Assembly (NCBI GenBank): GCA_023954855.1
Contig: JAGSGY010000040.1
Location: 1 to 46,907 of the forward strand
Source of the DNA: Pseudomonadota bacterium
GTDB lineage: Bacteria; Myxococcota_A; UBA796; GCA-2862545
Length of the DNA stretch: 46,907 bases
Reading direction: 5' to 3'
This document shows, piece by piece, positions 1 to 46,907 of the stretch. Made by a program: the position numbers and the translations under genes. Numbering within the stretch: the stretch's first letter is position 1; each line of letters begins with the position of its first letter. Below the pieces are notes generated by a model, which ran no database searches, was not told where the DNA came from, and worked only from the letters and a program-made list of their open reading frames with translations.

Positions 1-22
1 CATGGTACCCCGCGTTGGGGTG

Positions 23-28
23 TAGGGT
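23..28 (+). promoter_or_regulatory. Candidate -10 box (TAGGGT) for the first gene
   Basis: TAGGGT preceded by TG (extended -10 look) lies 15 nt before the ATG at 44, with a Shine-Dalgarno GGAGG at 35-39. The same hexamer precedes the gene at 36572. No convincing -35 is visible, and the window starts only 22 nt upstream. This is a motif call only. Confidence 0.35.
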
Positions 29-43
29 GGGACTGGAGGTTCG

Positions 44-580
44 ATGAGTCGAAACGTAGCCCAGGTCGCCAAGAAGCTATCGACCAGGATCGAGGCCATG
101 CCCAGCCGACGGGTGCTCGAACATGCCGCTCGAAACGAGCTGTTCGACGAGCTGTTGGAGCTCGCCTCCGCGATCGATGGGGTGGTCGGCCAGCGTCTCT
201 TCGCAGGCGGCGTTGCCATGGGATTTGCAGGGCGATCGCTTACCTTATTGCCAGAGGGGAGCGCCGATATTCGGATTTCGTACCCGGGCTGCGGCGACGA
301 GGCGCTCGTCCGTGATCCGACCGGACGCTGGATGTGGAAGAGTCCCGCCGGCCGAGCGTTCTTCAACGAAGCCGGTATCGAGGGCTTGCTCAGCGCGGCT
401 CTCGATCTCGACGACCCGGATCAGGCCGAAGAGGCGACCGTCACCGAGCAGTCGGCTCCCAAGGGGCCGCGTGATGGCGACCCCGCCCACATGGGTCGCA
501 GCGGCACTCGAGGTGTGCGGAAGTCCCGAGACCTCCCCCCCGGGGGCTTCGTCAAGGACCACAAGGGACCGTTCGGCTAG
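44..580 (+). CDS. Hypothetical protein, 178 aa
   Basis: I do not recognise a family. The ATG is supported by GGAGG four bases upstream (GGAGGTTCGATG, the same start context as the amine oxidase gene at 33681). Residues 1-60 look helical and charged. Residues 60-130 contain a compact segment with WMWKS around residue 97. The last 50 residues are Gly/Arg/Pro/Lys-rich and probably disordered. There is no signal peptide or membrane segment, so it is probably cytoplasmic. It ends 3 bp before the permease gene at 584, so the two are probably co-transcribed. Coding is supported by the start context and the tight spacing, not by homology. Confidence 0.6.
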   Translation: MSRNVAQVAKKLSTRIEAMPSRRVLEHAARNELFDELLELASAIDGVVGQRLFAGGVAMGFAGRSLTLLPEGSADIRISYPGCGDEALVRDPTGRWMWKSPAGRAFFNEAGIEGLLSAALDLDDPDQAEEATVTEQSAPKGPRDGDPAHMGRSGTRGVRKSRDLPPGGFVKDHKGPFG

Positions 581-583
581 GCG

Positions 584-1336
584 ATGACTGCCGTCGAGCT
601 GCTCGCCCTCGCGGGGGTTGGCCTGGTTGCGGGTGTGGTGAACACCGTGGCCGGCGGCGGCTCATTGCTCACGCTGCCGGCGATGATCTTTCTCGGCCTG
701 CCCGCGGGCGTGGCCAATGGCACCAATCGGGTAGGTGTGCTGCTGCAGTCGCTCGTCGCTGCACGCCGCTTCGACGCCGAAGAGGTGCTCGACAAGGCCT
801 TGGGCTGGCGTCTGCTCGTTCCGACCAGCATGGGGTCGGCCTTGGGGGCGCTCGTTTCGGTGCAGGTTGACGAGGAGCTGTTCAAGAAGCTCATCGGCGT
901 GGCCATGCTGCTGATGCTCGGCGTGGTGCTGCTCAAGCCGAAGCGATGGCTCCAAGGCCGGGAGGGGGGCGCGCCGCCGCACCTGCCATGGAGTGGGCCT
1001 CTGGCCTTCTTCGCCATCGGTCTGTACGGGGGCTTCCTCCAGGCGGGGGTGGGGATCTTTCTGCTGGCTGGGCTCGTGCTGATCCAGGGCCAGGACCTGC
1101 TTCGGGCCAACGCCGTCAAGTCGATGCTCGTAGCCGGTTTCACCGTACCGCCGCTGCTGATCTTCGTGTTCAGCGACTTCGTCGCTTGGGTGCCCGGCTT
1201 CGCCCTCGCGGCGGGGTCGATGATCGGTGCGGCACTCGGGGCGAGGATGAGTCTTGCCGGTGGCGCGACACTGATCCGCTACGCGCTGGTGGCGGTGGTC
1301 AGCGTCAGCGCGACCAAGCTACTTGGCCTGTGGTGA
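584..1336 (+). CDS. TauE/SafE family (TSUP) membrane permease
   Basis: A 250-residue, very hydrophobic protein with about seven or eight membrane segments. The N-terminal half carries the family hallmark: a Gly-rich helix (NTVAGGGSLLTLPAM, residues about 21-35) followed by an Asn-Arg-Val motif (GTNRVGVL). A second Gly-rich half-repeat (GGFLQAGVGIFLLAGLV) starts near residue 150. Length and two-repeat architecture match TSUP permeases, which export or import sulfite, sulfoacetate or other organic anions across the inner membrane. The substrate cannot be read from sequence. It starts 3 bp after the upstream gene. It ends 3 bp from the convergent fumarase stop, leaving no room for an intergenic terminator. 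Confidence 0.88.
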   Translation: MTAVELLALAGVGLVAGVVNTVAGGGSLLTLPAMIFLGLPAGVANGTNRVGVLLQSLVAARRFDAEEVLDKALGWRLLVPTSMGSALGALVSVQVDEELFKKLIGVAMLLMLGVVLLKPKRWLQGREGGAPPHLPWSGPLAFFAIGLYGGFLQAGVGIFLLAGLVLIQGQDLLRANAVKSMLVAGFTVPPLLIFVFSDFVAWVPGFALAAGSMIGAALGARMSLAGGATLIRYALVAVVSVSATKLLGLW

Positions 1337-1339
1337 GGC

Positions 1340-2944
1340 TCAGAGCATCTGGAAGAAGTCATTGCCCTTGTCGTCGACGAGGATGAACGCCGGGAAGTCT
1401 TCGACCTGAATCTTCCAGACCGCTTCCATGCCGAGCTCTGGGTAGTCGAGCACTTCGACTTTCCTGATGCTCTCGCTCGCGAGAACGGCCGCCGGGCCGC
1501 CGATGCTTCCGAGGTAAAAGCCGCCGTGCTTCTTGCAGGCGTTGGTCACGCACTGACCGCGGTTGCCCTTGGCGAGCATCACCAGCGAGCCGCCGTGCTC
1601 CTGAAACAGGTCGACGTAGGAATCCATGCGCTGGGCGGTGGTCGGGCCGAAGGAGCCGGAAGGCATACCCTCGGGCTTCTTGGCTGGGCCTGCGTAGTAG
1701 ATGGGGTGCTTCTTGATGTAGTCGGGGAGGCCTTCACCGCGATCGATGCGCTCCTTGAGCTTCGCGTGCACGATGTCGCGGCCGACGATGATGGTGCCGT
1801 TGAGCAGCACGCGGGTCTTCACCGGGTGCTTGGTCAGCTCGGCGAGGATGCCCTCCATGGGCTGATCGAGGTTGATGCGCACGCTGGTGTCGGCCGGCGC
1901 CTCGGACTCGAGCAAGAGGCGCTCGGGGTTCCGCTCTAGCTCCTCGAGCCAGATGCCCTGGGCGTCGATGCGGCCCTTGATGTTGCGATCGGCACTGCAG
2001 CTCACGCCCATGCCGACAGGGCAGGACGCGCCGTGGCGGGGCAGGCGAATGACGCGGACGTCGTGGGCAAAGAACTTGCCGCCGAACTGAGCGCCGATGC
2101 CCGTCTTCCAGGCCCGCTCGAGCAGCACCTTCTCGAGCTCGATGTCACGGAAGGCTTGGCCACCTTCATTGCCCTCGGTCGGAAGGTCGTCCAGTGCCTT
2201 GGCGGACGCGAGCTTCACGACCTTGAGGTTCGCCTCGGCCGAGGTTCCGCCGATCGCGAAGGCGACGTGGTACGGCGGGCATGCGGCGGTTCCGAGGGTC
2301 TTCATCTTCTCGACGAGGAACTCGACCAGCGACTCCGGGTTGAGCAGCGCCTTGGTCTTCTGGAACAGGTAGGTCTTGTTGGCCGAGCCGCCGCCCTTGG
2401 CCAGGAACAAGAACTCGTAGGTCGAGCCGGGCTTGGCGTAGAGGTCAATCTGGGCCGGCAGGTTGTTGCCCGAGTTCTTCTCTTCGTACATTGTCAGTGG
2501 GACGACCTGGGAGTAGCGCAGGTTGTCGGTCTGGTAGGTCTGCCAGATGCCCTTGGACAGCGCCTCAGCGTCGTTTCCGCCGGTGAAGACGAACTGGCCC
2601 TTGTAGCCCATGGCGATGGCCGTGCCGGTGTCTTGGCAGACGGGGAGCTGGCCATTTGCGGCGATCACCGAGTTGCGCAACAGGGTGCGGGCCACAAAGC
2701 GGTCGTTGTCGGTCGCCTCGGGGTCGGTGAGGATCTTCGCGACACTCTCCTGGTGCGCGGGACGCAGGTAGAAGGCGGCATCGTGCATCGCGGTGCGCGC
2801 GAGCAGAGAGAGGGCCTCGGGCTCGACGATCAGGAACTCGTGCTCGCCCATGGTCTCGGTGCGGACACCCTCGTTGCCGAGGAAGCGGTACTGGGTGGTG
2901 TCCTCGCCATGCGGAAAGGGCTCGGTGTACTTGAACTCGGCCAT
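1340..2944 (-). CDS. Class I fumarate hydratase (iron-sulfur, single chain)
   Basis: Interconverts fumarate and malate in the TCA cycle, in the cytoplasm. The 534-residue chain has the N-terminal alpha domain (about 45-330) fused to the C-terminal beta domain (about 350-530), the FumA/FumB arrangement. Likely [4Fe-4S] ligands are Cys103 (LPVCQDTG), Cys222 (TAACPPYH) and Cys316 (VSCSAD). Their spacing matches the three cluster cysteines of E. coli FumA with a two-residue offset. The start is supported by GAGGAG before the ATG. It is the last gene of a minus-strand series (CBS, USP, VOC-SRPBCC, GST, fumarase), 72 bp after GST. Class I fumarases are oxygen-sensitive, so grouping with stress-type genes makes sense. 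No class II fumarase is in view. Confidence 0.95.
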
Positions 2945-3016
2945 GGGACGCTCCTCGGAAGCATGGTCCCTATCGTGTGCGGGGGCGTCTTCAACCCCGA
3001 TGCATCTCCACCGCGG

Positions 3017-3613
3017 CTACTTTGCGTACCAGCTCTGCACGCCCGGGTGGGCGGCGACTGCGGCGTGGTGCGCGGAGAGCCGCTCGAAGGGGGCGAACAC
3101 GTCGGCGGGGATGTGATCGAGCACCCCTGCGGTGAACCAATTCATGACGACGAACAGCTTGAGGTCGGCCACCGAGATCGCGTCGCCCCCGATGAATGGG
3201 CCCGTGATCTGCGGCTCGATGCGGGAGGCCCACTCGGGGATCTTTCCGCCAGCCAGCTTCGTCCGCGCTGCCTGCTTGGCCTCCTCGGCCATTCCAAAGG
3301 TGGCGTTCACGAGAGCGCGCAAGTCTTCGACTGAGCCGAGCATGGCTTCGTGGCGTGCAGACTCCCAGAGGTCCGAGGGCAGCAGTCCATGGCTTCGTCC
3401 GATGTACGCGAGGATCGCGTTGGACTGCCCGATGACGCCTCTGCCCTCAAGCTCCAGGGTGGGAAGCGAGCCAAAGGGGGTCGTCGGCTTGCGCTCCGGC
3501 CACTCGGGTCCCTTGATCCGGTCGTCGGTGAAGGGCACGCCCGCCAAGTGAAGGGCGATGCGGCAGTCTTCGCCGCGCCCACCGGGAAAGTCGAAGTAGG
3601 ACAGGGTCGGCAT
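3017..3613 (-). CDS. Glutathione S-transferase family protein (sigma-like)
   Basis: 198 residues with an N-terminal thioredoxin-like domain (1-77) and a C-terminal helical domain (about 85-198). Tyr5 (TLSYFDFPGGRGE) sits where sigma/alpha-type GSTs have the catalytic Tyr, followed by the typical Arg/Glu of helix 1. The cis-Pro and Ser of the glutathione site are seen in FGSLPTLELEG and IGQSNAILAYIG. The C-terminal N-cap motif is present as ISVADLKLF. The expected activity is glutathione conjugation or peroxide reduction in the cytoplasm. The start has GGAGG upstream. It sits between the VOC-SRPBCC gene (96 bp upstream) and fumarase in the putative sigma-54 operon. Substrate unknown. Confidence 0.9.
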   Translation of the reverse strand: MPTLSYFDFPGGRGEDCRIALHLAGVPFTDDRIKGPEWPERKPTTPFGSLPTLELEGRGVIGQSNAILAYIGRSHGLLPSDLWESARHEAMLGSVEDLRALVNATFGMAEEAKQAARTKLAGGKIPEWASRIEPQITGPFIGGDAISVADLKLFVVMNWFTAGVLDHIPADVFAPFERLSAHHAAVAAHPGVQSWYAK

Positions 3614-3709
3614 CGGAACCTCCGTGGCGTGTCGCGCCTAGGATGTGACACTACGATCCAGAAGCGGGAACCGACCTATCTGCGGAACCGAAGGCGCCGT
3701 TCAGGCGAC

Positions 3710-4558
3710 CTAGCCGAGCGGCTCTACTTCGGAGCAGTGGCGCGTCAGTGCGTGGAGCACACCCGACCACGCGCGCTCGAAGTAGGCGTAGGTGGCAGGC
3801 CAGTCGCCGGTGGCGAGGGCGCCCTCCGGCCAGCCGGTGTGCGTGAGGGTCACCGCCGTCGACGAGCCGTGGTCCGCGAGCTCGAGAACGACCCAGGTGC
3901 GCTGACCGCGCGTGCTGAGGTGTGGGGGCGCGTTCCACGTGAACGACAGCATGCGGTTCGGGATGAACGAGAGCACGCGGCAGCCCTCGCTTCCCTGGCG
4001 TCCGGGAGGCTGTGAGTGGTCGAAGAGCAGCTCGAAGGGGCCGCCCATCCGAAGCTCGATGTTCGCGAGGGTGAGCCAGGACTGCATGCCTTCCGACACG
4101 GTCCACAGCTTCCAGACGCTCGCGACGGGCCAAGCGACCTGTGCGGTGCGCACGATCGGGGAGGCGAGGGGCTCGACGGCCGCCGCGCTCTGGGCGCCGA
4201 CTTCAGCGCGGAATGCGGGATTGTGGATGAGGCCGAGGCGGTTGCCGCTCGGGTCGACCACGCTGGCGAGCCGAATGCCGCCACCCACATCTTCTGGGCT
4301 CGAGAGCACCGTGGCGCCAAGCTCGACCGCACGGTGCAGGGTGGTCTCGAGGTCGGCCACACCCCAATAGGCGCGGGCACCGTTGGTGGAGCACGCGTCC
4401 TCGTCGGGAAGCAGGCCAAGCTCGTAGCCGTCGACGCTGAAGCCGACGTAGAAGGGCTCATCAAAGTAGGGCGCACAGCCAAGAAGCGCTTCGTAGAACG
4501 CCTTCGACTCGTCGAGATCACGCACGGGAAAGACGACGGTACGCAGCCCTTGCATCAT
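3710..4558 (-). CDS. Two-domain VOC (glyoxalase-like) - SRPBCC (AHSA1-like) fusion protein
   Basis: 282 residues. Positions 5-115 form a vicinal-oxygen-chelate module (VFPVRDLDESKAFYEALLG through VVDPSGNRLGLIHNP), as in glyoxalase/bleomycin-resistance proteins. Positions about 135-280 form an SRPBCC/AHSA1-type module (VAWPVASVWKLWT; MGGPFELLF; LSFTWNAPPH; VTLTHTGWPEG). Each domain is common alone. As a fusion they would join a metal-site fold to a hydrophobic-ligand-binding fold, which suggests handling of a hydrophobic or toxic small molecule. That role is inference. The double ATG start follows GGAGG at good spacing. It is 28 bp downstream of the USP gene on the same strand, so probably co-transcribed with it. 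Confidence 0.85.
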   Translation of the reverse strand: MMQGLRTVVFPVRDLDESKAFYEALLGCAPYFDEPFYVGFSVDGYELGLLPDEDACSTNGARAYWGVADLETTLHRAVELGATVLSSPEDVGGGIRLASVVDPSGNRLGLIHNPAFRAEVGAQSAAAVEPLASPIVRTAQVAWPVASVWKLWTVSEGMQSWLTLANIELRMGGPFELLFDHSQPPGRQGSEGCRVLSFIPNRMLSFTWNAPPHLSTRGQRTWVVLELADHGSSTAVTLTHTGWPEGALATGDWPATYAYFERAWSGVLHALTRHCSEVEPLG

Positions 4559-4586
4559 GAAGCCTCCGGGCTGCCACTGTAAGGGG

Positions 4587-5012
4587 CTAGCCCGGGTGCA
4601 GCACCAGCACGGGCGTCTTTGCGAGCCGTACGATGCGCTCGGCGACAGAGCCGAGAGCCGCGAGCCCGGTGCGGCCCGTAGACGGCACGATGATCAGGTC
4701 CGGCTGGACCTCGCTCTCGACCTTGACCACGCCATGAGCGGCGTTTCCACGCGTCACGACCACATGGGTCCGCGAGGTGTTGAGTCCCAGCCCGCCGAGC
4801 AAGTCGGTGAGCGCATCGGTGGCGTGGGCGAAGCGCGAGGCGTCGTCCACCGAGCCCCAGATGACTCCGGGCTCGTTGGCGATGATGGGCCCAAGAACAT
4901 GGACCACCTCCACACGTCCGTCGTTTCCGGCGATATCGCTCGCCATCCGGAGAGCAGCGACACTGCGGTCTGAGAAGTCGACCGGAACGAGGATGGTCTT
5001 GAAGTGGTCCAT
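4587..5012 (-). CDS. Universal stress protein (UspA family)
   Basis: 141 residues, a single Usp domain. The N-terminus ILVPVDFSDRSVAAL carries the beta1 strand and the Asp that binds ATP in nucleotide-binding Usps. The C-terminal phosphate loop reads STGRTGLAALGSVAE then LAKTPVLVLHPG, close to the ATP-binding consensus but with a slightly shortened loop between the second Gly and the Gly-Ser. It is a cytoplasmic stress or energy-status protein, usually dimeric. GGAGG precedes the start. It follows the CBS gene by 15 bp, an arrangement that resembles the USP/CBS gene pairs of dormancy or redox regulons in other bacteria. Confidence 0.92.
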   Translation of the reverse strand: MDHFKTILVPVDFSDRSVAALRMASDIAGNDGRVEVVHVLGPIIANEPGVIWGSVDDASRFAHATDALTDLLGGLGLNTSRTHVVVTRGNAAHGVVKVESEVQPDLIIVPSTGRTGLAALGSVAERIVRLAKTPVLVLHPG

Positions 5013-5027
5013 GAGGGCCTCCGTGGT

Positions 5028-5441
5028 TTAGCCGCGGTCGAGGACGTCGCGAAGGATGTCGGTGGTGGTGACGAGCCCGACCAGGTCACCGTCATCGACG
5101 ACGGGGAGGGAGTGGTAGGCCCCCTCTGAGAGCAACTCGGTGGCGTGGCGGATGGTGCTGTGTGGGTTCAGCGAGGTTACCGTCTGGGTCATCAGGGACT
5201 CGATGGTGACGGTGTGGTCCAGCACGGCGTCCGTCTGGCGATCGTCGGCGCCAAACTGGTAGCTCACGCGAAGAAGGTCGGTGGCTGAGAGCATACCGAC
5301 AAGCTTCTTGCCGGACACCACGGGCACGTGATGAAAGCCATTGTCCTGCATCAGGGTGCGCACATCCGAGAGCTTCTGCTTCGTGTGCACGGTGAGGGGG
5401 TTGGCGGTCATGATCTTGCTGACGGGCACGTTTCGCTTCAT
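5028..5441 (-). CDS. Tandem CBS-domain protein
   Basis: 137 residues made of two CBS motifs (about 8-60 and 75-132): VSKIMTANPLTVHTKQKL with HHVPVV, and IESLMTQTVTSLNPHS with HSLPVVDDGDLVGLVTTTDIL. CBS pairs bind adenine nucleotides such as AMP, ATP or SAM. With no attached enzyme domain, this is probably a stand-alone energy-status sensor in the cytoplasm. The frame is open further upstream to 5513. I chose the ATG at 5441 because GGAGG lies five bases before it and because the extra N-terminus would overlap a consensus -24/-12 promoter. It is the first gene of the minus-strand operon ending in fumarase. Confidence 0.88.
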   Translation of the reverse strand: MKRNVPVSKIMTANPLTVHTKQKLSDVRTLMQDNGFHHVPVVSGKKLVGMLSATDLLRVSYQFGADDRQTDAVLDHTVTIESLMTQTVTSLNPHSTIRHATELLSEGAYHSLPVVDDGDLVGLVTTTDILRDVLDRG

Positions 5442-5470
5442 GCGTTCCTCCGCGGGGTGGATCTGGATGA

Positions 5471-5486
5471 AGCAACAGCCGTGCCA
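5471..5486 (-). promoter_or_regulatory. Sigma-54 (RpoN) -24/-12 promoter for the CBS-USP-GST-fumarase operon
   Basis: Read on the minus strand the site is TGGCACGGCTGTTGCT, preceded by C. This matches the published sigma-54 consensus YTGGCACGrNNNTTGCW at every defined position. The -24 GG (5485-5484) and -12 GC (5473-5472) are ten bases apart, as required. A start site about 12 nt downstream would fall near 5460, giving a leader of about 19 nt that contains GGAGG before the ATG at 5441. Sigma-54 promoters need an AAA+ enhancer-binding activator; none is encoded in this window. Confidence 0.85.
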
Positions 5487-5548
5487 GAAGCATGAGGGGC
5501 CTGTGGGCGGCATTTCCGCTCAGTGGGGGCCTCCATTCACTGCGCGAT

Positions 5549-5566
5549 CTGTGCAAAAAGCCACAG
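5549..5566. promoter_or_regulatory. Inverted repeat, candidate upstream activator site
   Basis: CTGTG-N8-CACAG, a perfect 5 bp inverted repeat centred about 97 bp upstream of the predicted sigma-54 start. That is the usual distance for an enhancer-binding-protein site. A second, weaker repeat (CAGTG-N12-CACTG, 5521-5542) lies between it and the promoter. Function is inferred from position only. Confidence 0.4.
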
Positions 5567-5813
5567 GCTGGGGGGTCCCTTGGCCCAGAAGCGCGACCCG
5601 GTCACAGCCCGGCCCTCGGCCAAAGTGCGCTCGGCGACCCGACATGTCGTTCAGGTCTGCGCGTGCCGCTTGTCTCGGATGCGCACCTCAGCCTTGTGAT
5701 GACGTTGAACTGTCGTTCGAGGCGACTGCTCGGAAGTGCCGGCGTGATGCGGGGTTCTGTGGGTGGCATCACCTGTGTCGCGATCCGATCTCCCGCGTTC
5801 GCGCCCAGGGCGT

Positions 5814-5819
5814 TACCAT
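5814..5819 (+). promoter_or_regulatory. Candidate -10 box (TACCAT) for the Sel1 gene
   Basis: A TAnnnT hexamer 26 nt before the ATG at 5846, with GGAGG at 5830-5834 between them. No clear -35 is visible. Support is the recurrent TAnnnT pattern before other genes in the window. Confidence 0.3.
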
Positions 5820-5845
5820 CGCCACCTTCGGAGGACCGCGCGCCC

Positions 5846-7156
5846 ATGCGCTACATCTTTCTGTCCCTTGCTGCCCTCTTCGTCTCGCTCCCGGCCTTCG
5901 CTCAGGAGAGCCCGGCTGAGATCGGCCTCCGCGCACTGGTCGTCGACTTCCAACAGGATGGAGCCGAGATCCCAGCCGACCGCGTGAAGGCCCTCTACAA
6001 AGAGGCCTGCGACGCGGGTTGGCAACCGGGCTGTGACGCGTCCCAGTGGACCGACGGTGAAGCCGCTCGCGCCGAAGACGCCCAGGCCTACTTTCAGCCG
6101 CTCTGCGACCGCAAGGACGACGTGGCTTGCATCGCCGTCGGCTGGACCCTCTCGCAGAGTCCTCTGGGCACGCCCAGCGAAGAGGGGCAGTTCCCCGACC
6201 GCGCTGCGACATACTTCCGCAAGGCCTGCGACGCGAACAACATGCGCGCCTGCTACGAGCTGGGGCGACTCGCCTGGGATGGCATCGGCACGCTGCGCGA
6301 CCGCCAGCGCGCTGCCGAGCTGTTCACCCAGGCCTGCGAAGGCAACGTGGTGGCCTCCTGTCGCCGCAGCGGAGACTTGCTGCAAGCCGGCGAGTTCGTG
6401 AAGGGCGACCTCGCCGCCGCGATGGTGGCCTACCAGAAGGGCTGCGACTTTGGCGACCTCGTGTCCTGCAACGCTCTCGGCGCGATGTACCGGGCCGGCA
6501 AGGGCGTCGAGAAGGACCCCGCGCGGGCCGTCGAGCTCTTCGATCGCGCGTGTAAGCGCGGCGAGGCGATGGGTTGCCGCAACATGGCGCTTCACCACGT
6601 GGCCAAGGGCGACCTCAAGAACACCGTGCACTACTACGGCCGCGGCTGCCGCGCGGGTGACGGGACGGCCTGCTCCGATGCCGCCAAGCTCTACGAGAGC
6701 GGTGCGACCGGCGAGGCCAACGCCGGAGGCCGAGCCCTCGAGATGTACCAGCTTGGCTGTGCTGCCGAGGACTCTGCGGCGTGCTTCGCAGCCGCCCAGC
6801 TCGCCGAAGGGCGCATGGGCCTCAAGAAGGACTCGATCGAGCTCGTCCGCCTCTACCGGGTGGGCTGTGACGGCGGTGGCGGACCTGCTTGCGGCCAGAT
6901 TGCTCACCTGACCCTCTACGGCAAAGAAGGCGTGTCTCGTGACCGTGACGAGGGCGTTCGTCTTGCCCGTCGGGGCTGCCGCGCGGGTGACGGCTGGGCC
7001 TGCTACCTCACGGGAATGGCCTACCAGCGCGGCTGGGTCGGTCAGCGTGACTGGAGCCAGGCTGCAGGCGCCTACCAGCAGGCCTGTCTCGAGGGTGTCG
7101 ATCAGGCTTGTGGGCCCGAGGCCAAGGCACGCCGAAAGGCCGGACTCGGCCTCTAA
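5846..7156 (+). CDS. Secreted Sel1-repeat (Hcp-like) cysteine-rich protein
   Basis: 436 residues. A clear signal peptide (MRYIFLSLAALFVSLPAFAQ, cleaved after about residue 20) decides the start at 5846 rather than the longer frame from 5492. The mature chain is a run of Sel1-like helical repeats containing exactly eleven CX7C pairs (for example ACDANNMRAC, GCDFGDLVSC, GCRAGDGWAC) and no other cysteine. This is the pattern of Helicobacter cysteine-rich proteins, where each pair forms a disulfide that staples one helix-turn-helix repeat. The protein is expected in the periplasm or outside the cell, as a scaffold for protein-protein contacts; some Hcp proteins bind cell-wall fragments. Its stop overlaps the convergent lipase stop (CTAA at 7153-7156). 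Confidence 0.92.
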   Translation: MRYIFLSLAALFVSLPAFAQESPAEIGLRALVVDFQQDGAEIPADRVKALYKEACDAGWQPGCDASQWTDGEAARAEDAQAYFQPLCDRKDDVACIAVGWTLSQSPLGTPSEEGQFPDRAATYFRKACDANNMRACYELGRLAWDGIGTLRDRQRAAELFTQACEGNVVASCRRSGDLLQAGEFVKGDLAAAMVAYQKGCDFGDLVSCNALGAMYRAGKGVEKDPARAVELFDRACKRGEAMGCRNMALHHVAKGDLKNTVHYYGRGCRAGDGTACSDAAKLYESGATGEANAGGRALEMYQLGCAAEDSAACFAAAQLAEGRMGLKKDSIELVRLYRVGCDGGGGPACGQIAHLTLYGKEGVSRDRDEGVRLARRGCRAGDGWACYLTGMAYQRGWVGQRDWSQAAGAYQQACLEGVDQACGPEAKARRKAGLGL

Positions 7157-7962
7157 GAGACTTCTTCGAGGCTGTCTCCGACGGCCTTGAGCGCGCGCTT
7201 GTCGGTGATCAGGCCGCAGTGGCCGATCTCGGGGATACGAAGCTCTCGCGTGCCGGGAAGGTGCGCATGCTCGATGGGGTAGACGATCACGTCCCACTCC
7301 GCGGAGACCGTGGTCACGAGCGCTTGAGGAGCGAGCTCCGCGAAGCTCGGCAGCGCCTCGAGCTCTGCTGAGTTCTTCGCTAGCCCCCGGACATCATGGG
7401 CCACCCACTCTAGGCCGCGAGCTGCGTGGGTACCCGCGTGCGGGCTGCCGAGGGTGGTGATGCGGTAGATTCGCTCGGCGAGGTCTGGCCGCGCCGCGAG
7501 GGCTTTGCGCAAGATCACGCCGCCCATCGAGTGACAGACCACGTCCACGCTCTCGTGTAGATCGAGCAGTACCTCGAGACCGTGCACCAGCCGGGGCACG
7601 TAGCCGTCCAGACGCTGGAACGGACGGCCGAGGTGTACGGCGAGCGTTGGACGGCCGCGCGCCTCGAGCTCCATGCGCACGCCCCACATGTTGGTGCCAT
7701 TCTGGGTGATGCCGTGCACGCAGAGGACGGGCCTCCCGACCGGCTGATCGGGCACGCGAAGCCCGCTCCGGCCGAGCGCCCGCAGGTAGTAGGAGGCGAT
7801 GACCAGCACCGAGCTCGTCTCGAGGGTGATCAGGCGCGCGAGGCCGACTGGCCCCACCTTGGTCCCCATGTGCACGCGCCAGCGCAGCCACGACCCGAAC
7901 AGCCACAGCTGAATGCCGAGCAGCGCGGCGAGGGGAATGGCGATGACGAGGGCAGGGCTCAT
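7153..7962 (-). CDS. Membrane-anchored alpha/beta-hydrolase (lipase-like)
   Basis: 269 residues. A hydrophobic N-terminal segment (about 4-27) probably anchors it in the membrane. The alpha/beta-hydrolase core starts near residue 78: an oxyanion loop VLCVHGITQNG, a nucleophile elbow VVCHSMGG with Ser145, a probable acid in SAEWDVIV, and the catalytic His in IPEIGHCGLI. The elbow has Cys143 where most family members have the first Gly of GxSxG. Following the elbow, GSPHAGTHAA is typical of triacylglycerol lipase/PGAP1-like enzymes. The likely substrate is a lipid ester. It starts 17 bp after proA on the same strand, with only a weak ribosome-binding site, so it probably rides on the proBA transcript. 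Confidence 0.85.
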   Translation of the reverse strand: MSPALVIAIPLAALLGIQLWLFGSWLRWRVHMGTKVGPVGLARLITLETSSVLVIASYYLRALGRSGLRVPDQPVGRPVLCVHGITQNGTNMWGVRMELEARGRPTLAVHLGRPFQRLDGYVPRLVHGLEVLLDLHESVDVVCHSMGGVILRKALAARPDLAERIYRITTLGSPHAGTHAARGLEWVAHDVRGLAKNSAELEALPSFAELAPQALVTTVSAEWDVIVYPIEHAHLPGTRELRIPEIGHCGLITDKRALKAVGDSLEEVS

Positions 7963-7979
7963 GGGCTGAGCCTAACCAC

Positions 7980-9260
7980 TCATCCGTCGGTGGCGAGCTT
8001 GCGGTGGGTGTAGGCCAGTTCGCCACGGGCGAAGGCCGATGCGGTGTGACCGCGTCCCTCGAGCTTCCAGCGGGTGGTGAGCAGGCCATCGACGCCGACG
8101 GGACCCCGGGCGTGAATACGAGAGGTCGAGATGCCGACCTCCGCTCCGAGGCCAAAGCGGTATCCGTCGGCAAAGCGGGTGCTCGCGTTGTGGAACACGC
8201 AAGCGGCGTCGACCCGCGACAGGAACCGGTCTGCAACCACGTCGTCGTCGGTGATGACGGCTTCGGTGTGGCCCGAACCGTGGGCATGGATGTGGTCGAT
8301 GGCGGCGTCGACCCCGTCGACCAGTGCAACGGCGCAGGTCAGGTCTCCGTACTCGGTGCGCAAGTTCTCGGCAGGGGCCAGGTCGAAGGCCTCGCTCGCG
8401 GCCGGCCCTCCCAGCACGGTGACGCCAGCTTCCTGGAGCACGCGAACCAATGCCGCTCCACGGCCGTCGAGCAGCGAGCGGTCGAGCAGGAGCGTCTCCA
8501 TCGCGTTGCAGGCTGCCGGGTAGTCGGTCTTCGAGTCGAGCACGAGCGCGGTGGCCATGGCGAAGTCGGCCGCCCCATCGACGTAGACGTGGCAGAGCCC
8601 CTCGGCGTGTCCGAGGACCGGGATGCGCGTGTTGTTCTGGATGTGCCGGACTAGGGCGCCGGATCCGCGTGGAACCACGAGGTCGATGACGTCGTCGAGA
8701 GCGAGTAGATCGGCGACCTGATCTCGCGTCTCGACAAGGCCAATGAGCTCTGCGGGCACATCTGGAGCGAGCGCGTCGGTCAGCACGCGATGCAGCGCCC
8801 GATTGCTGTGTGCCGCCTCGCGACCGCCCTTGAGCAGCAGGCCGTTTCCGGCCCTCAGCGCCAGGCCGGCGATCTGGGACACGGCGTCGGGGCGCGACTC
8901 GAAGATGACGAGCAGCACGCCGAGCGGGGCGGTCTCCTGACGCAGGGTGAGTCCATCGGCCAGCTCGGTCCGACGAAGGACGCGACCGATGGGCTCAGGG
9001 GCATCAGCGAGGGAGCGCAGGCCGTCCGCGAGGGTCGCAAGCTTGGCGTCGGTCAGCCCGAGTCGGGCCATCAGCGCGGTCGAGAGGCTGCCTTCGCCCG
9101 CGGCCAGGTCCTTGGCGTTGGCCTCGAGGATCTCGGGGGCGTGAGACACGAGCGCATCGGCCATGCGGCGCAGCAGGGAAGCGCGCCCCTCACTGCTCAT
9201 GTTCTGCAGCACCCGGCTTGCGTTGCGGGAGGCGACGGCTTGTTCGCGAGGCGTCATCAC
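7980..9260 (-). CDS. proA: Gamma-glutamyl phosphate reductase (glutamate-5-semialdehyde dehydrogenase)
   Basis: Second step of proline synthesis: NADPH-dependent reduction of gamma-glutamyl phosphate to glutamate-5-semialdehyde, in the cytoplasm. 426 residues, normal length. The catalytic Cys251 sits in YPAACNAMETLLLD, and the family motifs VIFESRPDAVSQIAGLALRAGN and LVVPRGSGALVRHIQ are intact. Its start overlaps the proB stop by 4 bp (ATGA), so the kinase and reductase are translationally coupled. This suits the channelling expected for an unstable phosphate intermediate. The lipase gene follows after 17 bp. Confidence 0.97.
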   Translation of the reverse strand: MMTPREQAVASRNASRVLQNMSSEGRASLLRRMADALVSHAPEILEANAKDLAAGEGSLSTALMARLGLTDAKLATLADGLRSLADAPEPIGRVLRRTELADGLTLRQETAPLGVLLVIFESRPDAVSQIAGLALRAGNGLLLKGGREAAHSNRALHRVLTDALAPDVPAELIGLVETRDQVADLLALDDVIDLVVPRGSGALVRHIQNNTRIPVLGHAEGLCHVYVDGAADFAMATALVLDSKTDYPAACNAMETLLLDRSLLDGRGAALVRVLQEAGVTVLGGPAASEAFDLAPAENLRTEYGDLTCAVALVDGVDAAIDHIHAHGSGHTEAVITDDDVVADRFLSRVDAACVFHNASTRFADGYRFGLGAEVGISTSRIHARGPVGVDGLLTTRWKLEGRGHTASAFARGELAYTHRKLATDG

Positions 9261-10342
9261 TTGGCTCCGAGCAGAACGACATCATTGCGATGCACAAGGG
9301 GCTTCTGGCCGATGGCGCCAACGAGTTCGGCACAGTCGGCGGCCGACTTGGCGCAGATTCCGCGGGCGACAGGCTTGCCTTCCGGGTCGACGACCGCGAC
9401 CACGGCACCGGCGGGGAAGGTTCCCGTCACTGCGGTGACGCCAATCGGAAGGAGGGAGGCGTTCCGACGGGTCAGGGCTTCGCGTGCACCGGCGTTGATC
9501 GTCAGCGTCCCCGCAGGCGTCGTGGCGAAGGCCATCCAGCGCTGGCGTTTCGACCCGGCGACCCGGGCGTGAAAGTGAGTCCCCTCGGTCGAGCCGGCGA
9601 CCAGGCGCCGCACGATCGACGGGTCGCGACCGGACGCGATGACCACCTTGGTCCCGCAGCGTGCGGCGATCTGAGCGGCGACGATCTTGCTGCCCATGCC
9701 TCCGCGGCCACCGGCGGACAGCGATCCGATCTGCACGTCGCTGTCGTCTTCGTAGACCGCGATGCGCTCCGCTCCGGGCTCTCCCGGCGGCTTGGTGTAG
9801 ACCGCGTCCACGTCGGTAAGCAAGATCAGCAGGTCGGCGTCGACCCCGGCCGCGACCAGCGCCGAGAGGCGATCGTTGTCGCCGAAGACCTCGCCGGTGC
9901 GCAGCGCGATCTCGGCGGTGCTGACGGTGTCGTTCTCGTTGATGACGGGGATGGCGCCCACGGCGAGCAGCCGCTCGAGGGTCGCATGCACGTTGAGGTA
10001 CTGCTCGCGGTGGAGGAAGTCATCCTCGGTGAGCAAGACCTGGGCGGCCGTGTGTCCGAGTCGACGAAGCAGGCCGTCGTACAACGCGATCAACGCGCCC
10101 TGGCCAGCGGCTGCGCAGGCCTGCCGGTCCACGATCTTGGTGGGACGTCGCTCAAAGCCCAGACGCTCGGCGCCCAGGCCCACGGCGCCGCTCGATACCA
10201 GGACGACCTCGACCTTGGCTTCGCGGAGCTCGTGCAGCTGTTCGGCGAGCGCGCCGAGTCGTCCCAGAGCGAGCTTGCCGTCCGCGCGCGTGACGAGCGC
10301 CGTGCCGACCTTGACGATGATGCGACGGGGAAGTGATGACAT
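9257..10342 (-). CDS. proB: Glutamate 5-kinase
   Basis: First step of proline synthesis: ATP-dependent phosphorylation of glutamate, normally feedback-inhibited by proline. 361 residues: an amino-acid-kinase domain (1-255; RIIVKVGTALVT, VSSGAVGLG, INENDTVS, GGMGSKIVAA) followed by a C-terminal PUA domain (about 270-355), the full-length form. The start has GAGGTCTC upstream. It is the first gene of proB-proA-lipase and diverges from the CBS gene at 10482 across 139 bp. I see no attenuator or T-box in that gap. Confidence 0.97.
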   Translation of the reverse strand: MSSLPRRIIVKVGTALVTRADGKLALGRLGALAEQLHELREAKVEVVLVSSGAVGLGAERLGFERRPTKIVDRQACAAAGQGALIALYDGLLRRLGHTAAQVLLTEDDFLHREQYLNVHATLERLLAVGAIPVINENDTVSTAEIALRTGEVFGDNDRLSALVAAGVDADLLILLTDVDAVYTKPPGEPGAERIAVYEDDSDVQIGSLSAGGRGGMGSKIVAAQIAARCGTKVVIASGRDPSIVRRLVAGSTEGTHFHARVAGSKRQRWMAFATTPAGTLTINAGAREALTRRNASLLPIGVTAVTGTFPAGAVVAVVDPEGKPVARGICAKSAADCAELVGAIGQKPLVHRNDVVLLGAK

Positions 10343-10442
10343 GAGACCTCGAACGCTGGTGATTGCCCCGTTCTGGCGCCTTGCTCAACCTCGAATGCTG
10401 CGGCGCCGCCGTCTGCTGCATGTTTTCGTGGCCCGCGGGGCG

Positions 10443-10448
10443 TACGCT
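10443..10448 (+). promoter_or_regulatory. Candidate -10 box (TACGCT) for the four-CBS gene
   Basis: TAnnnT 33 nt before the ATG at 10482. A strong purine-rich ribosome-binding site (GGAGAGGAGGAG, 10468-10479) lies just before the start. A TGTTTT at 10421-10426, 16 nt upstream, could serve as a weak -35. Confidence 0.35.
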
Positions 10449-10481
10449 TAACCCTGGGATGCCCCTAGGAGAGGAGGAGCG

Positions 10482-11318
10482 ATGCCGACCGCTGCCGATT
10501 GGATGACACCGAACCCAACGACGCTTCAGGCTTCTGAGGCCATGGCCCGCGCCGCTGTTGTGCTGTCTAGGCACGCCTTCCGCCACTTGCCGGTGGTGGA
10601 CGAAGACGGCAAGCTCGTCGGCTTGTTGCTCGACTACTCGGTCTTTGCGAAGGGAGCTCTGGTCTGGGGCGGGCGCGCTGGCCACGAGTTCTGGTTTCCT
10701 TTCAACCAGGAAGAGGCCGATGAGACCGTCGCCGATGTCATGCAGGTCGTGCAGGGCGTGGTGAAGGAAGACGCACCCCTCGAGAACGTGCTGCGTCGTC
10801 TCTCCGAGATCGGCCAGGACATGCTGGTCGTCGTCGATGACAACGATCACCCCGTCGGAGTCATCAGTGAGCACGATCCGATGCGCTTCGCGTCCGAGGT
10901 CTTGCCTGCGACACGTCTTGCCACCCTGGATGGGTCGTCGCCAGTGCTGACGACCACTGAGAACACCCCGGCGCTCGAGGCGCTCAAGATGATGCTCGCC
11001 AAGGGGATTCGTCACCTGCCCGTGGTCGATGTCGAGGGACAGGTCGAATCGGTCGTGTCCTACCGCGACCTCGTCTCGGCCTGCGGCGATGGCTCGACTT
11101 CACGCCCGGTCGAGTACGCTATTGCCCACCCGGGTGCGCGCGTGCTCATGGCGGATGCGACGACGGCGGGCGCGGCGCGGATCATGGCGACACACCGCAT
11201 TGGCTGCATTCCCATCGTGGACAGCTCCATGCGGGCCACGCATGTGATCAGTCGCACCGACGTGATTCGCGCGACCGCCGACCTGCTCGAGGATGAGGCC
11301 CTCTTCCCGAGGACATGA
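10482..11318 (+). CDS. Four-CBS-motif protein
   Basis: 278 residues built from two tandem CBS pairs: residues about 1-60 (ADWMTPNPTTLQAS, FRHLPVVDEDGKLVG), 80-137 (VADVMQVVQGVVKEDAPL, MLVVVDDNDHPVGVISEHD), 145-200 (VLTTTENTPAL, IRHLPVVDVEGQVESVVSYRD) and 215-275 (VLMADATTAGAARIM, GCIPIVDSSMRATHVISRTD). No catalytic domain is present, so it is probably a cytoplasmic adenine-nucleotide sensor acting on another protein. Its last four bases overlap the start of the esterase gene (ATGA), so the two are translationally coupled. It differs from the two-CBS protein at 5028 in length and organisation. Confidence 0.88.
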   Translation: MPTAADWMTPNPTTLQASEAMARAAVVLSRHAFRHLPVVDEDGKLVGLLLDYSVFAKGALVWGGRAGHEFWFPFNQEEADETVADVMQVVQGVVKEDAPLENVLRRLSEIGQDMLVVVDDNDHPVGVISEHDPMRFASEVLPATRLATLDGSSPVLTTTENTPALEALKMMLAKGIRHLPVVDVEGQVESVVSYRDLVSACGDGSTSRPVEYAIAHPGARVLMADATTAGAARIMATHRIGCIPIVDSSMRATHVISRTDVIRATADLLEDEALFPRT

Positions 11319-12316
11319 TGGTTCGTCTGCAGCGTGCACTGCTGCGCGCCTCGCTCACGATTCCCGCCCGCTTCCGCAAGAAACTGGTGGGGGCGCCGGC
11401 GGTGAACGGCCGCGGAGATGTGCTCGACTTCGACGTGCACTGGATGCTGGCGCTTGAGCGTCGGCTGGGGCCGGGCATCGCCGAGAAGACCGTCGAGAAG
11501 TCCCGTCGGGGTATGCGCGAGTCGGTGCGCATCGTCGAGGCTGAGAAGCCCGCGATGCAGGCTATCGAGGACGTCGATATCGCCGGTGTTTCGTGTCGCC
11601 GCTACCAGCCCGGCCCCGAGCCGAGGGGGCGACTGATGTACCTGCACGGCGGTGGTTGGACCGTCGGCGATCTCGACAGTCACGACGGCTTCTGTAGGCG
11701 AATCGCGGCAGACACGGGTCTCGAGGTGATTGCTGTGGACTACGCCCTCGCGCCCGAGCGACCGTTCCCGCACGGCCTGAACGACGCCGTCGCTGTCTTT
11801 GGTGAGTTCCGGAAGCAGCCGGGTCTACTGATTCTTGGCGGTGACAGCGCAGGGGGCAATCTCGCGGCGGTGAGTTGCTTGGTGCTGCGTCGCGATGGGC
11901 AGGCGATGCCCGATCTGCAGTTGCTCATCTACCCGGCCACCGATCAGACGCGTAGTCACGCCTCCCACGTGGAGCTCGGCATGGGCTTCATGCTCGAGAA
12001 GACATCGGTGGACTGGTACATCGAGCAATACGGAGGCGAGGCCACCGAGCCTCTCGTCAGTCCCTTCTTCGCTGAAGACCTGACGGGGCTTCCCGAGGCC
12101 CTTGTGGTCACCGCGGGCTTCGATCCGCTCCGCGACGAGGGAGAGGCGTACGCTGCGCGCCTAGAGGCTGCCGGTGTGCGCGTCACGTCGCTTGACGCCT
12201 CCGACATGGTTCATGGCTATGTCCACATGGATGGACAGATCGCCGCCGCCAATGAGCGTGTGGCCGAGCTCACGGGTGCGCTTCGCGACTGGGTGACGGC
12301 ACACACAGCTTCGTGA
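11315..12316 (+). CDS. Alpha/beta-hydrolase fold-3 esterase (hormone-sensitive-lipase family)
   Basis: 333 residues. The HGGG oxyanion motif is at 111-114 (YLHGGGWTVGD) and the nucleophile Ser178 in GGDSAGGN, the two signatures of family IV (HSL-type) carboxylesterases. The catalytic Asp is likely in AGFDPLRDEGEAYA and the His in MVHGYVHM. The first ~80 residues form a helical cap typical of the family. No signal peptide, so cytoplasmic. Expected activity is hydrolysis of short- to medium-chain acyl esters; the natural substrate is unknown. Coupling to a CBS sensor gene is unusual and may mean adenylate-linked control, which is inference. Confidence 0.9.
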   Translation: MMVRLQRALLRASLTIPARFRKKLVGAPAVNGRGDVLDFDVHWMLALERRLGPGIAEKTVEKSRRGMRESVRIVEAEKPAMQAIEDVDIAGVSCRRYQPGPEPRGRLMYLHGGGWTVGDLDSHDGFCRRIAADTGLEVIAVDYALAPERPFPHGLNDAVAVFGEFRKQPGLLILGGDSAGGNLAAVSCLVLRRDGQAMPDLQLLIYPATDQTRSHASHVELGMGFMLEKTSVDWYIEQYGGEATEPLVSPFFAEDLTGLPEALVVTAGFDPLRDEGEAYAARLEAAGVRVTSLDASDMVHGYVHMDGQIAAANERVAELTGALRDWVTAHTAS

Positions 12317-12338
12317 CTGGACGATCTCGAATCGGTGG

Positions 12339-12350
12339 GGCACTAGTGCC
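12339..12350. promoter_or_regulatory. 12 bp perfect palindrome, candidate operator
   Basis: GGCACTAGTGCC is a perfect palindrome in the 72 bp gap between the esterase and the PEBP lipoprotein gene, about 39 bp before the latter's ATG. It is too short, and lacks a following T-run, to be a terminator. A binding site for a dimeric repressor is possible. Confidence 0.25.
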
Positions 12351-12388
12351 GAGTCGACGGGGCTGGGCTTCGTCCGAAGGAGTGTCTG

Positions 12389-12958
12389 ATGATCCGCATG
12401 CTTCCCGTGGTCGCGCTGCTCGTGGCCTGCAACCCACCGCTCACTGACGACAATGCCGACACCTCGGACACCAACACCGCTCCGGCTGAGTTCGCCTTCT
12501 CGACGTCGGCATGGACCGACGGCGCGACGATTCCCGCCGAGTACACCTGTGCCGGAACCGGTGGATGGAACGCCCAGGATAATCCTGAGCTGACTTGGGC
12601 CAACGCCCCAGAAGGCACCGCGGCCTTCGCGATGCTCTACGTCGACACCGATCTCGGGGACTGGCGTCACTGGGCCTTCTACACTTCGGATGCGTCGGTG
12701 AACTCGATTCCGCGCGGAACGAGCAACACCGTGAGCCTTCCTGCGGGTGTGACCGAGCTCACTTCCGGCGACGGTCGGGTGGGCTACGTACCGAACTGTC
12801 CCAGCGGCTCTATGCACACCTACGAGTTCACGCTCTGGGCCGTGTCGGATGCCTCGGCGTTGACCGGTATGACGACCTTTGCCGACCTCAAGGCCGCCGC
12901 CGAAGCCAACTCGCTCGGGAGCCTCTCGTTTACCGGGCTCAGCGACGCGTCGCAGTAG
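12389..12958 (+). CDS. PEBP (YbhB/YbcL-type) lipoprotein
   Basis: 189 residues. The N-terminus has a lipoprotein signal with lipobox LVAC (Cys at residue 14), followed by an Asp/Thr-rich linker (residues 15-35). The rest is a phosphatidylethanolamine-binding-protein fold of the bacterial YbhB/YbcL kind: IPAEYTCAGTG, NPELTWANAPEGTAAFAMLYVD, DWRHWAFY (the conserved His of the anion pocket) and GYVPNCPSGSMHTYEFTLWA. It is expected to be lipid-anchored on the periplasmic side. AAGGAG six bases upstream supports the start. It runs 20 bp into the convergent gene at 12939-13370. The ligand is not predictable. Confidence 0.88.
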   Translation: MIRMLPVVALLVACNPPLTDDNADTSDTNTAPAEFAFSTSAWTDGATIPAEYTCAGTGGWNAQDNPELTWANAPEGTAAFAMLYVDTDLGDWRHWAFYTSDASVNSIPRGTSNTVSLPAGVTELTSGDGRVGYVPNCPSGSMHTYEFTLWAVSDASALTGMTTFADLKAAAEANSLGSLSFTGLSDASQ

Positions 12959-13370
12959 TCTCGCGGCGCCAGATCAGGTACGCCCCAAGGCCTAGCAGTG
13001 GGTCGAGGATGCCGACGCCGATGACCATGCCGACCGCGACCTTGCCCGTGGCCCATAGGCCGAGCATCGCAAAGGGCACGATGGCCCGGTCGACGACGGT
13101 AGCGAGACCGAATGAGGCCGCACCGGTCCGTCCGCCCATGACGTAAAACCAGCCGACGACAGCGAGCGTGAACCCGATCATGCGTGCCCAGCCCTCTTCG
13201 TAGCCTTGCCATCCGTCGAGCATGAGCGCGAGGGCGAGCCAGTCTGCGGGCATGAAGAGAATGGCGGTGCCCACGCACAGGTACATCAGGCCATTGGCCA
13301 CGGTGTACTTGGAAAGGGCGCCCAGCTGCGGGGCTGCGGTCAGGGTCTCGAAGAAGCCGGGGTTGGACAT
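12939..13370 (-). CDS. Small multi-pass membrane protein, unknown function
   Basis: 143 residues with roughly four hydrophobic segments (about 25-55, 63-82, 90-107, 110-133) and a basic C-terminus ending WRRETTATRR. I cannot name a family. GGAGG lies five bases before the ATG. Its 3' end overlaps the PEBP lipoprotein gene by 20 bp in convergent orientation. It diverges from the zinc-ribbon gene across 62 bp. Confidence 0.72.
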   Translation of the reverse strand: MSNPGFFETLTAAPQLGALSKYTVANGLMYLCVGTAILFMPADWLALALMLDGWQGYEEGWARMIGFTLAVVGWFYVMGGRTGAASFGLATVVDRAIVPFAMLGLWATGKVAVGMVIGVGILDPLLGLGAYLIWRRETTATRR

Positions 13371-13420
13371 CCATCCTCCTCGCGCATCATAGGTGCGCGC
13401 AGGGACACCGGGTCTTGCGC

Positions 13421-13426
13421 TATGCT
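13421..13426 (+). promoter_or_regulatory. TATGCT -10 box positioned for a leaderless transcript
   Basis: The hexamer ends exactly 6 nt before the ATG at 13433, which would place the transcription start on or next to the A of the start codon. No Shine-Dalgarno sequence is present. The longer frame starting TTG at 13415 would overlap this box and is less likely. Confidence 0.45.
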
Positions 13427-13432
13427 CCCTTC

Positions 13433-13771
13433 ATGTCCTACTTCGACCACGTCAAGTGCTCGAGTTGCCGCGCGCAGCTCGACCCCGAATCCCTCGTGAC
13501 CATCCAGGGCACCGCCCGGTGCCCGCGGTGCGGAGGCCAGATCTCGCTCACCGATCTGTTCGGCGTAGCCGATGCTTTCGTGGGTGACGATGCGCCGAAC
13601 GTGGGCATCGACGACTTGGTTCCCGGAGGACCGTCACGCTCACGGCCCTCGCCGAGTCGAGCGGCACCGACCCCCGGGCGTCAGGTTCCCGCGCGCCGCG
13701 GTGAAGCCGGCGAGAGTGGTGGTGGCTCTGCACTCGACGCTCTGCGATCGATGAAGAAGGGCCGAAAGTGA
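13433..13771 (+). CDS. Small zinc-ribbon protein
   Basis: 112 residues. Cys9, Cys12, Cys30 and Cys33 (VKCSSC and ARCPRCGG) form a CxxC-x17-CxxC zinc ribbon, followed by a Pro/Ser/Arg-rich disordered linker (about 60-100) and a basic tail (LRSMKKGRK). The function is unknown; such ribbons bind nucleic acid or partner proteins. I chose the ATG at 13433 over the upstream TTG because the TATGCT box lies just before it. The stop overlaps the GTG start of the next gene (GTGA), so it is translationally coupled to the membrane protein and kinase that follow. Confidence 0.78.
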   Translation: MSYFDHVKCSSCRAQLDPESLVTIQGTARCPRCGGQISLTDLFGVADAFVGDDAPNVGIDDLVPGGPSRSRPSPSRAAPTPGRQVPARRGEAGESGGGSALDALRSMKKGRK

Positions 13772-14268
13772 CTCTCTGGGCCGCTGTGTTGCTCGGCGCC
13801 GCAGTCGCGGAAGAGCCGAGTCCAGAGGCCTTGTTCGAGGCCCAGACGCTCGAGCTGCGCCAGCAGGTCACGGGCTACGGGGTCGTGCGCGCCGACGAGG
13901 AGCTCAACGCGCAGGAGTTCGCGGGCCTAGTCGGCGACCTACCCGGGCTGCGAGAGGTGGAGCGAAGACGCCACCGCCAGAATGGCCTTGCGGCCGGATC
14001 GATGGGTGCGGCCGCCGTGCTCGTCGGGGCCGGAGCGTGGTTGATCGGCTCCAGCATTGGGCGCAACCCGGCTCCGCGAGGTCAGGTCGCCGCTGGGGGG
14101 GCCAGCGCGCTCGCTGGGGTGGGCCTGTATGGCGTTGCGGCGTTCAGCTGGGTCGGCGGGGCGCGCAATGAGCGCATCGATCGGCACTACTCGCGGGACG
14201 AGGCACAGCACTGGCTCGCCCAGTATCACCATGACCTCGCCGCTCGCCTTGCCGCTGAGGCCGAATGA
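13768..14268 (+). CDS. Exported or membrane protein with two hydrophobic segments, unknown function
   Basis: 166 residues, GTG start inside the previous stop codon. A short signal-like N-terminus (MTLWAAVLLGAAVA) is followed by a charged helical stretch (about 15-72), then two glycine-rich hydrophobic segments (about 73-100 and 108-130) and a charged C-terminal helix. No recognised family. Tight coupling on both sides (GTGA upstream, ATGA downstream) suggests it works with the zinc-ribbon protein and the kinase-like protein, perhaps as an envelope-side partner. That role is inference. Confidence 0.7.
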   Translation: MTLWAAVLLGAAVAEEPSPEALFEAQTLELRQQVTGYGVVRADEELNAQEFAGLVGDLPGLREVERRRHRQNGLAAGSMGAAAVLVGAGAWLIGSSIGRNPAPRGQVAAGGASALAGVGLYGVAAFSWVGGARNERIDRHYSRDEAQHWLAQYHHDLAARLAAEAE

Positions 14269-15716
14269 TCGCGGGCAGTCCCATGCTGGATGCGCTGACC
14301 CGGTGGGTCTGGGGGACTGAACCTCCGGGCCTCACGCCAGAGCAGCGACTCGAGTACGCCACCCTGGGTGGCGTTCGCTTCTACATGGTGATGCTGCTCA
14401 TCACGCTGTTCGCGTTTACCCCGGTGACGCTGGCGCTCCGACCCGACCTCGCGCATCTCAATGGACCGATTCGCCTCACGGTGGCGCTCTTCGTGGTGCT
14501 GCTGCTCTGGGTGACCCACCCCAAGCGCCCGCAGCTCGACCCGTCGAGTGTGGCGCTCGTGGCGGTTCCGCTCGGCTCGTTCGTGCCGCTCACAGAAGTC
14601 GCCTTCGACGGTGGCGTGAACCACCCGTTCGCTCTGGCACCCGCATTCTTCTACCTGGCCCTCGGCATGTTCGTGCCGATGCCGGCCGTTCGTTACCTGG
14701 CGCTGGGCTGGGTCATGGCGCTGCTGCCATGGCCGTTCTGGTTGACCGACACCCTCATGGCTGACGACCGCTTCCGTGGCCTCTACACCATGATGATGCT
14801 CGCCATTGCTGGCGGTGGTGCGCTGGCCTGTCGTCAGCGGCGCGGCGGGCTCTGGGACCTGTTCCTCGCCGAGATGGCGGTGACCGAGAAGGCCAAGGCC
14901 TTCGAGGGGGCGATGCACAAGCTCGAGGATGCCCAGGGACAGCTCGTCGTGCTGCAGCGCAAAGCGACCGTCGGGCGAGTCACGGGGCGCATTGCCGAAG
15001 GCATCGCCGAGCCTCTGGGCACGGCACGGCAGCGCGTCGACGCAGCCCGCGACCTCGTCGACAACGGCACCGTGGAGGGGGTCTCCGAAGCACTCGAAGA
15101 GGCTGCGTTCGCGATTCAGCGCACCAGTCGCTACGTCGAGGGCCTGGCCGGCGGGGCTCGCCAGCTCGAGGCGGGCAGAGTCGTTCCCTTCGATGTCTGC
15201 AACGAGATTGAGGTGGTCGTTGGGTCGCTGGGCTTCCGCCTTGTCGATGCGGACGTGTCCATCAAGGTGCGCGGAGGCATGGGCCTGTTCGTCACCGGCG
15301 AGGCCGCCAAGTTTTCGGCCGCGATGCGCAACCTGATCACCAACGCCATCGAAGGCTCCGAGGCGGCGGGCACTCAGGAGCCGATCGAGATCTGCCTCGC
15401 ATTGGTCGAGTCGGGCGTCGAGGTGCGCGTCATCGACCACGGCGTCGGCATTCCTCCGGAGATCGCCGGTGAGCTGTTCCAGCCGATGGTGACGACCCGA
15501 CCCGGCCGCGGTGCAGGCCTCGGGTTGTCGAATACCCACGACGTCATCGTTGGCGACTTTGGCGGCTCGATTCGCTACGAGAGCACCAAGGGCGGAGGCG
15601 CCACGTTCATCTTCGTGCTGCCTCCCGAGCCTGTGACGCTGCCGCCCGAAGCCGCGTTGAGCCTTCCTCCGATGGCGCTGGCTTCGCTGCCTCCAGGACT
15701 TCTTCCAGACGGCTGA
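14265..15716 (+). CDS. Membrane histidine-kinase-like protein lacking the phospho-acceptor His
   Basis: 483 residues. About six membrane segments (38-57, 70-86, 95-112, 122-140, 142-160, 173-188) form an integral input domain, followed by a helical linker and a HATPase domain. The ATP site is complete: N-box MRNLITNAIEGSEA (354-367), G1 DHGVGIPPE (391-399), F-box LFQPMVTTR and G2 GRGAGLGLS (414-422). The dimerisation helix RIAEGIAEPLG (242-252) aligns without gaps to the NtrB-type motif GIAHEINNPL, but Glu245 replaces the phosphorylated His. It should bind ATP but not autophosphorylate in the usual way. No response regulator gene is adjacent. It starts inside the previous stop (ATGA). Confidence 0.85.
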   Translation: MIAGSPMLDALTRWVWGTEPPGLTPEQRLEYATLGGVRFYMVMLLITLFAFTPVTLALRPDLAHLNGPIRLTVALFVVLLLWVTHPKRPQLDPSSVALVAVPLGSFVPLTEVAFDGGVNHPFALAPAFFYLALGMFVPMPAVRYLALGWVMALLPWPFWLTDTLMADDRFRGLYTMMMLAIAGGGALACRQRRGGLWDLFLAEMAVTEKAKAFEGAMHKLEDAQGQLVVLQRKATVGRVTGRIAEGIAEPLGTARQRVDAARDLVDNGTVEGVSEALEEAAFAIQRTSRYVEGLAGGARQLEAGRVVPFDVCNEIEVVVGSLGFRLVDADVSIKVRGGMGLFVTGEAAKFSAAMRNLITNAIEGSEAAGTQEPIEICLALVESGVEVRVIDHGVGIPPEIAGELFQPMVTTRPGRGAGLGLSNTHDVIVGDFGGSIRYESTKGGGATFIFVLPPEPVTLPPEAALSLPPMALASLPPGLLPDG

Positions 15717-15741
15717 GCTGCGAATGCAGACGCTTGTCGGG

Positions 15742-15747
15742 TAAGCT
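15742..15747 (+). promoter_or_regulatory. Candidate -10 box (TAAGCT) for the lipoprotein gene at 15766
   Basis: TAnnnT 18 nt before the ATG, with GAGAGG (15755-15760) as ribosome-binding site in between. It lies in the 49 bp gap after the kinase-like gene, so this gene may have its own promoter. Confidence 0.3.
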
Positions 15748-15765
15748 GCCCGCCGAGAGGTCTCG

Positions 15766-16695
15766 ATGCGCACAACTGGAGTACTCGTTCTTGCCGTCCT
15801 AGCCAGTGTGGGGTGCAGCAAGGCGCCGCCACCGGCGAACCCGTCCTTCGACGATGCGCTGTCGTACACCTTTCGGACCTTCAACGGCGACGAAGTCGAC
15901 ATCGCGTACGCCATGCGGCAGCTCGAGACGCAGATCTATCTGGGCATGGACGTCGAGGCGGACCGCGAGCGCGATCGGGCCCTGAGTCCCTCGGAGCTCA
16001 GCGAGGATGATGTCTTCGATATCGACCGTCCAGACCGCCCCCTTGCGGATGCGATTCCGGTCTCGGTCGCGACCCTCTCTGCGCATGATCCGAGCCCCCA
16101 CGCCGAGATCCAGATGGCCGTCGACCAGACGCCCGTCGAGCCGTACTCGCCCGACTACTACGACCGCACCTTCCTCGAAGGCGAGGATTGCTTCGCCGAT
16201 CGCAGCTGCGCGCGGATGGAGACCCGGAACGACCTGATCAAGGACAACGCCTTGATGACGATTCCGTACTGGTTCTACAAGGACTTCCGCTGGGTGGATC
16301 TGAACCTTCCAGACCCGGAAGACGTGCCCGAGGGCGAGACCGCGGTCAACGACGGCGAGCCTCGCTGGGGCATCATCGCCAAGAGCTGGACGACTGAGAC
16401 CTTCGCCGGTGAGAACGAGAACGCGTACATCCACCAGTCCTTCACCATCGAGGTCTGGGTGCCCCGAGACGGAGGCGGCTTTGTGCGCGACGGAAGCGAG
16501 CAGAACGCCGACGAAGGGGAGTGGACGACGGACTCGACGGGAGGCGGAACGCTGCGCGCGCTGGCTCTGTGGACCGAGACCGAGTTCGACGGTCTCAACG
16601 TCAGCGACGACGTGGTGGCCGGCACCGCGAGAAAGGGCATCGACGACAACTTCAACGCCCAGGAAGAGCATCTCGACACGCTGAACGCACGCTAG
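15766..16695 (+). CDS. Predicted lipoprotein, unknown function
   Basis: 309 residues. The N-terminus MRTTGVLVLAVLASVGCSK looks like a lipoprotein signal with Cys17. The -3 position is Ser rather than Leu, so the lipobox is atypical and simple signal peptidase I processing cannot be excluded. The mature protein is acidic and hydrophilic. It contains two further cysteines (ECFADRSCARM-like region near residues 143-149) and a Trp/Tyr-rich central part (TIPYWFYKDFRWVDLNLPD). No family recognised. It may belong with the kinase-like gene 49 bp upstream. Its stop shares CTAG (16692-16695) with the convergent pbpC stop. Confidence 0.78.
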   Translation: MRTTGVLVLAVLASVGCSKAPPPANPSFDDALSYTFRTFNGDEVDIAYAMRQLETQIYLGMDVEADRERDRALSPSELSEDDVFDIDRPDRPLADAIPVSVATLSAHDPSPHAEIQMAVDQTPVEPYSPDYYDRTFLEGEDCFADRSCARMETRNDLIKDNALMTIPYWFYKDFRWVDLNLPDPEDVPEGETAVNDGEPRWGIIAKSWTTETFAGENENAYIHQSFTIEVWVPRDGGGFVRDGSEQNADEGEWTTDSTGGGTLRALALWTETEFDGLNVSDDVVAGTARKGIDDNFNAQEEHLDTLNAR

Positions 16696-19004
16696 TGCGC
16701 CGTGATGGTGACCTTCGAGCCGCTTGACGCGTAGGGCAGGCGAGCCTCCAGCGTGTGACGTCCGGGCTGAACGGGCCAGCGCGCGCTGTACGGGGCCTCG
16801 ACGACCTTCCAGGGCTCTCCGTCGACGTACCAGACGACCTGCTCGACCGAGGCGCTGACGGCCGCAGCCAGCAGGACGGTGCCCTGTTCTTCAGGCGCCT
16901 CCGGGTCCCGAAGCAGGTGGTCGCCGTCGTTCGGGGACAACACCGCGACGGAAGGCGCACCGTCTGCCGAGAGCTTGCGGGGGAGCACCGTCAGGCCGGC
17001 GCGTTCGGCCCACGCCGCGTAGCGCGGGGGAAGGTCCACAGCGGAGCGGGCGCGTGGCTTCGAGTCCCCCTCTGCATCGAGCTCGATCCGTACGTGCCAG
17101 GCGCAGGGTTGGGGTGAGCGCGGCAACCACTCTTGAACCCGGCTGGTGCAAGCGGGGGTCGCGGCGCCACCCGAGAGCGGGCAGACCGCGTGCAACGCCT
17201 CGCCGGTCGGCCCTGCTCGCGAGACATCGGCCAGACCTGCCGCTTCCTTGGGGTGCAGGGTCACAAGGGCGTCGTGAATCAGACTCGCCCCAGCGCGGTA
17301 GCCGGAGAGCTGCTGCATGGGCATCCAGTCGGGGTGGCCGACCCAGACGCCGACAACGTACCGGTCGGTCCACGCCACGGCCCAGGCATCCCGAAAGTCG
17401 GCCGAAGTGCCGGTCTTCACCGCGGCAGGAAACGGGAGCTCGCTGTGGCCCATGCGCGGGAACGTGGGCAGGCGGGCCATCGGGTCCGACAGCCATCCGG
17501 ACACCCGCCTTGCAGTGTCCGGGTCGAAGCGCTTGCCAACTGCCTGCTGAGTCTCGCGGTTCGTCCAGACCAAGCTGCGGGCGGTGCCGTCGGTGGCGAG
17601 GCCGGTGCTCGCCTGGACGAGCTGGGTGAGGGTGGTGGGCATGCCGCCGAGGGCGAGCGAGAAGCCGTAGTGTCCGCCTGAAGAATGGCCGTCGTGAAGG
17701 CCCAGATCGCCGTACAAGCCGTAGCCCTGGTCCAGGCCGATGCGACGCAAGATCTCGACGGCGGGCACATTGCGAGAGTTGGCCAGTGCCTGCCGCGGGA
17801 GCATCGGCCCGAGGAAGTCGCCGTCGGCATTTCCAATGCCATCCGGGCCGCGGCGGAGGTCGTCGAGCACGCGTCCCGGCTCGATGAGTCCGCGCTCGAG
17901 GGCCTCGGCGTAGAGGAAGGGCTTGAGGGTGCTGCCTGGGTTCCTCGGGGTGTTCGCGAAGTCGATCGACCCCCCAAAACGGTCGTCGAAGTAGTGCGTC
18001 GAGCCGACGGATGCGCGTACCGCTCCGGTCTCGAGCTCGACCACCACCATGGCCGCGTTGCCGGCCCCGCGGGCCTCCCAGTCGCGAATCTGGGTGCGAA
18101 GCTGCTCTTGGAGCTGTTCCTGGAGGGGTAGGTCGAGGGTGGTGAACACGCGCGGGTCGAGCGCGTAGCGGTGTCGCTCTGAGGGGCTGCGCAGGCGCTC
18201 TTCCAGCGCGATGACGCTGTGAAGCGTGGCTGCAGGGCGCTCGGGACGGTGATGAAAGATCAGGGTATCGAGCTCGAGGTCAGCGCGTTCCCGCTCGAGG
18301 GCGTCGACCGCCCCGTCTGCGTGCAGCTGGTCAAGGATGCGGCGGGCCCGCGCAATGCCCCGCTTGCGGCCTGCGGTGCTGTACGGGTTCATGCGTCCAG
18401 GCGACTGGGGAAGGGCTGTCAGAAAGGCGGTCTCGGCCCAGGACAGGTCGGCGACGGGCTTGTCGAAGTAGCGGCGGGCTGCGTAGGCGATGCCATGCAG
18501 GTTGTTTCCGTACGGCGCGAGTCGCAGGTACTGCGCGAGCACCTGCTGGTCGCCGTGCCGGTCGACAAGCGCAATCGCCGTCAGCGACTCGACGACCTTC
18601 TTCGCATAGGTGCGCGGGCCGGGGTCTTGCATGCGCGCGACCTGCATCGCCAGCGTGGAGGCCCCCGAGATGCGCTGCTGGCTGCGGGTGTTCTGGGCCA
18701 GGGCGCGCCCGACGGCGACCGGGTCCACGCCAGGGTGTTCGCCGAAGCGGCGGTCTTCGATGGCCAGCGTCGCCGCGACGACGCGTTCCGGGAGTTTGCC
18801 CTCTGCGTCGACGGCGGGCCAGAAACCGACCGGGTCACTCACGCCCGTCCCCACCTCCCCGAGGAAGTGTCCATGGCGGTCGAGGAGCAAGAGTGTGGGC
18901 TCCGGCTCGACCAGGGCTGCCTTACTGTGGGCCAGGCCAAGCAGGCCGAGACCCAGCAGACAGCCAGCCGTCAGCGCGGCAGCGATGGCACGCCGGAGCT
19001 TCAC
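16692..19004 (-). CDS. pbpC: Penicillin-binding protein 1C (copy 1)
   Basis: 770 residues, class A PBP of the 1C type, anchored in the inner membrane by an N-terminal helix (about 6-28). The glycosyltransferase domain has catalytic Glu83 (IEDRRFGEHPGVD) and GASTLAMQ (114-121). The transpeptidase domain has Ser358 in GSTLK, the SxN motif SRN (410-412) and KTGTS (530-534). The C-terminal region (about 600-770) matches the BiPBP_C extension characteristic of PBP1C. The GTG start sits inside the A2M stop codon (GTGA). Coupling of A2M and pbpC is known from E. coli yfhM-pbpC, where the pair is proposed as envelope defence: the trap protects the cell from proteases and the PBP repairs the wall. Shares CTAG at its stop with the convergent lipoprotein gene. 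Confidence 0.96.
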   Translation of the reverse strand: MKLRRAIAAALTAGCLLGLGLLGLAHSKAALVEPEPTLLLLDRHGHFLGEVGTGVSDPVGFWPAVDAEGKLPERVVAATLAIEDRRFGEHPGVDPVAVGRALAQNTRSQQRISGASTLAMQVARMQDPGPRTYAKKVVESLTAIALVDRHGDQQVLAQYLRLAPYGNNLHGIAYAARRYFDKPVADLSWAETAFLTALPQSPGRMNPYSTAGRKRGIARARRILDQLHADGAVDALERERADLELDTLIFHHRPERPAATLHSVIALEERLRSPSERHRYALDPRVFTTLDLPLQEQLQEQLRTQIRDWEARGAGNAAMVVVELETGAVRASVGSTHYFDDRFGGSIDFANTPRNPGSTLKPFLYAEALERGLIEPGRVLDDLRRGPDGIGNADGDFLGPMLPRQALANSRNVPAVEILRRIGLDQGYGLYGDLGLHDGHSSGGHYGFSLALGGMPTTLTQLVQASTGLATDGTARSLVWTNRETQQAVGKRFDPDTARRVSGWLSDPMARLPTFPRMGHSELPFPAAVKTGTSADFRDAWAVAWTDRYVVGVWVGHPDWMPMQQLSGYRAGASLIHDALVTLHPKEAAGLADVSRAGPTGEALHAVCPLSGGAATPACTSRVQEWLPRSPQPCAWHVRIELDAEGDSKPRARSAVDLPPRYAAWAERAGLTVLPRKLSADGAPSVAVLSPNDGDHLLRDPEAPEEQGTVLLAAAVSASVEQVVWYVDGEPWKVVEAPYSARWPVQPGRHTLEARLPYASSGSKVTITAH

Positions 19005-22000
19005 TCGGCCTCCACTGTGACCCAGGCGCCCGCCGACTGACCGCGAATGTCCGGGGAGTAGAGCATCTTCGCCTGGGCGGGCGGCTGCGAGAACCGACCC
19101 TCTGTGGTGGCCTTGACGCGGAAGGCGAAGTCGTAGGTGCCCTTCGGAAGGGTCTCGTAGAAGTAGGTCACTCGGTCATCGAGCCTGGCGATGTACGAGG
19201 GGGCCAGGGTGTCCTGGCGTGAGGCCGTGGCCTCCGGAGGCGCGGTGGCCAGGGCGGGGTTGAGTAGCTCGACCCCCGCGGCAAACGGGACGTCCACAGC
19301 GACGTAATGACGGGTCTCCGGCACGACAATCTGCACGTGTTCCTCGAGGATGTCGCCTGAGGTCAGCTTGAACTGCACGCCCCCATCCGCGAGATCGATG
19401 CGGTCGCCGAGGGCGCTGGCGAGCACCGGTCGGGCCTCACGGGTGATGACGAAGCCCGCCGCCTGCGGCGAGGCCTCGGCGCCCGGTGCCTTGGGAATGA
19501 AGTGGCTCGTGGCGAGAACCAACAGGGGTCCGCCGCTCTTCGCGGTGACCTCGATCGACTCGGCCGAGGCGAGGGTACGCACCAGGACGGGCTCCGACTT
19601 CGAAAGAGCCGCGGTCATGGGCTGGCCATCGACGGTGAGCGTGACGCTTCCACCAGGGCCATCGGCGCGCTCGAGCTGCTCCGACAGCGCGAACAGCGCC
19701 GCCGAGTTGGTGTGGGTGTTGCCCCAGCCATCATCGCGTCCCAGGGTCACCAGCGCCTGAATCATCAGCTTCAGGGTCGCCGAGTCGGGCTGCGTGCGAC
19801 CGATGGCGCGGGTCATCTTGGCGAGCGAGCGCGTCTCGGAGGGCAGGATGAGGGGACTGCGATGCGTTCGACGCTGCTTGAGCCCGCCGTAGACCTCGCG
19901 ACCCTCGAACAGGCGCACAATCACGCCGTCCTCGATGTCGGTGCTCAGTCTACCGGCGAGTCCGGCGCCGCTTCCCCCGGACCGATGTGCAGCCAGGGCG
20001 ACGGTCGCGAGACCTTCGTGGTCCAGGTACTGGGCGTTGCGGCTGAGCTCAGAGAGGTAGGCCTCGTCGATGGACCCGGTCGAGGCGAGTGCTTCGAGCG
20101 CCAGGGTGCGCTCCATCCACTTCTCGCCGTCGATGAACTGGGTGTAGTCGCTGCGCAGTGCGGAGCGCAACGTGCCGGTGAGGCGCTTCATCAGGGCGTC
20201 GTCGACGGTGTAGCCGGCCTCTTTCGCCTCGACGAGGAACTGCACCGTCCATGCCGTCAGGCTGACGCTGCCGCGGTAGCCAGGCCAGTGCGACACACGC
20301 TCGCCGTGGTCGATGACCTCGGGCAGGTAGGCCAGCGTGTCGTTCACGGCTCGGTCGAGCTCTTCCTGCGACGCGCGCAGGGCGGCGGTTCCGCGAATGC
20401 GCGACAGGGCGAGGTAGGCCCGAGCCTTGCTGATGCGCTGCTCCGAGGAGCCAATGGGGGCACGGCGCAAGAAGTCGGCGGCGGCGATCATGCGCACCAG
20501 GGCTGGGTCATCGCTGACGACGACCAGGCGCTGAACGCTGCCTGCACGCGCGGGCTCGGGCAGGGCGGGCAGGGTGACCGACTCGCCGGCCGCGAGCTCA
20601 TGGCTCTCTCGCAGGGTGACCCGGCCACGGTCGGGCAGCAGGGGTAGGCGGACTTCAAAGGCATCGGCGGCGCCGTCGCTCTGGCGGGCCACGGCCATGG
20701 TCACCTTGACCTCGTCCCGGGTGTAGCGCCCGTCCTCGCGCAACGCGGGGGTCGGCGCACGAACGCCGAAGCCGATACGCTCGGCGAGCACCGGGTTCCA
20801 GTCGAGGGTGCGCCGGCTCTCGCCCTGCACCTCGAGGCCCTCTGCGCGGATCTCTGCGCTTCCAGCTCCGCCGCCACCCTCGACGATGCGGCCGATGGCG
20901 GTGGCGGTGAAGGCATCACCGACACGGACGAAGCGGGGAAGGGCGGGCTGCGCCACCACGGGCAGTCGGACCCGCAGGTCGCCGGTACCCACGCCGAAGC
21001 GCTCTGGCCCGCTGATGGCCTTGGCCCGCAACGCGAAGACCGTCAGGTTGTCGGGTAGGGTGACGCGCACGGTCACCTTGCCACTCGGCCCCACCTTCAG
21101 GCTGGGCTCGTAGTAGGGCACGGGCTTGAAGTTCCTTCGGACCGTGGCCGCGTCGAGCGCGCTGTCCGCTGCCGAACGCTCCATCGCGTCGTCGCCGTCG
21201 CCGCCGGGCATCTCGGCATAGGGAATGGCGCCGAGCGTGAGGTTCCGAGTGTCGTGAATCGCCAGGCGACTGCGGCGGTCGGTGATGAAGTCGGGAAGCG
21301 GGTCGAGACGCTGTTCTTCGGCGAGGGCGAGCACCGCACGGTCCACCATCCAGAGGGTGACTTCGCCAGCGATGGGGCGGTCGTCTGGGTCCGTCAGGCG
21401 AACCGTGAGCTCGACCTCTTCGCCAGGAAGCGCCTGCTCGGGGGCTTCAATCGCCACCTGCACCGTGTTCTCGACGGGTGCGACACGCAGCCAGGTCGTG
21501 TTGGCGACCGTCACGGGCTTTCCGAGGTCCATGTTGCCGGTTCGACTGGCGCCCGCTTTTCGTCCACGGAAGAGCACGGTGTGCACGGGCAGCCGGGGAA
21601 CCCACCCCTCGTCGATGGTCAGGCGCACTCTCGCCTTGCCACCGCGCACGTCGACCCATTCGTACCGGTTCTCGGTCGGGGTCTCGATAACCACGAGGGC
21701 GGTCGCGGACTGGTAGGGGCTCTGGATGAGCAGGGTCGCCTGCTCGCCGGGCTCATAGAGGTCCTTGTTCGCGGTGATCTCGAACACGCCAGCCTTGGGG
21801 CGTTCCCAGCTCACGGGCTCATCGCCGGACACGAAGAGGTCGACGGTGACGAGCTGCCCGCGTCCGAGGTCGTCCTGGCCTTCGACTTCGACCAGGTAGA
21901 CACCGGCGGTCGGCACATCGAAGGACACGGGAATCGGGGCATCGGTACTGGTCAGCGTGCGGGTCTCCACGACCTCGTCGACGATGTCGGTGACGTAGCG

Positions 22001-24763
22001 CGCGCTGCCCTCGGTGAAGTCGGAGGCTTGCAGGTGGCTGTGCCACTGGCGGTGCTTGAGGCGGACCGTCAGCTCCTTGCCGGCGATGGGCTTTCCATCG
22101 GGGCCGACGGCAACGATCTCGGGCTCGATCTGGGTCTCGTTCTCGACAAAGCGGGGGGCCTTGAGACCGAGTGCGAAGGCGGGGACGGCATGCACGCGGG
22201 TCGTCCCGGTGACGGTCTGGTCATCGGCGCCTGTAACCGTGGCCTCGACGATGTAAGTGCGGGCCTGGGCCGTGGGCTCGAGCGAAGGGTCGAGGTCGAG
22301 CATGGCCTGGCCGGTGGCGTCCGTCTGCACGCTGCGGACGACGTCTGGGGAGGCTCGGAACCGGCTCCGCCCCGCAAAGCGGGCATCCGTCGAGTAGACG
22401 AAGCCCTCGATGGGATCGGGGTTCCAAGCATACGGGAACTGGGTCACGCGCCAGCGCACAGGGCGCTCAGCGACACGTCCGCCGGCGTAGTAGGTCGCGG
22501 TCATCTGCACGTCGAAAGGGGCGTCGAGCGGCACGGTCGTGTCGGCGTGAAGGTCGACCTCGAAGGTCGGCAGGCGGTACGCCTCGACCATGAAGTTCGT
22601 CCAGGCCAGCGCGTGACCCTTGGAGTCGATGAACTGCGCGGAGTAGTTGCCGGTCGCACCCTCTTCTTCCGTGGCGAAGGTGACGTCGAAGGCGCCGAGC
22701 TCGGACAGCGTGGCCGGAATGCGTGTCTGCTGCCCCGATGGCGCGGACACCACGACGGTGCCCGCACCCGCGAGGGTCGTGAGCTCGCCCTGGAAACGAC
22801 GGCGGACGTAGCCCTTCAGGTAGACCGTCTCGCCGGGGCGGTAGATCGGGCGCTCGGGAAACAGGTGGCCCAGGTTCTTGGCGTTCTCGTAGCGATGCTC
22901 GAGGCTCGAGAAAGCCCAGGCGAGCCAGGACTCTCCGCTCGCGCGCCAGTGGTTGTCGGCGAACTGCTCGGGGGCGTGGTGGGGGTCGAGGACGAGCTCG
23001 TCGTCGCCCTTCACGACCCGAATGCGCTGTAGGGAACCACTCCCACGCCCAGGGGCGGCCCAGAGGACGCTTCCGTCGGACTTCGTGGTCACCGAGGCCA
23101 GGGTGGTCCACTTGCTGTTGTGGACGCCCTCGAGCAGGATCTTGGCGCCAGACACGGGCTCGCCGGTGGAGAGCGAGGTCACGGAAAAGCGCACCTCGGC
23201 GTCGGTCTCGATGGTGGTCAAAGAGAGGTCGGTGACCTGAATGCGTCGCCACGCCCGCTTTGTGCTGCCGTCGAGGGTGCGCACGCCGACCAGGTAGTGG
23301 CCAGGCTTGTCTTTGCCAGACAGCTCGGTGAGGGCCTCGTCGATCTCGAGGCCAAAGGTCGCAGCGCCGCCGTCTTCGCGGAGGGGCAGGTCGACGACAC
23401 GCGAGAAGCCGGTGGTGGGCAGGGCCTTGAGCCGCTGGGCGACTTCCCGGGTGGTGGCTTGCCGCAACTCGGTGAAGTTCTCGGGCTCTTCTCCGGGTCC
23501 AGGGGGGCGCGTAGCCTCGTTGATCTCGAGGGTGCTGTGGAGCGGCCAATAGTTCCGGTTTTCGGGCTCGACGGGGACGACGCGGAGGACGGCGCGACCA
23601 TGGCCTCGTCCGGACAGCCCAATGCGCTTCGGACCGTGGAGCTCCATCACGCCGCTTGCTTGCCACGCGAGGTAGGGGCTGCGCTTCTCGAAGGTCAGAT
23701 ACAGCTTGCTCGACCCTTGGATGTCCAGGGAGCGGCCTCGCGTGTCCTGAATCGCCGTCGGCGCCAGGGTGACCTCGTAGAGAGTGTCGCGATCGAAGTC
23801 GCCCGAGACGACGATGTTGCTGCCTTGTCGAGTCAGCTCGAGTCCAGGGACGGCGGGGTCGAGGCGGATCAGGTTTCGAGCTTCGACGGGGCCGAGATCC
23901 GCGGGGGTGGCCGAGAACTGCACCAAGATCTGGGCGTCGCCACGGCACTTCAGCGGCTGGTCGGCGGCGTAGCGCGTCCCCTCCGGAGTCACCGGCCAGG
24001 TGCGCGCGCGGCAGCCCAGGGCGGTCGCCCGAAACGGCTCGGCCGTCGAGAAGTTCAGCGTCGACACCGAGTCGCCATCATCGCCAAGGGCCAGGCCAAA
24101 GCGCAGCAACACCTGCTTGCCGAGGCCGATGGGACGGTCGAGGGTCACGGCGTACCGGGCGGGGGACTCCGCCGAGGGACGGTCCAGGGCCTTGATCTCG
24201 AAGTCGTCCGCATCGAGCTCCACTCCGGCGCGGCCGTAGCCGCCCAGGTCGCGTACTTCGAGGGTGAGCATCTTTCCGAGGGCTTCCGTGGGAATGGGGT
24301 GGGGGAAGGTCAGGTTCACGGTCTGGATGGGGCCCAGGTTCGAGGCCCCATTGCGCGGATCGGAGTGACTCGGCGGCGACATCAGGGTGGCCAGCTCGGC
24401 AATCTCGCCCTCGGTGGACACGGTGAGGGTCTGAAGGGGAGGCCACGGCTCGGCCGGGCGGAACTGGAGGGTCTGACTGTCGAGCCACGTCCAGGCTCCG
24501 GGCTGTTCGGGGGCTACGCGAACCAGACGGCCTGGCTGGTCTTCGGGGCCGCTTGACGGACCGGTGGCTTTGGGGAAGAACACCGTCACCGGATCCCATG
24601 CCCGCACGAAGCGGTCGGGCACCACGACCACGCCTCGGGCCGCGGCGGGGCGTGACAGCATCGCGTCGAGCAGCTCGTCCCCCCCGGTGGCGCCTGCGGC
24701 CAGCGCGATGGCAAGGGCCGGCACCAGGACGATGGGGCGGGAGAAGAAGGCTTTGATGTTCAT
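19001..24763 (-). CDS. Bacterial alpha-2-macroglobulin with Ser in place of the thioester Cys
   Basis: 1920 residues, close to the length of large bacterial A2Ms. An N-terminal signal or anchor (about 9-25) has no lipobox Cys, so it is not an obvious lipoprotein. Hallmarks: MG-domain motif RPIYRPGETVYLKG, the core motif ALPRFVRVGDAF, the thioester-domain helices (SVSLTAWTVQFLVEA; DDGWGNTHTNSAALFALSEQL) and the terminal motif GRFSQPPAQAKMLY. Where active A2Ms have GCxEQ, this protein reads PIGSSEQ: Ser1439 (codon TCC at 20449-20447) replaces the Cys that forms the thioester. It therefore cannot trap proteases covalently by the usual chemistry, resembling thioester-less paralogues such as E. 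coli YfaS. It is translationally coupled at both ends (ATGA with the 1659 aa gene, GTGA with pbpC). Confidence 0.93.
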   Translation of the reverse strand: MNIKAFFSRPIVLVPALAIALAAGATGGDELLDAMLSRPAAARGVVVVPDRFVRAWDPVTVFFPKATGPSSGPEDQPGRLVRVAPEQPGAWTWLDSQTLQFRPAEPWPPLQTLTVSTEGEIAELATLMSPPSHSDPRNGASNLGPIQTVNLTFPHPIPTEALGKMLTLEVRDLGGYGRAGVELDADDFEIKALDRPSAESPARYAVTLDRPIGLGKQVLLRFGLALGDDGDSVSTLNFSTAEPFRATALGCRARTWPVTPEGTRYAADQPLKCRGDAQILVQFSATPADLGPVEARNLIRLDPAVPGLELTRQGSNIVVSGDFDRDTLYEVTLAPTAIQDTRGRSLDIQGSSKLYLTFEKRSPYLAWQASGVMELHGPKRIGLSGRGHGRAVLRVVPVEPENRNYWPLHSTLEINEATRPPGPGEEPENFTELRQATTREVAQRLKALPTTGFSRVVDLPLREDGGAATFGLEIDEALTELSGKDKPGHYLVGVRTLDGSTKRAWRRIQVTDLSLTTIETDAEVRFSVTSLSTGEPVSGAKILLEGVHNSKWTTLASVTTKSDGSVLWAAPGRGSGSLQRIRVVKGDDELVLDPHHAPEQFADNHWRASGESWLAWAFSSLEHRYENAKNLGHLFPERPIYRPGETVYLKGYVRRRFQGELTTLAGAGTVVVSAPSGQQTRIPATLSELGAFDVTFATEEEGATGNYSAQFIDSKGHALAWTNFMVEAYRLPTFEVDLHADTTVPLDAPFDVQMTATYYAGGRVAERPVRWRVTQFPYAWNPDPIEGFVYSTDARFAGRSRFRASPDVVRSVQTDATGQAMLDLDPSLEPTAQARTYIVEATVTGADDQTVTGTTRVHAVPAFALGLKAPRFVENETQIEPEIVAVGPDGKPIAGKELTVRLKHRQWHSHLQASDFTEGSARYVTDIVDEVVETRTLTSTDAPIPVSFDVPTAGVYLVEVEGQDDLGRGQLVTVDLFVSGDEPVSWERPKAGVFEITANKDLYEPGEQATLLIQSPYQSATALVVIETPTENRYEWVDVRGGKARVRLTIDEGWVPRLPVHTVLFRGRKAGASRTGNMDLGKPVTVANTTWLRVAPVENTVQVAIEAPEQALPGEEVELTVRLTDPDDRPIAGEVTLWMVDRAVLALAEEQRLDPLPDFITDRRSRLAIHDTRNLTLGAIPYAEMPGGDGDDAMERSAADSALDAATVRRNFKPVPYYEPSLKVGPSGKVTVRVTLPDNLTVFALRAKAISGPERFGVGTGDLRVRLPVVAQPALPRFVRVGDAFTATAIGRIVEGGGGAGSAEIRAEGLEVQGESRRTLDWNPVLAERIGFGVRAPTPALREDGRYTRDEVKVTMAVARQSDGAADAFEVRLPLLPDRGRVTLRESHELAAGESVTLPALPEPARAGSVQRLVVVSDDPALVRMIAAADFLRRAPIGSSEQRISKARAYLALSRIRGTAALRASQEELDRAVNDTLAYLPEVIDHGERVSHWPGYRGSVSLTAWTVQFLVEAKEAGYTVDDALMKRLTGTLRSALRSDYTQFIDGEKWMERTLALEALASTGSIDEAYLSELSRNAQYLDHEGLATVALAAHRSGGSGAGLAGRLSTDIEDGVIVRLFEGREVYGGLKQRRTHRSPLILPSETRSLAKMTRAIGRTQPDSATLKLMIQALVTLGRDDGWGNTHTNSAALFALSEQLERADGPGGSVTLTVDGQPMTAALSKSEPVLVRTLASAESIEVTAKSGGPLLVLATSHFIPKAPGAEASPQAAGFVITREARPVLASALGDRIDLADGGVQFKLTSGDILEEHVQIVVPETRHYVAVDVPFAAGVELLNPALATAPPEATASRQDTLAPSYIARLDDRVTYFYETLPKGTYDFAFRVKATTEGRFSQPPAQAKMLYSPDIRGQSAGAWVTVEAE

Positions 24764-27700
24764 GGGGCCTCCGAGACGAGCTCGAGGTAGTGGCGGACGA
24801 CGTCATCGGGTGGACCGAGGTCGGGGGGCTCGATGCCGGTGAGGACTGGGCGCGCGCGGACCGGTGCCGCGTCGCTGGGGAGGGCGAGGATCAAGGTGTG
24901 GCGGCCTTCGGTGACCTCGGTCATCTGCACGAGGCCGGTGCCGAGGTTGATGCCGTCGCGAACGAGGGTGGCCTCGACGCGGTCAGCCGTGGCCTTCACG
25001 CCAATGCCGATGGGGCCATCGCGCGGCACGTCGAAGTGGAATGCGAGCGCCTCCCCAGGGCCGAGCAGGACCTCGGGCCCGATACCTTCGGTGATCGGCG
25101 TGCTCGCTTTGACGCGAAGCTCGGCGGTACCCGTCAGTTCGGCGGTGCCGAGGGCGCGAATACCGATGCTGAGGGGTGTTGGGCTGTACTGGCGCACCCA
25201 GCCGCCGCGTTCGAGCACGGTGGTGGTGGCTTCCTTGCCGTAGATCGTGACCTCGGCCGGCGAGGCGAGTCCGAGCTCGATGAGGCCGAACTTCTGGACG
25301 CGGAGCAGCATCTCCTTGCCGCTGAGTTCGATGGCACCGGGGTTTGCGGGGGTGCCGCGCGTCTCGGCCGCCACCGCTGGAGAGACCCAGAGCGCTCCGG
25401 ATCCGGGTTCGGTGCGGACGGTCGCGTAGGCCGTGCCACTGACGCTTGCACCCTTCACGTCCTTGAGCTTTCCGCTGGCATCAACCAGTCGGCCCGTTGC
25501 GCCGAGTAGGTGCGACGTTCCCTCACCATCGAGGGTCACCAGACGGGTCACGGCGTCCGGGGAGCTCCAGCTCGCAGGTCCGTCGGCGCTTGCGGTGGCC
25601 ATGGGAGCGTCTGTCTTGACGCTGCGGACCCGCCAGCTACGCGAGGTCTCTGCCAGGTTCAGCAGCCAGATCTCGCTCGCCGACGTGGTGACCTCGAAGG
25701 TCTCGGGTTCGCCCTGGGCCCAGAGGACCACCGGTTCGTCTCGGCCGGAGCGCATCGCGAGCACCACGTCCCCGCCGAGGGTGGCGCGCAGGGTGTGAAG
25801 ACCGCCCTTGACCCGCAGTCGCTGGGATGCCCCCGCGGCCAGGCTGCCGTCGAGTGCCTTTCCGTTTCCGAGGTCTTCGACCCTGCCCTGGGCGAAGGCC
25901 CAGACACCGGCCGTGGTCTCGATGCTGTGGTCGTCTCCGGAGCTCAAGCTCGCGGTCGTGGCCTTCGCGTCCAGGTCGACGGCGAGGCTTGCGCGCTGCC
26001 CGACGGCGGTGTGTGCGAAGCCTGCGTGCTCGCCGAGGCGAACCAGCGGCGTGCCCGCACTGGCGCTGGCCATGACGACAAGCGGTCCGCTGTGCTCCGC
26101 GAGGTCTACGACGGCGTCTCCCTCGGCCGGGACGTCAATCACGCGGTCGCGGTTGGTACCCAGCACGATGCGCCGACCGACGACATGGCCGCTGCCGACC
26201 AGAACGAGGGTCTCTGCAGCCAGCTGACCGCCTTCTACCGGTACGCACTGGGGTCCCCCGCATTGCCAAAGGGTGCTCTCGCCGTGAGCCAGGCGGAACA
26301 CACCGGGGTCGCCGGACATGAGTATCGAGCCGACGGGCCGACGGGCGTCGCCGAGTCGGGTGCCGCGCGCGAGACCGCGCTCGTTCATGCTGCGCGGCTT
26401 CTGCGTGTACACCTGAAGGGTCGCCTCGGCGCCGCGAGGGTCCAGGCTCCACACGCGCACTCGCACGTCGCTGACCCGCAGGGCAGGGAGCTCGATCTCC
26501 CTGCCGGTCATGATGCCGGCGGTGTACCAGGTCAGGCCGTCGGTGGTCTCGATCGACACGCCCAGGCTCTCGGTCGAGCTCGCTCGGGCGATGATGACCT
26601 GGCCCTGGATGTTTGTGATGGGGAAGTTGTGCACCGTCCTTCCGGGAACGAAGGTGACGGTCTTTCCACTCGGGAGCTCGGGCTGAGCCGAGATTTCGGG
26701 TGCCGACATGCGGACCTGGGTCGTCGCCGATGAGCTGCCAATCGGCTCGAGGACCAGGCTGTACCGACCCGGCTCGACGCGCGCTTCGATTCGGAAGTTC
26801 CAGTCGTCTGGGCGGTCGTCATTGCTTGCGACGAGGCCGTCGGGGCCTTCGAGTCGGGCACGGACGTCCGATTGGCCGAAGCTCGAGAGGATGAGCGCGC
26901 CGTCTCCGCCCACAGATACCGGAACAGTGGCCGGAACGCGGACGGAGCGCTCCACGCCAGCGAGCAACTCCTCGGTGGCGACCTGCACGCTGTAGGTCAC
27001 GCCGTGGTCGCGGCGAGCCGCCTTCACCTGCAAGATGTAGCTTCCCGCCTCGAGCTTGGCTGAGAACGGCTGGCCAGGCAGCACCCGGCCGATCTCGACC
27101 CGGTCGCGAATGACATAGGCGGTCATGGTCTCTGAGAGGTGGATGCGCACATTGGCGTCGGCTGGCAGCTCGAAGGTCCAGTCGTCGGTGAAGCGCGCAC
27201 CGTCCTTGTCGGCCGGCTCGGTCCAGACGTGCTGGCGACTCGCGTTGAGGGCGAGAGGGTGTGGACCGTGGCCCTCGTAGTGCTCGGAGCTCTTGGCGCG
27301 AACCGCGCGGGTCAGCCGTCGGCTCTCGGTGCGCTCGGGCACCACCACGACGCTGTACGTACCTTTGCGGAGCTGGCGGGACAGGGCGCAGTTCTGCTCT
27401 GGTGGCGACTGGATGGGGTAGCCGTCGCTGTCCTCGATGCGGCAGCTGAAGTTGCGTCCGAGCCCCTTCGACTCGATGGTCCACGAGCTGTCTTCGTCGA
27501 CGTCGAGGCTGTAGCGAACCGCGTCCCCGGCAGGAAGCGTGATCCGCGCGGGTTCACCATCAAGCAGCGGTCCTCCGGCGACCTCGGTGGCTTTGGCGAG
27601 GGAGATGCCGAGGTGGCCCCGGCTCTTGCCCTGTGCGCTGAGACTGAGCTGGTAGTCGCCCGAGCCCAGGTACCGGCTGACCAGGAAGTTGCGTCCGACG

Positions 27701-29739
27701 CCGTTCTGATTGGCCGAGGCGAAGCCGACTTGGGTACGGGTGCGGATCTCGCCGCTCGTAGCCAGTAGCCCTGTGCTCTGCAGGTGGTAGAGGCCGGGCT
27801 CGGCGACGTCGACGGCGTAGGTCGTGGACTCGGTGCGCTCGAGGTCGAGAAATGCGGGTGCACGGGCATCGAGGTCGGGAAAGTCGGGCAGCTGCGCGAG
27901 CCGCTCCCGCGTGAGCGTCGGCGGAGGGGTGTCCGGCAGATGAGTGTGCGGGCGCCACTTCAGCGACACGCGGGTGACCTCATCGCTCGGGTTCTTCAGC
28001 TTCACCGCGAATGCGGCTCCTGCTGAGACCTCTGCGACTTCCTGGGCCCCCGTGCCTTCGACGTCGACCAGAAGCGGGCTTCCGTCGGGAGTGGTGGCGG
28101 TGAGCACGCCGCGCTCGGGCACGCGGACCCGCACGGTGACCTTCTCCTTTCCGAGCAGAGTCAGCGCGAGGGGGCGAGACACGTCGATGGGGCTGTCGCG
28201 AACCGAGGTGGCCGTCAGCACCCCAGGCGGTCCGTAGATCTGCATGCGGTCGCCGTCCTGGGACGAGATCTGCAGGTCTTGCAGCACGGGCCGAAGCTTC
28301 ATGAGCGGCAGCTTTGCGCCGACCAGCTCGCGAGCGCTCGAGCTCCACGTGTTCGGGGTGATCTGCAGCGTGACGATGCCCGGCTCGACGGCGTGCAGCT
28401 TGACCAGATGCAGGCCGCCTGAGAGGTCCTTGGTGACCGAGGCATGCGAGGGCTTGGGGGAGCGGTACCGGGGAGGCGGGTCGAGCAGTAGCGGCTCGAC
28501 GGTCACGTACGCATCGCCCTCCACGCTGAAGTTCCACGAGCCGGTGTCGGGGATGCTCACGAGCATCTGCCCGTCCGAGAGCAGGTTGAAGCGCTCCTCC
28601 ACGCGCTGATTCGCATTGAGCTTGATGGCGTAGGACTCGACCACCAGCGTCGCGCGGTCGGGGCGACGACGGTAGATGAGCCCGGTGGGCGGGAACACGT
28701 CCGCATCGTGTGCGCCCACGATCGAGGTGAGGGTGTGCCGTCCCGAGTCGAGGGACTGGGTCCAGCGCGCGGGTGGCAGGATCTGCAGGGTGGCGGTCTG
28801 CCCTGGGATCCCGCGCACCTCGATCGCCGAGCGTCCGCGAATACTCGCCGCGGCTTCGGGCACGCGGCTCTCGTCGGTGATCTTCGCGACGTTGCCTCTG
28901 CCGCGTGCGAAGCGCGCCTCACCCGAGAGCGACCGGCTGCTGATCTGGGCGTTGGCGGTGTTCTCGGGCAGCGCGAGGCGTGCTGTGCTCGCCCCGTTTG
29001 GGACGTTGAACCGCGCGAAGCCCTTGGCGTCGAGGGTGATGCGGTGCTCGGACGGGACGCCCAGCTCGGGCACGCCCATGCGCACCCAGAGTCGGTTGTC
29101 GTCGAGGTCCTCGGTCCACGGCTCGGAGACCCCGCCATAGGCCGTGACCCGGTACAGCCCTGGCTCGAGCTGGGTCTCGAGGGTGCAGTCCCGCCAAGGC
29201 TGACCCTCGATGGGCTCGAAGAGCGCGCAGTGCGGTGTGCTCGGGTGCAGCCAGGTTCCGTCTTGCCAGAGCCGGAGGTCGCCTAGGTAGCGGCCCGCGG
29301 CCTCCAGACTGACGGTCGTGCGCTCTGGGATGTCGATCCACCAGCTGCGCTGCTCCTTGTCGCTAAGGCTGGTGGTCTCTTCACGAAGCTCCAGAAGCAG
29401 CGGAAGGTCGGGCCCTTGCAGCTCCTCGAAGCGGGTGGCCTTGACGGCCGCCTCGCCGGTGCCGTTCGGTGCGGACTCGAGCCAGAGCTTTACCTCGCCG
29501 CGGTCCAGGAACACGTCGACGCGTCCATCGCGCACGCCGACCACGCCGTCGAGCTTGCCGGGCCCACTCATGTGGTCGACCACCTGAAGCGATGTGCCCC
29601 TGGGCGAGGTCACCTCGAGCGCATAGCGCCCAAACGGGTCGACCGTGACGATGGCCTCGGCATGTCCGGTCGCCGGGACCGTCGCTGGCGTGACGGTGGC
29701 GGGAGCTGCGAGAGCGAGAAGGGGGGCGAGCAGGAGCAT
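24760..29739 (-). CDS. Giant exported beta-module protein, unknown, first gene of the A2M-pbpC operon
   Basis: 1659 residues. A short signal peptide (MLLLAPLLALAAPA) decides the start, with GAGGTTCGA before the ATG. I recognise no catalytic motif. The chain looks like a string of beta-sandwich modules resembling pre-peptidase C-terminal/Ig-like domains, each ending in a G-x-Y strand: EPGLYRVTA (about 192-200), EPGLYHLQS (650), GSGDYQLSL (697), RKGTYSVVV (785), EAGSYILQV (900) and EPGRYSLVL (995). Cysteines are few and some appear paired. The stop overlaps the A2M start (ATGA), so production is tied to the A2M and PBP1C. A periplasmic partner, substrate-presenting scaffold or inhibitor for the thioester-less A2M is the simplest inference. 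Confidence 0.85.
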   Translation of the reverse strand: MLLLAPLLALAAPATVTPATVPATGHAEAIVTVDPFGRYALEVTSPRGTSLQVVDHMSGPGKLDGVVGVRDGRVDVFLDRGEVKLWLESAPNGTGEAAVKATRFEELQGPDLPLLLELREETTSLSDKEQRSWWIDIPERTTVSLEAAGRYLGDLRLWQDGTWLHPSTPHCALFEPIEGQPWRDCTLETQLEPGLYRVTAYGGVSEPWTEDLDDNRLWVRMGVPELGVPSEHRITLDAKGFARFNVPNGASTARLALPENTANAQISSRSLSGEARFARGRGNVAKITDESRVPEAAASIRGRSAIEVRGIPGQTATLQILPPARWTQSLDSGRHTLTSIVGAHDADVFPPTGLIYRRRPDRATLVVESYAIKLNANQRVEERFNLLSDGQMLVSIPDTGSWNFSVEGDAYVTVEPLLLDPPPRYRSPKPSHASVTKDLSGGLHLVKLHAVEPGIVTLQITPNTWSSSARELVGAKLPLMKLRPVLQDLQISSQDGDRMQIYGPPGVLTATSVRDSPIDVSRPLALTLLGKEKVTVRVRVPERGVLTATTPDGSPLLVDVEGTGAQEVAEVSAGAAFAVKLKNPSDEVTRVSLKWRPHTHLPDTPPPTLTRERLAQLPDFPDLDARAPAFLDLERTESTTYAVDVAEPGLYHLQSTGLLATSGEIRTRTQVGFASANQNGVGRNFLVSRYLGSGDYQLSLSAQGKSRGHLGISLAKATEVAGGPLLDGEPARITLPAGDAVRYSLDVDEDSSWTIESKGLGRNFSCRIEDSDGYPIQSPPEQNCALSRQLRKGTYSVVVVPERTESRRLTRAVRAKSSEHYEGHGPHPLALNASRQHVWTEPADKDGARFTDDWTFELPADANVRIHLSETMTAYVIRDRVEIGRVLPGQPFSAKLEAGSYILQVKAARRDHGVTYSVQVATEELLAGVERSVRVPATVPVSVGGDGALILSSFGQSDVRARLEGPDGLVASNDDRPDDWNFRIEARVEPGRYSLVLEPIGSSSATTQVRMSAPEISAQPELPSGKTVTFVPGRTVHNFPITNIQGQVIIARASSTESLGVSIETTDGLTWYTAGIMTGREIELPALRVSDVRVRVWSLDPRGAEATLQVYTQKPRSMNERGLARGTRLGDARRPVGSILMSGDPGVFRLAHGESTLWQCGGPQCVPVEGGQLAAETLVLVGSGHVVGRRIVLGTNRDRVIDVPAEGDAVVDLAEHSGPLVVMASASAGTPLVRLGEHAGFAHTAVGQRASLAVDLDAKATTASLSSGDDHSIETTAGVWAFAQGRVEDLGNGKALDGSLAAGASQRLRVKGGLHTLRATLGGDVVLAMRSGRDEPVVLWAQGEPETFEVTTSASEIWLLNLAETSRSWRVRSVKTDAPMATASADGPASWSSPDAVTRLVTLDGEGTSHLLGATGRLVDASGKLKDVKGASVSGTAYATVRTEPGSGALWVSPAVAAETRGTPANPGAIELSGKEMLLRVQKFGLIELGLASPAEVTIYGKEATTTVLERGGWVRQYSPTPLSIGIRALGTAELTGTAELRVKASTPITEGIGPEVLLGPGEALAFHFDVPRDGPIGIGVKATADRVEATLVRDGINLGTGLVQMTEVTEGRHTLILALPSDAAPVRARPVLTGIEPPDLGPPDDVVRHYLELVSEAP

Positions 29740-29756
29740 TCGAACCTCGTGGGCAG

Positions 29757-29762
29757 ACGCTA
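29757..29762 (-). promoter_or_regulatory. Candidate -10 box (TAGCGT) for the giant protein-A2M-pbpC operon
   Basis: On the minus strand TAGCGT ends 17 nt before the ATG at 29739, with GAGGTTCGA as ribosome-binding site between. It would give a leader of about 10-12 nt. No clear -35 at standard spacing. It lies in the 212 bp divergent gap shared with the molybdoenzyme gene. Confidence 0.3.
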
Positions 29763-29924
29763 CTGCGAGGAACGCGCCAAGTCGCTCTTCACGTTGTGAT
29801 CGGGCTTCTCGGTGTGTTGGCCTCTCGATGGTTGGCGGTTGATCTGTCGATCCGAGCTAGGGATCTCTAACTTCGAGAATTCAGCGATCGTTGCGCGTAA
29901 CGAACGGTCCTCGCAGTCGACGAT

Positions 29925-29937
29925 GGGGTCAGACCCC
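29925..29937. promoter_or_regulatory. Inverted repeat GGGGTC-A-GACCCC in the divergent gap
   Basis: A perfect 6 bp inverted repeat with one central base, 15-27 bp before the ATG at 29952. It could be an operator or part of a dispersed repeat; I see only one copy in this window. There is no recognisable ribosome-binding site between it and the start. Confidence 0.3.
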
Positions 29938-29951
29938 GGCTATCCAAACGC

Positions 29952-30944
29952 ATGTCCGATCCGTCCCGACGCAACATTCTCTTCCTGAGCACCTCGGCCG
30001 CGGCCAGCGCCCTGCTGCCCGGCTGTGACCGTCTGGTACTGCCGGGCGAGGAGTTTCTCACCGAGATTCCGCCCATCTCGACCTGGGAGACCTTCTACCG
30101 GTACTCGTACTCAGGGCGCCCTGAGATCGACCTCGACACCTGGTCCTGCGTCATCGAGGACCGCGGCTCCGAGGTTGCCTCCTTCGACGTGGCCTACCTC
30201 GACACCCTGACCCCGGTGGCCTTCGAGCACACCTTGCAGTGCATCGGCAGCGGCCCCCGGCTTCAGAACATCGACAACGCCGTCTTCGGCGGACTGCCGC
30301 TCTCCGAGGTGCTCGCCGATCTGGGCGTCACCATCGACTCGAGCATTGTCGAGTTCGCCTTCGAGGGCGTCGATGGGTACCACGACAGCTTCCCCATCGA
30401 AGACCTCGACAAGCCGGTCTGGCTGGTCTGGGAAATGAACGGCGAGCCGATTCGCGCGGGCCACGGATTTCCATGTCGGCTGCTTGTCCCCGGTCGCTAC
30501 GGCATCAAGAATGTGAAGTGGCCCTCGGCCTTCCGCCTCGTGGATGAGCCGTACATCGGGTACTGGCAAGAGCAGAACTGGGAGAAGGACGGCACCTACA
30601 AAGCCAATGCCTTCATCAAGTCGCCGCCCAATCTGGCCACCGTCATGCGCAACGAGCCGCTGGTGCTCTTGGGCACCGCCTACGCCGGCGAAGACCCCAT
30701 CGAGCGCGTCGAGATCACCTTTGATGACGGGGACTCCTGGGAGGACTGCGTCATCGACTACGGGCCCGGACCGAACATCTGGACGCTTTGGCGTTTCGAC
30801 TGGACGCCCACCCGCAACGGTCGCCAGCGCATCCGGACTCGCGTGACCACTGAGGCCGGGGTCGTCAGCAACCCAGACCCCTCCGGAACCAACCGGCTCA
30901 ACGGCTACGACGGCGGCATGGAGATCGAGGTCGCCGTCCAATGA
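29952..30944 (+). CDS. Tat-exported sulfite-oxidase-family molybdopterin oxidoreductase (probable lipoprotein)
   Basis: 330 residues. The N-terminus has a twin-arginine motif (SRRNILFLS, residues 5-13) and then LLPGC (Cys25), suggesting Tat export followed by lipidation. The sulfite-oxidase molybdopterin domain covers about 55-215: Cys97 in HTLQCIGSGPR is the expected molybdenum ligand, and RLLVPGRYGIKNVKWP is the conserved cofactor and substrate segment. A C-terminal Ig-like dimerisation domain follows (about 225-330). No haem domain is present, so an external electron carrier is needed. The substrate could be sulfite, protein methionine sulfoxide or another oxyanion. The stop overlaps the next gene (ATGA). 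Confidence 0.88.
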   Translation: MSDPSRRNILFLSTSAAASALLPGCDRLVLPGEEFLTEIPPISTWETFYRYSYSGRPEIDLDTWSCVIEDRGSEVASFDVAYLDTLTPVAFEHTLQCIGSGPRLQNIDNAVFGGLPLSEVLADLGVTIDSSIVEFAFEGVDGYHDSFPIEDLDKPVWLVWEMNGEPIRAGHGFPCRLLVPGRYGIKNVKWPSAFRLVDEPYIGYWQEQNWEKDGTYKANAFIKSPPNLATVMRNEPLVLLGTAYAGEDPIERVEITFDDGDSWEDCVIDYGPGPNIWTLWRFDWTPTRNGRQRIRTRVTTEAGVVSNPDPSGTNRLNGYDGGMEIEVAVQ

Positions 30945-31789
30945 GGGGCATTCTCTCGCTCGCCCTTGTCCTGTGCTCGACTACCGCCGAAGCGGGCGCA
31001 TGGACCCGCTCTCTGGGCTCGTTCTACACAAAGGTCGGCGTCGACGCCTACGCCGCCTCCAAGTACCAGGCCGCGGACTTCGTCTCGACCGATGGGCAGA
31101 GCTTCCTCGGCTACCAGATCGGCGTGTATGGCGAGGTGGGCCTGCTCAAGGTGCATCCGCTGATGGTGGCCGTTCAGGCGCCTTGGGCCAGCAGCACACT
31201 GTTCCTCGAAGAGAAGACCGGGAGCTTTCGTCCGCGGGCCACCACCCGTCGACTCGGGGACCTGCGATTCACGGCCCAGACCTCACTTCTGCCCGATGGG
31301 GGGCCACTCTCAGCGAGCGTCGAGGTGAAGGTCCCGATGTACGCCAATGATTCGGTCGGGTCACGCTACGGGGGCTTCGAGGAACTCTTTCCACTCGCGG
31401 GCGAAGGGCAAGTCGACCTCACCGGCTGGATTCTCGGCGGCGCGAGCTTTGGAGGGCCGCTCTGGGGCGAGGCGGCGGTCGGCTACCAGCACCGCACCCA
31501 AGGCTTCATCGGGTGGCGGAACCACGGCGACCTGAACTTTCTCGATCGCATTCGGTTTGGCGCGGGACTCGGATTCAGCGAAGGGCCAGTGGTCGCGATT
31601 CTGCGCGTGGACGGACAGAAGGCCATCGGTGCAGATGCCATCACGGCCGAGTCGGTGAGTGCGGGGCCCGTGCTGCTGGTCGACGTCGCCGAAGGCCTTG
31701 CCATTGAAGGACGCTTTTCCGCGGATCTGTGGGCGAACAATGCGACCCAGGGCTTTGGCTTCGGGACCGGGGTGTCGATCCGCCGCTGA
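30941..31789 (+). CDS. Putative outer-membrane beta-barrel protein
   Basis: 282 residues. A signal peptide (MRGILSLALVLCSTTAEAGA, cleavage about residue 19) is followed by alternating hydrophobic/polar strands rich in Gly, Tyr and Phe (for example YQIGVYGEVGLL, LWGEAAVGYQHRT, RIRFGAGLGFSEG) and a terminal strand GFGFGTGVSIRR. There are no helical membrane segments. This fits a transporter-like or surface beta-barrel, though the final residue is Arg rather than aromatic. It is translationally coupled to the molybdoenzyme gene (ATGA overlap). Family not recognised. Confidence 0.72.
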   Translation: MRGILSLALVLCSTTAEAGAWTRSLGSFYTKVGVDAYAASKYQAADFVSTDGQSFLGYQIGVYGEVGLLKVHPLMVAVQAPWASSTLFLEEKTGSFRPRATTRRLGDLRFTAQTSLLPDGGPLSASVEVKVPMYANDSVGSRYGGFEELFPLAGEGQVDLTGWILGGASFGGPLWGEAAVGYQHRTQGFIGWRNHGDLNFLDRIRFGAGLGFSEGPVVAILRVDGQKAIGADAITAESVSAGPVLLVDVAEGLAIEGRFSADLWANNATQGFGFGTGVSIRR

Positions 31790-31921
31790 TCCACTTCCGC
31801 GGGCAACGGTTCTGTAGCGACCCGCAGAACGCCGGTTCCGTCAATCAGCGGAGGAAGGGGATCGAGGGCGATTCTCGGCTGAATCGGCCCGGGTGGGCTC
31901 CCGAGACGGCGTTTGATCAGG

Positions 31922-31927
31922 TAAACT
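31922..31927 (+). promoter_or_regulatory. TAAACT -10 box positioned for a leaderless transcript
   Basis: TAnnnT ends 7 nt before the ATG at 31935. No properly spaced Shine-Dalgarno is present. It starts the lipoprotein-Rieske gene pair. The 145 bp gap before it also contains weak hairpins (GTTCTG/CAGAAC near 31809-31830 and TCTCGG/CCGAGA near 31873-31906) but no T-run terminator. Confidence 0.4.
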
Positions 31928-31934
31928 GCAGCGA

Positions 31935-32600
31935 ATGGAGGCACAGCTGCGCCCACTTCTACCGCTGATCCTGGCTCTGACCGCGTGCCAGCGCAATGTC
32001 GAGACGCCGTTCCCCGAAGGGCTCGAACCCCTCGAGGAGATGGCGGTAGAGGCTCCAGTGGGCACCGTTGGGGATCCCTTCCCCGAGACCACGACCTTCG
32101 TGGTGGGCGACGACACCGAAAACGACTGGGTGTGGGCCCACGTCCGCGGCTACATCCACGCCGATGCCGAGGATGTCTGGGACCTGATGCGGGACGACGG
32201 CTACATGATGGCCGACAGGCGGGGCGTCGATGCCATCGACACCACCTACGACGTCGAACCCGACCTCTGTCTGACCTTCGTGAACCACGTCACTGTCAAC
32301 GACATCATCACCCTCGAGTGGGACATCACCTACCGAGGCGATGTGGCGGCAGGGAACAAGGAGACGCCTGAGAGGTTCGCGATTCGCTTTCAGAAGACCG
32401 AGGGCTCGTCGCTCATCGACCTTCAGGAAGGCTCGATCGTGCTCAATGTCATCGAAGACGGCATTACCGAGTTTCAGTTCATCGAGCGCCTAAGAGCACC
32501 GCAGACCTCGACCGACGACCCGCTGGCCTACGGACAGGACATGCATGAGTCGCTGGTGGCGCTGGCAGCCGGTGGCGAGCTTCCGGACTTCACCGAGTGA
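31935..32600 (+). CDS. Lipoprotein with a possible START/SRPBCC-like domain
   Basis: 221 residues. Lipobox LTAC with Cys18. The body has one stretch typical of START-like proteins (VWAHVRGYIHADAEDVWDLM, around residues 65-85), followed by alternating strands and a C-terminal helix (DMHESLVALAAGG), so a hydrophobic-ligand-binding fold is plausible. It would sit at the periplasmic membrane face. The stop overlaps the GTG start of the Rieske oxygenase gene (GTGA). The two may act on the same hydrophobic compound, which is inference. Confidence 0.75.
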   Translation: MEAQLRPLLPLILALTACQRNVETPFPEGLEPLEEMAVEAPVGTVGDPFPETTTFVVGDDTENDWVWAHVRGYIHADAEDVWDLMRDDGYMMADRRGVDAIDTTYDVEPDLCLTFVNHVTVNDIITLEWDITYRGDVAAGNKETPERFAIRFQKTEGSSLIDLQEGSIVLNVIEDGITEFQFIERLRAPQTSTDDPLAYGQDMHESLVALAAGGELPDFTE

Positions 32601-33643
32601 GCGAGCGTCGCGGCACCGACCCGGCCTTTTACACCTCGCAACAAGTCTACGACGCCCAGAAAGAGGGCATCTTCGCGAGGTCGTGGCACTTCGCTGCGGA
32701 CGTGTGGCGTCTGCCCGCGTCCAACTGGGCCGTGCCCTACACCCTGCTCGGTGGGTACCTCGATGAGCCGCTGGTGCTGACCCGATCTGGCGAGCAGCTT
32801 CACGCGCTCGCCAACGTCTGTTCGCATCGCGGAGCGGTGGTCGTCGGTGAAGAGGGGCCGATCAAGCGACTGCGCTGCCCGTACCACGGACGCCGTTTCT
32901 CACTCGACGGCACCTTCGAGGCGGCGCCTGGCTTCGAGGGCTGTCCGCTCGGGGACGACAACGATCTGGCGAAGGTGGACATCGATCGGCACGGGCCCCT
33001 CCTCTTCGTCAGCCTGAACCCGGCCATGTCGCTGCAAGACTTGTTTGGGGGCGCGGCGGCGTTCCTGGACTTTATCGACTGGAGCCAATTCCGCTTCGAC
33101 GGGGACCGCTCGCGACACTTCGAGGTGCCGGCCAACTGGGCCCTATACGTCGACAACTACCTCGAGGGCCTGCACATTCCGTTCGTGCATCCAGGCCTCG
33201 CGGGTGCCCTCGACCTCGCCGAGTACGAGGTGCACTGCTTTGAGTGGAGCGCGCTCCAGGTAGGCGAGGCCAAGGAAGGGGAGCCGTGCTTCGAGTTGCC
33301 CGCGGATCACCCCCACGCGGGCAGGCGCATCGCCGCGTACTACCTGTGGCTGTTTCCTGGGACGATGCTCAACTTCTACCCTTGGGGTCTGTCGATCAAC
33401 ATCGTGCAGCCCCTGAGCGTGGCACGGACCCGGGTGACCTATCTGACCTACGTCAGCCATCCCGAGCACCTCGGGGACGGGGCTGGGGCCGATCTGGACC
33501 AGGTCGAGTCCGAGGACCAGCAGGTGGTCTTCTCGGCGATGCGAGGCATGCGCAGCCGGTTCGCGCGAGCGGTCCAATACGCGCCGGGTCACGAAGATGC
33601 GCTGGCTCATTTTCACGGCCTTGCCGCCCGCCTGCTCGGTTGA
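32597..33643 (+). CDS. Rieske non-haem iron oxygenase, catalytic subunit
   Basis: 348 residues, GTG start inside the preceding stop. The Rieske [2Fe-2S] domain has Cys75-x-His77 (NVCSHRG) and Cys94-x2-His97 (LRCPYHGRRFSLDG). The C-terminal catalytic domain has the mononuclear iron motif YVDNYLEGLHIPFVHP, with His193 and His198, and a third carboxylate ligand expected further on. It resembles the choline-monooxygenase/ring-hydroxylating alpha-subunit family. It needs a reductase and perhaps a ferredoxin, neither of which is adjacent. No signal peptide, so it should act in the cytoplasm although its partner gene encodes a lipoprotein. Substrate unknown. Confidence 0.92.
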   Translation: MSERRGTDPAFYTSQQVYDAQKEGIFARSWHFAADVWRLPASNWAVPYTLLGGYLDEPLVLTRSGEQLHALANVCSHRGAVVVGEEGPIKRLRCPYHGRRFSLDGTFEAAPGFEGCPLGDDNDLAKVDIDRHGPLLFVSLNPAMSLQDLFGGAAAFLDFIDWSQFRFDGDRSRHFEVPANWALYVDNYLEGLHIPFVHPGLAGALDLAEYEVHCFEWSALQVGEAKEGEPCFELPADHPHAGRRIAAYYLWLFPGTMLNFYPWGLSINIVQPLSVARTRVTYLTYVSHPEHLGDGAGADLDQVESEDQQVVFSAMRGMRSRFARAVQYAPGHEDALAHFHGLAARLLG

Positions 33644-33659
33644 GCCGACTCCCTCGCGC

Positions 33660-33665
33660 TATCCT
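33660..33665 (+). promoter_or_regulatory. Candidate -10 box (TATCCT) for the amine oxidase gene
   Basis: GCGCTATCCTCC resembles the GCGCTATGCTCC at 13418-13429. It ends 15 nt before the ATG at 33681, with GGAGG at 33672-33676. It sits in the 37 bp gap after the Rieske gene. Confidence 0.4.
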
Positions 33666-33680
33666 CCGCCCGGAGGTTCG

Positions 33681-35039
33681 ATGAGCAAGAGCCGGCGGCT
33701 TCGGCGGGCCGATGTGGTCGTGATTGGCGCAGGACTCGCGGGTCTTCGCGCGGCGGACATTCTCTCCCGCGCGGGCCGAAGCGTGTACGTCGTCGAGGCG
33801 CGCGATCGAGTGGGTGGACGGACGCTCACCGAGAGCGTTCGCGGCGCCGAGGTCGACCTGGGCGCACAGTGGCTGGGGCCGACCCAGCACCGTGCCCGCA
33901 CCCTGGCCGATGAGCTGGGGGTGGGGCTGTTTCCCACACCGTCAATCGGCAAGACGAGCATGGAGCTGGCAGGCCGAAGCGGCACCTTCAAGGGCACGAT
34001 TCCGGCGCTTCCGTGGCTGTCGCTACTCGACCTGCAGCAGTCGCTGTTCCGGCTCGAGCGACGCATCGCGAAGGTGCCCACCCGCGCGCCATGGACCGAT
34101 GCCGATGCCGCCATGCTCGACAGCATGACGGTCGAGACGCTCAAGCAAGCCTACGCCCACACCGATGGCGTGCGCGCGGCCCTCGACGTGATGGTGCGGG
34201 TCGTGTTCGGTGCCGAGCCGTCCGAGGTCTCGGCCCTGTTCTTCATGCACTACCTGGCGACCGGCGGCGGACTTCAGCAAGAGGTCGAGGTCGAGGGCGG
34301 TGCCCAGCAGGACCGGCTGGCGGGCGGCGCGCAACAGCTCGCGAAGGGCCTGGCGGCTCGACTCGGCGATCGGGTGATTCTCGATGCGGCGGTCGAGTCG
34401 GTGCAGTGGAGCGAGGAAGGGGTTCGGCTGAAGACCGCCGCCGGGCCGTTTGCGGCGGACCGACTCGTCGTCGCGCTCGCGCCAGCCCTTGCCGGCCGCA
34501 TTCGCTGGTCGCCCAAGCTGCCGCCCGATCGCGACCACCTGCACATGCGCATGCCCATGGGGTCAACGACCAAGTGCTTCGCGTTCTACGACCGGCCATT
34601 CTGGCGGGCCCGCGGACTGTCGGGTGAGGCGATGACGGACGAGGGGCCGCTCTCCTATGTCTGCGACAACACCCAGGGTGACGGCAGCGCCCCCGCGCTA
34701 CTGGGCTTCATGGTCGGTGGCCCGTCGCGGCGCTGGCAGCGCAGGCCTGCGGGTGAACGGCGGGGTGCGGTGCTTGCGCAGCTCGCACGATTCTTTGGGG
34801 ACGAGGCACTCTCGCCTGTGCACTACCAAGAGAAGCGCTGGGATGATGAGGGCTTCACGGGCGGCTGTCCCATCGGCTTGATGGGGCCTGGGGTGCTGAC
34901 GCAGCTCGGTCCGGCGTTGACGCGACCTGTGGGTCCCATTCATTGGGCCGGAACGGAAACCGCGAGCGAGTGGGCGGGTCATATGGAGGGCGCGCTCGAG
35001 AGTGCAGAGCGCGTCGTGCAGGAGGTCTTGTCGCCCTAA
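33681..35039 (+). CDS. FAD-dependent amine oxidase (monoamine-oxidase-like)
   Basis: 452 residues. N-terminal FAD-binding Rossmann motif VIGAGLAGLRAA (14-25) with the ribose-binding Glu40, then RDRVGGRT. The C-terminal FAD motif is GPIHWAGTETASEWAGHMEGAL. It is the right length for flavin monoamine oxidases and lacks the C-terminal membrane tail of mitochondrial MAO. Oxidises an amine to imine/aldehyde with peroxide formation; substrate unknown. The frame is open from 33597, but I chose 33681 because of GGAGGTTCG immediately upstream and because the added residues would run through the -10 box. The gene for a GT-C enzyme follows directly. Confidence 0.92.
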   Translation: MSKSRRLRRADVVVIGAGLAGLRAADILSRAGRSVYVVEARDRVGGRTLTESVRGAEVDLGAQWLGPTQHRARTLADELGVGLFPTPSIGKTSMELAGRSGTFKGTIPALPWLSLLDLQQSLFRLERRIAKVPTRAPWTDADAAMLDSMTVETLKQAYAHTDGVRAALDVMVRVVFGAEPSEVSALFFMHYLATGGGLQQEVEVEGGAQQDRLAGGAQQLAKGLAARLGDRVILDAAVESVQWSEEGVRLKTAAGPFAADRLVVALAPALAGRIRWSPKLPPDRDHLHMRMPMGSTTKCFAFYDRPFWRARGLSGEAMTDEGPLSYVCDNTQGDGSAPALLGFMVGGPSRRWQRRPAGERRGAVLAQLARFFGDEALSPVHYQEKRWDDEGFTGGCPIGLMGPGVLTQLGPALTRPVGPIHWAGTETASEWAGHMEGALESAERVVQEVLSP

Positions 35040-35056
35040 TCGCCCCGGTTCTGTTC

Positions 35057-36511
35057 GTGCTTGCCTGGTCGGGTGCGGTGGTCGCGATTCGACGCGAGGA
35101 AGCGGCGCAGGCTGCGGTGCTTCCAATGCTTGCCGTGGTCGCTTCGATTGCGTTGTTCGGCACATGGATGATCGATGATGCCGGCATCGTCTGGTCCTAC
35201 GCCCGGAACATCGCGAGTGGGCGGGGCAGTGTGGCCTACGCCGGAGGGCCGGTCGGCGAGGGCTTCTCGGATCCGCTCTGGATGTTCATGCTCGCTGGGC
35301 TCGAGTCAGTGGGCCTACGTGCCGACCTGGGTAGCAAGGCGCTTGGGCTCGTGTTTGGCGGCCTGGGGGTGGCTCTGGTCCCGTTCCTCGCACGCTCCGA
35401 GAACAACGAGGACCGCCTGCTCGTGTCGATGGCACTCGCGACGCACGCCGGCTGGGCGATGTGGGCGGCCTCTGGCCTCGAGACGGCGCTCTTCGGTGCC
35501 CTGCTCGTGGCGACGACGGTGGCAGCGCGGGCGGAGCATCCCTCCCTCGCGGGTCTTCTCGCGGCGCTGGCTTGTGTGACGCGACCGGAGGGGCCGCTGC
35601 TGGCGGTGGGGGCGCTGATCGCGGGACGTGCACCGATGCGCACCCTGCTTGCCCCCGCGTTTGCGGTTCTCGCTTGGCACGGGGTCCGCTGGCAGATCTT
35701 TGGTTTGCTCTGGCCGCTTCCGGCCTACGCGAAGCTACACCCCGACCTTCCACACGCGCTTGCGGGCCTCTGGTACGTGTTCGGGTCGTTTGCCCCTGTC
35801 GGCGCACTCGTCGCCGTGGGTGCGGTCGTGACCCCCGCCGACCGGCGCCGTGAGTTGGCACTGGACCTCGCACCGCTCGGTGCGGTTGTGGTCTTCTGTG
35901 CGCTGTCGGGTGGCGACTGGATGCGTCATGGGCGCTTCGTCGTACCCGTGGTTCCGTTTGTGATCGCGGCCTTCCTCCCACAGGTTCGCGCCTGGGCCGG
36001 GGGAGGGGTGAGCGGTGCTGCGATGGTGGCCCTCGTGCTCGTTCCGCAGCTCGCGGAGGGCTGGCTCGCGGTTCAAGCTCCCCCGCTGCCGATTCAGGTG
36101 CAGGCGCGGCAGGGCGATGTGCTGCGTCGCATCGGTCGCTCGGCGTGCGGCGACTCCTTCCCCCTGGTCGCCAGCCCCGACATTGGCGGTCTTCTCTGGG
36201 TGCATCCCGAGCTTCGCGTCGTCGATCTCGGGGGCTTGACCGAGCCGGAGCTGGTGGGGGTCGACCCTCTTGAGTACTGGCCGGAGCGGCTGTCGGAGCG
36301 ACCGATGCACGCGCTGTATCTGCATGGTGACTGGCCCGAACGCACGGGGCTCGACGACGCGACGATGCGCCACGCTGGGTACCTGAGGGTCTGCCGAAGG
36401 GGCGCTCACGCCCGCTCCCCGACCATGTGGGTGCACCGCCGCTGCGATCTCGGACTCGTCGGTTCAGACCTGGAAGTCGTCGAGGCTTGGTGTCGTGACG
36501 GGGCACGCTAA
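35057..36511 (+). CDS. GT-C fold membrane glycosyltransferase
   Basis: About 484 residues from the GTG at 35057, with roughly ten membrane helices and a C-terminal periplasmic domain. IDDAGIVWSYARNIASGRG and GEGFSDPLWMFML match the family pattern of AftB-like polyprenyl-phosphate-sugar-dependent enzymes (usually DDAYIxxRYARNLxxGxG and EGYTxxLW). ACVTRPEGPLL, PAYAKLHPDLPHAL and GGDWMRHGRFVVPVVPF also fit. The acidic pair in the first loop is the probable catalytic site. It likely transfers a sugar to an envelope glycan. The start is uncertain: the frame is open back to a TTG at 34943, inside the amine oxidase gene, and a hydrophobic stretch begins just before 35057, so the true start may lie upstream. 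Confidence 0.82.
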   Translation: MLAWSGAVVAIRREEAAQAAVLPMLAVVASIALFGTWMIDDAGIVWSYARNIASGRGSVAYAGGPVGEGFSDPLWMFMLAGLESVGLRADLGSKALGLVFGGLGVALVPFLARSENNEDRLLVSMALATHAGWAMWAASGLETALFGALLVATTVAARAEHPSLAGLLAALACVTRPEGPLLAVGALIAGRAPMRTLLAPAFAVLAWHGVRWQIFGLLWPLPAYAKLHPDLPHALAGLWYVFGSFAPVGALVAVGAVVTPADRRRELALDLAPLGAVVVFCALSGGDWMRHGRFVVPVVPFVIAAFLPQVRAWAGGGVSGAAMVALVLVPQLAEGWLAVQAPPLPIQVQARQGDVLRRIGRSACGDSFPLVASPDIGGLLWVHPELRVVDLGGLTEPELVGVDPLEYWPERLSERPMHALYLHGDWPERTGLDDATMRHAGYLRVCRRGAHARSPTMWVHRRCDLGLVGSDLEVVEAWCRDGAR

Positions 36512-36559
36512 GTGGGTGGCGGTCTCGTGCCTTTGGCTGCCTTGTCGCTCGCGATGGAA

Positions 36560-36565
36560 TAGGGT
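36560..36565 (+). promoter_or_regulatory. TAGGGT -10 box positioned for a leaderless transcript
   Basis: TAGGGT ends 6 nt before the ATG at 36572. The hexamer itself contains AGGG, so a weak ribosome-binding role cannot be excluded. It is in the 60 bp gap after the GT-C gene. Confidence 0.4.
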
Positions 36566-36571
36566 CTGTGC

Positions 36572-37903
36572 ATGGCACGCGACCGCTCCGGCTCCCGATT
36601 CTCGCGCCTCGCCAGGCTGGGAAGCCTGACGGGTCGGGTCGGCAGTTCCTATGTCGGCCAGAAGGTGAAGGACGTCTTTCTGGACGGGGATGCGCGCCAG
36701 CGCGCCATGGAGCGCCTACACCTCGACAACGCCAAGGAGATTGTCGGCACGCTCGGCCGTCTCAAGGGCGCCGCGATGAAGGTGGGGCAGCAGGTCGCGA
36801 TGATCGCCGACCAGCTCGATCTGCCCCCCGAGGTCGCGACGATGCTGTCGCGCCTGCACTCCAAGGCAGAACCGATTCCGTTTCCGGTGATTCGCGAGGA
36901 CATCGAGGCTGAGCTCGAGATGCCCTTGTCCGAGGCCTTCTCCTGGTTCGACCCACTTCCGCTCGGCACTGCCAGCCTGGGTCAGGCGCATGCGGCTCGC
37001 CTACCCGATGGCACCGATGTCGTGGTGAAGGTGCTGCACCGCGGCGTCGACATCTCGGTGGACACCGACCTGCTCGCGCTCAAGACCCTGCTGATTGGCT
37101 CGGTGGCCTTCCGTCGCGACAAGGCCGAGATGGACGAGCTGTTCGACGAGATCGCCGAGCGGCTCAAAGAAGAGCTCGACTATCTGCAGGAGGCGGCAAA
37201 CATCGCCGCCTTCAACCGGGCGTTCGGGGACGATCCCCGTATTCGGCTGCCCAAGGTGTTCGGCACCCACTCCACTGAGCGCGTGCTGACGATGACCCGC
37301 TTGACGGGAAAGCCGCTTGAGGCCTTCCTCGAGGACGCGGGTCCGGAGGCCATGCAGCAGGCCGGCTTGAACCTCGCCGAGCTCTACTACGAGATGGTGT
37401 TCGTCCACCGCATGCTGCACGCGGATCCCCATCCTGGAAACTACCTCTACGAGCCCGATGGCCGCGTCGGCTTCATCGACTTCGGCTGCGTGAAGCGCTT
37501 CGATGAGTTCTGGATCGCCCACTACGGCCGGGCTGCCCTCGCCGCGGAGCGTGGCGACAAGGTGCAGACCCTCGAGTCGTGCCGGGAGATCGGCGGTTGG
37601 AAGGGCAACACTCCCGAGGCAGGCGATGCGCTGTGGAGCTTCTGCGACATGATCGCTGAGCCGTTCCGCGAAGAGAGCCACACCCTCGGTGGACACGCCG
37701 ACAGCATTCTCGAGAGCGTGCAGGTGCCGGTGCGCGAGATCATGCGCTACCCCGAAGTCCGCATGCCCAAGGACCTGATCTTCCTGCACCGCAGCCTGGG
37801 AGGCTTGTACTCCATGGCTCGACGCACCCATGTCACCGCGAACTTCGGTGAGATCTTGCGTCGCAACGCGACCATCGCGATTCGGCGGGCCGAGGGCGGC
37901 TAG
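36572..37903 (+). CDS. ABC1/AarF/UbiB-family atypical kinase, soluble form
   Basis: 443 residues. All family signatures are present: KxGQ (Lys70-Val-Gly-Gln73) in the N-terminal extension, the Ala-rich loop GTASLGQAHAA, the ATP Lys153 (VVVKVLHRG), HADPHPGN (283-290, with Asp285 and Asn290) and the metal-binding Asp303 in FIDFGC. Family members support ubiquinone synthesis or quinone and lipid handling and behave as ATPases. Unlike UbiB, there is no C-terminal transmembrane pair, so it is probably cytoplasmic or peripheral. No ubiquinone genes are nearby. The stop shares CTAG with the convergent gene at 37900. Confidence 0.93.
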   Translation: MARDRSGSRFSRLARLGSLTGRVGSSYVGQKVKDVFLDGDARQRAMERLHLDNAKEIVGTLGRLKGAAMKVGQQVAMIADQLDLPPEVATMLSRLHSKAEPIPFPVIREDIEAELEMPLSEAFSWFDPLPLGTASLGQAHAARLPDGTDVVVKVLHRGVDISVDTDLLALKTLLIGSVAFRRDKAEMDELFDEIAERLKEELDYLQEAANIAAFNRAFGDDPRIRLPKVFGTHSTERVLTMTRLTGKPLEAFLEDAGPEAMQQAGLNLAELYYEMVFVHRMLHADPHPGNYLYEPDGRVGFIDFGCVKRFDEFWIAHYGRAALAAERGDKVQTLESCREIGGWKGNTPEAGDALWSFCDMIAEPFREESHTLGGHADSILESVQVPVREIMRYPEVRMPKDLIFLHRSLGGLYSMARRTHVTANFGEILRRNATIAIRRAEGG

Positions 37904-38544
37904 CCGTCCCGGTTCTTGAGCTGCTCGGACGCTTGATTCAGCTGTGCAGCGGCGTCGCGGATTCGCTCTTCGAGCTCGGGGTTCGAGAGGAAGTTGCGCA
38001 GGGTCTCGGGCAGCGTCTCGGCCGAGACAGCCGCATCGTCACCGAGCTGCTCACGCATGTACTCGACCAGTGCGGACTGGCGCGCCTCGACGTCTTCATC
38101 GCTCGCCGATGTGCTCACCGCATCCTTCAGCAGCTGCTCCAAGCCCTTGCCCACGTTCTTGATGCCCTCGATGACGGCGGTCGGGTCGTTGCTGAGCTGC
38201 TCTTCGGTAACGCCGAGCGCATCTGCGATCGTGGTGCGCCGCTGTTCGCGGCCAGCCGGCGGGGGCGTCGGGTTCGGGAGTTGGGCGGCGAGCCCGCGCA
38301 GGAAGGTTCCGGCGCCTGACGCGAAGCGGCCCGCTGCTGCGGCCATGCGCTTCATCTCGACGCCTGCGAGATCCTTGGCCTTGTCTTCGGGAATTTCGAA
38401 GATCTCGACCGACGCCTCGGCGACCTCGAGCTTCTTGCCGGCGAGAGAGCGCAGCACGAAGTCCCCGGCCGGTATGCGGGCCGAGTCCGGAACGTGGAAG
38501 AAGCGCTTGTTCGAAGGATCGGAGTAGAGGGTGCGAGTGCTCAT
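37900..38544 (-). CDS. Hypothetical helical protein, 214 aa
   Basis: No family recognised. The N-terminal 60 residues look like a small beta-rich module (RFFHVPDSARIPAGDFVLR; VEIFEIPE), followed by a Pro-rich linker and a long, mostly helical, acidic C-terminal part (about 110-214) that could form a coiled coil. No signal or membrane segment. The frame is open to 38643, but the ATG at 38544 is preceded by a TAGTCT box at leaderless spacing and the upstream residues are Cys/Arg/Ser noise. Convergent with the AarF gene (shared CTAG). It lies 34 bp after the gene at 38579-39208. Confidence 0.68.
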   Translation of the reverse strand: MSTRTLYSDPSNKRFFHVPDSARIPAGDFVLRSLAGKKLEVAEASVEIFEIPEDKAKDLAGVEMKRMAAAAGRFASGAGTFLRGLAAQLPNPTPPPAGREQRRTTIADALGVTEEQLSNDPTAVIEGIKNVGKGLEQLLKDAVSTSASDEDVEARQSALVEYMREQLGDDAAVSAETLPETLRNFLSNPELEERIRDAAAQLNQASEQLKNRDG

Positions 38545-38551
38545 GGGTCCG

Positions 38552-38557
38552 AGACTA
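38552..38557 (-). promoter_or_regulatory. TAGTCT -10 box positioned for a leaderless transcript
   Basis: On the minus strand the box ends 7 nt before the ATG at 38544. The bases between (CGGACCC) contain no Shine-Dalgarno sequence. Confidence 0.4.
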
Positions 38558-38578
38558 GCAGCCGCCCAGCGTGATGGA

Positions 38579-39208
38579 CTAGAGCGCGAGCACTTTCGCG
38601 CGCAGGGCCTCATCCAACACCATGAACTGCAGCACGCCTTCAAAGACCTCGGGGCGCAGCGCTGTGCGGGCGGCAGTCACGCAGGTCTCGAGCGCGTCCG
38701 CCTCGGTGTGCTCTACGAAGGTGGCCAGGGCCTCTGGAGTGTTCTCGATGATCTTGGCAGCGTTGGCCAAGATCCAGGCGCGGTCGGTCTTCAGCAGTCC
38801 GGGAACCATGCGGTGGCCAAGTCGGGGGCGCAGGGCCTCTCCGCGGACGGCATCGAGGGTTGCTTCGTCGAGCTCGCGGTTCGACAGGGCCGTCGCGGCG
38901 ATCACCCGGAGTTCGCCGTGTCCGAACCAGGGGTCTGGGACGTGGTCGAAGCGCTCCGGGTTCTCGGTCATCGCGCGGTGAAGCTGTCCGGCATCGTCGG
39001 CGGGCACCGCTTCGAAGAACAGCACGGCCGCACTGCGACGCTTGAGGTCCTCGACGTGCAGAAGGCTGCGGAAGTCTTCGGTCATTAGCGCTCGATCCTC
39101 GGCGCTCGCGCCGCGCCACTTGCGGATCAGACCGTCGAGAATGCCGCGATCGTGGCGGCCCATCGACAGTGCGATGTCGCCCGATAATGCTTCAAGGACC
39201 ACGCCCAT
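38579..39208 (-). CDS. Hypothetical alpha-helical protein, 209 aa
   Basis: I do not recognise the family. The sequence is almost entirely predicted helix with repeated hydrophobic patterns (DRALMTEDFRSLLHVEDLKR; NRELDEATLDAVRGEAL; FVEHTEADALETCVTAARTAL), suggestive of a HEAT-like or solenoid fold, which is a tentative call. No signal peptide. The frame is open far upstream to 40189 through the opposite-strand gene. The ATG at 39208 is chosen because GGAGG lies just before it and because the upstream part is antisense shadow. It diverges from the SRPBCC gene across 39 bp. Confidence 0.68.
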   Translation of the reverse strand: MGVVLEALSGDIALSMGRHDRGILDGLIRKWRGASAEDRALMTEDFRSLLHVEDLKRRSAAVLFFEAVPADDAGQLHRAMTENPERFDHVPDPWFGHGELRVIAATALSNRELDEATLDAVRGEALRPRLGHRMVPGLLKTDRAWILANAAKIIENTPEALATFVEHTEADALETCVTAARTALRPEVFEGVLQFMVLDEALRAKVLAL

Positions 39209-39247
39209 TCTTCCTCCCGGGCGGCGCTCTAACCCGGCGGGCGGGCT

Positions 39248-40030
39248 ATGGGCGCACCCATGGAGACTGCACGTCGCGCCGTTGTCGCTAGCCTCGTCTC
39301 GGTGGCCCTGATCGCCGGGTTCGTGCTGCTTGTCGGACTGTTCTCGCCGAGCGAGTGGCGCGCCCGAGCGCGGGCCACCACCACAGCGCCGACCGCAGCG
39401 GTCGTGGAGCAACTCGCTTCGAGAGAGGCGTGGGAGGCTGGGCGCGGGCAAGCCGAGACCTGGACCGAGACCGAGACCGGCCTCGTGGGGGAGTGGGTGC
39501 GCGGCACGCGGACGCAGCGGGTCGAGATTACGCCTGGGCCCACCGGAGCGATGCTCAGCTACCAAAGCGGCGCGCTGCAGATGACGGGCGAGATCGAAAT
39601 CGAAGACGTCGGTGAGCGGAGAGTGGTGGTCTGGACCCAACGCGGAGATGTGGGCACCAGTCCACTCGCGCGTTTCGCCGCACGATTTGCGTCCGGGCCC
39701 GTCGAGACTGGACTGAGGGCCGATCTTCAAGAGCTGCTTCGCCTCTCGGAGGGGCTTCCCGATCCTGAGACGATTCCTGGGATGGCACGTGGCCGGGTCC
39801 TCGAGCCCACCTGGGCCTGTCCTGAGTTCGAGCAGTGCAGTACGGTTCGGCTTCTCGACCCGCTCGAGTTTGCGGGAACTGACGTTCGCGTGCGGGCCCT
39901 CCTCGATGCCGAGGCTTGCGTGCGCACCCCGCTTCCGGATGCCGCGGAGGGGGCCCTGCCAGAAGCCGAGCAGGTCGACTGCGACGAAGAAGAGGGCGAC
40001 GGGATTCCTCCCGCCGCCCCCGAAGGCTAG
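39248..40030 (+). CDS. Membrane-anchored SRPBCC (START-like) protein
   Basis: 260 residues. One N-terminal membrane helix (about 10-33) is followed by an SRPBCC-like domain: the strand-helix start TAAVVEQLASREAWEAGRG, a central GAMLSYQSGALQMTGEIEIEDVGERRVVVWTQRGDVG, and a long C-terminal helix with LQELLRLSEG. A further 80-residue C-terminal extension carries four cysteines (ACPEFEQC; EACVRTP; VDCDEEEG). It is probably attached to the inner membrane and binds a hydrophobic ligand. An alternative start is the ATG at 39260, with a TATGGG box 7 nt before it. The stop shares CTAG with the convergent MATE gene. Confidence 0.75.
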   Translation: MGAPMETARRAVVASLVSVALIAGFVLLVGLFSPSEWRARARATTTAPTAAVVEQLASREAWEAGRGQAETWTETETGLVGEWVRGTRTQRVEITPGPTGAMLSYQSGALQMTGEIEIEDVGERRVVVWTQRGDVGTSPLARFAARFASGPVETGLRADLQELLRLSEGLPDPETIPGMARGRVLEPTWACPEFEQCSTVRLLDPLEFAGTDVRVRALLDAEACVRTPLPDAAEGALPEAEQVDCDEEEGDGIPPAAPEG

Positions 40031-41382
40031 GCCGCTGCCGCCTTGGCCGGTGCTGCAGCGATGGCCGAGTCGAGCCAAGCGCTCTGGCGCACGCGCCAGC
40101 CGAGCACGAGCGCGACCAGGATCAGCTCCGCGGTGAATCCACCCCAAGCGCCGACCACGCCGTAGCCCATGGGCAAGGCGAAGAACCACGCGAGCGGCAC
40201 CTTGGCCAGCCAGGCTCCAGCGACGCCCGCCACCAGCACGAAGCGCGTGTCACCGGCACCCGTCAGGCTCTGGTAGAGCACCATCACGATGCCGTCGAAG
40301 AGCTGAAAAGCAGCGGCGACGACGAGCACTCGACGTGCGAGAGCTTCGACCTCGGCCTCGACGCCGAACACCTGGATGAGCGGTCCCGGGGTCACCAGAA
40401 AGACCACACCCATGGCGGTCATCACACCGACCGTGAGCATCAGTCCGGAGCGTATCGCTTCTGCGACAGCCTCACGGCGACCTGCGCCCACAGCCTGTCC
40501 GACGAGCACGCCCGTCGCACTGGCGAGTGCATGACCTGGCAGGAACGACAGCGAAGCGATGCGGATCACGACGATGTGCGTCGCCAGGTGCACCTCACCG
40601 GCCGAGGTCAGGATCGCGGTGAACGCGGCGAATGCGCCGAGGTCGAGCAGCTCCATGAACGCCAAGGGCGAGCCGAGACGCCAGACTTCGAGCACATCGG
40701 CGCGCACCAGCCGCCATGGCTCCACGCCCGGTGAAGCGGCATGCCAGCGCCAGACGAGCACGACGACCATCGCGCACTGCGACAGCACGGTGGCCATTGC
40801 AGCGCCCTCCACGCCCATGGCGGGGAAGGGGCCCATTCCCCAGATGAGGACGGGGTCGAGGGCGATGTTCAGCGCGTTGCCGAGCAGCGAAGCCAGCATC
40901 GGCGTGCGGGTGTCCCCCGTGCCCTGAAACCAGAACGACGTCGCCCAGACCGCAAAGGTGAACGGCGCGCCCAGCATCAGCACACGTAGGTAGCCCGAGC
41001 CGAGCTCGGCCATCTCAGCGGGGGCCGAGATGAACGCGAACATCTGCTCGCCGAAGCCTGCGGCTGCCAGGGCCGGAAGCGCCATCACCGCACCGATCCA
41101 CAGCCCTTGCCATCCGGCCCGGCGTGCACCGATGAGGTCGCCGGCACCATGCCGCTGCGAGGTGAGCACCCGCACACCGCCAAGCAGTCCGTGCCCGAAG
41201 GAGCGGAACAAGAAGACGATAGGCAGCGCCAGGCCGACAGCGGCCAGCTCAGCGGTTCCCAGGCGCGACACGAAGATCGTGTCTGCCGTGGTCATCAGCT
41301 GGTAGGACAGCATCTGGACGATGACTGGCCATGCGAGATGAAGGACCTCGCGAGGTCCGTTCTTGCGTGTTTCCCGCGACAT
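40027..41382 (-). CDS. MATE family multidrug/cation efflux transporter
   Basis: 451 residues with the twelve-helix MATE pattern in two halves. The N-terminal half begins with LAWPVIVQMLSYQLMTTADTIFVSRLG, the classic first helix with the Asp of the VD motif. The second half repeats the pattern near residue 240 (GSPLAFMELLDLGAFAAFTAIL). It exports organic cations or other drugs using a Na+ or H+ gradient. I start at the ATG at 41382 rather than the GTG at 41394, because the GTG falls in the GTGGAGG that serves as ribosome-binding site. Upstream lies a 480 bp hairpin-rich region that could act as its leader. Confidence 0.93.
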   Translation of the reverse strand: MSRETRKNGPREVLHLAWPVIVQMLSYQLMTTADTIFVSRLGTAELAAVGLALPIVFLFRSFGHGLLGGVRVLTSQRHGAGDLIGARRAGWQGLWIGAVMALPALAAAGFGEQMFAFISAPAEMAELGSGYLRVLMLGAPFTFAVWATSFWFQGTGDTRTPMLASLLGNALNIALDPVLIWGMGPFPAMGVEGAAMATVLSQCAMVVVLVWRWHAASPGVEPWRLVRADVLEVWRLGSPLAFMELLDLGAFAAFTAILTSAGEVHLATHIVVIRIASLSFLPGHALASATGVLVGQAVGAGRREAVAEAIRSGLMLTVGVMTAMGVVFLVTPGPLIQVFGVEAEVEALARRVLVVAAAFQLFDGIVMVLYQSLTGAGDTRFVLVAGVAGAWLAKVPLAWFFALPMGYGVVGAWGGFTAELILVALVLGWRVRQSAWLDSAIAAAPAKAAAA

Positions 41383-41415
41383 GCGGGCCTCCACTGCCGC
41401 GATGGCGGCGGTGCG

Positions 41416-41709
41416 CCGTCCGCGGGCCTAGCAAGGCCTTGGACGGGTGGGATCCTCGCCAGGCGAGGACAACGTGCGGCATCACTCCGCTAGGGAGCGA
41501 GTGACCGGCCGAGATGCTGCTGCGCTTGCGCGCGGGCTAGCAGGTGGGCGGCTTCCGGAGGGAAAGGGTCCGATTCCCAGCCGCCGGCATATCGCCGGCG
41601 ATAACGGAGCTCGCAGTCTGCCAATACGAGGGCTGATGCGTCGACATGTAGGCTCCGGTGGAAAGAGGACGTCTTCGAAGCGAAGAACCCCCTTGAGCTA
41701 ACTCAAGGG
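41416..41709. ncRNA. Candidate structured RNA (strand undecided; sRNA or leader)
   Basis: Successive stems, positions as read on +: CCGTCC/GGACGG enclosing GGCCT/AGGCC (41416-41446); TCCTCG/CGAGGA (41453-41469); GCGGCATC/GATGCTGC (41476-41520) enclosing a bulged hairpin (41484-41502); GGCGGCT/AGCCGCC (41547-41585) enclosing GGGAA/TTCCC, with CGGA (41556-41559) and loop TCCG (41569-41572) able to form a pseudoknot; TCTTCG/CGAAGA (41672-41686); CCCTTGAG/CTCAAGGG (41690-41709). Such ordered stem density outside genes suggests a folded RNA. I could not match it to a known riboswitch, RNase P, tmRNA, SRP or 6S RNA. Transcribed on the minus strand it would be a leader of the MATE gene; on the plus strand, an independent RNA. 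Confidence 0.4.
41690..41709. other. Perfect 8 bp hairpin with CTAA loop
   Basis: CCCTTGAG - CTAA - CTCAAGGG. This is the strongest single hairpin in the intergenic region. No T-run follows on the plus strand, so an intrinsic terminator is not supported. It may close the 3' end (plus reading) or open the 5' end (minus reading) of the candidate RNA. Confidence 0.5.
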
Positions 41710-41739
41710 CTTGACGTGGCAAGTAGAAGTCAAGAATAT
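41710..41739 (+). promoter_or_regulatory. Sigma-70-like promoter with overlapping inverted repeat
   Basis: TTGACG (41711-41716), 17 nt spacer, GAATAT (41734-41739). The -35 is good and the -10 weak. CTTGAC (41710-41715) and GTCAAG (41729-41734) form a 6 bp inverted repeat across the spacer, a plausible operator. It would drive the cyclase-like gene with a leader of about 115 nt. Confidence 0.35.
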
Positions 41740-41833
41740 GTGCGCGGACTTCGGCGGCGCGCGCCTTCAGGTCCCATCAACGCCGTGCGATCGAGGTCAT
41801 TCAACCCATCCCCACGGGCCCACACCTCTGCGG

Positions 41834-41839
41834 TACAGT
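41834..41839 (+). promoter_or_regulatory. Alternative -10 box (TACAGT) for the cyclase-like gene
   Basis: TAnnnT 23 nt before the ATG at 41863, with GGAG (41852-41855) as ribosome-binding site in between. It is similar in form to the boxes before other genes here. Confidence 0.35.
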
Positions 41840-41862
41840 TCGGTCCCCCCTGGAGCGTTCGA

Positions 41863-43065
41863 ATGCCCATCCCCGCCTTGCTCGATCTGTCGGAGGACAT
41901 CGCCGCCGGTGTGCCGATTGGACTCGCCAAGGCCTGGGCCTCCGGAGAGCGAAGCCCCGCGCGAGCTAAGGAGCTTCTCGAGCCGTACCGGGTGCGAGGC
42001 ACCCTCGTTCGTTCCGATACACCGGGCCTCGGCGACATCACCGAGAGGGTGTCGCTGACCGAGGCGCTGTCGATGATCTCGCGTCCCAAGGAGGTCCTGC
42101 ACGCACTCGGAGTACTCGCCGGTGGACGGGCGGTGGGACGTTGGGTGGCCGACAACGGCGTGCTCTTCTTCCCAGAGTCGGTGTCTCCAGACCGCGTGCT
42201 CTGCGCGATGCTCGAGGTGCATCGCCGGTACGAGCCGGGCATGGCAAAGCTCGGGCTCGCGATCGGCAGTGGTGAGTTCTACGCGCTCAAGGGTGGCATC
42301 TACGGTGCCGACGCCGACGCGATCTGCATGGTGGGTGAGGACCACACCGCGCCCGGTGAGACGGTGATGACCAAGGCCTTCGCGGCCAAGCTGCGCAGCG
42401 CCACGGCGTTTGGTACGACCGCTCGCGACGACCTGCCGGGTTGGGTTCGCGTGGACAGTGGCCCGGGATGGCCTCGCGCGGAGCTCGTCGATCGAGACTA
42501 CCCGGCGCCCTACGACGACGGACTCCGCCAGCGCCTGCGCGAGCTTCACGCCGGACGCGACGACGAAGAAGTGCTCGCTGAGATCGAGCTGTCCTACCTG
42601 CAGCCCCGCACCGTGTTGATCATCGAGGGCACGTCGCTCGCCCGCGACACCTCGCCAGAGGGTCTGCTCGAACGCCTGTATGGCTACGCCGCCATTCACC
42701 GCGTGGTCCGCTTCCTCGTCGCCGACGACGGCGTGCCTCACAAGGTGGCCGGCCGGTACGGAATCATCGCCTACAACACGCCGAAGGAGGCGCTCGCGGC
42801 CTCTGCGGCAGTCATTCCCGCGCTCAGGCGCCGAGGCGTCAAGGTGCGCATGGGCATGGCGGCCGGCGATGTGTTGGTGTTCTCGATGGCCCATGGCCAG
42901 AGCGAGTTTGCGGGTGAGGTCATTGCGAAGGCCGCGCGCCTCGCAGGTGCCGCTGAAGTCGACGGGCTGATCCTCGAGCGCTCGCTGGCGCTCGAGCTTG
43001 GCGTCGAGGGAATGCCCAAGGTCGTCGATGTGAGCGGTGTGCATCTCGACGCAGTCGCACGCTAG
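41863..43065 (+). CDS. Protein with two class III nucleotide-cyclase-like domains (second degenerate)
   Basis: 400 residues, soluble. Residues about 45-180 follow the class III cyclase order: GTLVRSDTPGL (Asp52 as first metal Asp), VADNGVLFF (Asp97 as second), KLGLAIGSGEFYALKGGIYGADADAICMV. Residues about 248-385 repeat it: VLIIEGTS (Glu255), KVAGRYGIIAYNTPKEAL (Arg298 where KxxGD has Asp), VKVRMGMAAGDVLVFSM, EVIAKAARLAGAAEVDG. The second copy lacks the metal Asp pair, so a catalytic domain plus pseudo-domain arrangement is likely, as in C1-C2 cyclases. Whether the first copy makes cAMP, cGMP or nothing is unknown. The frame is open from 41716; I chose 41863 for GGAG upstream. The stop shares CTAG with the convergent pbpC. 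Confidence 0.65.
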   Translation: MPIPALLDLSEDIAAGVPIGLAKAWASGERSPARAKELLEPYRVRGTLVRSDTPGLGDITERVSLTEALSMISRPKEVLHALGVLAGGRAVGRWVADNGVLFFPESVSPDRVLCAMLEVHRRYEPGMAKLGLAIGSGEFYALKGGIYGADADAICMVGEDHTAPGETVMTKAFAAKLRSATAFGTTARDDLPGWVRVDSGPGWPRAELVDRDYPAPYDDGLRQRLRELHAGRDDEEVLAEIELSYLQPRTVLIIEGTSLARDTSPEGLLERLYGYAAIHRVVRFLVADDGVPHKVAGRYGIIAYNTPKEALAASAAVIPALRRRGVKVRMGMAAGDVLVFSMAHGQSEFAGEVIAKAARLAGAAEVDGLILERSLALELGVEGMPKVVDVSGVHLDAVAR

Positions 43066-45254
43066 TCCACGCCGCCTACGTGAACGCGTACCTGACCGAC
43101 GGGCGCGCCGTCGAGGAACAGCTCGATGCCGTGCTCCCCTGGCACGGTGGGGGTCCACAGGGCGACCTGGTCGGCGGGACCCGTGTGCACCTCGACGCCA
43201 TCCACTTCCCATCGAGCCGTGCTGCCTGCAGAGGCCGATGCGCGCAGCGGCACCCGCTGCGCTGACGCGGGCAAGCGCGGGTCGACATAGAGCACCGTGC
43301 CGTTCACCGGATAGCGAATGCCCCCCGCGAGACCGCCTTGGCAGGCTCCGAGTCGGCCCTGCTCGCCGGCCCAGCCCAGGTACTCCGCCGGCCAGCGCAC
43401 GCCGCAGGCGTCGTGCCAGGTGCAGGTCTCTGGAGAGGGTGTGCCCTCGGGAACCCGGTCGTCACGGCTGTGGGTGCAGTGGGGCCCCGCGGCGAGCCCG
43501 GAGAGGGCGCAGGTCGTCTGCATGACGGTCGGACCCGGTGGGGCAGGGGCTTCGGCGTCGAGGCCTGTGACTTCGTCCAGGACTGCCGCCCAAATGGGTC
43601 CTGCGCCGGTGACGCCGCTGACATCGCCCATCGGCCGGCCATCGAAGTTGCCGACCCAGACGCCGACCACGTAGCGATCGGTGTAGCCGACGGTCCAGTT
43701 GTCTCGAAAGCCCGTGCTGGTCCCCGTCTTCGCCGAGGCGGGGTACGGCCGCGTCAGGATGCCGTCGCGTCCGAAGGCCGGTGCACGGGCGATGGGATCG
43801 GCCAACACGTCGCTGACCTGCCAGGCGGCCATGGGCGAGAACACGCGAACGGTCTCGGGCACCTCGTCTGTCGCGACGACCCGTAGCGGTGCATAGAGGC
43901 CGTCGCGGGCGAGCGTGGTGTACGCGGCGACCAGCTGCTCGAGGGTCACTTCTCCGCCACCGAGCGTCAGCCCAAGGCCATAGGTCGAGGCGCGTGCATC
44001 GAGGGGGAGTCCCATCGTCACCAGTCGTTCCTGAAGCGCGGGGACGCCGATGTCGTCGAGCAGACGCACCGCGGGGACGTTTCCACTCGTCGCGAGCGCG
44101 GTCCGTAGCGAGACCGGGCCGGTGAAGCTCTCGCTGTAGTTGCGCGGAGCCCAGGTGCCGTGCGTGGTCGCGTACTGGACCGGCAGGTCGGGGATGACCT
44201 CGCTCGGCGTGTGTCCTTCTTCAAACGCGAGGGCGTAGAGAAAGGGCTTGAGGGCGCTTCCAGGGCTTCGGGCGGTGCGAGCGCCGTCGTTCTCTCCGTC
44301 GACCGCTGAGAAGTCGCCGGAGCCGACCCATGCCCGTACGTCGCCGGCGGGCAACTCGACGACGAGCACGGCCGCGTGGTCCACCTGCCGGCCTTCGAGA
44401 GCGGCCAGGCGGTCAGCGACGATGGCCTCGACCTGGCGCTGTAGTTCTCGGTCCACGGTGCTGTGCACGACGGACTCGGCGCGGGTCTCGAGCAGGTGGG
44501 CGGTGAGATGAGGGGCCTCGGCTGGGGCGGGGTTCGCGCGCAACTCAATCGCTTCTGAACGCGCTCGAGTTGCCTCCTCCTCGGTGATCAGCTTGTGTTG
44601 CAGCATGCGGTCGAGCACACGGTCGCGAGCTTGGCGGGCCGCGTCCGGACTGACCGAGGGATGCAGCCGTGAAGGGGCAGGCAGCAGTCCGACGAGCAGG
44701 GCGGCCTCGGCGAGAGAGACGCTGCTCGCGCTCTCATCAAAGGTCCGCTGTGCCGCTGCTTCAATGCCGGTGGCGCCGCGGCCAAAGTAGGCTCGATTCA
44801 GGTACCACGTGAGGATCTCGTCCTTGTCGAGGTGCAGGTCGAGGCGAATGGCGCGCCAGGCCTCGACGGCCTTTCCGGGCAGTCCGGTGGGACGACCGGC
44901 CAGCAGGCGAGAGAGCTGCATTGTCAGGGTCGAGCCGCCTTGAACTGCGCTTCCTGCGCGGACATCTGCTCGGGCCGCGCGAAGCAACGCGAGGGGGTCG
45001 ATGCCGACGTGGCTGTAGAACCGCTGGTCTTCTGCGGCGATCAGGGCGTCCACGACGTGCTTAGAGACCTGGTCGAGCTCTACCCATGCGGCCCTTCCGC
45101 GATGGGGGACGGTCTGCTCGGCGAGCACCCGCCCGTTGCGGTCGAGGACCTGGGCGTGGGCCACCTCCTCGAACCAGCTGTCGGGCACCGGCCAAGCGAG
45201 CGCGGCGAGTACGGCAACGCCGCCCGCCACCGCCATCGCGACGCGCTGCTTCAC
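43062..45254 (-). CDS. pbpC: Penicillin-binding protein 1C (copy 2)
   Basis: 730 residues, class A PBP with N-terminal anchor (about 5-22). Glycosyltransferase Glu75 in AAEDQRFYSHVGID and GGSTLTMQLS (107-116). Transpeptidase Ser333 in SALK, SGN (390-392) and KTGTS (509-513). A BiPBP_C-like tail (about 560-730) contains several cysteines (TTCALSGLAAGPHCTH; ETCTWHDACG). The two PBP1Cs of the window are clearly diverged, since only motif regions match closely, so any duplication is old. The GTG start lies within the A2M stop (GTGA), exactly as in copy 1. It is expected to rebuild peptidoglycan after envelope damage, in partnership with the A2M. Confidence 0.95.
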   Translation of the reverse strand: MKQRVAMAVAGGVAVLAALAWPVPDSWFEEVAHAQVLDRNGRVLAEQTVPHRGRAAWVELDQVSKHVVDALIAAEDQRFYSHVGIDPLALLRAARADVRAGSAVQGGSTLTMQLSRLLAGRPTGLPGKAVEAWRAIRLDLHLDKDEILTWYLNRAYFGRGATGIEAAAQRTFDESASSVSLAEAALLVGLLPAPSRLHPSVSPDAARQARDRVLDRMLQHKLITEEEATRARSEAIELRANPAPAEAPHLTAHLLETRAESVVHSTVDRELQRQVEAIVADRLAALEGRQVDHAAVLVVELPAGDVRAWVGSGDFSAVDGENDGARTARSPGSALKPFLYALAFEEGHTPSEVIPDLPVQYATTHGTWAPRNYSESFTGPVSLRTALATSGNVPAVRLLDDIGVPALQERLVTMGLPLDARASTYGLGLTLGGGEVTLEQLVAAYTTLARDGLYAPLRVVATDEVPETVRVFSPMAAWQVSDVLADPIARAPAFGRDGILTRPYPASAKTGTSTGFRDNWTVGYTDRYVVGVWVGNFDGRPMGDVSGVTGAGPIWAAVLDEVTGLDAEAPAPPGPTVMQTTCALSGLAAGPHCTHSRDDRVPEGTPSPETCTWHDACGVRWPAEYLGWAGEQGRLGACQGGLAGGIRYPVNGTVLYVDPRLPASAQRVPLRASASAGSTARWEVDGVEVHTGPADQVALWTPTVPGEHGIELFLDGAPVGQVRVHVGGVD

Positions 45255-46873
45255 TGGGCCGCGATCTCCGCGGACTGGCCGACGGTCAGGCGACCGCTTC
45301 CTGTGCGGCCAAAGTTCTCGGGCTCGTACATCTCTTCGACGGTCGCCGGCGGATGGTCGAAATCGCCGGGCGTCGTGGCGCGAACCTGGTAGCGGAAGGT
45401 GTGGATTCCGGGAGGCATCCAGTCGGCGTACAGGCGAACCTGGTCGTCGTCGATCTCGTGATGGTCAAACACCCAGTCACCGCCCCACTCGGGGATGGCG
45501 GCCGAGCCTGCGCCAAGCTCGGGGGGTGCTTCGGGCGCCCGGGACGTGGTCGCGAAAGACCCGTTCACGGGCTCGAGGCCGGCGGGGATGCGGTCGATGA
45601 CGGCGACGTCGTAGCGGGTCACCGGCGTGATCACCTGGAGGGTGATGCGGAGTGCTGTGCCGGCTGTGACCCGGCCTTCCGGGGTGCCGCCGTCGACGAT
45701 CTCGAGCTTGCGCACCATCGTGAAGCCCGCGTCCTGCGGGGGCGCGTCCTTGAGCACGTACGACAGACGGGACTGGTAGTAGAGCCGCTCGCCATCGGAC
45801 TGGATCGAGAGCTTGCCATCGGTCAGCTCATCGAGCGGAACCGTGACGCTTCCGCTGCCGGGCCGGGAGAGGGGCTCGCTGTACAGTTCCTTGCCGGCGA
45901 GGGCGACCGTGGCCGCGATCTCGCCGCTCCCACCCTCGAAGGCATCGGCGTAGTCGGCAAGCGCGGCCAGCACACCTGCGGTGCCACGGGTGTTTGCCCA
46001 GTACGCGTGCTTGCGCGACGAGGCGAGGTGCAGCGCCAGCTTCGGCGCGAGCGGCGGCTTGTCGGACGCGACGAGCAGAGCCTCGAGCGTGGCCGCGGTC
46101 GCCAGGTCATCACTTCCCCACAGCACGCGCCACTTGCCCGTGTCTTCCTCGCGGATCGATGCGGCAGACGCCTCGATGATCATGCGCGACTCGAGGGTCG
46201 AGACGAGGGTGCGCGTGCGGGAGTCGGGACCCGAGCTGCGGGCGATGGCCTCGGTGAGCTGCGCGACGGCAAAGGTCGAGAGGTCGCGGCGGGCGTTGTA
46301 GAGCTCGTTGTGCAGGCCCGAGTCGGCATGACCGGCACGAGCGAGGGCCAGTGCGACGGTGGCTCGCGCCGAGCGGCTGGTGAGCGGATGCCAGTGCGTC
46401 GGCGCGTGCTTGCCGCGGGCGGCTTGGCGCAAGAAGCGGACGTTCTTCTCGAGCAGGTCCTCGTCGATCGAGAAGCCGGCCTCGCGGGCTCGGCCCATGA
46501 ACTCGACGGCGTAGGCGGTGCCCATGATGCTCGCGCTGCTTGAGCCCTTCCAGTAGGCGAGGCCGCCCGAGGGGTGAGCAAAGCCGCTCAGTTCGGCGAG
46601 CACGCCTTCGACGTTGGCGCGCAGGGTGGCCTCGGGGACCTCGACGCCCGCGGAGTCACGCACGCGCAGGGCCATCAGGCTGCCGAGGGCACGGCTTGTG
46701 CGCTGCTCGACGCATCCATGCGGGTAGTCGAGGAGGTAGTCGAGTCCGGCGCCGGCACCGACGAGTGCGGTGGTTGCGACATCGACCTGCAGACCGCCTT
46801 CGCCTGCGACGACGCCGTCCGGCTTGGCGATGGCTTCGACCGCCTCGCTCTCGAGAGAGCCGGCGCTGGCCAC
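45251..46873 (-). CDS. Alpha-2-macroglobulin C-terminal part with intact thioester motif (truncated/interrupted)
   Basis: 540 residues, corresponding to the thioester domain through the C-terminus of a bacterial A2M. LDYLLDYPHGCVEQR contains the thioester Cys54 (codon TGC at 46714-46712) and Gln57. Then follow the alpha/alpha-toroid helices (STFAVAQLTEAIA; HAYWANTRGTAGVLAALADYA) and the terminal region FDHHEIDDDQVRLYADWMPPG and GDFDHPPATVEEMYEPENFGRTG. The frame is closed upstream by TAA at 46879-46877. The GTG at 46873 is the first possible start but gives no signal peptide, so this is probably the back half of a longer gene. It is coupled to pbpC copy 2 by a GTGA overlap. It should retain covalent trapping if the full protein is made. 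Confidence 0.85.
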   Translation of the reverse strand: MASAGSLESEAVEAIAKPDGVVAGEGGLQVDVATTALVGAGAGLDYLLDYPHGCVEQRTSRALGSLMALRVRDSAGVEVPEATLRANVEGVLAELSGFAHPSGGLAYWKGSSSASIMGTAYAVEFMGRAREAGFSIDEDLLEKNVRFLRQAARGKHAPTHWHPLTSRSARATVALALARAGHADSGLHNELYNARRDLSTFAVAQLTEAIARSSGPDSRTRTLVSTLESRMIIEASAASIREEDTGKWRVLWGSDDLATAATLEALLVASDKPPLAPKLALHLASSRKHAYWANTRGTAGVLAALADYADAFEGGSGEIAATVALAGKELYSEPLSRPGSGSVTVPLDELTDGKLSIQSDGERLYYQSRLSYVLKDAPPQDAGFTMVRKLEIVDGGTPEGRVTAGTALRITLQVITPVTRYDVAVIDRIPAGLEPVNGSFATTSRAPEAPPELGAGSAAIPEWGGDWVFDHHEIDDDQVRLYADWMPPGIHTFRYQVRATTPGDFDHPPATVEEMYEPENFGRTGSGRLTVGQSAEIAAQ

Positions 46874-46876
46874 GAC

Positions 46877-46907
46877 TTAGCGAACCAGGTCCTTCACCAC
46901 ATCAAAG
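46877..46907 (-). other. In-frame stop interrupting the A2M frame at the window edge
   Basis: In the same frame as the A2M fragment, the minus strand reads FDVVKDLVR then TAA (46879-46877) then VVASAGSLES. Bacterial A2Ms usually continue through this region without a break. Either the gene carries a nonsense mutation, or the sequence near the edge is wrong, or a separate ORF ends here. Only 28 bases upstream of the stop are available, so I cannot decide. Confidence 0.45.

Follow-up and report, generated by a model that had tools for sequence, protein, structure and literature searches.

We analyzed a 46,907-nucleotide stretch of DNA (the window), a single contig from a genome of 6.1 Mb. On its minus strand lie three co-directional open reading frames, with 4-bp overlaps at both junctions. 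The first encodes a very large exported protein, which we call the giant and which is present as a single copy in the genome. The second encodes an alpha-2-macroglobulin (A2M), and the third encodes PBP1C. Alpha-2-macroglobulins are protease traps. The features of the locus are:

24760-29739, minus strand: giant exported protein, 1659 amino acids, tandem jelly-roll modules (open reading frame with an export-signal-like N-terminus and no lipobox)
24760-24763, minus strand: ATGA overlap between giant and A2M (context ccccATGAac)
19001-24763, minus strand: alpha-2-macroglobulin, 1920 amino acids, giant-linked subfamily, no lipobox (Pfam, profile comparison)
19001-19004, minus strand: GTGA overlap between A2M and PBP1C (context ccgaGTGAag)
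16692-19004, minus strand: PBP1C, 770 amino acids, GT51 and transpeptidase, motifs STLK, SRN and KTGTS intact (TIGR02073, Pfam)

The open reading frames, their lengths, and both overlaps are as an earlier sequence-only reading described them. That reading also named the second and third proteins, and database searches uphold both names. In the A2M, Pfam finds bMG10 (2.9e-26), A2M_BRD (2.9e-19), MG2, and A2M, and the protein is a distant relative of E. coli YfhM (ECAM), with E = 1.4e-26 by profile comparison and about 22% identity. PBP1C matches TIGR02073 (1.2e-132; at 444 bits, this is slightly under the 494-bit cutoff), and it has the GT51 domain as well as a transpeptidase domain with the S-x-x-K, S-x-N, and KTG motifs.

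The window also contains a second A2M-PBP1C pair (43062-46873, minus strand). These genes likewise overlap by 4 bp, and the A2M is cut by the end of the contig. This second A2M retains a thioester motif (GCVEQ), so both kinds of A2M-PBP1C unit are present in one genome.

We then examined the giant. Its N-terminus has a hydrophobic stretch that resembles an export signal. None of Pfam, NCBIfam, PADLOC, and the PDB sequences has a family or entry that significantly matches the whole protein. Pfam also recognizes no enzyme family within it. AlphaFold modelled residues 19-1120 from an alignment of 39 homologues and residues 925-1659 from one of 34; both models have a mean pLDDT of 88 and consist almost entirely of beta strands. 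From the length and the strand count, we estimate that the giant is a chain of roughly 16 jelly-roll modules.

The sequence-only reading had noticed repeated beta modules that end in G-x-Y, and profile comparisons bear this out. When we compared 17 segments of the giant with HHalign, at least eight modules (20-112, 113-222, 512-618, 618-716, 716-818, 818-925, 925-1018, and 1538-1640) were mutually homologous: each reached a probability of 85-96% with one or more of the others. The main parts of the protein are:

29404-29682, minus strand: module 1, residues 20-112 (HHalign 91-92% to residues 716-818)
29074-29403, minus strand: module 2, residues 113-222 (HHalign up to 86% to 716-818)
27886-28206, minus strand: module, residues 512-618 (HHalign up to 86% to 716-818)
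27592-27888, minus strand: module, residues 618-716, PPC/collagen-binding-domain fold (HHalign 96% to its neighbours; VIA Z 13.1 to 5iku and 13.0 to 5sv5)
27286-27594, minus strand: module, residues 716-818, PPC/collagen-binding-domain fold (HHalign 85-96% to several modules; Z 10.5 to PliG, 4dzg)
26965-27288, minus strand: module, residues 818-925, jelly roll (HHalign up to 85%; Z up to 10.9)
26686-26967, minus strand: module, residues 925-1018, the best conserved (HHalign 96% to 618-716 and 716-818; conservation)
26794-26820, minus strand: near-invariant motif DDRPDDWNF, residues 974-982 (homologue alignment)
25126-26382, minus strand: residues 1120-1538, all-beta, least conserved part (conservation profile, model)
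24820-25128, minus strand: C-terminal module, residues 1538-1640, PPC fold (VIA, profile search, HHalign 94%)

Several modules have the jelly-roll fold of PPC and collagen-binding domains (Z 12.3-13.1 over 92-99 residues, rmsd 1.9-3.2). For the C-terminal module, VIA gives Z = 12.3 to the PPC structures 5sv5 and 3jqw and Z = 11.8 to PliG (4dzg; 95 residues, rmsd 2.1). A profile of this module ranks the collagen-binding domain of a collagenase (5iku) first among PDB sequences, with a weak E of 0.0028. The Pfam PPC family (PF04151) has weak matches in 7 of 25 giant homologues (the best is 1.4e-5, below the gathering score) and no match in the giant of the window. These structural matches span parts of the models, and residues 223-512 and 1120-1538 are scarcely covered. 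Conservation among homologues is highest at residues 20-250 and 620-1018 and lowest at 1120-1538. The PPC fold has many uses, which counts against inferring a binding partner from the fold. (Foldseek searches with the whole models returned neuropilin CUB domains, complement C3/C5, and toxins. Because their TM-scores were below 0.45 and these are generic chains of beta sandwiches, we set them aside as evidence of kinship.)

We then asked how widespread the giant is and whether it stays with the A2M. A scan by alignment of one genome per species (84,980 species) found 40 giant loci; a scan of the same genome-contig set with the single sequence of the giant found no match. The homologues are full-length, with about 30-55% identity, and their gene order is unchanged across many genomes, which is far more than chance would produce. 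According to the record titles, they come from Myxococcota, Acidobacteria, Elusimicrobia, Nitrospirae, Desulfuromonadales, Alpha- and Gammaproteobacteria, and Magnetococcales. One locus that has all three genes (L094) comes from the type strain Arhodomonas aquaeolei DSM 8974.

First, the two genes are adjacent almost everywhere. An A2M lies directly downstream of the giant at 32 of the 40 loci, often with a 4-bp overlap. Another six loci are cut by contig ends and two are unlinked, so the linkage is 32 of 34 testable loci. The sequence-only reading had described the coupling as strict, and this holds across the family: homologues of the giant do not lie mostly away from A2M genes (2/34). Furthermore, genome searches located an A2M from the same subfamily as the window's in all eight genomes with cut or unlinked loci. 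In particular, the two unlinked genomes (G010 and G020) have both proteins, which implies that the tie is functional and more than positional. In one of these genomes, the giant is broken into two open reading frames (L060:9725-15028), and the other has an additional, incomplete giant close by, a C-terminal part of 532 amino acids (L063:18113-19711).

Second, the two proteins occur in the same genomes, in counts that are uncorrected for relatedness. Among 58 related genomes, the giant is present in 11 and the A2M subfamily is present in the identical 11. In a sample of 284 genomes from the phylum, we found 15 giants and 14 subfamily A2Ms; all 14 are shared, and the 15th genome has fragments of the giant only. 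Among 149 genomes from another class (that of an Acidobacteria MAG, L057), giant and A2M are present in the identical 20. The subfamily is sharply delimited, as the best matches of giant-linked A2Ms score at least 1660 bits and all other A2Ms score at most about 430. Third, the trees of the giant and the A2M are largely congruent (Mantel r = 0.95, 16 of 28 splits in common, also uncorrected for relatedness). The giant-A2M link is real, and it is general across several phyla.

PBP1C is a less constant companion. It lies downstream of the A2M at 23 of the 30 loci with enough sequence, and all 23 aligned linked PBP1Cs keep the catalytic motifs, with small variation. At the other seven loci it is non-adjacent, which counts against a three-gene unit. 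PBP1C of the window's subfamily is present in 10 of the 11 giant-bearing relatives and in none of the 47 others; the 11th genome, which is incomplete, has no PBP1C orthologue, and this too counts against a three-gene unit. Around the giant-A2M loci we found no further conserved genes: the conserved neighbours of the A2M are the giant and PBP1C only.

Two features of the A2M concern trapping:

20438-20452, minus strand: GSSEQ, degenerate thioester motif, A2M residues 1438-1442 (Cys1187 of ECAM aligns with Ser1439)
21149-21193, minus strand: variable loop with indels, A2M residues 1191-1205, candidate bait (alignment with the bait region of ECAM)

The sequence-only reading had called this A2M thioester-less. 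That is correct for the window's protein, which has Ser1439, but it does not extend to the family: the C-x-E-Q motif is intact in 21 of 31 giant-linked A2Ms. The cysteine is lost in 9 of the 11 giant-linked A2Ms from the window's order, and each of the 18 testable A2Ms that are not linked to a giant retains C-x-E-Q (including the second A2M of the window). This distribution indicates that the subfamily is ancestrally thioester-bearing, and that the loss is secondary and mainly in the window's lineage. We also considered classifying the window's A2M as type II (MagD-type) because it lacks the thioester, and dropped this because most of the subfamily keeps C-x-E-Q. A DDR-like motif is present in 26 of the 31 giant-linked A2Ms and an ExMY-like motif in 22 (the C-terminal DDR and ExMY motifs were described for ECAM; PMC4498604). 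ECAM has a lipobox, and we found none in the 31 giant-linked A2Ms or in the 40 giants. Separately, a profile of the A2M has a weak match to an L,D-transpeptidase region (E about 1e-4) in its N-terminal part, at residues 52-126 of the window's protein (24386-24610, minus strand), which Pfam's Big_10 overlaps.

How does this locus compare to known systems? As in the type I pair of E. coli, YfhM (ECAM) and PbpC, the A2M adjoins PBP1C and has a bait region, a thioester-domain region, and a C-terminal MG domain, and most members of its subfamily have C-x-E-Q. Unlike ECAM, the window's A2M is larger, belongs to a distinct subfamily, has no lipobox, has lost the thioester, and has the giant upstream; in E. 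coli K-12, yfhM is not preceded by a giant gene. The A2M-PBP1C pair was previously proposed to be a trap-and-repair defence (PMC5764988). The Mag complex of Pseudomonas (MagD, MagA, MagB, and MagF) is similar in another way, as it too combines a thioester-less, non-lipidated A2M with exported partners. MagD traps protease non-covalently, lacks a lipobox, and needs MagB for its membrane location and stability (PMC5764988). However, the Mag partners are just 26-60 kDa and different in kind, the six-gene operon lacks PBP1C, and the subfamily of the window's A2M, unlike MagD, mostly bears the thioester. By analogy, the giant's role toward its A2M may be comparable to that of MagB.

Both the pairing of A2M with PBP1C and the PPC fold have been described before. 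In the literature that we searched, mainly outside subscription journals, neither the family of the giant nor its obligate link to a subfamily of A2Ms is described. The function of bacterial A2Ms is still debated, as is the reason for their position beside PBP1C, and an obligate third partner in several phyla is a direct handle on both questions. The sequence-only reading had proposed an undescribed envelope system, which is plausible. The near-exceptionless inheritance of giant and A2M together, usually with PBP1C and in several phyla, points to an undescribed three-part envelope defence.

We give about even chances to the idea that a non-lipidated A2M depends on the giant as its scaffold or targeting subunit, within a trap-and-repair envelope unit that includes PBP1C. 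Giant and A2M still occur together in genomes where their genes are unlinked. They therefore seem to need each other, which suggests this role. We infer that the proteins form a physical complex, and the anchoring, the targets, and the defensive role that we outline here are likewise inferred. The three proteins would be inherited as one envelope-defence unit. The giant would position the A2M in the periplasm, probably on the peptidoglycan or close to PBP1C, and might also bring it into contact with invading enzymes. The bait region of the A2M would recognize proteases, and trapping would follow. The trap would be covalent in A2Ms that retain the thioester and non-covalent in those that have lost it, such as the window's. 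PBP1C would then resynthesize the damaged wall. A more elaborate version, in which the giant's PPC modules both target the dedicated A2M and capture invading wall-degrading enzymes, so that the covalent trap could be lost, is rather unlikely.

A serious rival, which we nevertheless consider unlikely, is that the giant inhibits or soaks up peptidoglycan hydrolases. Its PliG-like modules would bind the muramidases of rivals or predators, the A2M would handle proteases, and PBP1C would handle repair. PliG, a periplasmic inhibitor of g-type lysozymes, is indeed among the best structural matches, both for the C-terminal module and for residues 716-815 (Z = 10.5), and it shares the periplasmic compartment. 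Also, MagD protects P. aeruginosa from T6SS effectors that target peptidoglycan (PMC12663445). But collagenase PPC domains match equally well or better (Z 12-13), and PliG is a single-domain protein with 3-12% identity to the giant's modules. Because PliG and PPC match the same modules, fold similarity is no proof of inhibition. (In collagenases, PPC domains are C-terminal appendages of enzymes, whereas the giant is an entire chain of such modules with no recognized enzyme.) A further hint is that one giant, from a Rhodospirillaceae bacterium (L074:9545-15169), has an N-terminal LprI ("lysozyme inhibitor") domain fused ahead of its modules (E = 1e-8). This fusion was seen in a single member, and in Salmonella a protein with an LprI domain plays no part in lysozyme resistance (PMC7933661), which argues against inhibition.

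Another view, which strikes us as quite improbable, is that the giant is a structural protein of the envelope or surface that never contacts the A2M and shares an operon with it only for co-regulation under envelope stress. PPC-like modules are common in secreted proteins, no enzyme family is recognized in the giant, and a shared transcript would be enough for co-expression. But plain co-regulation does not predict that the genes would be kept together even when unlinked, as in G010 and G020, and almost never be found apart.

A further alternative, which is very unlikely, is that the giant hands targets to the A2M, or that it holds the protease after bait cleavage, so that covalent capture is no longer needed and the thioester can decay. 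Cysteine losses are indeed concentrated in giant-linked A2Ms and absent from the 18 giant-free ones. However, most giant-linked A2Ms across the phyla keep the motif, the tree may require no more than two loss events, and MagD traps without a thioester and without such a partner. The earlier suggestion that the giant replaces the A2M's trapping function thus fits the pattern of loss but not the retention of the motif in most giant systems, and the giant is no simple substitute for the thioester. As the losses represent at least two events, the contrast with giant-free A2Ms is weak given relatedness, and suggestive only. The pattern of loss is also a natural experiment on the need for covalent capture.

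Finally, within the group L058, L059, L067, and L072, giants that share about 64-66% identity with the L058 giant come from MAGs labelled as Desulfuromonadales, Elusimicrobia, Nitrospirae, and Nitrospiria. Either the gene was recently transferred horizontally or the contigs were misbinned.
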